From Nitrosarchaeum sp. (GTDB lineage: Archaea; Thermoproteota; Nitrososphaeria; Nitrososphaerales; Nitrosopumilaceae): 33,394 nucleotides of DNA. Numbering within the stretch: position 1 is the first letter of the stretch; every line of letters begins with the position of its first letter. Under the pieces are notes generated by a model, which was not told the DNA's origin, ran no database searches, and saw only the letters and a list, made by a program, of their open reading frames with translations. Below, piece by piece: positions 1 through 33,394 of the stretch. Position numbers and translations under genes: made by a program. The DNA is taken from the NCBI GenBank assembly GCA_020431985.1, contig JAGQHF010000052.1:1-33394 (forward strand). Direction: 5' to 3'.

Positions 1-58
1 AATTCTGAAATTCAGATTACTGGATGGATTTAAATAGGATAAGTTTTGGTCTCAATAC

Positions 59-166
59 ATGGCAAGTGAATGGGACGGATTTCCGGTATGGATTCCTCTA
101 ATTGTTGGATTAGCTCCAGGATTAGTTTACTGGTTAGCAATTACAGCAATGAAGAAACGAAGATAG
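59..166 (+). CDS. Small membrane protein, 35 aa
   Basis: A 35-codon frame opens with ATG and ends with TAG. The peptide starts MASEWDG, then has one hydrophobic segment (about residues 9-30, rich in Ile, Leu, Val and Gly with two prolines) and ends in the basic tail KKRR. This layout suggests a single-pass membrane protein with the positive end in the cytoplasm. It is followed by about 125 bp without a gene and then a secreted protein on the same strand. I do not recognise a named family. The clear TM-plus-basic-tail design makes it more likely real than chance. Confidence 0.55.
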   Translation: MASEWDGFPVWIPLIVGLAPGLVYWLAITAMKKRR

Positions 167-291
167 AACATTTACTCTATTTTTAACTTTTTATTATTCA
201 TAGCAGTAGCTGTGGGTAAAACGTTGCTACCTTTTTTGTTGACTATATGTTATGTTCTACAACATTAATCACTGTTTTTCATAACTTCTGT

Positions 292-1353
292 ATGAAGATA
301 ATTCTTGGATTGTTTTTGATTCTCACATTATTGCCTATTTCATCTGCATTCTCACAGGTAACCGATACAACATCTACGCTGTCTGTAATGCTTACAAGCA
401 ATTCGCCGTATGTATATCACGATGATGATGGATACACAATAGTTGTTGGCTCTGTCAAAAACACCAATACAAATACATCCGTCAAAAATGTCCAGATCCG
501 TGCAACTTTTTACGATGATGTAAGTCCAACACCTTTGGAGTTTTCTCAGGGTACAACAGTTCTGCAGGTAATTCCTTCACTTGGAACATCACCCTATATG
601 ATAAAATCAAAAACCCCCAATCCACAAATTACACAGGCATCTGTATTCTTGGAAAAATTTGATTCATCCATATCAAAATCAAAGTTGCTGTCAGTAGATC
701 TGTCAGATATCTACGTCGATGAAAACCTAGTGGTATCAGGCATGTTGAAGAATGGTCCTGCTCCAGTAACCAACGCCACTGTCTATGCGGCATTCTATGA
801 CGGATTTAATCCACCACGTATACTGGATATTATGTCCGTTGATATTGGCAACATGACTGCAAACCAGCAAGTTCCATTCAACTTTAATGAGAAGATAAAT
901 CCAAGTTCTGTTAAACTGGCCCTGTTTGCTGAGACCAATGTGTTCTACTCTGCCTATGTCGAGAGGGTCATTCCAGCACCTGAAGTGCTCACAAAACTCG
1001 TGACAATATCTGATGTATCCATAACCGACACATATGGAAAGCCTCTTTCTGAAATAAAACTTGGTTCTACCGTGAATATACGAAGCAACTCCATCATAGA
1101 ACTGTCCCCAGATTACACATCAAGTGAAATTCCATATAGGTACTTTGTTCAAGTCAAAGAGACCGGCGAGAAACCATTTGTCGAGTTTGTAGGAAAATAC
1201 GATGGGCGATACATGGGGGAAGGCAAGCAATCTCAATCAGTAGATTGGATTCCTGAAAAGAAAGGCTTGTTCTTTGTTGAGACCTTTGTTTGGGACAGAA
1301 ATAACGTTCCAATAGCTGATCAAGGACCCGTAGCCATAATTCTGGTAAGCTAA
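292..1353 (+). CDS. Secreted beta-rich protein of unknown function
   Basis: The ATG at 292 gives a 353-residue protein that begins with a clean signal peptide (MKIILGLFLI... to SSAFSQ, about 21 residues). The frame is open from another ATG at 247, but that would put 15 uncharged, cysteine-containing residues before the signal peptide, so 292 is preferred. The mature part has no membrane segment and is rich in Thr, Ser, Val and Asn, with repeated FYD/YAAFYDGF-type strands (about residues 75-85 and 165-175). This suggests two tandem Ig-like or FxLYD-like beta domains and a third C-terminal one. It probably acts outside the membrane. No catalytic motif is visible. coaD follows 33 bp downstream on the same strand. 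Confidence 0.8.
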   Translation: MKIILGLFLILTLLPISSAFSQVTDTTSTLSVMLTSNSPYVYHDDDGYTIVVGSVKNTNTNTSVKNVQIRATFYDDVSPTPLEFSQGTTVLQVIPSLGTSPYMIKSKTPNPQITQASVFLEKFDSSISKSKLLSVDLSDIYVDENLVVSGMLKNGPAPVTNATVYAAFYDGFNPPRILDIMSVDIGNMTANQQVPFNFNEKINPSSVKLALFAETNVFYSAYVERVIPAPEVLTKLVTISDVSITDTYGKPLSEIKLGSTVNIRSNSIIELSPDYTSSEIPYRYFVQVKETGEKPFVEFVGKYDGRYMGEGKQSQSVDWIPEKKGLFFVETFVWDRNNVPIADQGPVAIILVS

Positions 1354-1386
1354 TAGGTTTATTTTCAAACAAGTTCTGATCATCTT

Positions 1387-1851
1387 ATGCCAGAGTTTCA
1401 CTTGGTAGCAATGGGTGGAACCTTCGATATACTCCACAAAGGCCACATCGCTTTACTCTCAAAGGCATTTTCTATCTCTTCAAGTGTGATTATCGGTCTT
1501 ACTGGTGATGAGCTTGCAAAGCGAAGAGGCAAACAACCTGTTAATTCGTTTGAAAAGAGGTTACAGTCTCTGGAAAGCCTAATCAAGAAAAACTTTCCTG
1601 GCACTGCCTACCAGATAAGCAAGCTGGATAATGATTTTGGCCCTGCAGTGCTGGAGCAAGGAGTTGAGGCACTTGTTGTTAGTGACGAAACGGAAAAACA
1701 AGGTTCTGTATTGAATGATCTTCGAGCACAAAGGAACCTTCCTCCTGTAAGGATAGTCACGGTACCAATGGTCTTGGCAGAGGACGGTACACGCATATCC
1801 ACAACCAGAATAAAAAATTCTGAGATTGATTCCAATGGGAATTTGAGTTGA
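1387..1851 (+). CDS. coaD: Phosphopantetheine adenylyltransferase, archaeal type
   Basis: The protein (154 aa) belongs to the nucleotidyltransferase superfamily. It has the N-terminal GGTFDILHKGH signature (residues 10-20) with the HxGH ATP-binding motif, and a C-terminal ISTTRIK segment corresponding to the conserved ISSTxxR-type motif. The archaeal enzyme adenylylates 4'-phosphopantetheine to dephospho-CoA in CoA synthesis, in the cytoplasm. Length and the motif spacing fit the archaeal/eukaryal PPAT class rather than bacterial CoaD. A related cytidylyltransferase is the alternative, but the DxLHxGH block followed by TGDELAKRRGK is typical of archaeal PPAT. Confidence 0.88.
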   Translation: MPEFHLVAMGGTFDILHKGHIALLSKAFSISSSVIIGLTGDELAKRRGKQPVNSFEKRLQSLESLIKKNFPGTAYQISKLDNDFGPAVLEQGVEALVVSDETEKQGSVLNDLRAQRNLPPVRIVTVPMVLAEDGTRISTTRIKNSEIDSNGNLS

Positions 1852-1911
1852 CTAGATGATTGTCAATTTTTTAGTAATCCGAATAAAACAACATTTTCCC
1901 ATTCTCTGTTG

Positions 1912-2241
1912 ATGGCCATAATCAACAATATGATGAAGAAGATTAATTCTGACATCTCACATCTCCAGCATGGCTTGCATCCAAACAGCCTGTCTTATTG
2001 GTATGATAAGATAATCAAAGAGACAATTGAAATGGCTCCCCCATGGCTGCAGGACAAAATTAAGGTACATCAGGACGCTATCCTTCCAATGAAGTTTAAC
2101 CTGGATATATCAAAACGCGCAGTTCGTTACTTTATGATTGCCGTAGACAATAACCTTGACAACATGCCATCCTCAACAAAACTCTATTTCCTTAGGGTTC
2201 AGGAAACACTTTCCACTGAAATGGACAAGTCGCTTGTCTGA
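1912..2241 (+). CDS. Conserved-looking hypothetical protein, 109 aa
   Basis: I do not recognise this family. The ATG at 1912 is preferred over a TTG one codon upstream; later in-frame Met codons leave the exact start open. The protein is soluble and mainly helical (segments around residues 3-20, 28-45, 60-80 and 85-105), without cysteines or transmembrane segments. It follows coaD by 60 bp on the same strand and precedes the zinc protein at 2303. No catalytic motif is visible. Confidence 0.6.
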   Translation: MAIINNMMKKINSDISHLQHGLHPNSLSYWYDKIIKETIEMAPPWLQDKIKVHQDAILPMKFNLDISKRAVRYFMIAVDNNLDNMPSSTKLYFLRVQETLSTEMDKSLV

Positions 2242-2302
2242 GCATCTAGGCACGACCACTATCCCTAACTATCTATATTCGTCTTGATATGATTAGTTAG
2301 GA

Positions 2303-2977
2303 ATGGAATTTTACAAGGCAAAGTTTTCAGAAAGAAAACCAAAAAAAGATTCAAAGTCAGGAGACCGGTCTAAATATTCCGATGAAAAACGCCGCTCTTT
2401 TAGAAATTCCAATCCTCGCACCAACAATCAAAGGAAAAAGACCTTTACATCAACCTGCAGTGATTGCGGACAAAGCTGCGAGCTTCCATTTGAACCAAAA
2501 TTTAACAAGCCTGTCTACTGCAGCCAGTGTTTCGAAAAAAACGAACCGCGAAAATCAAGAAATTCTTCCTTTTCAAGACCGCCAGCAAGGCACTATGACA
2601 ATGCTGAAAAATCCTTTAGCACAAAACCCCGAAAATTAAAATCTCAAAAAAAGATGGACAACTTTTACTCAAATGGTTCTGAAAAGTTTTATGAGTCACT
2701 AAAGGAAAAATTATTCGTGATTCTGGGAGGCAAGGTCTGTTCCAGCTGTGGCTTTAGGGATGAAAGAGCATTAGGATTTAGTCATGTTTATGATTCTGAA
2801 GCCTTTGATCGTGTAAGGAGGGGCGGATTTGCTTCGTCTTGGGGAAAGTACATCTCCGATCCAGACTTGGCAAAGAAGGAGATACGTGTGCTATGCCTTA
2901 ACTGCAACGAAATTCGAGAGCCAATAAAAAAGAATCCTGAAAAGCCTAAGAAGAAAAGCCGTTACTTCCCAAGGTAG
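2303..2977 (+). CDS. Two-module zinc protein with an HNH-like C-terminal fold
   Basis: The 224-residue protein has a basic, disordered N-terminus (Lys, Arg and Ser rich, residues 1-48). A CxxC...CxxC zinc ribbon follows (C52, C55, extra C59, C73, C76), like the short CxxC(x11-17)CxxC domains seen fused to archaeal and bacterial nucleic-acid proteins. After a basic linker comes a second module (residues 138-205) with CSSCGFRDERAL, C146/C149, H161 and LCLNCNEIRE, C198/C201. That spacing resembles the zinc-stabilised HNH domains CxxCG-x3-RxL-x2-DH...LCxNCN. The catalytic DH pair is SH here, and the final basic N/K-H position is an acidic IRE, so nuclease activity is doubtful. RNA or DNA binding is inferred from composition and zinc modules. 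Confidence 0.72.
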   Translation: MEFYKAKFSERKPKKDSKSGDRSKYSDEKRRSFRNSNPRTNNQRKKTFTSTCSDCGQSCELPFEPKFNKPVYCSQCFEKNEPRKSRNSSFSRPPARHYDNAEKSFSTKPRKLKSQKKMDNFYSNGSEKFYESLKEKLFVILGGKVCSSCGFRDERALGFSHVYDSEAFDRVRRGGFASSWGKYISDPDLAKKEIRVLCLNCNEIREPIKKNPEKPKKKSRYFPR

Positions 2978-3040
2978 ATTGGGAATTTCATTTCTGAGAA
3001 TTTATTAACACTTTAATTATAACAATTTCGTCGATAAATT

Positions 3041-3124
3041 ATGAATGGCGACTTTAAGGCATTAGGGTTAAGCTTAATTGCATTGGTTGGAATAGTCTCT
3101 CTATACTTTGCATTTCTGAAATAG
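3041..3124 (+). CDS. 27-aa single-TM microprotein
   Basis: ATG to TAG encodes MNGDFKALGLS followed by a hydrophobic stretch (IALVGIVSLYFAF) and a terminal Lys. It is a minimal one-span membrane peptide. A TATA-like AT-rich stretch (about 3012-3025) lies some 25 bp before the ATG, consistent with a leaderless archaeal transcript. It ends 2 bp before the stop of the convergent gene at 3127. Support is only the ORF shape and promoter spacing. Confidence 0.4.
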   Translation: MNGDFKALGLSLIALVGIVSLYFAFLK

Positions 3125-3126
3125 AG

Positions 3127-3408
3127 TCAACCTTTGACAATTTCCACATCTTGCTCGGAGATGGCGGTTTCAATTATTTTGTGTTCCTTGTCTATTACGG
3201 ACTGGATAAAGTCAGCAAAGTTTTCTACGTGAGTGCTATCTTTTAGAAGAATACTGTGAGCAGACTTGTCCCTTAGCGAAACAACAATCTCATTTTCTAC
3301 TATATTGAGAATTGAAGTAATGAATGTCTCCTTTGCATCCTTGATGAAAATAAGGCTGGCTAGTTTCTGGGCCTCGTATTTGTCTTCACAGCTTATTGTA
3401 ATCTTCAT
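3127..3408 (-). CDS. Hypothetical protein co-transcribed with trpS
   Basis: A 93-residue alpha/beta protein starting MKITISCEDKYEAQKLAS. Its ATG overlaps the stop of trpS by 4 bp, so translation is probably coupled. The beta-strand / helix / strand / helix order and the small size are reminiscent of Pcc1-type KEOPS subunits (an EDxxEA start, alternating hydrophobic strands, a final long helix), but the similarity seen by eye is too weak to name it. No metal-binding or catalytic motif is visible. Confidence 0.65.
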   Translation of the reverse strand: MKITISCEDKYEAQKLASLIFIKDAKETFITSILNIVENEIVVSLRDKSAHSILLKDSTHVENFADFIQSVIDKEHKIIETAISEQDVEIVKG

Positions 3409-4517
3409 TTGTTCTCCAAAAGAAATTCATTAATACGTTCTTTTGCTTTTTCTCTTTTTTCCTGATGAACTGTCAAAAACTGGTTGATTTTATCAATCAA
3501 AATAGCCTTCAGTTCACCCGTCAGCATCTTTCCTGATTTATAGTCGTCATAAATTGCTTTTAACTTGTTATCGTCTGGCTCAAAAAATATCCTTAGATAC
3601 TGATATGAAACGTCAATGTCTGGATTTCCTCCAATTTTTCTATGTTGTTCTATGTCGGGCTGACCTCCAGAAAATGCATATTTGTTTATTTTCTTTTTTA
3701 CAACACTTGGAGAGTCAGTTGTGTAAACAGTCCCGTTTTCATCCGATGCAGACATCTTGCCTCCTGGACCAAGCAGTCCTGGAATCATTATGTTGTGCAT
3801 TAATGCCGGTTTTGGTTTTCCAATCTTTGGCGCAATATCACGAGTCAATCTAAAGTGGGGATCTTGGTCAACTCCAAGTGGAATCAATACAGGTTTGTCT
3901 TCAATAAAACATGGCGCAGACTGCAGCGATGTGTAAAAGATCATTCCTATGTTTGTCTCATTTGTAAAACCAAAAACTGCCTTTGTATTTGAAAAGTTTA
4001 TTTTTTTTGCGACTTGTGCTGCAATTGGATATAATGTTTGAATATTTCTTGTATTAATTATTATTTTTGTATTTTCTGGTTTGAAGCCCAATGCGATAAA
4101 ATCCAGTGCATTTTCATATGCAAATTTGTTGGTGTCCTCTAGACTCAAATTTTGTTTTGAGAAAAATTTCTCATCATCTGTAAGCTGAAAGTACATGTTA
4201 ACTCCAAATTTTTCCTGTAACCATTTTGCAAACACCCAGGGTACCAAATGACCTATGTGTGTATGACCTGACGGACCTCTGCCTGTATATAGAAAGAACT
4301 TCTTTCCTTTTTCATAGTCATCTAATATCCTATTCATTTCTCTATGAGAAAAGAAAATACCCCGTCTGAGCATAAAATGATCTTCTCCTGTTATTTTTTG
4401 CATTCTGTCTAGGATTGCTTTTGAAATTTTTTCAGTACCAAATTTTTTAATTAATTTATCATAGTCAATATCTCCTTCAACATGCCAAGGGGTCACGATA
4501 AAGTCAGCGTCTGGCAT
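3405..4517 (-). CDS. trpS: Tryptophanyl-tRNA synthetase
   Basis: A class I aminoacyl-tRNA synthetase that charges tRNA-Trp in the cytoplasm. The 370-residue length fits archaeal/eukaryal TrpRS. The Rossmann-fold signature GPSGHTHIGH is at residues 81-90 (HIGH variant) and the second ATP motif is GGKMSAS (KMSKS variant) near residue 253. The FxTGRxPS context and LIPLGVDQDPHFRLTRDIA are typical of the TrpRS/TyrRS subgroup, and VTPWxVEG at the N-terminus is typical of archaeal/eukaryal TrpRS. The ATG at 4517 lies 51 bp from the divergent pheS. The window also ends in what looks like a tRNA-Trp precursor. Confidence 0.95.
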   Translation of the reverse strand: MPDADFIVTPWHVEGDIDYDKLIKKFGTEKISKAILDRMQKITGEDHFMLRRGIFFSHREMNRILDDYEKGKKFFLYTGRGPSGHTHIGHLVPWVFAKWLQEKFGVNMYFQLTDDEKFFSKQNLSLEDTNKFAYENALDFIALGFKPENTKIIINTRNIQTLYPIAAQVAKKINFSNTKAVFGFTNETNIGMIFYTSLQSAPCFIEDKPVLIPLGVDQDPHFRLTRDIAPKIGKPKPALMHNIMIPGLLGPGGKMSASDENGTVYTTDSPSVVKKKINKYAFSGGQPDIEQHRKIGGNPDIDVSYQYLRIFFEPDDNKLKAIYDDYKSGKMLTGELKAILIDKINQFLTVHQEKREKAKERINEFLLENK

Positions 4518-4568
4518 TTATTTTGACTTAGGTTAAGGTTTAAAAAGTCTTTTTCGAACTTTCTGCTG

Positions 4569-5957
4569 TTGCCTCAAGTTTTCCATGAAATTGAAAAAAA
4601 AATTATTTTGTCATTACAGGACAATCAAAAACAATCCGTTGAGTCTCTTGAAAAATCCACTGGTCTTTCTTCTGATCAAGTGAGGAGGGGGATAGAATGG
4701 TTACGCTTGAAAAACCTTGCAACCATAGATGAGTCACATACAACTCTCATTTCACTTGGAAAAAATGGCCTAGAGTCATTTGAAAAAGGATTGCCTGAAA
4801 GAAGACTACTTGACCTTTTAAAAAAAGATCCAAAAAAAATCCAAGACCTGCAAAAGGAGCTTGGACCTGTCTTTGGCCCCGCTATGGGACTTGCTAGAAA
4901 GAATAATTGGATTGAGACAAACAATGACATGATCTCCGTTGGCAACTGTCCTGCCAATTTACCGGGAGAAAATGCATTGCAAAAAATAGGAAATGGTAAG
5001 ATACCAAAAAATGAAATTGGTGAAGATTTGAACCCTCTTCTCAAACGACCTGAATTTGTTGTTGAGGATGTAATAAAATCCAAAGAAGTTTCGCTTTCCG
5101 AAGAGGCAAAATCAATAAAAATTACAGATGATTCTTCTGGTGCGATAGATGTGGAGGCAAGTACCCCTCAGATATTTGTTGCAAGGACTCATCCACTCAA
5201 GGATACAATAGATGAGATACGTGAGATTTTCGTAGCACTTGGATTCTCAGAAATAGTTGGTAATATGGCCCAGTCCAGCTTTTGGAATTTTGATGCCTTG
5301 TTCACTCCCCAAGATCATCCTGCAAGAGAACTTCAGGACACATTCTATCTTGATAACGTGAATGCAAAAAACATAGCGACCGCTGAACAAATAAGAAATG
5401 TTTCCAAGTCTCACAAGAAAGGATGGCGGTATTTGTGGGATATCAACGAGGCAAGGAAGATGGTATTGCGAACTCACACAACTTGCGTGACAATCAGACA
5501 CTTGGCAGAACACAAACCTGATGAAGCTCGGGTATTCTCTTTAGGACGCGTATTTAGAAACGAGAAGGTCAGCTACAAACATCTTGTGGAGTTTAATCAA
5601 GTGGAAGGAGTTGTGGTGGGAAAAAATACCACACTCCGCGATCTGATGGGAATCCAACGAGAGTTTTACAAAAGAATTGGAATTACGAAAATAAAGTTTT
5701 GGCCAACATTTTTCCCGTACACAGAACCATCGTTGCAGACTATGGTGTACAATGATAGATTGGAAAAATGGGTTGAGTTATTTGGAATGGGAATATTCAG
5801 ACCCGAAGTCACAAAACCCCTTGGAATTGACAAGCCTGTCTTGGCCTGGGGTGGAGGAATTGAACGTATTGCAATGCTCAAGTTTGGCCTTGATGATGTC
5901 CGAGAGTTTTACAACAATGATCTCAACTGGTTAAGGAGTGTAACGAATTGCCAGTAG
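4569..5957 (+). CDS. pheS: Phenylalanyl-tRNA synthetase alpha subunit
   Basis: A 462-residue class II synthetase subunit of the archaeal/eukaryal type. The N-terminal part (1-150) holds winged-helix domains (QSVESLEKSTGLSSDQVRRGIEWL) that contact tRNA. The catalytic core has ARTHPLKDTIDEIREIF, motif 2 (GRVFRNEKVSYKHLVEFNQVE) and motif 3 (LAWGGGIERIAML). It pairs with the beta subunit encoded next, whose start overlaps this stop by 10 bp. The start is TTG at 4569 (Met-Pro-Gln-Val); there is no ATG nearby that keeps the winged-helix N-terminus intact. Confidence 0.95.
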   Translation: MPQVFHEIEKKIILSLQDNQKQSVESLEKSTGLSSDQVRRGIEWLRLKNLATIDESHTTLISLGKNGLESFEKGLPERRLLDLLKKDPKKIQDLQKELGPVFGPAMGLARKNNWIETNNDMISVGNCPANLPGENALQKIGNGKIPKNEIGEDLNPLLKRPEFVVEDVIKSKEVSLSEEAKSIKITDDSSGAIDVEASTPQIFVARTHPLKDTIDEIREIFVALGFSEIVGNMAQSSFWNFDALFTPQDHPARELQDTFYLDNVNAKNIATAEQIRNVSKSHKKGWRYLWDINEARKMVLRTHTTCVTIRHLAEHKPDEARVFSLGRVFRNEKVSYKHLVEFNQVEGVVVGKNTTLRDLMGIQREFYKRIGITKIKFWPTFFPYTEPSLQTMVYNDRLEKWVELFGMGIFRPEVTKPLGIDKPVLAWGGGIERIAMLKFGLDDVREFYNNDLNWLRSVTNCQ

Positions 5958-7585
5958 TCGACCTGTCGTTTTCTCAATTACAAAAGTTGGTTGGTAAGGT
6001 CTCAAAAAAACAAATTGCTGATAGCCTACCTTTTCTTGGTTTGGATATAGAGTCTGTAGATGGTAACCTAGTACGCGTAGAATACAGTCCCAACAGACCT
6101 GACTATTCAACTGATCATGGGATTGCACTAGGACTGCAAGGTTTACTTGGAATTAAAACTGGAACTATTGATTTGAAGGTCAAAAATTCAAATGACTACA
6201 ACATTGACGTGAAGTCTGCTGTCTCTAAAGTAAGGCCATATGTTACTGGTATTGTTGCCAGAAATGGAAAAGTTGATGATAGAATGATTCGACAACTGAT
6301 GGCCATGCAAGAGGATCTTCATTTTGGCATCGGAAGAAAGAGAAAGAAATCTTCTATAGGAATACATGATCTTGACAAGATATTATTTCCGCTTACATAC
6401 ACTACAGCAAGCAGAGACCACAAGTTTGTCCCATTAAACTCTGAAAAAGAGCTTACCATGTCTGAAATTCTTGCCTCTACTGATGTTGGAAAATCATACG
6501 GAGGTATCCTTGGAAATTCTTCTCATGTTCCACTCATTATTGACTCAAAAAAGCAAACAGTATCATTTCCTCCAATTATTAATGCAGCAGTAACAACTGT
6601 TACATCAAAAACAAAGAATCTGTTTGTTGAGGTTACCGGAATCAACAAAGATGATGCAGAAGACATGCTTTCAATTGTTGCAGTTATTCTTCAAAGCGCT
6701 GGATTCTCACTTGTAACTGTAAAAATAAGAGGTGCAAAAAATAGCCCACCTGCACTTGCCACCAAAAAAATGACCGTTTCTTCTACTCTTGTAAATGAAA
6801 TACTGGGCCTGAATCTTAGCGTGTCAAAGATTGTATCCTTCCTCAAAAAGTCTAGAATAAGCGCTGTATCCAAAGGAAAGAACGTAATATGTAATATTCC
6901 TAGATACCGATTTGATATATTTGGACCAATGGATTTGGTTGAAGAGGTTGCACTTGGATATGGCATTGCAAATCTAGAACCTATGCTGTCACCCTCTCAG
7001 ACAATAGGACAGCCAAGTACTGTTTCAACGCGACTAAAATCCCTTTCACTAATGATGATTGGACTGGGATACAATGAGGCGTTAAATTCAGGTCTCACAA
7101 GCAAAAGAATCTTGTATGATATGACAAATCGTGAATTGGACAACCCTATTTCTGTTTTGGATTCAAAGAGCCAGGAGCATACTATACTACGAGATTCAAT
7201 TTTACCTGGTTTGATTGAAAATCTCTCACGCAATATTCATGCGTCATATCCACAAAAATTATTCGAGACAGGAACTGTTTTCTCAGCTGGAAATCCAATT
7301 AATGAGCAAATTAGCTTTGCCGGAGTTTCTGCTCATCAGGATGCAAGTTATACAGAAATAAAATCAACATTACAATCTGCACTTAAAACTGGGTTTGGAT
7401 TGAACATTGAAACGAGGACTTCATCCATCCCCATCTTCGAAGAGGGAAGATCTGCATCGATATTGATTAACGGTAAGACAATTGGTATGATAGGTGAGAT
7501 TAGCTCAAAGACTATCGAAAACTACAAGATCCGTGTTCCGGTGGTTGGATTTGAAATACGTCTGTCTGGCTTGATATTTGATTAA
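5948..7585 (+). CDS. pheT: Phenylalanyl-tRNA synthetase beta subunit
   Basis: 545 residues, the short archaeal/eukaryal PheT without the bacterial OB and anticodon-binding extensions. The start (MPVVDLSFSQLQKLVG) matches the family N-terminus and uses TTG at 5948, overlapping pheS by 10 bp. Visible blocks include VEYSPNRPDYSTDHGIALGLQG (B1), the B3/B4 editing-type region around residues 85-250, the B5 DNA-binding-like fold with RYRFDIFGPMDLVEEVALGYG, and the inactive class II core with RDSILPGLIENLSRN. It forms the (alpha-beta)2 enzyme with PheS. Confidence 0.95.
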   Translation: MPVVDLSFSQLQKLVGKVSKKQIADSLPFLGLDIESVDGNLVRVEYSPNRPDYSTDHGIALGLQGLLGIKTGTIDLKVKNSNDYNIDVKSAVSKVRPYVTGIVARNGKVDDRMIRQLMAMQEDLHFGIGRKRKKSSIGIHDLDKILFPLTYTTASRDHKFVPLNSEKELTMSEILASTDVGKSYGGILGNSSHVPLIIDSKKQTVSFPPIINAAVTTVTSKTKNLFVEVTGINKDDAEDMLSIVAVILQSAGFSLVTVKIRGAKNSPPALATKKMTVSSTLVNEILGLNLSVSKIVSFLKKSRISAVSKGKNVICNIPRYRFDIFGPMDLVEEVALGYGIANLEPMLSPSQTIGQPSTVSTRLKSLSLMMIGLGYNEALNSGLTSKRILYDMTNRELDNPISVLDSKSQEHTILRDSILPGLIENLSRNIHASYPQKLFETGTVFSAGNPINEQISFAGVSAHQDASYTEIKSTLQSALKTGFGLNIETRTSSIPIFEEGRSASILINGKTIGMIGEISSKTIENYKIRVPVVGFEIRLSGLIFD

Positions 7586-7630
7586 TCAACAATTCTCTTG
7601 ACATGTTGAATCAAAACATGGATCTATGGT

Positions 7631-7648
7631 GTTTAATTCTAATTAAAC
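7631..7648. repeat. Perfect 8-bp inverted repeat between convergent genes
   Basis: GTTTAATT-CT-AATTAAAC, lying 45 bp after pheT and about 150 bp before the tfb stop. It could end transcription or be chance in AT-rich DNA. The rest of 7586-7801 shows no gene. Confidence 0.4.
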
Positions 7649-7801
7649 AATAAACTGCAAACCAAATTGATCTTGCAAAAGATTCTTCACCCGTATTGCT
7701 TTCTATGAAAATGGGCGTATCTTATCTGGAACATATTTTGGAAATTAATTTTCAGAACGGCTGTGTATGAGGCATTTGCTTTTGCTTACAAAATATGCGA
7801 T

Positions 7802-8710
7802 TTATGATGTCTTCAAACCTTTGTACCTGTTTCTTATGGTCACTTCAGTAACATTTGCAGCCTCGGCAATATCACGCTGGGTTACACTATCTCCATTTTT
7901 CACACATGCCATGTACAGCGCAGCAGCTGCAAGACCCATGGGATCCTTTCCTGCAGATTCCTTCTGCTCTCTTGTAATGCGCAATATTTCTGATGCATCA
8001 CGTTTAACCTTCTCCGAAAGCCCAATTTTACTTGAGATTCTAGAAATACATTGTATGGGATCAATAACGGGCATCTTTAAATCCAATTCGTAATGAAGCA
8101 ACCTGTAGCATCTTGCTATATCCTTGCGTTTGATGTTTGCAACAGTTGCCACATCTTTTATGGTTCTAGGTGTATCTGTGTTTCTGCATGCAGCATACAT
8201 TGAGGCTGCAATCAATGCCGAGATAGAACGTCCTCTGACAAGATTCTTCTCCATTGCCTTTCTGTATATGTATGCCGCCTTTTCAACAACGCCCGATGAG
8301 ACGGCAAGCTTGTCTTTGATTCTTCCAAGCTCATTTAGGGCCTGCCGCAAATTTCGATCTTCAGACTTGTGTGCTTGACTTCTACTATCCCATATTCGCA
8401 GTCTCTCGATTGTACTTTTCATGGCAGAAGAAAGAGGCCTTCCGGTAGAGTCTCTGTTTACAGGATTAATCACAGTAGCCAGTCCCATATCGTGCATTGC
8501 AAGTGATGAAGGGGCACCTGTTCTGGTCGGATCTGCTCCTCCCTCCTTAGAAAATGATCTCCACTCCGGACCTGAATCTTCTACTTTGTCAGAAATTACG
8601 TAACCACACTTTCTGCAGAAAAACTCGCCTGTCTCATCATCAGTTTGCATGGAGTTTTTTCCACAGCGTGAACAAATCAACCCTCCATTTCTAACGTTAT
8701 CTATTACCAT
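7802..8710 (-). CDS. tfb: Transcription initiation factor IIB (TFB)
   Basis: A 302-residue archaeal TFIIB homologue. It recruits RNA polymerase to the TBP-TATA complex and contacts the BRE. The N-terminal zinc ribbon has C13-x2-C16...C32-x2-C35, followed by the B-finger/linker region (DSGPEWRSFSKEGGADPTRTGAPSS) and two cyclin repeats (about residues 115-200 and 210-300). The second repeat ends in the helix-turn-helix VTQRDIAEAANVTEVTIRNRYKGL, which reads the BRE. ATG at 8710 sits 3 bp after the alba stop, so the two chromatin/transcription genes form one operon. Nitrososphaerota often carry several TFB paralogues; nothing here is degenerate. Confidence 0.96.
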   Translation of the reverse strand: MVIDNVRNGGLICSRCGKNSMQTDDETGEFFCRKCGYVISDKVEDSGPEWRSFSKEGGADPTRTGAPSSLAMHDMGLATVINPVNRDSTGRPLSSAMKSTIERLRIWDSRSQAHKSEDRNLRQALNELGRIKDKLAVSSGVVEKAAYIYRKAMEKNLVRGRSISALIAASMYAACRNTDTPRTIKDVATVANIKRKDIARCYRLLHYELDLKMPVIDPIQCISRISSKIGLSEKVKRDASEILRITREQKESAGKDPMGLAAAALYMACVKNGDSVTQRDIAEAANVTEVTIRNRYKGLKTS

Positions 8711-8713
8711 GTA

Positions 8714-9007
8714 TCAATTCCCAACTTGTTGCTCTATTCTATTGACTGGAATCTCTATGGTTGATACATTTCTTTTTTTCCCATCTAAAGAGTCAAGTGA
8801 TTCAGAGTCGATTTTGATGTCTCCAAGCTTAAATGTATTGGTTCTCTTCAAAATTATTTGTGCAACGGTTACGGCAGAGCTAATGCTCAAACCTCTTGCT
8901 TTGAGTGTAATGGATGGCAATATTGACAGTTGAAGTATTGCGGCTGTCACATATGTCATTAACGGTTTTTTGCCGATGAAAATAATGTCCTTTGTATTGT
9001 TTGACAT
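8714..9007 (-). CDS. albA: Alba chromatin protein
   Basis: A 97-residue Alba-family nucleic-acid-binding protein. The hallmark IGKKPLMTYVTA has the DNA-contacting lysines K13/K14 (equivalent to Lys16/17 of Sulfolobus Alba, whose acetylation tunes DNA affinity). KARGLSISSAVTVAQI is the second conserved block. It dimerises on DNA and RNA. The ATG at 9007 lies about 25 bp from a TATA-like stretch (TTTAAATTA on the minus strand, about 9025-9035), so the mRNA is probably leaderless. It leads the alba-tfb operon. Confidence 0.93.
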   Translation of the reverse strand: MSNNTKDIIFIGKKPLMTYVTAAILQLSILPSITLKARGLSISSAVTVAQIILKRTNTFKLGDIKIDSESLDSLDGKKRNVSTIEIPVNRIEQQVGN

Positions 9008-9379
9008 ACAAAATTGGCTTTGTTGTCTAATTTAAAGGGGCGTAATTGGAATCATCACTTAATGAAAAATGACTGATTTGGGGAATATCTGATAATCAAG
9101 TTCAAAATTAATCCACTAAAACCCGCCCAAAGTCTTCAATTATCTTTGGGTAAATCTGGGAGTATGAATCATTTTTGCACAGTTTGCTTTGTATGCAATT
9201 ATCTGTAATAGATGCAAATGTACTGATATGTGATATTGAGAACCAGAATCAACATACCCAAAATTGACATTCTGTAAGAATATCACAAATTCCACATCAT
9301 CTAACCGCTTTGATATGTTGCTTTTCAAATTAATCTCAATAGTTTTTAGCCAAGATTATCTATCATTTAATGCCCGAGA
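9008..9379. other. Intergenic region with alba promoter and a hairpin
   Basis: No gene that I can support. It holds the alba TATA box near 9030 and a perfect 7-bp stem CCCAAAG (9126-9132) with CTTTGGG (9144-9150) around an 11-nt loop. A 62-codon minus-strand frame (9140-9328, TTG start) has no recognisable protein character and is left out. Confidence 0.5.
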
Positions 9380-9457
9380 GCAGGCACGCAGACGGATTAG
9401 GATGATGTGATCGTATTGATACCTGTGATTTCTAATTCACCCAGGTGTGCTACATTA
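9380..9457 (+). ncRNA. Candidate archaeal H/ACA guide RNA
   Basis: The sequence folds by hand into a single H/ACA-type hairpin. The lower stem is 9383-9389 with 9445-9451 (7 bp, two G-U). The internal pocket has AGAC (9390-9393) opposite ACCCAG (9439-9444). The upper stem is 9394-9402 with 9430-9438 (9 bp). Above it lies a possible K-turn with tandem sheared pairs G9404/A9428 and A9405/G9427. ACA occurs at 9452-9454, directly after the lower stem and 13-14 nt after the pocket's 3' strand begins, as in known guides. An outer 5-bp stem (9371-9375 with 9459-9463) closes it. The pocket would guide pseudouridylation at a site resembling CUGGGU-UN-GUCU. No fold energy or homology search was run. 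Confidence 0.45.
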
Positions 9458-9579
9458 TGGGCAACCCCGGTTAGAAAACCCAAGGAGGTTTTGGCTAAAT
9501 ACCAATGATCTTGCGCGAGTCAGAACCGGGGAACATTATCATTCAAAAACATAAAACATACATGTTACGTCCACTTACT

Positions 9580-9999
9580 ATGGCAAACTATTGGCTTGCA
9601 AAGCAGGAACCAAATGGACCTAGAGGGTATAATTTTGAGCATCTAAAAGAAGAAAAAAAAACTGTTTGGGATGGGGTACACAACAACCTTGCCCTAAAAT
9701 ATATGAAAGAAATGAAGCCAAGTGATCTCGTTTTATTCTATCATACAGGTAATGAAAGACAAGCAGTTGGAATAATGGAGATCACATCAAAACCATATCC
9801 TAATCCTGATGAAGACAACGAGCGCTTTATTGTAGTTGATGTCAAGTACAAAAAACCACTAAAACGACCTGTCACTCTAGATGAAATGAAAAAGCAAAAG
9901 TCTTTCAAAGATTGGGAATTATTGCGTATTTCTAGACTGTCCGTTATGCCTGTACCAAAGGCAATTTGGGATACAATAATCAAACTCTCTCAAACTTGA
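9580..9999 (+). CDS. EVE domain protein
   Basis: A 139-residue single-domain EVE protein (PUA-like fold). The start MANYWLAKQEPNGPRGYNFEHL matches the family N-terminus (xYWLxKxEP), so the ATG at 9580 is chosen. Upstream in-frame ATGs at 9505 and 9562 add residues with no family likeness. Other family features are KTVWDGVHNNLALKYMKEMKPSDLVLFYHTG and a late YKKPLKRPVTLDEMK. EVE domains bind modified bases in DNA or RNA; here there is no fused nuclease or helicase, so a housekeeping RNA-related role is more likely than defence. It follows the possible H/ACA guide RNA on the same strand. Confidence 0.9.
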   Translation: MANYWLAKQEPNGPRGYNFEHLKEEKKTVWDGVHNNLALKYMKEMKPSDLVLFYHTGNERQAVGIMEITSKPYPNPDEDNERFIVVDVKYKKPLKRPVTLDEMKKQKSFKDWELLRISRLSVMPVPKAIWDTIIKLSQT

Positions 10000-10048
10000 T
10001 TCTTGCCAAATCGGTTTATTGATATAGTCGATTTATTTAATGTGATGT

Positions 10049-10288
10049 ATGGCAACAGCTTATGTTTTAATAAACTGTGAGCTAGGTTCCGAAGAAGCTA
10101 TTATTCAGCAACTCAAGGGCCTAGAAGGAGTAAAGGAAGTTCATGGAACTTTTGGTGCATATGATATCTTGGCCAAGATAGAGTCAGACACTGTTGAAAA
10201 GCTCAGAGAAACAATCACATGGAAAATCAGAAAGATTGAGAAGATTCGTTCCACACTGACTCTGATGGGCATCGAAGGCCAATCCTAA
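10049..10288 (+). CDS. Stand-alone Lrp/AsnC ligand-binding (RAM) domain
   Basis: 79 residues forming one complete RAM domain without a DNA-binding part. The pattern AYVLINCELGSEEAIIQQLKGLEGVKEVHGTFGAYDILAKIESDTVEKL is the classic Lrp C-terminal fold, with the G-x-YD-x-x-A/V motif in the effector-binding region. Such proteins oligomerise and may bind amino acids or partner with full Lrp regulators. A double version is encoded at 20771-21322 and shares the KGVKEVHGT.G.YD core. The ATG at 10049 is 19 codons after a TATA-like stretch. The HExxH protein follows 19 bp later, suggesting an operon. Confidence 0.9.
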   Translation: MATAYVLINCELGSEEAIIQQLKGLEGVKEVHGTFGAYDILAKIESDTVEKLRETITWKIRKIEKIRSTLTLMGIEGQS

Positions 10289-10307
10289 AAACCCTCTTTT
10301 TCTTATT

Positions 10308-10874
10308 ATGATTTTACATTTTATTTTTGTAGTAAAAGAAGAAGATCTACAGAGACGAAAACCTGAATTTGAATATGTAAAACACATGGCGCAATTTTTC
10401 AAGGTGTGGATAAAGGAAAAATTCGGCAAGGACTTTGAAATACAATGCGATGAACTGGTTACAAAACCAAGAAGCATATTACAAAAACTCGACACGCACA
10501 CCTTACTTCGAGATCATGAGTATAGGGGAAAAGAAATTTTTCATTTTTACTTGTGCCATTTCCGACCATTATGGACAGACTGTACATGTGAGGGTTATCA
10601 TGCCGAAAATTTTGGCATGATTCATTGGAAAGAACCCAAAGATCCAAATGACACATTATTCCTAGCAGAAAAAAACTGCACTACCGTATCTCATGAACTG
10701 GCTCATGAGCTTTTGCGTTCAGTTGGATACAAAAAATTCACAGCAGATATCCATGATATCTGGTCAAAGCATTTCTTTGATCAGATGGAATTTGAGCAAT
10801 ACGATTCTAATTTTAAAAAGACCGACGCAAAACCCATGTTTCTCACAATTGATATGTCTGATCTAAGATTCTAA
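10308..10874 (+). CDS. HExxH-containing protein (possible zincin)
   Basis: I do not recognise the family of this 188-residue soluble protein. The segment VSHELAHELLRSVGY contains H129-E130-x2-H133, the zinc and catalytic motif of metallopeptidases, followed by several candidate third ligands (H149, D150, H155). Cysteines C83, C92 and C94 and nearby histidines could form another metal site. No signal peptide is seen, so it should be cytoplasmic. It lies 19 bp after the single-RAM gene. Zinc peptidase activity is inference from one short motif; a non-enzymatic metal-binding role is also possible. Confidence 0.68.
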   Translation: MILHFIFVVKEEDLQRRKPEFEYVKHMAQFFKVWIKEKFGKDFEIQCDELVTKPRSILQKLDTHTLLRDHEYRGKEIFHFYLCHFRPLWTDCTCEGYHAENFGMIHWKEPKDPNDTLFLAEKNCTTVSHELAHELLRSVGYKKFTADIHDIWSKHFFDQMEFEQYDSNFKKTDAKPMFLTIDMSDLRF

Positions 10875-10888
10875 TTCTTTTTTTAAAA

Positions 10889-11521
10889 TCAGCACTTTGT
10901 CACAGAGTAAATATTGTTCTCAAAGTTTGCTGTTTTAAAGTCTAGCTTGTTTTCAGGATCATTTGTCCTTGATTTGTTTAGTGTTTCTAGTTCGACTAGG
11001 GCATCTCCTCTAAATCCAACAGAGGAACCATAGATTGCATCTGTTAGCATCGTTCCATGATCTCCTTTCTTAATATCATCCACCATCTCATAAAATCTTG
11101 CAGTCTCTTTTTTGTTTACAGGATTTCCTGTTGCTTTGTTGTATGCAACTGCTATGTACATCCCATTGTTTTTTACTGCAACTGGAATCTTGTGGTTTTT
11201 TCCGGTTGCACCAGGAATTGTTTCGTTTACTAGTACTTCACATTTGTGGTACATACTAGAGACATATGCAAAGAATCTGTACTGTGCAAATTTTCCTGCA
11301 GTGTCTTCTTCACATTCAACAAAAACTTTGTGTAACAACTCTAACGCATCGTCATTCATGCTCTGCAATCTGTCGTCTATCCTTCCTCTTTCAAGCAGTT
11401 CGGATTTACATTCTTTTGCAACCATTTCCAAAATAAAGTCAGGCAAATTGTAATTCTTCAATGCTGCAACAAATGCACCAGCTTGTGACATACCAAATTT
11501 TGGAAAACCTTTGTTAACCAT
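10889..11521 (-). CDS. Hypothetical soluble protein, 210 aa
   Basis: I do not recognise the family. The ATG at 11521 (MVNKGFPKFGMSQAGAF) is preferred over a GTG two codons upstream. The protein is soluble, helical in its first half (residues 10-95, with acidic/basic heptad-like pattern) and mixed alpha/beta in the second (ATGKNHKIPVAVKNNGMYIAVAYNKATGNPVNKKE). It ends in a Cys. No transmembrane segment or known catalytic motif is visible. It is convergent with the HExxH gene (14 bp apart) and divergent from aconitase (about 140 bp). Confidence 0.7.
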   Translation of the reverse strand: MVNKGFPKFGMSQAGAFVAALKNYNLPDFILEMVAKECKSELLERGRIDDRLQSMNDDALELLHKVFVECEEDTAGKFAQYRFFAYVSSMYHKCEVLVNETIPGATGKNHKIPVAVKNNGMYIAVAYNKATGNPVNKKETARFYEMVDDIKKGDHGTMLTDAIYGSSVGFRGDALVELETLNKSRTNDPENKLDFKTANFENNIYSVTKC

Positions 11522-11664
11522 AATCACACCCCACTAATTTCCTCTACGTTTACTTAGAAAGCTAGTTTTCGCTTATAATTGTTAAGGAGTTTTTTACACT
11601 AATTTGATAATTTTTGCAGAATTTGGTTGATAGTATTAAATTTGTGTTAAGTTTACAAATTTGT

Positions 11665-13929
11665 ATGGAAATAGCAACCACTTCTGAAATGGTTTCTCAA
11701 GCATATGATAAAATCAAAGAAAATTCTGCAAAATACCGAAAAATTGTGGGGCGTCCACTGACACTAACTGAAAAGATTCTCTCTGGTCATCTACAGGATG
11801 TAGGAGAACATAATCTGGATGATAAGAAAAATTACGTGTTCTTGAGGCCTGACAGGGTTGCACTGCAAGATGTTACAGGACAAATGGTAATGCTTCAATT
11901 CATGCAGGCTGGTCTACCTCAATCAACACTTCCTACTACCGTTCACTGTGACCACCTCATCAGAGCAAAGATTGATGGTGATGCAGACATGAAAGTATCA
12001 CTGGATGAGAATAGTGAAGTTTTCAAATTTTTACAGTCAGCTGCAGCAAAATATGGATGCGGATTCTGGAAGCCAGGAGCTGGCATAATTCACCAAGTCG
12101 TATTGGAAAACTATGCATTTCCAGGAGGATTGATGATTGGTACAGACTCTCATACACCTAACGCAGGAGGTCTTGGAATGATTGCCATAGGTGTAGGTGG
12201 ACTGGATGCTGCAGAGACCATGGCAGGAATGCCTTGGGAATTACTATATCCAAAAAGAATAGGCGTCAAGCTTACAGGTCAGTTGAATGGGTGGACTGCA
12301 CCAAAGGACATTATACTAAAGGTTGCTGAAGAGCTCACAGTTTCAGGTGGAACAAACTCTGTTATAGAATATTTTGGACCTGGAATAAATTCCATCAGCT
12401 GTACCGGCAAGGCAACTATTTGTAACATGGGGGCTGAGGTTGGTGCAACCTGTTCTGTATTTCCATATGATGATAGAATGGAAACTTATCTAACATATAC
12501 AAATCGTGAAAAAATAGCCGAGCTTGCAAATGCAAACAAAGATCTTCTTGTTGCTGATCCAGAAGTAGAAGGAAATCCTGAAAAATTCTTTGACAAAATT
12601 ATTGAGATTGATCTTTCAATGCTAGAACCTCACATTGTGGGTCCTCATACACCAGATCTGGCAAGACCAATTTCTAAACTGTCAAACGATGTACAGTCCA
12701 ATCAATATGTTGATCCAATATCTGTTGCATTAATTGGAAGTTGCACAAACTCATCGTATGAAGATATGTCAAGAGCCGCAAGTCTGGCTGAGCAAGCAAA
12801 ATCAAAAGGAATCAAAGCAAAAATTCCCTTGTTGGTGACTCCTGGCTCTGAACAAATTCGTGGAACAATAGAAAGAGATGGACAGATGGACTCTCTAAAG
12901 GACATTGGAGCTACCGTCCTTGCAAATGCTTGTGGCCCATGCATTGGTCAGTGGAGCAGACCTGAATTAGATAAAGATGAACAGAATACCATTGTCACAA
13001 CTTTTAACCGAAATTTCCCTGGACGAAATGACGGACATCGAAATACTCTGAACTTTATTGGTAGCCCTGAAATGATAATTGCACTGGCACTTGGCGGAAG
13101 ACTATCTTTTAATCCACTCAAAGATGAACTTACCGCAGCTGATGGCACCAAATTCAAGCTAGAACCACCAAAACCTGCACCTGAGGTTCCTGCTGATGGT
13201 TTCATACACCCCAAAGATATCTTCGTTGCACCTCCCACAACCTCTCAAAATGTAGATGTGATAATAGATCCTAACAGCAAAAGATTACAGAAGCTAGAAC
13301 CATTTTCGAAATGGGATGGAAAAGACTTTGAAAACATCCCAATAATGGTAAAAGCCAAAGGCAAATGTACTACTGATCACATTTCTCCAGCAGGTGCGTG
13401 GTTGTCACTTAGGGGTCATCTAGACAATCTCAGCGATAACATGCTTTTAGGAGCTGTAAATTCTTTTAATGATCAAGTGGGAGAAGGGAAAAACCAACTT
13501 AACGGCCAAACTGAAAATTTTGCAAAGATTGCTCGCCAATATAAGGAGAATGGTATGAGATGGGTGATAGTAGGTGATAATAATTATGGTGAAGGAAGTA
13601 GTAGAGAACATGCTGCCATGACTCCAAGGCATTTGGGATGTGCTGCAGTAATCACTAAAAGCTTTGCAAGAATTCATGAAACAAACCTAAAAAAACAAGG
13701 TATACTTGCACTGACCTTTGCAGATCCAACCGACTATGACAAACTAGAAGAAGATGATAGACTCAGCATCCTTGGATTAAACGAACTAGAGCCACAAAAA
13801 CAAGTCGAATGCGTCATAACACACAGCGATAATACCAAAGACAGAATAATGCTCAACCACTCTTATAACCAGTCTCAGATTGAGTGGTTCAAGGCAGGAT
13901 CTGCACTAAATGTTTTGAGAAACAAGTAA
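11665..13929 (+). CDS. acn: Aconitate hydratase
   Basis: A 754-residue aconitase that interconverts citrate and isocitrate through cis-aconitate, in the TCA cycle and in Nitrososphaerota carbon metabolism. [4Fe-4S] ligands are visible at C360 (GSCTNSS) and C423/C426 (NACGPCIGQW). Substrate-loop signatures include GTDSHTPNAGGLGMIAIGVGG, and the swivelling domain has CTTDHISPAG and GEGSSREHAA. The size and order (domains 1-3, linker, domain 4) fit the mitochondrial-like class. The ATG at 11665 has a TATA-like TATTAAATT about 29 bp upstream; a frame open further upstream from TTG codons lacks family likeness. It ends 3 bp from the convergent htrA stop. Confidence 0.95.
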   Translation: MEIATTSEMVSQAYDKIKENSAKYRKIVGRPLTLTEKILSGHLQDVGEHNLDDKKNYVFLRPDRVALQDVTGQMVMLQFMQAGLPQSTLPTTVHCDHLIRAKIDGDADMKVSLDENSEVFKFLQSAAAKYGCGFWKPGAGIIHQVVLENYAFPGGLMIGTDSHTPNAGGLGMIAIGVGGLDAAETMAGMPWELLYPKRIGVKLTGQLNGWTAPKDIILKVAEELTVSGGTNSVIEYFGPGINSISCTGKATICNMGAEVGATCSVFPYDDRMETYLTYTNREKIAELANANKDLLVADPEVEGNPEKFFDKIIEIDLSMLEPHIVGPHTPDLARPISKLSNDVQSNQYVDPISVALIGSCTNSSYEDMSRAASLAEQAKSKGIKAKIPLLVTPGSEQIRGTIERDGQMDSLKDIGATVLANACGPCIGQWSRPELDKDEQNTIVTTFNRNFPGRNDGHRNTLNFIGSPEMIIALALGGRLSFNPLKDELTAADGTKFKLEPPKPAPEVPADGFIHPKDIFVAPPTTSQNVDVIIDPNSKRLQKLEPFSKWDGKDFENIPIMVKAKGKCTTDHISPAGAWLSLRGHLDNLSDNMLLGAVNSFNDQVGEGKNQLNGQTENFAKIARQYKENGMRWVIVGDNNYGEGSSREHAAMTPRHLGCAAVITKSFARIHETNLKKQGILALTFADPTDYDKLEEDDRLSILGLNELEPQKQVECVITHSDNTKDRIMLNHSYNQSQIEWFKAGSALNVLRNK

Positions 13930-13932
13930 ACA

Positions 13933-15120
13933 TCAAACATTTGGTCTGGCCTCTAAGATAATCTGGATGTCAATTAACTTCCCATCTCTGTTTATCGTGA
14001 TTAGGATCTTGTCCCCAACATTCTTTTCAGATATGTGATAAATGACATCGCTCATTGATTTTACTGGCATTTTATCAATCGAAGTTATGATGTCGGCAGT
14101 TTTGATCTCCTGTCTACTATTGTATGTTGCCTCGTGCAATCCTGCTTTTTTGGCTGGCCCGTCTTCTACAAGATTAACAACTGCCACCCCTTTGTAATTT
14201 TTCGGCAACTCTAAGGATCTTGTAATCTTGGATGTTACGTCTACTCCCGAAATACCAAGCCAAGGATGCTCATATTCTCCATTCTGAATCAGACTTGGAA
14301 CAATCTTCTTGATTGTGTTTGAGGGAACAGCAAACCCTATTCCGGAAAATTCTCCGGTGTTGGTTTGTATTGCAGTATTCATTCCTATCACTTGGCCGTT
14401 GATATCAAGTAATGGACCTCCTGAATTTCCTGGATTTATGGCAGCATCTGTCTGGATTACGTTAGGTATTGAAAAACCACCATTTTCTTGTGTTGGCAGC
14501 AATCTACCTGTTTGACTTATTATCCCTGTAGTCATAGTATTGCTTAACCCAAAGGGATTGCCAATTGCAATTGCTGGCTCGCCTACCACCAATATGGATG
14601 AATCTGCAAAGCTCAAGGGCAACATTTGTTCCTCTGTATTCTCTGTTATCTCCAAAACTGCAATGTCATTATACGAATCTGTTCCAACTATTTTGGCTGG
14701 ATATGAGTTTCCATCGTTAAATGTAACTTCCACATTTTTGGATTCTTCAACCACATGATTGTTTGTGATTATATGTCCTGCATCATCAAATACAAATCCT
14801 GAACCTAACGCCACACTTTGCTGGCTAAGTGGATTACCATTAATGGTTATGTGCGTGTTGACATCTGTCCTTGTACTTGTAATCTGCACTACTGAGTCAC
14901 TTACTCTGTCATAGATTCTAGTATACGTCTCATCGTATTTCTTGATGGGGTTTTCACTTTCTTGTATTGTGTATGTTGCAGAGGCCTCTGCTAGCAAGTT
15001 TTGATTAGTGTCATCCTGGCTGTTGCTTGATTGCGAATCAGGCAAATATACAAGTACTGACACTAGAGTCATGGAAAGTACCACAATCACTGATAGTTGA
15101 AGTTTCTCACCGGTTTTCAT
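13933..15120 (-). CDS. htrA: HtrA/DegP-type serine protease with PDZ domain
   Basis: 395 residues. A signal anchor (about residues 8-27) places the enzyme outside the membrane. The trypsin-like domain carries the triad: His in IITNNHVVEE, Asp in SYNDIAVLE and Ser in NPGNSGGPLL. A C-terminal PDZ domain (about residues 295-390) binds exposed C-termini of misfolded proteins. This is an envelope quality-control protease. A purine-rich GAGGA lies just before ATG at 15120, so unlike its neighbours this gene may have a leader and an SD site. A palindrome at 15200-15212, 6 bp from its TATA box, links it to the local regulon. It is convergent with acn. Confidence 0.94.
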   Translation of the reverse strand: MKTGEKLQLSVIVVLSMTLVSVLVYLPDSQSSNSQDDTNQNLLAEASATYTIQESENPIKKYDETYTRIYDRVSDSVVQITSTRTDVNTHITINGNPLSQQSVALGSGFVFDDAGHIITNNHVVEESKNVEVTFNDGNSYPAKIVGTDSYNDIAVLEITENTEEQMLPLSFADSSILVVGEPAIAIGNPFGLSNTMTTGIISQTGRLLPTQENGGFSIPNVIQTDAAINPGNSGGPLLDINGQVIGMNTAIQTNTGEFSGIGFAVPSNTIKKIVPSLIQNGEYEHPWLGISGVDVTSKITRSLELPKNYKGVAVVNLVEDGPAKKAGLHEATYNSRQEIKTADIITSIDKMPVKSMSDVIYHISEKNVGDKILITINRDGKLIDIQIILEARPNV

Positions 15121-15199
15121 TTTTATCCTCGAAAAAACGAAAATTGTTCATCTTCGGCTTTTTCAAATAACAATACTAATTGATATTATTAAATTTCGA

Positions 15200-15212
15200 T
15201 TAACAATGTTAC
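15200..15212 (-). promoter_or_regulatory. Regulon palindrome upstream of htrA
   Basis: TTAACAATGTTAC on the plus strand. On the minus strand a 6-bp spacer (15194-15199) separates it from a TATA box (TTTAATAATA, 15184-15193) that faces htrA. The start codon is 80 bp away, so this is the only member of the set with a clear leader. Confidence 0.7.
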
Positions 15213-15278
15213 ACGACTTTGGACATGTTACATATTTTCATTAAATGCCTAATTCAATTACTACGAGAAAATTTTGCA

Positions 15279-15770
15279 TTATGAATTATTTATTATGATT
15301 GTACCACGCATGTCTGGATGAATTGAGCAGTAGTATTCAAAAGAGCCTGCCTTGTCTGCTAGAAAGGTAACACTATCTGTCTGGAAATAGCTAAGGTCTT
15401 TTGTATGTACATTGAACTCATCGATGTTGAGATTGTGCATTGATGGGTTGCCTTGTTGGTTTTTCTCCTCGTTTATCAAGTGAATCTGTACAAGATTCCC
15501 CTCTGTAACTATAATTTTGGGCGATAGTCCCTCTGAAATGGGGGGTGTCTTACCTCCTTTCGTATGTTGATAGTGATAACTACCCGCTGATGACTTTACT
15601 GCTTTTAGAGACACATTGGTCATAGGTGCAAAAACGGGACCGTTTGAATTAACAGGCGTAATGGAATTCAAAGCAACAAAGCCTATCAGTCCAAATACGC
15701 ACGCGATAGCAGTTACAGCTATGATATTACCTCTTGACATTATTCGTATTTTTCTTTGCTTTTTACTCAA
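15279..15770 (-). CDS. Membrane-anchored cupredoxin (blue copper protein)
   Basis: 163 residues when started at TTG 15770, 37 bp from the operator as for the other leaderless genes; an internal ATG at 15740 is the alternative. A basic N-terminus and one TM helix (residues 14-36) anchor it facing outward. The plastocyanin-like domain carries a type 1 copper site: H112 (SMHNLNI), C148, H151 and M154 in EYYCSIHPDMRG. Such multiple small copper proteins are typical of ammonia-oxidising archaea, where they replace cytochrome c as electron carriers. Role as carrier or as copper handling protein cannot be decided from sequence. Confidence 0.9.
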   Translation of the reverse strand: MSKKQRKIRIMSRGNIIAVTAIACVFGLIGFVALNSITPVNSNGPVFAPMTNVSLKAVKSSAGSYHYQHTKGGKTPPISEGLSPKIIVTEGNLVQIHLINEEKNQQGNPSMHNLNIDEFNVHTKDLSYFQTDSVTFLADKAGSFEYYCSIHPDMRGTIIINNS

Positions 15771-15806
15771 TAACCAAGCAAGAATTCCTATGAATATATA
15801 GAATAA

Positions 15807-15819
15807 TTAACATTGTTAA
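15807..15819. promoter_or_regulatory. Regulon palindrome, divergent promoter
   Basis: Perfect palindrome-like TTAACATTGTTAA. On the minus side a 6-bp spacer (15801-15806) leads to TATATATTC (15792-15800) and TTG 15770. On the plus side GGAACT (15820-15825) leads to ACTAAAAG (15826-15833) and GTG 15855. The start codons are 37 and 36 bp from the palindrome edges, so one site can serve both genes. Confidence 0.75.
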
Positions 15820-15854
15820 GGAACTACTAAAAGAATTCTTTGTTAATTATACAT

Positions 15855-16010
15855 GTGACTTTTTCTAAAACATGTCCAGTCTGCAAGCAGGATTTTCTTT
15901 CTCTTGTAAACTATGTGTCACACATCAAGAAAGACCATGATAAGGTTTCGCCTGAGGAATTTGTAAAAAACCAAGGTGAATTAAAGTGGTCATTCAGGGA
16001 AAATGCCTGA
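15855..16010 (+). CDS. C2H2 zinc-finger microprotein
   Basis: 51 residues from GTG 15855 to TGA. The finger is C7-x2-C10-x12-H23-x4-H28 (TCPVCKQDFLSL...HIKKDH), a textbook C2H2 spacing, followed by an acidic/basic tail ending WSFRENA. The GTG start is supported by the divergent operator 36 bp upstream; an ATG two bases earlier is closed at once by TGA. A second C2H2 microprotein with the same C-x2-C-x12-H-x4-H spacing lies at 20598. Likely a nucleic-acid or protein-binding module; its target is unknown. Confidence 0.75.
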   Translation: MTFSKTCPVCKQDFLSLVNYVSHIKKDHDKVSPEEFVKNQGELKWSFRENA

Positions 16011-16077
16011 TCTGGTTTTCTTAAAACGAATTTGATGATATGTTTTATTACGTGAATATCTCTGAGAATGTTCCTAG

Positions 16078-17388
16078 TTGACTGAACTCAAAAGAACGGT
16101 TGGTACATTTGGAGCTGCCTCAGTAGGAATTGCCAACATAATAGGAGCTGGAATCTTTGTACTCAGCGGTGTTGCAGCAGGCATTGCAGGTCCAGCTGTC
16201 ATTCTCTCATTTTTGATAGCGGGTTTCATTGCATTTCTTACAGCATTATCTGCTGCTGAGCTTTCGTCTTTCATTACTGAGACGGGAGCAAGCTATGCAT
16301 ACACCAAGAGAGCTTTTGGGAGATTCTGGAGTTTCCTTGTTGGGTGGTTCAAATACTTCGATTATATGGTTGGAGGTGCTGCTGTATCAGTCGGATTTGC
16401 CGCATATTTTGCTTCCTTGTTTGGATTGAAAGGAAATACTTCCGTTCTAATTGCCGCAGTAGGTTTACCAATCGTTTTATGTGTGCTAAATATTTTGGGC
16501 GTAAAGCAAGCTACTAGAACAACATCAGTTATGGTTTTGATAAAGGTATTTGCAATCGTTCTTCTTTTGATGATGGGGGGATTTTACCTGTTTCAACATT
16601 TTGACATGGCACATTATACGCCATTTTTTGCCACTGGATTTGGAGGCATGCTAAATGGAGCAGCAATAATCTTTTTCGTGTTTATAGGATTCAACACGGT
16701 CACTATGATGTCTGAGGAAACGAAAAACCCACACAAGACAATCCCAAAGGCCCTGATGATTGCTTTTGGAGTGACATTTGTCTTGTATATCTGCATGGCA
16801 TTTGTCATGATAGGTGTTCTGGACTGGCATGATGAAATTGCTGATGCACATCCGCTAGCAAGTATTGCCAGAATTGTATCTACAAACCAAATGTTTTTTG
16901 ACTTTATCTCGTTTTCCGCATTGATAGCATCAGGATCCGTTGTTCTTAGCAGCATACTTGGGGGAACTCGAGCAAGCTTCGCCATGGGGCGTGATCGCTT
17001 ACTGCCACATCACTTTGATAAGATAAGTGAAAGATTTGGTACACCATATGTTTCAATTATTGTTGGCGGTATAATCATAGTTATTTTTGCGGGGATTTTC
17101 TACAACGACATAGATACCATAGCATCAATTGTCAATTTTGGGAGTCTCTTTACCTACCTTTTTGTGAATCTGTCTTTGATTAAATTGAGAAAATTAGAGC
17201 CAAAAACTCAAAGACCATTCAGAGTTCCTTTCTACCCTGCCGTGCCAATATTGGGCGTGGCAAGCTGCATAGGATTGATGTATTTTTTAAGTGATTTTGC
17301 AAAAATTGTTTCAATAATCTATGCAGTAATAGGACTGGCGATATACTTTTTTGTCTACAGAAAGTCTAAACTCCCCATTAACAAATGA
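16078..17388 (+). CDS. APC-family amino acid permease
   Basis: 436 residues with about 12 transmembrane helices. TM1 has the APC hallmark GIANIIGAGIFVLSG (unwound GAGIF substrate site), and TM6-8 carry AAIIFFVFIGFNTVTMMSEETKNPHKTIPKA, the conserved amino-acid permease block. It probably imports cationic or neutral amino acids, or exchanges them. The start is TTG 16078 (MTELKRTVGTFGAA), which keeps the short cytoplasmic N-terminus typical of the family; a TATA-like TTTTATTAC lies about 35 bp upstream. No regulon palindrome is seen before it. Confidence 0.92.
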   Translation: MTELKRTVGTFGAASVGIANIIGAGIFVLSGVAAGIAGPAVILSFLIAGFIAFLTALSAAELSSFITETGASYAYTKRAFGRFWSFLVGWFKYFDYMVGGAAVSVGFAAYFASLFGLKGNTSVLIAAVGLPIVLCVLNILGVKQATRTTSVMVLIKVFAIVLLLMMGGFYLFQHFDMAHYTPFFATGFGGMLNGAAIIFFVFIGFNTVTMMSEETKNPHKTIPKALMIAFGVTFVLYICMAFVMIGVLDWHDEIADAHPLASIARIVSTNQMFFDFISFSALIASGSVVLSSILGGTRASFAMGRDRLLPHHFDKISERFGTPYVSIIVGGIIIVIFAGIFYNDIDTIASIVNFGSLFTYLFVNLSLIKLRKLEPKTQRPFRVPFYPAVPILGVASCIGLMYFLSDFAKIVSIIYAVIGLAIYFFVYRKSKLPINK

Positions 17389-17500
17389 GTTCAAACCCAC
17401 CTACAATCGGATTGCCTTTACTTATTTGCGCATATTTGACTGATGTCATACCACCAAATTGTAGTCCATCTTTAAATCAATTAGTTGAAATGAGAAATTA

Positions 17501-18208
17501 ATGGATGATGTTCTACGAAAGTCTCAACTAAGAATAAAAAAGTCATTTGAAAAAGGATTTGAATATCACCACTTGGCAATGCTGCGATCTGAGAAATTTC
17601 TTAGAAAACATGATTCAGAAAGATTGCCATTTTTTGTTCTTTATGTAGATCTTGTCGGATCTACCAAGATGAGCTCAGAATTAGATCCTGGTGTATTCAA
17701 CATAATTATCAGAACATTCTCCCAAGAGATGGCATATGTGATTGAACAGTTTGATGGCTATGTCCTAAAATTTGTTGGAGATGCTGTGTTAGGATTCTTT
17801 GCTTCTAATCGCAGTGATTACTTTGTTGCAAACAAGATTGTTGCTTGCATGAAGATGATGCTTAAAGTAGTTGATGGCGCAATCAACCCCGTTTTTGAAC
17901 ATAATTCCTATCCAAAACTACAAGTCAAGGTTACCGTAGACTATGGCGACTGTAGCATTGTCCGGTATGGTTCTGACAAGCACAAATCACACATTGACTT
18001 AATTGGACTGACGCTAAACCTAGCTGCCAAAATGCAGCAGGTCACAAAACCTGGACAAGTGACTATAGGAGAGCACGTGTATGAAAAATTACGATCAAGC
18101 AACAAAGAACACTTTGCTCAGATTAAATCAAATTCAAAATCATGGAAATACCATGGCCTGGAGGATTCAAGGACATATCGTCTATACAAAAGCAGATTGA
18201 ACAAGTGA
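17501..18208 (+). CDS. Class III adenylate/guanylate cyclase-like protein
   Basis: 235 residues, mostly one class III nucleotidyl cyclase domain. Metal-binding aspartates are D50 (YVDLVGST) and D94 (KFVGDAVLGFF), and K90 plus D166 fit ATP-specifying positions. The transition-state Asn is N173 in GLTLNLAAKMQ, but the following Arg of the canonical NxxAR is K177. This could weaken or alter catalysis. There is no transmembrane or sensor domain; the N-terminal 40 residues are helical and charged. The product, if any, is probably cAMP. Confidence 0.86.
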   Translation: MDDVLRKSQLRIKKSFEKGFEYHHLAMLRSEKFLRKHDSERLPFFVLYVDLVGSTKMSSELDPGVFNIIIRTFSQEMAYVIEQFDGYVLKFVGDAVLGFFASNRSDYFVANKIVACMKMMLKVVDGAINPVFEHNSYPKLQVKVTVDYGDCSIVRYGSDKHKSHIDLIGLTLNLAAKMQQVTKPGQVTIGEHVYEKLRSSNKEHFAQIKSNSKSWKYHGLEDSRTYRLYKSRLNK

Positions 18209-18269
18209 AAAGTTCTCTTGCACTGGAACTTTGTTGAACATAACCTTTAGCAAACTATCACATCTAAAA

Positions 18270-18914
18270 TCAGTTCATTGTAGTCTTTGTTAATTTCATT
18301 ATTATTCCACTAAACGAGATTGATGATAGAAAATACCATGCCCATAGATACAATTCGTTTTCTCTAGTGCACACGTTGGTGGGATCTGCAGCCTGTTCTG
18401 CAGTACATGTTAGGTGAAAAAAATCACCTGGTATGACATTTAGTGGAATCGGTGATAATGCCACAGTATATGAGAACAGATGTGGCAATACGAGATAAAA
18501 TATCAGAATCAATGGGACAAAGGTAACCATCATTGGTCTCATGTTCATCTGCATCATCTCCATTGACATCTTGTTCATATATGCAGACTTCTTATCAAGC
18601 TCCTTGATCTTGTCCTGATCCTTGGATCTCATTGCTGCCATTCTTTCCTTTTGAAATGTTTTGGTCTCTTTCATTATTCGTTTTAGTTTTGTTTGGTCAA
18701 CCATTTTTTTTCGTACAGCAGAATTGAAAAAGCTCAGCATTATTCCAAAACCTGTCACGCCAAAAAGTGTAGGGATCATACCCTTTACTATGGGATCATC
18801 GCTACCTAAAGCTCCTCTTCCTTGACCAAACATGCCAAAGATTCCGCCGTCACCCTGAAGAAAAACGGAATTTAAGAAAAGCATTACAAAGTTTTGATCT
18901 ATTGTATCAATCAT
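18270..18914 (-). CDS. EMC3/TMCO1/YidC-like membrane insertase (DUF106)
   Basis: 214 residues with three main transmembrane segments (about residues 48-66, 128-152 and 188-208). Between the first two lies a long charged coiled coil (KRIMKETKTFQKERMAAMRSKDQDKIKELDKK) and then MMQMNMRPMMVTFVPLILIFY. This is the architecture of archaeal DUF106 proteins of the Oxa1 superfamily, which insert short membrane proteins. It is the second gene of a probable operon: the DUF1059 gene ends 18 bp upstream and carries the regulon promoter. The many single-TM and 2-TM microproteins nearby are plausible clients. Confidence 0.86.
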   Translation of the reverse strand: MIDTIDQNFVMLFLNSVFLQGDGGIFGMFGQGRGALGSDDPIVKGMIPTLFGVTGFGIMLSFFNSAVRKKMVDQTKLKRIMKETKTFQKERMAAMRSKDQDKIKELDKKSAYMNKMSMEMMQMNMRPMMVTFVPLILIFYLVLPHLFSYTVALSPIPLNVIPGDFFHLTCTAEQAADPTNVCTRENELYLWAWYFLSSISFSGIIMKLTKTTMN

Positions 18915-18932
18915 TTCAAAGACCGTTTCAAA

Positions 18933-19097
18933 TCACTGAGATTTTCTCAAAATAATCTGCATGAGTGCCTCTCTGGGATAGTCAATCCCATGTTCCTCCT
19001 CAGAATGCTTCCCAAATTCCTCTATGATCCTTTCTACTTCGCCTTCTACTATGAATTCACACTCAAATCCGTAGTCATTACACCTTAACTTTGCCAA
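18933..19097 (-). CDS. DUF1059-family small protein
   Basis: A 54-residue protein starting at TTG 19097: AKLRCNDYGFECEFIVEGEV, then EEFGKHSEEEHGID and a final helix. The pattern C-x-D-x-G-x-x-C-x-F...H-x4-H-G is that of DUF1059 (two Cys and two His could bind a metal). The TTG start is 38 bp from an operator palindrome and 23-30 bp from the TATA box TATATTAG, so the mRNA begins at or next to the start codon. The EMC3-like gene follows after 18 bp. Function unknown. Confidence 0.82.
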   Translation of the reverse strand: MAKLRCNDYGFECEFIVEGEVERIIEEFGKHSEEEHGIDYPREALMQIILRKSQ

Positions 19098-19134
19098 TTT
19101 AATTCACTGCAAATCCATTTCTAATATACTTCAA

Positions 19135-19147
19135 TTAACAATGTTAA
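19135..19147 (-). promoter_or_regulatory. Regulon palindrome upstream of DUF1059-EMC3-like operon
   Basis: TTAACAATGTTAA. On the minus strand a 6-bp spacer (19129-19134) separates it from TATATTAG (19121-19128), and TTG 19097 is 38 bp from its edge. The plus side shows no good TATA box. Confidence 0.75.
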
Positions 19148-19187
19148 CTAACTAATCTAATTTTGAAAGATATGCTGCAGAAGCCAG

Positions 19188-19280
19188 TTAGGAAATATGT
19201 TGGTGTCTTGGCAGAAAATGAAATCTAGGATAACCTGTAGGGGTTGCCCATATTTCCTTTTGGAGTAGCTGCTCCTGCAT
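19188..19280 (-). CDS. Possible 30-aa leaderless microprotein
   Basis: The ATG at 19280 is 37 bp from the palindrome at 19317-19329, with a TATA-like TCTAAATACC (19301-19310, minus) at the standard 6-bp spacing. The peptide MQEQLLQKEIWATPTG... ends HQHIS and has no recognisable domain. A different frame here reads CRYHNAGAATPKGN without a start codon. Support is promoter geometry only. Confidence 0.25.
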   Translation of the reverse strand: MQEQLLQKEIWATPTGYPRFHFLPRHQHIS

Positions 19281-19316
19281 TGTGATACCTACATGCGTTT
19301 GGTATTTAGAAGAAAC

Positions 19317-19329
19317 TTAACATTGTTAA
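19317..19329. promoter_or_regulatory. Regulon palindrome upstream of the zinc-ribbon operon
   Basis: TTAACATTGTTAA. The plus side has spacer TTCAAT, TATA TTTATTAAA (19336-19344) and GTG 19365 at 36 bp. The minus side has a 6-bp spacer, TCTAAATACC and ATG 19280 at 37 bp, so the site may act in both directions. Confidence 0.72.
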
Positions 19330-19364
19330 TTCAATTTTATTAAAAATTCTGTACGATATACTAC

Positions 19365-19472
19365 GTGAGCAAAAAGAAGGAAACCCAAGAAGATGAAAAT
19401 CTCGCAAACAGAAAAAATGAAGACTGGTGGAGACTAGAAAAATTTCAGATAGGCAGGAGAAAATTTGCTTAA
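19365..19472 (+). CDS. 35-aa basic microprotein before zinc ribbon
   Basis: From GTG 19365 to TAA: SKKKETQEDENLANRKNEDW and then a Trp/Lys/Arg-rich end, WRLEKFQIGRRKFA. It is highly charged and probably helical, without a membrane segment. The GTG is 36 bp from the palindrome, and the zinc-ribbon gene starts 2 bp after its stop, so the pair is one operon. No family recognised. Confidence 0.5.
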   Translation: MSKKKETQEDENLANRKNEDWWRLEKFQIGRRKFA

Positions 19473-19474
19473 TC

Positions 19475-19663
19475 ATGACCTATACTTGTAACGGAATATG
19501 TGAATTTCACAAAACCACAAAACTGTCTACGTCAAAAAAATACAGCAACGGACAAAAAAGATGCTCGTTATGTGCTGTTTTTATTGAGACTACCAGCAAT
19601 AGATGTCCCTGTTGCAGTGTAAAACTTAGAACCAGATCACGAAACAGGAAGTATGACGAATAA
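19475..19663 (+). CDS. Seven-cysteine zinc-ribbon microprotein, paralogue A
   Basis: 62 residues from ATG 19475. The pattern is CNGIC...YSNGQKRCSLCAVFIE...CPCCSVKLRTRSR, i.e. C-x3-C, C-x2-C and C-x-C-C, followed by a basic tail. Two paralogues lie at 21367-21579 and 21569-21802 on the other strand and share GQKRC-x2-C-x2-FI...CPCC...LR. The frame is open upstream to 19427, but that part overlaps the preceding microprotein and has no likeness to the paralogues. The zinc-binding role is inferred from cysteine spacing; nucleic-acid or protein partners are unknown. Confidence 0.78.
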   Translation: MTYTCNGICEFHKTTKLSTSKKYSNGQKRCSLCAVFIETTSNRCPCCSVKLRTRSRNRKYDE

Positions 19664-19671
19664 TTATTTCA

Positions 19672-19684
19672 TTAACATTGTTAA
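19672..19684 (+). promoter_or_regulatory. Regulon palindrome upstream of the 2-TM gene
   Basis: TTAACATTGTTAA with spacer GCACAT (19685-19690) and TATA-like GCTAAATACT (19691-19700). An ATG at 19722 is 38 bp from the edge. The site starts 8 bp after the zinc-ribbon stop. Confidence 0.7.
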
Positions 19685-19721
19685 GCACATGCTAAATACT
19701 CATTTTGAAAATAAGACATTG

Positions 19722-19817
19722 ATGAAAACGACGGCTTTTATCACAATAGCCTTATTAACTAATCTTGAATACATGGAAACGATTCACATGAATGCAGGGG
19801 AGATTGGCTGTGTCTGA
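19722..19817 (+). CDS. Possible 31-aa leaderless ORF overlapping the 2-TM gene
   Basis: The ATG at 19722 sits exactly where the operator-TATA geometry predicts a leaderless start. It encodes MKTTAFITIALLTNLEYMET and a short tail, and ends inside the next gene in another frame. It may be a leader peptide coupling translation to the 2-TM protein, or only the 5' end of that mRNA. No homologue recognised. Confidence 0.3.
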   Translation: MKTTAFITIALLTNLEYMETIHMNAGEIGCV

Positions 19818-20178
19818 TGCGGGAAGAGACATACTAAGCTCCATGGATATCTTTATTGAAAAAATCCAACACTTACGAGGACTCATGTTAGGGGTTTCAT
19901 TGTCTGCCTTGATCTTGGCCCCATTTGCCATTGGAATATCATCTTACCTGATAACACATCCCAAGTTCTTCCATTTGGTTGAAAATGAAAATGAGTTTGG
20001 GATGTTGCTCATAGTTTTGTTGGTTGTTGTATTGGTCACCTCTGGAATCTGGCTAGTTACTGGACTTCAACAATTCAGATCGCTTAATTCGTGGAATCGT
20101 CGATATTGCAACTACTTAAAGAAACGAGAGGAGCTAGACAAGGATATTTCCTCCAAGTTTCATCTAGACGAAGAATAG
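19792..20178 (+). CDS. 2-TM membrane protein, module copy 1
   Basis: 128 residues from ATG 19792; a TTG at 19804 is an alternative. There are two transmembrane segments (about residues 31-52 and 68-90), a short outside loop, and a charged cytoplasmic tail starting after GLQQFRSLNSWNRRYCNYLKKREELDKD. The layout and the tail (W-x-R/K-x-Y-x(4-6)-K-K-x-E-x-x-D-K) match the protein at 22941-23408. Each lies beside a gene for a similar winged-helix protein, so this is half of a duplicated pair. Here the two genes converge and overlap by 15 bp. Function unknown; a membrane sensor or anti-regulator is one guess. Confidence 0.72.
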   Translation: MQGRLAVSDAGRDILSSMDIFIEKIQHLRGLMLGVSLSALILAPFAIGISSYLITHPKFFHLVENENEFGMLLIVLLVVVLVTSGIWLVTGLQQFRSLNSWNRRYCNYLKKREELDKDISSKFHLDEE

Positions 20179-20496
20179 GCAACCAAGATTAAAAGCCGAA
20201 GGTGGCTTGCCCCCTCTTGGAAATAGTTTTTCGTAAGGCTCAAGGATTTCATGGCAGAAAGCCATCCCCTTGTTCGTGACCTTGAAAATGGTTACGGTTC
20301 TCTTGCCGTCTGCAATTTCTATCCTTTTTATCATGTCATTTTCTTCCAGATTATCTATGATCTGTTTGTGTTTTGATATGTTTAATCCACAAAAGCTAAA
20401 CAAGGCAGTTTGATTCAGTTGGCCATACTCTGAAAGAGTGAGTATGACGTCCTTTATGATGTATATTCTGTCTCTGTATTTTTTTGAATCTGCCAA
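20164..20496 (-). CDS. Winged-helix regulator, module copy 1
   Basis: 110 residues starting at TTG 20496. The sequence KKYRDRIYIIKDVILTLSEYGQLNQTALFSFCGLNISKHKQIIDNLEENDMIKR...VTNKGMAF is a small archaeal winged helix (HTH_45-like) with the recognition helix around GLNISKHKQIIDNL. The paralogue at 23457-23753 shares YRDRIYI.KD..L.L.EYG..NQ and the YE.LFPR end. A TATA-like GATTAAAAC (about 20517-20525) is 25 bp upstream, so the mRNA is leaderless. The C-terminal 15 residues are encoded over the end of the convergent 2-TM gene. It is a candidate reader of the local palindromes. Confidence 0.8.
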   Translation of the reverse strand: MADSKKYRDRIYIIKDVILTLSEYGQLNQTALFSFCGLNISKHKQIIDNLEENDMIKRIEIADGKRTVTIFKVTNKGMAFCHEILEPYEKLFPRGGKPPSAFNLGCLFFV

Positions 20497-20549
20497 TGAT
20501 TATACTTGAAATTGTCATGTTTTAATCATTCTGTAATGTTTGTGAATAA

Positions 20550-20562
20550 TTAACAATGTTAA
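20550..20562 (+). promoter_or_regulatory. Regulon palindrome upstream of C2H2/double-RAM operon
   Basis: TTAACAATGTTAA, spacer GCAACT (20563-20568), TATA GCTTATAATC (20569-20578), ATG 20598 at 36 bp. On the other side the winged-helix gene starts 54 bp away, with its own TATA at a different spacing. Confidence 0.75.
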
Positions 20563-20597
20563 GCAACTGCTTATAATCATAAATCTCTTGTCCATGC

Positions 20598-20768
20598 ATG
20601 GAATCCAGATTATCACTCAAGAAAAAGCTACTGAAAAACATTTTCAAAAAAGATGAACTTTCAAATAAATGCAAAATTTGTGATATGGAATTTGATAGTC
20701 CCGACAGGACAAAAAGACACATGATAAAAGCTCACTCAAAGCCAAAGCGTGAAAGACAGGAATACTAA
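20598..20768 (+). CDS. C2H2 zinc-finger microprotein
   Basis: 56 residues from ATG 20598. A lysine-rich helix (MESRLSLKKKLLKNIFKKDE) precedes a C2H2 finger C25-x2-C28-x12-H41-x4-H46 (CKICDMEFDSPDRTKRH...H) and a basic tail KPKRERQEY. The finger spacing equals that of the microprotein at 15855, though the flanks differ. The start is 36 bp from the operator palindrome. The double-RAM gene starts 2 bp after the stop, so they form one operon. The basic character suggests nucleic-acid binding. Confidence 0.78.
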   Translation: MESRLSLKKKLLKNIFKKDELSNKCKICDMEFDSPDRTKRHMIKAHSKPKRERQEY

Positions 20769-20770
20769 AA

Positions 20771-21322
20771 ATGGTAAAGGCCTATGTCATGATGTGCTGT
20801 GATGCGGGCTCCGAAATCGATGTAATATCTTCATTAAAGAAAATCAAGGGTGTAAAGGAAGTACATGGAACATTGGGTCTTTACGATCTTATTGCCCAGA
20901 TAGAATCTGATACAGAGGAGAAAATAAAGGAGGTTGTTACAAACGCTATTAGAAAAATGAAAAATATGCACTCTACTGTAACTTTGACAAGATCCGAATC
21001 CGGTGAACTGTTTGACACATCTAACAAACTGGTAGGTGCAATGCTTGGTCAAAATCTAGCTCGGGCATATGTGGTCCTCTATTGTGATAAAGGAGAAGAA
21101 TACCCTACATTGAAGAATCTCAGTCATATCCCCGAAGTCAAGGAAGCTGATGTGGTATTTGGTTACTATGACGTTATCTGCAAAGTAGAGGCTTCAGATG
21201 AAAAGACACTTGACAATATAATCACTAAAGCAATACGGAGGTTACCTAACATAAAGACAAGCATGACCCTCAATGTAATCAATGAGCAAGAGTCTCAATT
21301 ATTGGAAAACCCCTCTTCCTGA
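20771..21322 (+). CDS. Double RAM (Lrp/AsnC ligand-binding) domain protein
   Basis: 183 residues made of two tandem RAM domains: residues 1-80 (AYVMMCCDAGSE...VKEVHGTLGLYDLIAQIESDTEEK) and about 97-175 (AYVVLYCDKGEE...VKEADVVFGYYDVICKVEASDEKT). There is no DNA-binding helix-turn-helix. The first domain is close to the single-RAM protein at 10049. It is the second gene of the C2H2/RAM operon. RAM domains bind small effectors and oligomerise; together with the basic zinc-finger peptide it could form a split regulator. This pairing is inference. Confidence 0.87.
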   Translation: MVKAYVMMCCDAGSEIDVISSLKKIKGVKEVHGTLGLYDLIAQIESDTEEKIKEVVTNAIRKMKNMHSTVTLTRSESGELFDTSNKLVGAMLGQNLARAYVVLYCDKGEEYPTLKNLSHIPEVKEADVVFGYYDVICKVEASDEKTLDNIITKAIRRLPNIKTSMTLNVINEQESQLLENPSS

Positions 21323-21366
21323 ATTTATGACATAACTAAAAATGAACCAACTACATGTTAAAACAA

Positions 21367-21579
21367 TTAGATAGCCTGAGTCTGTATTTGTTTAAAATTT
21401 TGCTTGCTTTTAGATGATCTTGGTTTTGTCCTAAGCGAAACACTACAGCATGGACAAAACTTGCCATCCCACTCTATGAAAATCTCACAAACATTGCATC
21501 TTTTTTGCCCACTTGCGTATCTGTATCGGTTGTTTCCCCACTTGGCTTTGTATCTGGTGCAGAGACCTTTACAGACCAA
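21367..21579 (-). CDS. Seven-cysteine zinc-ribbon microprotein, paralogue C
   Basis: 70 residues from TTG 21579, overlapping the end of paralogue B by 11 bp, so translation is likely coupled. The pattern CKGLC...YASGQKRCNVCEIFIEWDGKFCPCCSVSLRTKPR matches the family, with a Lys/Gln-rich tail. Between B and C the block (Y)xSGQKRCNxCEIFIxWDG is nearly identical, so B and C are probably a tandem duplication. Confidence 0.78.
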   Translation of the reverse strand: MVCKGLCTRYKAKWGNNRYRYASGQKRCNVCEIFIEWDGKFCPCCSVSLRTKPRSSKSKQNFKQIQTQAI

Positions 21580-21802
21580 GAACCATGGCCTCCTCTTTTT
21601 TTCTCCTTAGGAATTTTTCTTTGTACTTTCCAGTACGTGGTGATTGGCGCAGTTTGTAATTACAGCATGGACACCACAAACCGTCCCAGCGAATAAATAT
21701 CTCACAGGAATTACATCTTTTTTGCCCACTAGTGTATCGACCTGAGTTTACCGGCTTTGTGGCTCGATATCTGTGGCATATTCCATTACATGTAACGCCC
21801 AT
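21569..21802 (-). CDS. Seven-cysteine zinc-ribbon microprotein, paralogue B
   Basis: 77 residues from ATG 21802 (a TTG at 21823 would add 7). It reads GVTCNGICHRYRATK, then YTSGQKRCNSCEIFIRWDG, WCPCCNYKLRQSPR and a basic tail. CNGIC matches paralogue A at 19475, and the middle matches paralogue C. A TATA-like AAGTAAAAA (minus, about 21835-21845) lies upstream. No regulon palindrome is seen before it, unlike paralogue A. The 290 bp up to the next gene hold no supported gene. Confidence 0.8.
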   Translation of the reverse strand: MGVTCNGICHRYRATKPVNSGRYTSGQKRCNSCEIFIRWDGLWCPCCNYKLRQSPRTGKYKEKFLRRKKEEAMVLGL

Positions 21803-22096
21803 TATCTCCAAGCCTCCATACAATTTCGGTTCATGTTTTTACTTGACAAATAGGAAAATACAGCAATCTCCTCCATGTTACATATGTCGTTATGATAAAA
21901 AAGTGTGAAGTACAGAAAAACTTGCATTCCCATAAAGGGTAACCATGGACTTTGGTTGGTAGTACTAATTTTTCATATGTTGTTATGGACTTTAAGGATC
22001 TGAATTTTCACATACGTGGTTTACACATAAGTTTTTTTGTATTATGGAAAGACATTTTCTTTGAAAGCTTATTTACTTTAATCTCCTTTTTTTCTC

Positions 22097-22519
22097 ATGA
22101 GTAAATCACAAAATGACTCAAATGATTTTTTTTCAGAATGCAAAAGCACTACTGAGAAATTTTTCAAAGAAATTGAAAAATCAAACCCGGTATATCACCA
22201 GATAGCAACTGACATCCAGGAAAACTATCTTGAGGCTTGGAAAAATGTCATAAACTCTTCAATATCACTTCAACAGGAATTTGCTGCCAAGACGGGCCAG
22301 AACATAAACATGTCTGAAGACATGAAAAAATCAATAGAGAACATCGTAGATAGCTCAATTACTGCATACCAAAACCAAAACAAGATTGCCGTAGACTCTG
22401 TACAAGCGTCAAAGAAGGTTTTTGATGTTATAGGCGAAAATACCAAAATCTTTGCTTCATTGAACAAAAATATGATGGATTTTGTAGATTCTGCAATGAA
22501 AAAATACTCACGAGACTAG
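22097..22519 (+). CDS. All-helical phasin-like protein
   Basis: 140 residues, no cysteine-rich or membrane segments apart from one Cys, almost entirely helical with heptad-like hydrophobic spacing. Segments such as EAWKNVINSSISLQQEFAAK, IVDSSITAYQNQNKIAVDSVQASKKVFDVI and SLNKNMMDFVDSAMKKY resemble phasins, which coat polyhydroxyalkanoate granules. Some Nitrososphaerota carry PHA synthase genes; none is in this window. The ATG at 22097 has a TATA-like TTATTTACTTTAA about 25-30 bp upstream. The call rests on composition and pattern, so a generic helical-bundle protein is the alternative. Confidence 0.6.
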   Translation: MSKSQNDSNDFFSECKSTTEKFFKEIEKSNPVYHQIATDIQENYLEAWKNVINSSISLQQEFAAKTGQNINMSEDMKKSIENIVDSSITAYQNQNKIAVDSVQASKKVFDVIGENTKIFASLNKNMMDFVDSAMKKYSRD

Positions 22520-22611
22520 ACAAGTCTTGTGGTCTTTTTTATCCCATTTTGTACATGTAGAATTATGTTTATATCCGAATATGCATTGTTAGAATAATTT
22601 TTTAGTCAATA

Positions 22612-22902
22612 ATGGCAACAAATACCATGTTTGATAACATGGTTACACGCAGGCGAAGCGATTTGTGGTATGTCTTGCCCATTTTTGGCGGATTTGTAGG
22701 AGGATTGATTGCGTGGTTTGCAATAAAATATGATGATCCTAAAAAAGGCCGCAATTGCCTTTTCCTTGGAATAATACTTACAGCAATTCCAGTTATCCTA
22801 ATGGTCCTACCCTTTTTGATACTGTTTACAAGTGATTTTTCAATGGAATTTGGAGAGCCCCATGAACCTCCAATGCAGTTCATTAAGGAATTTTATTTTT
22901 AA
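22612..22902 (+). CDS. Small 2-TM membrane protein
   Basis: 96 residues with two transmembrane segments (about 20-40 and 48-72), a short KYDDPKKGRNC cytoplasmic loop and an acidic outside tail (GEPHEPP). The RRRSDLWYVLPIFGGFVGGLIAWFAIKYDDPKKG block looks like small archaeal membrane proteins in which a D/P-K/R-rich loop links two helices. An internal ATG at 22627 is 35 bp from a degenerate half-site (CATTGTTA, 22584-22591) with the usual 6-bp spacing to a TTTTTAG TATA box. Either start is possible. Function unknown. Confidence 0.7.
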   Translation: MATNTMFDNMVTRRRSDLWYVLPIFGGFVGGLIAWFAIKYDDPKKGRNCLFLGIILTAIPVILMVLPFLILFTSDFSMEFGEPHEPPMQFIKEFYF

Positions 22903-22940
22903 TCACAAGCAACGAGATGTTTGTACAATCATTGTGCTTG

Positions 22941-23408
22941 TTATGTGCCAGAATCTTTCTCATCTTCGTTATCGTCTAGTTCTTTGTCAACTGCCTCTTG
23001 TTTTTTCTTGAATTTCTGGTATTTCTTGTCCCATTGAGAGAGTATCAACCACTGCCTGATTCCTATGCCCAGCCATCCAAGTGAAATTGCAAGTATTATG
23101 AACTGTGAGGGATGCAGCAGAAACTGTTTTTGTCCTTTGTCTAGTATTTTCTCCTTAATCTTTTGCATCTCATCGTGTGTTATCTCTCCTCGTTGAAGCT
23201 GTTCATTGAGGCGCATTTCTAATCTTTCCTGGAATGGATGTTCAAATGTGGCCGCCATCACTATCAATGCTACAGGCGGTATGATCAATACAGTCAGAAT
23301 CATTATCATAAACATTTTTTTTGTTCTGCTAAGCTGTACCATGATTCCATCTAGAATCTCAAAGATACTCTCATCTCTTTTATCAGGGTGTTTCTTGTCT
23401 TCAGACAA
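22941..23408 (-). CDS. 2-TM membrane protein, module copy 2
   Basis: 155 residues from TTG 23408, whose position is set by an in-frame stop three codons upstream and an operator 40 bp away. Two transmembrane segments (about residues 32-52 and 100-120) flank a charged outside helix (HPFQERLEMRLNEQLQRG...KIKEKILDKGQ). The tail, QWDKKYQKFKKKQEAVDKELDDN, matches module copy 1. The winged-helix partner gene lies directly upstream, and the operator overlaps its stop codon. So this gene has its own promoter inside the pair. Confidence 0.75.
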   Translation of the reverse strand: MSEDKKHPDKRDESIFEILDGIMVQLSRTKKMFMIMILTVLIIPPVALIVMAATFEHPFQERLEMRLNEQLQRGEITHDEMQKIKEKILDKGQKQFLLHPSQFIILAISLGWLGIGIRQWLILSQWDKKYQKFKKKQEAVDKELDDNEDEKDSGT

Positions 23409-23447
23409 TTCTATAGACTACTCCTGATTTTTGTTAAAAACAGTTTG

Positions 23448-23460
23448 GTAACATTGTTAC
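23448..23460 (-). promoter_or_regulatory. Regulon palindrome between the module-2 genes
   Basis: GTAACATTGTTAC inside a perfect 15-bp palindrome (23447-23461). On the minus strand the 6-bp spacer CAAACT leads to GTTTTTAAC (23433-23441) and TTG 23408 at 40 bp. It overlaps the last codons of the winged-helix gene. Confidence 0.77.
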
Positions 23461-23753
23461 CTGTCATCTTTGTTCTCTCTTGGAAACAAATCCTCATATG
23501 GTTGCAAGACCGCTCTGAATATCTCCCTGCCCTTGTCTGATATATCATACTTGAAGATAATCTTACTTCCCCACGATTCTTCGGTCCGGTTTAACAGCTG
23601 TTTTTGGACCATCTCATCCAGTATTTCTTTGTGCTTTACGTTGTTTAATCCACACATGCTCATGAGCTTGCTCTGATTCATCGGACCATATTCATAGAGT
23701 TTTAGCAAAATATCTTTTCTGATGTAGATTCTATCTCTGTATTCACGACCCAG
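23457..23753 (-). CDS. Winged-helix regulator, module copy 2
   Basis: A winged helix parallel to the one at 20164: REYRDRIYIRKDILLKLYEYGPMNQ, then SMCGLNNVKHKEILDEMVQKQLL and a C-terminal RAVLQPYEDLFPREN. The first ATG/GTG/TTG in frame is TTG 23708, which would cut off the conserved YRDRIYIRKD segment. Homology continues back to CTG 23753, directly after an in-frame ATA and a TAA stop. Either CTG initiates or the start codon was lost. Coordinates are given for the CTG start (98 aa); the shorter form is 23457-23708. Confidence 0.75.
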   Translation of the reverse strand: MGREYRDRIYIRKDILLKLYEYGPMNQSKLMSMCGLNNVKHKEILDEMVQKQLLNRTEESWGSKIIFKYDISDKGREIFRAVLQPYEDLFPRENKDDR

Positions 23754-23879
23754 TATTTATCACCAAATTTCTGATATCAAATCATATCTTCTACTTGTTA
23801 TGTTCTGTATTGCCTATCTTGCTTCTAAGTTTTATACAATACAGTGAATGGTTGTATCGGGATAGTTCCATCCCGTCTG

Positions 23880-24296
23880 TCACTGTAAAAATCTGGGTAC
23901 TTTTTTTAACACATGTGATATTGAAACTCTACCTGGGCCTATCACACATACCACCATACATCCTGAGAGCAACAGTATGTCAATTTCAGTGCCTCCCTGA
24001 CCCATGAAATTCTTGGCTCCTTTTACCAAGAATATTGCACCAAGCATTACAATTGATAGTATGCCTGCAGAAATCCTCGTCAATCCCCCAATCATAAGTA
24101 ACACTCCCGGAACAAACTCTGCTAGTGCAATTGGAAACTGCATCTCAGGTGGAATTCCTTGTCGCTCCAAAAATACCAAAAACCCTGGATCAAATTTGCC
24201 AAGGGAATGCGTAAAAAAAATCATTCCAATTGTTATACGTACTCCAAAGTGAGATACATCATGAAATATTGATTGTTTGATTATCGCATCTGCCAA
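23880..24296 (-). CDS. DoxX family membrane protein
   Basis: 138 residues, four transmembrane helices. The first helix holds RITIGMIFFTHSLGKF, and the rest has LAEFVPGVLLMIGGLTRISAGILSIVMLGAIF, both typical of the DoxX/DoxD-like family linked to quinone or thiosulfate redox chemistry and to membrane redox stress. The ATG at 24296 is 38 bp from an operator and about 25 bp from a TATA box (CTTAAAA), so the mRNA is leaderless. It is divergent from the secreted protein at 24396. Confidence 0.9.
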   Translation of the reverse strand: MADAIIKQSIFHDVSHFGVRITIGMIFFTHSLGKFDPGFLVFLERQGIPPEMQFPIALAEFVPGVLLMIGGLTRISAGILSIVMLGAIFLVKGAKNFMGQGGTEIDILLLSGCMVVCVIGPGRVSISHVLKKVPRFLQ

Positions 24297-24333
24297 TTGT
24301 AATTTTTCTATGTACTCGTCTTTTAAGCGTCAG

Positions 24334-24346
24334 GTAACATTGTTAC
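24334..24346 (-). promoter_or_regulatory. Regulon palindrome upstream of DoxX
   Basis: GTAACATTGTTAC. On the minus strand 6 bp (24328-24333) separate it from CTTAAAA (24321-24327), with ATG 24296 at 38 bp. Confidence 0.75.
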
Positions 24347-24347
24347 G

Positions 24348-24360
24348 TATCATTTGTTAA
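24348..24360 (+). promoter_or_regulatory. Half-site upstream of the secreted-protein gene
   Basis: Only the right arm TTGTTAA (24354-24360) fits the palindrome. The 6-bp spacer CAATGC, TATA TTTATATC (24367-24374) and ATG 24396 at 36 bp repeat the geometry of the full sites exactly. Confidence 0.5.
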
Positions 24361-24395
24361 CAATGCTTTATATCAAAATGCCTATTGATATTGCA

Positions 24396-25340
24396 ATGAA
24401 CAAGACAAAGTATGTGCTTCCTACATTCGCAGCAGTTTTTGCGTTGATGTTTGCAGCAGCAACACCTTACGTTATAGCAGAATCTGGTGACAAGGCTTGG
24501 AGCGGTGAAACACACACAAAGAACGTCAGGCAAGACATGGCTGAAAAATTAAACAGATACTGTGAAATGACTGCCGAAGACAAAACCGCACTGATTGAAA
24601 AACACAACAAACCTGAGGAAATGGTGACAAAGATGAACGAGTATTGTGTAATGGATGACTCAGAACGACAGGCATTTGTTGACCAACATCAGGATCAATA
24701 CAAAATGCATCATAATGACATGATGAAAAAACCCAAACATCACATGATGCTCAAAGTTGATGGATTCACAGGCAAGATAACGCTACCTGACATGTCTGAA
24801 ATTGAGGACAAAAAAGCAATTCATGAGGAAATCAAATCACAGGTTACTGTAAAACTAAGCGAAGCCGCAGCCGTAGCTGAGAATGCTGGACTGGATGTCA
24901 TAAAGGGTAACATGGGAATCGTTGTCAATGAGGATGGTGTAAAATCCCTTGCATGGATAATGACCTCCATGAACATGAATGGCGATACTGAAAAAATACC
25001 TGCAACAATCTTTGTGGTTGATGCAGCTGACGCAACCAATACGGCTCAGATAACAAAAGAGTTTGACCGTTTTATGGACAAAAAAACCCATGATGGAAAA
25101 TACGACAAAACTGCATTATCTGATCCTGAACAACTGCAAAATAAAATTTCAAAGATAGAAGAAAAACTCTCACAGGGAACAAGTAATACAGAAACTAGCG
25201 CTGCAAAGACAAAGTTCGTAGACATTCTAAAACAACTACAAATCGCAATTGAAGATGGTGATGACGAACAAGCAGATTCTCTTCGAGAACAATTAAAGGA
25301 TCTTCGAAACCAAATGGTTGATCTGAAGAAATTCAGATAA
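24396..25340 (+). CDS. Secreted acidic helical protein
   Basis: 314 residues from ATG 24396, which lies 26 bp after the TATA centre; earlier in-frame starts would precede that leaderless position. A signal peptide (KTKYVLPTFAAVFALMFAAATPYVIA) is followed by a His/Met/Asp/Glu-rich helical region (KMHHNDMMKKPKHHMM, a possible metal-binding cluster), a mixed domain around residues 110-210, and a C-terminal coiled coil (QLQNKISKIEEKLSQG to LREQLKDLRNQMVDLKK). The half-site promoter ties it to the regulon and to the divergent DoxX gene. A copper or other metal-binding envelope protein is suggested by the Met/His cluster, but no family is recognised. Confidence 0.75.
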   Translation: MNKTKYVLPTFAAVFALMFAAATPYVIAESGDKAWSGETHTKNVRQDMAEKLNRYCEMTAEDKTALIEKHNKPEEMVTKMNEYCVMDDSERQAFVDQHQDQYKMHHNDMMKKPKHHMMLKVDGFTGKITLPDMSEIEDKKAIHEEIKSQVTVKLSEAAAVAENAGLDVIKGNMGIVVNEDGVKSLAWIMTSMNMNGDTEKIPATIFVVDAADATNTAQITKEFDRFMDKKTHDGKYDKTALSDPEQLQNKISKIEEKLSQGTSNTETSAAKTKFVDILKQLQIAIEDGDDEQADSLREQLKDLRNQMVDLKKFR

Positions 25341-25507
25341 TCATTTTTTATTAATTTGTAAAACTGTTTAATCTTGACTCTAGGACTAATCTTAATCGTA
25401 TCTTGTACATAATTGGGTTCATGTGATGTTTTTAGATCAGGAGAGTCACTAGCAGCAGATTATGAAATGATTAACAGCCGTAATTTGAATCTTTTTCAAT
25501 TCCTTAA

Positions 25508-26146
25508 TTATTCTGTAGAATACATTGTACTTCCCGTGCTTGATGGAATCGATGGGAATTTATCTCCCATCTGTGTCTCTGCCACTGCTGCAGCCTCGCT
25601 TAAGATGACATCAGTCTCTTGTGATGAGAATCCCTCATTACCGAAGGAATAGTCATCTCCAAGTGAGTCAGGCATCATGTCTCCAAGCATATTGCCCATT
25701 AACTCTAGCTCTTGGCTTGCCTGAGGCATTATGCTATTCATTGCTGGAACAACTGTTTTCATTGTGTGTATTGCTGGCTGCATTGACACAATTGCATCTC
25801 CTAGAGTGCTTACTGTAGATAGTCTTAGTTGTGTTCTATCTACTGAAGTCCTCATGTTTCTTATGATCTTGTTTGTTTTTCTAATTTGTGCTAGTTCATT
25901 TGCCAAAATCTTACTTGTGCGAATATCTTTGTTTTTTTGAGCCTCTACAAGCCTCTGAAATAATTTATCATCTTTTTGGTTTAACTGATTAGAAGTATTG
26001 TCTAATTTTGATATTGGTTTGTTTAGCCCTCTTAATGCACGTTCCACACGTGGTTTTAGTGGTGCTTCTTTTTTGAATATGTTTGAAATCTTATCTCCAA
26101 GCCCATCTGATGTAGGTCTGTACCATGTATGTCCAAAATTGGTCAT
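25508..26146 (-). CDS. cdvB: CdvB-like ESCRT-III protein
   Basis: 212 residues from ATG 26146, about 25 bp after a TATA-like ATAATTTATTG; a TTG at 26164 overlaps that TATA and is rejected. The basic N-terminal helical hairpin (FKKEAPLKPRVERALRGLNKPISKLDNTSNQL) and the long second helix (LFQRLVEAQKNKDIRTSKILANELAQIRKTNKIIRNMRTSVDRTQLRL) are the ESCRT-III/CdvB core that polymerises on membranes in archaeal cell division. The C-terminal 60 residues are acidic with a MIM-like helix (LSEAAAVAE). Nitrososphaerota carry several CdvB paralogues; no cdvA or cdvC lies nearby, so this may be a stand-alone copy. Confidence 0.87.
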   Translation of the reverse strand: MTNFGHTWYRPTSDGLGDKISNIFKKEAPLKPRVERALRGLNKPISKLDNTSNQLNQKDDKLFQRLVEAQKNKDIRTSKILANELAQIRKTNKIIRNMRTSVDRTQLRLSTVSTLGDAIVSMQPAIHTMKTVVPAMNSIMPQASQELELMGNMLGDMMPDSLGDDYSFGNEGFSSQETDVILSEAAAVAETQMGDKFPSIPSSTGSTMYSTE

Positions 26147-26270
26147 TGTCACTAAAACAGACAATAAATTATTTGAAAGTACCTATGTTTTAGCGGTATG
26201 GTTTCTCATCAAATATTTTATAACTTCATAACACTAAACTAATTAAATTACGTAATAATATTACCCTAAT

Positions 26271-27140
26271 ATGATTTCAAATGAATTACTTTCTAATACA
26301 CACATTGGAAATTTAGAATCATACAAGCTGTATACTAGACCTACTGCTCACAAACTTTATGGTTCTACTTACTTGCGTACTATGTCCTCTACTTCGTCCA
26401 CACATAAAAAAAATGTACAGCAAATTTTAGAAATTTTAGCGTTAAATGGCTCATTAACTACTTGGGAGATGGCTCAAATCAAATTTGCAGGAGATCTTTC
26501 TCACACTAAAACTAAAGAAAAGGAGTATCGACGGTTACTAATTGGAAGAACTGATAGAGGAAAATCTTCAGATGGCATAATACATATTGGTTTGGTGTTG
26601 AAGGATGGAAAAAGCTACAAAAGAAATCCTGGCGACAAATACAGATTGACTCTACATGGGATATTATACTGTCTGGATGTTTTGAATTTAACAAAAAATC
26701 AGATTGACACAATGGCCTCAAAGTATGCCCATATCTTACCCAAAGTTTTTGGTAAATGGAAATATCTGAAATCTGTCATAGGAGATGATGTTTACAAGCT
26801 TCGGATTTTGTCCAAAGGATTATTATTAAATAATTTGGAAATTGCATTGAGAATAAATCCTCCAATGTATGAATTGATGTCGTATATAATTATAAAATAT
26901 AAAAAAAATTTTGAGTATGCCACAGAAGAAGATTTATCAAATCAAATTTCATTGTGGTTTTACACAAATTTACTTTATAACAAGAATGATAGTTTCAAAC
27001 ATAATATATCTGATACAAAACTCCAAAAAATTTTAGATGCAGACACTGAAATTCGGAAATGGTATCTTAATTTCTGTAAAGAATCAAAGACATACTACAA
27101 AAAAAGTTTAGATAATGTATTACTGATGGATTTGCATTAA
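26271..27140 (+). CDS. Hypothetical protein with possible N-terminal winged helix
   Basis: 289 residues, ATG 26271 with a TATA-like AATTAAATTA about 25-30 bp upstream. Residues 45-120 (VQQILEILALNGSLTTWEMAQIKF...EYRRLLIG, then KYRLTLHGILYCLDVL) look like a winged-helix DNA-binding unit ending in a lTxxGi.. strand-helix. The rest is helical, rich in Lys, Asn and Tyr, without cysteine motifs. It overlaps the convergent response regulator by 4 bp. Base composition is more AT-rich than in neighbouring genes, a possible sign of transfer. Confidence 0.65.
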   Translation: MISNELLSNTHIGNLESYKLYTRPTAHKLYGSTYLRTMSSTSSTHKKNVQQILEILALNGSLTTWEMAQIKFAGDLSHTKTKEKEYRRLLIGRTDRGKSSDGIIHIGLVLKDGKSYKRNPGDKYRLTLHGILYCLDVLNLTKNQIDTMASKYAHILPKVFGKWKYLKSVIGDDVYKLRILSKGLLLNNLEIALRINPPMYELMSYIIIKYKKNFEYATEEDLSNQISLWFYTNLLYNKNDSFKHNISDTKLQKILDADTEIRKWYLNFCKESKTYYKKSLDNVLLMDLH

Positions 27141-27502
27141 GTGTATTTTTGAATTATTTTTATGATTTGGTTAAACTCTATTGGTTTGTGCAATAACTCT
27201 AATAATCCCTCATCTCTTGTCTTTTCTGTTTTTTTACTATCGATAGAAAACGCCGTAATGAATATTATTTTTGCATTTGAATCATACTTTTTAATATCAA
27301 AAAATGCCTCATAACCATTCAAAACTGGCATTCGTATGTCTAAAAATACAATATCTGGATTATGTCTTTTATACATGTCTACTGCCTCTGCTCCGTTATG
27401 AGCAGTTATCACCTCGTATCCTTCATCTAATAACATGTACTGAGTAGATTCTAAAACATCGAGATCATCATCCGCAATCAAAATTGTTTTATTTTTTTCC
27501 AT
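27137..27502 (-). CDS. Response regulator, single receiver domain
   Basis: 121 residues from ATG 27502 (a TTG two codons upstream is less likely). A lone CheY-type receiver: acidic pocket DDD (residues 11-13), phospho-acceptor D55 in PDIVFLDIRMPVLNG, Thr in FITAFS and Lys in LLHKPI. There is no output domain, so signal output goes by protein contact. It follows the sensor kinase gene by 45 bp on the same strand, a cognate pair. Confidence 0.93.
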   Translation of the reverse strand: MEKNKTILIADDDLDVLESTQYMLLDEGYEVITAHNGAEAVDMYKRHNPDIVFLDIRMPVLNGYEAFFDIKKYDSNAKIIFITAFSIDSKKTEKTRDEGLLELLHKPIEFNQIIKIIQKYT

Positions 27503-27547
27503 TATCAAATTTTTTCAATCCGTGGTTTATCTATTGCTATTGGTTCA

Positions 27548-29323
27548 TCAATGCTTCATTGGAATCGAAATCGTAAAAACAACTGGGTTGGGTTTAGCTG
27601 TTATAACTCCACCGTGTTGTTCTATAATATTTTTGCAACTTACTAGTCCTAATCCCGTACCTTTTTCTTTAGTAGAGAATAGAGGCTCAAATATTCTTGG
27701 CAATATGTTTTCATCAATTTCAGGACCAGTATTTTCAAACTTGATAATTGCTGTATTCTGAGTTTGTGAAATTTCTATTTTTATTTGGCCCTTGTCATTT
27801 CCAATTGCCTGGATCGCATTCAACAAAATATTGCTGAAAACCGATTCAATTTTATCCGGATCACATTCTATTATTATGTCGTTTTTAGGAATCGTGATTT
27901 CAATTGTTTCAGGCATTTTTAGCACCTCTATTGCAGACTGGAGTATTTTTAGAAGTGACGCTTGGATAAACTCAACATGAGTTGTATTGATGTAATTAAG
28001 CACATCATCAATTTGATGTGATATTCTCACTACTCCTCTATCAATTCTTCTAATCTCTCTGGCAATGATCTCTTTGTTGGCATGATGTTTCTTAATGATT
28101 TCTGTAGAATTCTTAATTACATGTAATGGATTTTTAATATCATGTGCAATTTGAGCAGCTAGCATTCCAATAGTGTTAATTCTTTCATTTCTTAGTTGAT
28201 CTTTAGAATCTTCTAATTCTTCTTCTACTTTCAATTTCCTTTTCAACGATTCTATCATGTGATTAAATGAATTTGAAAGCTGGTTTAATTCATCATTTGT
28301 TTTCACGTTTGACTTGACATTAAGATTCCCATTTGCTATCTGATTTGAAATCTTAACAATCTCACTTATTGGTTTTGCAATAGTCTTTGAAAAGAAAATA
28401 GATATCAATACAACAGACATGCTCATTATAATATACACAAAAACTATTATGAACAAGCTAAATTGTAGTGATGCAAAAATTTCAGATTTGTTAATATTTG
28501 CTGCAATACCCAAATTAGCCTTTTCAATATAACCCGTAACTGCGAAAACAGGTTCGTTCTCTAAGTTTGTGAGATTCAAAAAACGATCTTCTTTTTTCGC
28601 CATAGATTGTATTATGGGAACGTTGGCTCTTTCCATAGGTACTGTTCTTTTTAAAATCACTTCATCTTCCATAATTATGGGATAGATTAGTAAAACTTCG
28701 TTTTCAGAAATCTGTTTAGCAATTGAAAATTCTCCTGTTTTTCCCAATGTGTTCACATTGATGTCCTCGAATATGTTTTGATATTCAAATTCCACAAAAA
28801 CCACTCCAATTGGGTTTGTACCTGTTACCAATGTTTTAGAAAATAGTATTACTGGTTTGCCTTCATTTGTCAAAATAAAATCTATTGTTGGTACTTCAGA
28901 ATTTTTTATCTCATTGAATCGTTCATATGTTTGGACTTTATTTATCTCTGTCTTCTTTGTTGATGTCAATATTTGGCCATCCAAGTCTGTAATGTATATT
29001 TTAGAAGTATCAATGAGAACACTCCTTATTTCATTTAGGGCCTCATCAATATTTTCTTGACTTTCTGTTGTCTGAAAATTCTTGTCATCTTCTACGGATT
29101 GTAATAGTTTAATTTCGTTGGATATTAAGCCGAGTTCCGTAAAATGAGAATTTATTTTACCTTCAATGTTTTTCTTTTCATTTTCAACAAAGAATTTTAA
29201 ATTGTTTATTGTATGTTCCACAAGTATTCTTTCATAATCGTAGTAACTAATCACCGCAACAATGGAAAACGGAATAAGTGATACACTTAACAACAACAAA
29301 AATATTTTTAATCTAAATTTCAA
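27548..29323 (-). CDS. Membrane sensor histidine kinase
   Basis: 591 residues from TTG 29323. TM1 is at about residues 7-26. A long external sensor region (about 28-280, Cache-like: YITDLDGQILTS...IGVVFVEFEYQNIF) is followed by TM2 (about 285-310) and a HAMP linker. HisKA carries H394 (AAQIAHDIKNPLHVI). The ATPase domain has the N box ILLNAIQAIGN, a degenerate G1 (ENTGPEID), an F box (FEPLFSTK) and G2 (GTGLGLVSCKNII). It phosphorylates the adjacent receiver protein. Neighbour on the other side is the divergent large Fn3 protein. Confidence 0.93.
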   Translation of the reverse strand: MKFRLKIFLLLLSVSLIPFSIVAVISYYDYERILVEHTINNLKFFVENEKKNIEGKINSHFTELGLISNEIKLLQSVEDDKNFQTTESQENIDEALNEIRSVLIDTSKIYITDLDGQILTSTKKTEINKVQTYERFNEIKNSEVPTIDFILTNEGKPVILFSKTLVTGTNPIGVVFVEFEYQNIFEDINVNTLGKTGEFSIAKQISENEVLLIYPIIMEDEVILKRTVPMERANVPIIQSMAKKEDRFLNLTNLENEPVFAVTGYIEKANLGIAANINKSEIFASLQFSLFIIVFVYIIMSMSVVLISIFFSKTIAKPISEIVKISNQIANGNLNVKSNVKTNDELNQLSNSFNHMIESLKRKLKVEEELEDSKDQLRNERINTIGMLAAQIAHDIKNPLHVIKNSTEIIKKHHANKEIIAREIRRIDRGVVRISHQIDDVLNYINTTHVEFIQASLLKILQSAIEVLKMPETIEITIPKNDIIIECDPDKIESVFSNILLNAIQAIGNDKGQIKIEISQTQNTAIIKFENTGPEIDENILPRIFEPLFSTKEKGTGLGLVSCKNIIEQHGGVITAKPNPVVFTISIPMKH

Positions 29324-29510
29324 TTCTACATAAAAAATTATTAAATTGTTTTTAAATATGTCCTAGTTTTTATGCCAAAAATACTCATATAACATTTAGT
29401 GTCTATTTGTATTAATACACTGTATGTGTATTCTATTTAATTTATGTAAAACCATACCGCAAATGATTCTCTATTTTTTTATCATAACTAAGAAGAATAT
29501 ATTTTGAAAA

Positions 29511-31991
29511 TTGACACAAAAAAATCTGTCCCATCTATTTGTGATTAGCATGACATTCTTACTTGGAATCTCCCTTGCCATTGTTCCCGAACTTGCATTT
29601 GCAGAAATTGAAACTGACAAATCTGTTTATTTGAGGGGTGAACCTGTCAGAGTTTCTGGCACTGTAGATTTTCAAAATGACGATAGAGTAAATATCATAC
29701 AAATTGAAATCACTAATTCTGATACTGATGATACTATAGTAAACATGTACACACCCCTAGATGACGATAACTCCTTTTCTAGTTCATACGATTCAGCTGC
29801 ATGGCCGGCAGGTGATTATGAAGTGAAAATTATCTATAATTATCTTGACGAGATAGCAGAGTTTACAGTATCTGATTCTTCATCCTCATCAAATAATAAT
29901 AAATCAGACAATGATCACAGTAACAATGATAATCTAAACAATACACAAGAATCCACACCCTCTTCATATGATTTGCCCCTCAGTCCTACAAATCTTACAG
30001 CTGATGTGATTTCTTCAACACAAATTGACTTATCCTGGTCTGCACCATCTGGTGATAACTCTTTGATAACTGGATATAAAATCGAACACAGGACAAATAC
30101 TAATCCCAATTATTTTGTGACTGTAGAAAATACCCATAGTACAGAAACTACATATTCTCATACTGATCTGACTCCAGATACTGTTTATGCGTATCGCATC
30201 TCTGCAATTAACTCTGTAGGAACGAGTGAACCATCTAGTAGTACTACCGTCAAAACTTCCAGTAACAATATGAGTGGCATAAATGAATCAATTACTGATC
30301 TAGAATACACGGATGTGCCTTCTAATGTTATGGCTGAAGCAATATCGTCGACAGATGTTGAGCTAGAATGGAATCCGCCAACACAAACATACGGGCAAAC
30401 CATTCAAGACTATACAATAAAACAAGAAATCGCATCTAACGTCTATGATGAAATAGCCAGTACTTCTGATACAAAACATATCATATCTGGTTTAGATCCC
30501 GGCCAAACTTACACTTTTGTAGTAGTAGCTAATTATGCATTAGGATCCAGCAATATATCTGACGAGATCACAGTCACATTAGCATCGACATTAGATAAAG
30601 ACAGTGTCAATAATGATTTAGAAAATAACAATGATAATTCTTCCGTCATACCAGATGGCATACCCGACAGCCCTGCTGACTTGAAAGTCCAACCTATTTC
30701 TTCAACACAAATTGACTTATCCTGGTCTGCTCCAAATGATGACAATATAAATAATGATTCTATAACTGGTTACAAGATTGAGGTAAGAACAATCAGTAAC
30801 GCAACATATTCTACAGTGATAGAAGACACAGAAAGCACAGGTACTACATATTCTCACACTGGTTTAATTCCAGAAACTACTTACATTTATCGAGTCTATG
30901 CAATTAATTCTATAGGAACAAGTGAGCCCTCAGATGAAAATCTTGTAAATACTCTAGCCTCAGATTCTGAATTTGATAAAAAAGAATATGCCGAAATTCA
31001 AGACGACTCTAATTTTGATGAATATGACTTAGAATCCTCATCTAATGTGTTTAACCCACCAACTGATCTAACTGCCACTGCTGTATCTCAAAGTAGAATA
31101 GATTTGTCCTGGTCTGCACCAATTGACACCAGCTCGTCTGCATTACTTGGATATAAAATAGAGTCAAAGACAAGTAACGAATCAGATTATTCTGTATTGG
31201 TGAGAAATACTGGAACTATGACCACCACATATTCTCACACGGGTTTGACAGCCGGGCTTACTTATGAGTATCGTGTCTCTGCAATAACCTCTTCTGGTCA
31301 AAGCTTTCCTTCTGATCCAGCTGAGGCAACAATAATCTCAAATAACAATCGGATTGAATCAGAGCTATCCTCTTCACTCCAACCATTGACAATAACTCTT
31401 AGCCTTAGTAAAAACGTGTATGATTTTGATGATCCCATTGAAATATCAGGAATCATTACTGGCTCAACACAAAACATGCCTATAGGCATGAGGATAATCT
31501 CTTCAAATGATACAATTGTATATGTAAGAAGTATTTCTGCTGACAACAGTACTTTTGAAATTATGGTCCCTCCGACACAAAGACAGTCGTCAGCTTGGCA
31601 AAATAATGACGAATTCACAATTGAAGTAACACATAACGGACGAATTCAAGCCACATCTATGTTTGAAATATATGACGAAAACACAAGCAATACGTCTGAA
31701 AAATCTGCCTCTGAAGTTGGTTCTGAAAATGAATCAAATGTACCACGATCTCAATTCTCAAATAATACATCTGCTAACATTCCATCAAACAACACCTTGA
31801 ACAGCGTTAATGCACTAAATAGTCAAAACCTAGCATTACAATCTGCCAATCAACAGTTACAAGATGAAAACAATCAACTAAAAATTCAGATTGAAGAACT
31901 AAACAAAAGAATTGAACAGCTAGATGCCATTGTTAAGGAACAAATTCGAGTTATGATGGAAACATTGAACATACTAAAATCTAATGGTTAG
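29511..31991 (+). CDS. Large secreted fibronectin-III protein
   Basis: 826 residues from TTG 29511; an ATG at 29550 would also keep a signal peptide. After the signal (ending AFA, about residue 33) come an Ig/MG2-like domain (ETDKSVYLRGEPVRVSG, to about 125), a Ser/Asn/Asp linker, four Fn3 domains (about 155-252, 267-363, 383-485, 513-610; repeated IDLSWSAP...GYKIE...YSHTGL...YRVSAINS), a second MG2-like domain (LSKNVYDFDDPIEISG, about 622-722), and a C-terminal coiled coil (about 768-826). Fn3 copies 1 and 3 share a 35-bp identical DNA stretch. Likely a cell-surface or adhesive protein; no catalytic part. Confidence 0.88.
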   Translation: MTQKNLSHLFVISMTFLLGISLAIVPELAFAEIETDKSVYLRGEPVRVSGTVDFQNDDRVNIIQIEITNSDTDDTIVNMYTPLDDDNSFSSSYDSAAWPAGDYEVKIIYNYLDEIAEFTVSDSSSSSNNNKSDNDHSNNDNLNNTQESTPSSYDLPLSPTNLTADVISSTQIDLSWSAPSGDNSLITGYKIEHRTNTNPNYFVTVENTHSTETTYSHTDLTPDTVYAYRISAINSVGTSEPSSSTTVKTSSNNMSGINESITDLEYTDVPSNVMAEAISSTDVELEWNPPTQTYGQTIQDYTIKQEIASNVYDEIASTSDTKHIISGLDPGQTYTFVVVANYALGSSNISDEITVTLASTLDKDSVNNDLENNNDNSSVIPDGIPDSPADLKVQPISSTQIDLSWSAPNDDNINNDSITGYKIEVRTISNATYSTVIEDTESTGTTYSHTGLIPETTYIYRVYAINSIGTSEPSDENLVNTLASDSEFDKKEYAEIQDDSNFDEYDLESSSNVFNPPTDLTATAVSQSRIDLSWSAPIDTSSSALLGYKIESKTSNESDYSVLVRNTGTMTTTYSHTGLTAGLTYEYRVSAITSSGQSFPSDPAEATIISNNNRIESELSSSLQPLTITLSLSKNVYDFDDPIEISGIITGSTQNMPIGMRIISSNDTIVYVRSISADNSTFEIMVPPTQRQSSAWQNNDEFTIEVTHNGRIQATSMFEIYDENTSNTSEKSASEVGSENESNVPRSQFSNNTSANIPSNNTLNSVNALNSQNLALQSANQQLQDENNQLKIQIEELNKRIEQLDAIVKEQIRVMMETLNILKSNG
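30009..30043 (+). repeat. 35-bp identical repeat, copy 1, in Fn3 domain 1
   Basis: This stretch, encoding ISSTQIDLSWSA, is identical to 30696-30730 in Fn3 domain 3. Identity across synonymous sites points to recent duplication or gene conversion. Confidence 0.85.
30696..30730 (+). repeat. 35-bp identical repeat, copy 2, in Fn3 domain 3
   Basis: Identical to 30009-30043. Domains 2 and 4 carry only diverged forms of it. Confidence 0.85.
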
Positions 31992-32553
31992 TATTCTATC
32001 CTGTTTATCATCTAATTCAAAATATAATGTACACATATCCATTATTTGATAAAACCACTCCGTAAACATTAAACAACCTTCTAATAACATTGACATCTAT
32101 GTATCATTATTCCCTACAAGTCAAATTGGATAGGCCTAGAGTCTAAAATTTGTACGTCCTAAATAGGTATTCTAGGCCTATCCGACATGTGTAAATCAAT
32201 TTCAATATGTGATAATCAATTTTAGATACAATAAATTAACTAATTTTGAAAATAAATCCAATTTATTTTTAATCTAATATTTTCTAAACTAAAATCACGG
32301 TTAACAAGAGATCAAGAATTCATATTCTGTATATCATATCATTTATTTTTTCTACTAATTTTAGATTTTATTTCTTTTATATCTAAATCTGATTTATCTC
32401 AGTAATCAAAATGTTTCAATATTTGTTGCCAAGGGAATCATTAATTGGCATTTATTTTATGTGTGTCTTCATGTATTTTATCCGCAGTCTATAATATTGT
32501 CTATGTAAAAGCCTTGTTGAAAATATTACTTGGAGCTTATTATTATAATGATG
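31992..32553. other. AT-rich intergenic region
   Basis: No gene supported. The only strong structures are the 13-bp inverted repeat at 32128-32183 and a 6-bp arm pair TGCCAA (32427-32432) with TTGGCA (32445-32450). Confidence 0.5.
32128..32183. repeat. Perfect 13-bp inverted repeat around a 30-nt spacer
   Basis: GGATAGGCCTAGA (32128-32140) and TCTAGGCCTATCC (32171-32183) are exact complements. Each arm also contains the palindrome TAGGCCTA. It could be a hairpin RNA, a double operator or a small mobile-element remnant; flanking target duplications were not seen. Confidence 0.75.
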
Positions 32554-32591
32554 TATTAGCAAACGCTAATAGTTTTTTGTTATTAGTAATA
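32554..32591. promoter_or_regulatory. Two palindromes before the Lys/Ala-rich microprotein
   Basis: TATTAGC (32554-32560) and GCTAATA (32565-32571) are perfect 7-bp arms. TATTAGTAATA (32581-32591) is a second palindrome ending 2 bp before ATG 32594. A TATA-like TTATTATAATG lies just upstream, so they may be operators at the transcription start. A T6 run follows the first palindrome, so a terminator is the alternative. Confidence 0.45.
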
Positions 32592-32593
32592 AT

Positions 32594-32734
32594 ATGGGCC
32601 TAAAAGAAGACGCAAAAAAAGCTGTTGAAAAAGCTTCAGAATATGCCACCAAGGGTGCTAAGGATGCAAAGAAAGGTGCAGAGGAAGCAAAAGATGCAGT
32701 AGAAAAAAGACATAAAAAAGGAAAAAACTCCTAA
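32594..32734 (+). CDS. Lys/Ala/Glu-rich 46-aa microprotein
   Basis: ATG 32594 to TAA encodes MGLKEDAKKAVEKASEYATK, then GAKDAKKGAEEAKDAVEKRH and a basic end. The whole chain forms one amphipathic helix with 4-residue A/K/E periodicity, like LEA or apolipoprotein-type 11-mer repeats. Such peptides bind membranes, protect proteins in stress, or coat DNA. It has no cysteine. No close family is named; the low-complexity design and own promoter-like region support it. Confidence 0.65.
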   Translation: MGLKEDAKKAVEKASEYATKGAKDAKKGAEEAKDAVEKRHKKGKNS

Positions 32735-32817
32735 TTATTTTATTTCTAATCCTTGATTCAAATGTTCAGATTCATTCGGGGTTTTACTTATTGTTTATTT
32801 AATAGATGATGAGTCAT

Positions 32818-32937
32818 TCAAATTAGAAATTTCTGCAACTCCTTTTCAAACCATTTCTCTACTTGTGCTGACATTCCTATCTTGTTTTTCATTGTCTCAA
32901 TCTCATTTTTTTTTGATTGAGATATGTGCAGAGTCAT
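32818..32937 (-). CDS. Possible 39-aa helical microprotein
   Basis: ATG 32937 to TGA: MTLHISQSKKNEIETMKNK, then IGMSAQVEKWFEKELQKFLI. Charged/hydrophobic alternation suggests an amphipathic helix. A TATA-like AAAAATAAC (minus, about 32960-32970) lies about 28 bp upstream. No homologue recognised; the frame is short. Confidence 0.35.
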   Translation of the reverse strand: MTLHISQSKKNEIETMKNKIGMSAQVEKWFEKELQKFLI

Positions 32938-33271
32938 ATCCAAGAAAACTGTCATCTTCCAGTTATTTTTCTAGTATCTTTAAGCAATATATTAAAACCT
33001 CGGAACAACAATTCAAAGAGTAACTGCAATAACATGATCAATGTCAACATACCGTATTATTGCAGAAATAATTTTCCATTGATGCTGATTAAAAATATAG
33101 ACAACAGAGCATTTTTGTCACTAGAGGTCTAAGGTAACCATGATGAGATTCATTCCATAAGATGGTTTATGGAATACTAGAGAGAAAACAAACAGTATTT
33201 GAAAGCTTAATTCAATCTAATTCTGTCATCAAGTTTGCATATTGTACATAATTAATTTTTATTAAAAAATG
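32938..33271. other. Intergenic region, no gene supported
   Basis: A 71-codon plus-strand frame (32917-33132) is Asn/Ser/Ile-rich without domain likeness and overlaps the microprotein above, so it is not called. Near 33264-33269 a T-run on the minus strand fits the end of the tRNA transcript. Confidence 0.5.
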
Positions 33272-33394
33272 TGGGGCCGACCGGAATCGAACCGGCGACC
33301 TACGGGTCACTACAGCTCCAAACTTACATCATCCATTAGTCAGTTCAGCTTAGTTTAACCTCTGGAGCCCTTAGCGGTGATCTATTCGTAGACA
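33272..33394 (-). tRNA. 3' part of an intron-containing pre-tRNA, probably tRNA-Trp(CCA)
   Basis: On the minus strand the sequence ends GCCGG-TTCGATT-CCGGT (T arm) and CGGCCCC-A (3' acceptor strand and discriminator; CCA not encoded). Anticodon CCA is at 33363-33365 (CTCCAG), and an intron of 54 nt (33308-33361) fits position 37/38: helix CTCC with GTAG (one mismatch), 3-nt bulges AG^A and TG^A, then ACCC of exon 2. The anticodon stem AAGGG/CCCGT has one A-G mismatch. The 5' acceptor and a D arm are not found in the 22 nt left, so the gene runs beyond the window and may hold a second intron. A T-run follows the 3' end. Confidence 0.75.

Follow-up and report, generated by a model that had tools for sequence, protein, structure and literature searches.

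The stretch of DNA analyzed here (the window, 33,394 nucleotides) is contig 154 (C154) of an archaeal genome assembly with 264 contigs and 1.82 Mb, from an ammonia oxidizer of marine type. On the minus strand its last 123 bases belong to a tRNA-Trp(CCA) gene, of which they hold the 3' part. An earlier note on this DNA had recognized a T arm and 3' acceptor, a CCA anticodon, an intron at 37/38 and the absence of the 5' half, and all of these were confirmed: the T arm and acceptor occupy 33272–33307, the intron 33308–33361 and the anticodon 33363–33365, and neither a D arm nor a 5' acceptor occurs before the window ends. Sequence past 33394 was obtained from another contig of the same genome, C165 of G000, whose positions 1–127 are identical to window positions 33268–33394 in an exact contig-end overlap. 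Beyond the overlap C165 reads CTGTCGCCCTACCAGGCTAGGCTACGACCCC; the next 31 bases carry the missing 5' half, which on the gene strand comprises GGGGTCG (5' acceptor), TA, GCCT-AGCCTGGTA-GGGC (D arm), G26 and AC (27–28, the start of the anticodon stem), and they also give the first two bases of a further intron. The second intron suspected by the note was thus found in the joined C154–C165 sequence, where 26 nt interrupt the gene at 28/29. The D arm lies away from the anticodon stem because this intron intervenes, and the remainder is beyond the contig end. The complete gene has 154 nt, with the following features, all on the minus strand of the window or its continuation:

G000:C165:130–158, outside the window, whose edge is at 33394: exon 1, 29 nt, positions 1–28 plus one extra D-loop base
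33371–33394 plus its first 2 nt at C165:128–129: intron 1, 26 nt, at 28/29, placed by alignment and fold
33362–33370: exon 2 (29–37), GGGCTCCAG, with anticodon CCA at 33363–33365 and covariation at 29–41
33308–33361: intron 2, 54 nt, at the canonical 37/38 site, kept in all 84 two-intron genes fetched from Nitrosopumilaceae
33340–33343: box D' (CTGA) in intron 2, present in the same 84 of 84 sequences
33327–33332: core of box C' (ATGATG), a few nt past D', invariant in the alignment
33314–33322: antisense element TTTGGAGCT, which forms 9 uninterrupted pairs with GGCTCCAGA over the anticodon loop and 5' splice site
33310–33313: GTAG, the intron strand of the central helix facing CTCC (32–35), mismatched at C34
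33272–33307: exon 3, 36 nt, with A38, the 3' anticodon stem CCCGT, variable loop, T arm, CGGCCCC and A73

Removal of the 26 nt at 28/29 and the 54 nt at 37/38 leaves a 74-nt product that ARAGORN calls tRNA-Trp(cca), and this predicted spliced form is a perfect tRNA-Trp. In the window itself the gene was missed both by ARAGORN and by Rfam at the gathering score. ARAGORN called the unspliced joined gene tRNA-Gln, and RF00005 run over the whole genome returned only a 24.4-bit fragment, below the 29-bit cut-off. Standard tRNA scans can overlook this gene. The whole-genome RF00005 search found no other tRNA-Trp, and the gene is the sole tRNA-Trp(CCA) gene found for the source genome. Energy folding failed to produce the cloverleaf from the mature sequence on its own and was therefore given little weight. 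A tmRNA-like Rfam match (16.6 bits against a cut-off of 47) was rejected, as it arises from the shared T arm.

It should be noted that the contig stops within the gene at a 127-base overlap and that the downstream flank is unlike that of relatives, which might point to a pseudogene or a contig-end assembly artefact. However, the same gene is contiguous in relatives at 95–97% identity, including the single-contig genomes G003 and G030, the C165 flank is syntenic with theirs, the spliced tRNA is perfect and no second tRNA-Trp was found, and either of the two readings is very improbable. In contiguous form, the two-intron gene is 97–98% identical in genomes of the same genus and 78–97% identical across the family; it recurs in most of the 151 family genomes, far beyond chance. 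The C154–C165 join is very likely correct on this comparative sequence evidence, and the locus almost certainly holds an intact two-intron tRNA-Trp(CCA) gene. The overlap begins 4 bases beyond the tRNA 3' end, a position that suggests an assembly-graph branch with two downstream flanks in the sample.

The note had also proposed an unusual gene layout. A permuted or split gene, with its halves reordered or at separate loci, would account for a window that has the 3' part only, and such tRNAs occur in archaea (PMC3218864), but the 5' half continues directly on C165 in normal order, as in relatives, so that the joined sequence refutes this layout and leaves it a negligible probability.

The position of intron 1 at 28/29 follows from the 3' anticodon stem: CCCGT needs ACGGG, of which AC precedes the intron and GGG follows it. 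In one clade (6 sequences) the 3' stem is CCTGT and an A directly follows the intron, so that pair 29–41 covaries from GC to AU. Both the alignment and the minimum-energy fold of the precursor contain a 4-bp central helix GGCG/CGCU (exon/intron), an ACA bulge and a GTG/CAC inner helix. These splice sites fit the relaxed rather than the strict bulge-helix-bulge form, as the predicted 3' bulge has only 2 nt and the outer 5' side carries an extra 5-nt bulge. Cleavage would occur at AC^A and AA^G.

The note had described the 37/38 site as obeying bulge-helix-bulge rules. The AG^A and TG^A bulges and the GGG/CCC helix do fit, but the 4-bp central helix, formed by CUCC (32–35) and intron bases -6 to -3 (here GUAG), is mismatched at C34. 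These four intron bases are GNAG in 84 of 84 Nitrosopumilaceae genes, and N is never G, leaving C34 unpaired; families f4, f7, f13, f22 and f24 have GGAG there, a full match. A separate GGAG further upstream is part of the antisense element. The source genome encodes two endonuclease paralogues (PF01974) together with fibrillarin (PF01269), and the paralogue pair agrees with the two-subunit splicing endonuclease reported for Thaumarchaeota (PMC4090602).

C/D guide RNAs have CTGA as their D box and TGATG as their C box, and by their order in intron 2 the two motifs correspond to D' and C'. The spacing from CTGA to ATGATG is 3–9 nt in the 84 Nitrosopumilaceae genes, mostly 7, and it is mostly 7 across all families. 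The 5' part of the intron is variable and the sequence flanking CTGA drifts within the family while the boxes stay, and the 3' core, ATGATGT..AGTTTGGAGCTG.AGTGACC, is nearly invariant in the family alignment. An outer box C (TGATG upstream of D') was found in none of the 84 sequences, and no canonical one occurred anywhere among the genes examined. Likewise, an outer box D (CTGA downstream of C') was present in 0 of 84 within the family and in 1 of 28 outside it.

With a covariance model built from the gene, related genes were detected in numerous further families of the order and the class. In 11 of these families, the stretch before CTGA pairs with the intron end and tRNA positions 38–44, with 7–12 contiguous pairs, and C39 faces the fifth base upstream of CTGA. 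This N+5 position is the one by which C/D guides select the methylated base. Other registers mostly gave 0–3 pairs, with exceptions in f18 (7 pairs at +4) and f22 (5 pairs), and in every sequence having the C39 guide at most 3 of 2000 shuffles were as good. The guide also tracks its target: ACCC is matched by GGGT and ACCT by AGGT, a change that the two intron bases preceding A38 follow. In all 84 Nitrosopumilaceae sequences only 0–2 pairs form at the N+5 register. Thus, the C39 guide was lost in this family; outside it, f22, one f21 genome and some f14 members have lost it as well. A pattern for a stand-alone C/D RNA as its replacement was found in 1 of 14 genomes and was not conserved.

A second antisense element, located 3' of ATGATG, pairs with the anticodon loop and the first intron base. 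It forms 8–9 pairs in Nitrosopumilaceae and mostly 8–13 elsewhere (6 in f17). Its intron bases covary with the target in some families (AT with AT in L159, ACC with GGT in L175), whereas in Nitrosopumilaceae the fixed anticodon leaves the element no room to covary. Where box D would be expected for C34, next to this 8–9 bp antisense, the family has GTAG or GCAG, and in two cases GCGA, rather than CTGA. With neither an outer box C nor a CTGA at that position, methylation of C34 is not supported by the usual rule. The note's suggestion of a box C/D guide was right, if incomplete for Nitrosopumilaceae: the D'/C' boxes and one antisense over the anticodon loop have been kept, but the position-39 guide and the canonical outer C/D pair are absent.

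Our preferred reading, to which we assign a probability of about 0.75, is a two-intron gene whose 37/38 intron derives from a guide and retains a C/D device. Transcription would give a 154-nt precursor interrupted by introns at 28/29 and 37/38, both bulge-helix-bulge-like folds would be cut by the two-subunit endonuclease, and the exons would then be joined. Intron 2 would derive from an intronic box C/D guide which, across the class, sets C39 for ribose methylation through its D' guide and pairs around C34 through its second antisense; in Nitrosopumilaceae the C39 guide has decayed. The kept boxes and the anticodon-loop antisense would most likely still serve to build a C/D protein complex on the precursor, which would mark C34 or time splicing. 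The odds that such a complex still forms in Nitrosopumilaceae are about even. More tentatively, the class-wide intron may be a minimal one-kink-turn methylation guide, closed by the tRNA body rather than by an outer C/D motif, which in Nitrosopumilaceae has shed the C39 guide and persists as a device with one guide, directed at C34 or at the timing of splicing.

The main competing explanation is that the core of intron 2 is kept for splicing only, ATGATG and CTGA being leftovers and the antisense a mere precursor hairpin. The absence of the C39 guide throughout Nitrosopumilaceae and of the outer C/D boxes agrees with it, as does the viability of Haloferax without its tRNA-Trp intron (Joardar 2008, as cited in PMC4090602). 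However, although the surroundings of CTGA drift, both boxes are present in 84 of 84 genes at mostly fixed spacing, and they lie outside the bulge-helix-bulge strands. We consider this explanation possible, at below even odds.

By its sequence, intron 2 is a reduced form related to the methylation-guide intron that euryarchaeal tRNA-Trp is known to have, and it very probably descends from a guide intron. In Haloferax, the C'/D' part reportedly guides U39 and the C/D part C34, the same order as in the layout described here. Box C/D guides for C34 and U39 in tRNA-Trp introns (PMC2584109, PMC7994747, PMC11408192) are known in Euryarchaeota and have been reported for at least 29 archaea (PMC2584109, PMC11408192). 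The euryarchaeal guide (Haloferax volcanii; Pyrococcus sR50) resides in the same tRNA at the same 37/38 site, and relatives in the class share with it a position-39 guide upstream of CTGA and a C34 antisense, both crossing splice sites. It was reported to need to act before splicing, to which the present intron may be likened, and the Haloferax C34 guide also pairs with part of the intron (PMC2584109). In contrast, the intron has 54 nt here and 103 nt in Haloferax, where an outer C/D pair was reported that is absent here; Nitrosopumilaceae also differ from the euryarchaeal system in lacking the position-39 guide and in having a second intron at 28/29.

The second intron itself does not differ in kind from the noncanonical and multiple tRNA introns of Thaumarchaeota and Crenarchaeota, which also lie outside 37/38, occur several per gene and go with a two-subunit endonuclease (PMC8450103, PMC3218864, PMC4090602). 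In Thaumarchaeota, 107 noncanonical introns are catalogued in tRNAscan-SE 2.0 (PMC8450103). The portions consulted of these three papers contained no description of the present tRNA-Trp gene. Our literature search, which extended neither to subscription papers nor to tRNA databases, found nothing on Nitrosopumilus tRNA-Trp introns, and the gene is perhaps already annotated. The type of gene is known, then, and the reduced guide and its pattern of loss appear to be new. An intron with a box D and a degenerate box C also occurs in tRNA-Met of Nanoarchaeum equitans (PMC3491384); that is a different tRNA, and its intron RNA was shown to be stable and abundant. In other families, tRNA-Trp genes apparently have additional introns: L159 has them between the acceptor stem and the D arm, L158 and L165 within the D loop, and L169 within the T loop.

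The Haloferax intron guides two methylations and yet can be deleted, which raises the question why archaea keep tRNA-Trp introns. The sequences described here offer a natural series: class relatives with the C39 N+5 guide, a large family of abundant ammonia oxidizers that has kept the boxes but not this guide, and species without introns at the same locus. Both introns are conserved through Nitrosopumilaceae, as in Ca. Nitrosopumilus salaria, Nitrosarchaeum sp. BD3 and Cenarchaeum sp. An intronless tRNA-Trp was found in 21 of 151 family genomes, in the two genera Nitrosopumilus and Nitrosopelagicus only (for example Nitrosopumilus sp. Nsub, Ca. N. limneticus and several Ca. Nitrosopelagicus; by label, L055–L062, G011, G019, G067 and others). 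The two-intron gene was absent from every intronless genome that was also searched with the gene model. The intronless form shows that the introns are dispensable in these close relatives, which counts against the reading that we prefer. A strict pattern search of intronless species detected no stand-alone C34 guide. The intronless form occupies the same locus, with two flanks that align, the one as far as exon 1 and the other starting with the T arm, and the mature sequences of the two forms differ at 13 of 74 positions.

A FastTree phylogeny of the flanks alone required three state changes, with intronless genes in two clades (Nitrosopelagicus and Nitrosopumilus) and one return; the two-intron genome G138 is nested inside an intronless clade. 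Between the two clades, intronless genes reach 97% identity, and others in Nitrosopumilus are 89–96% identical. Because of this cross-clade identity, spread of an intronless allele by recombination seems likelier than two independent losses. Two sequences from genomes filed as bacteria, L234 (Chitinophagaceae) and L243 (SAR324), carry an archaeal two-intron tRNA-Trp with archaeal-like flanks and are probably from contaminated genome bins.

In the relatives checked, an aconitase gene lies directly downstream of tRNA-Trp. Here the matching sequence is at 12838–13925, about 19 kb from the tRNA, so the downstream gene order has changed; the intervening 19 kb or so of other genes (13930–33267) may represent a rearrangement or an island. 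We looked for signs of a mobile element at the tRNA 3' end, and found no tRNA-end repeat near aconitase or at the borders and no recognizable integrase among the proteins searched. Elsewhere in the window, the regions 3405–4517 (minus) and 4569–7585 (plus) hold a class I W/Y-type aminoacyl-tRNA synthetase, likely the tryptophanyl enzyme and thus on the same contig as tRNA-Trp, together with two adjoining open reading frames that by appearance resemble phenylalanyl-tRNA synthetase subunits. A protein of the Snf7/ESCRT-III type, probably a cell division protein like CdvB, is encoded at 25508–26164 (minus), and an 826-residue protein with four fibronectin type III domains at 29511–31991 (plus) adjoins a histidine kinase and a likely response regulator.
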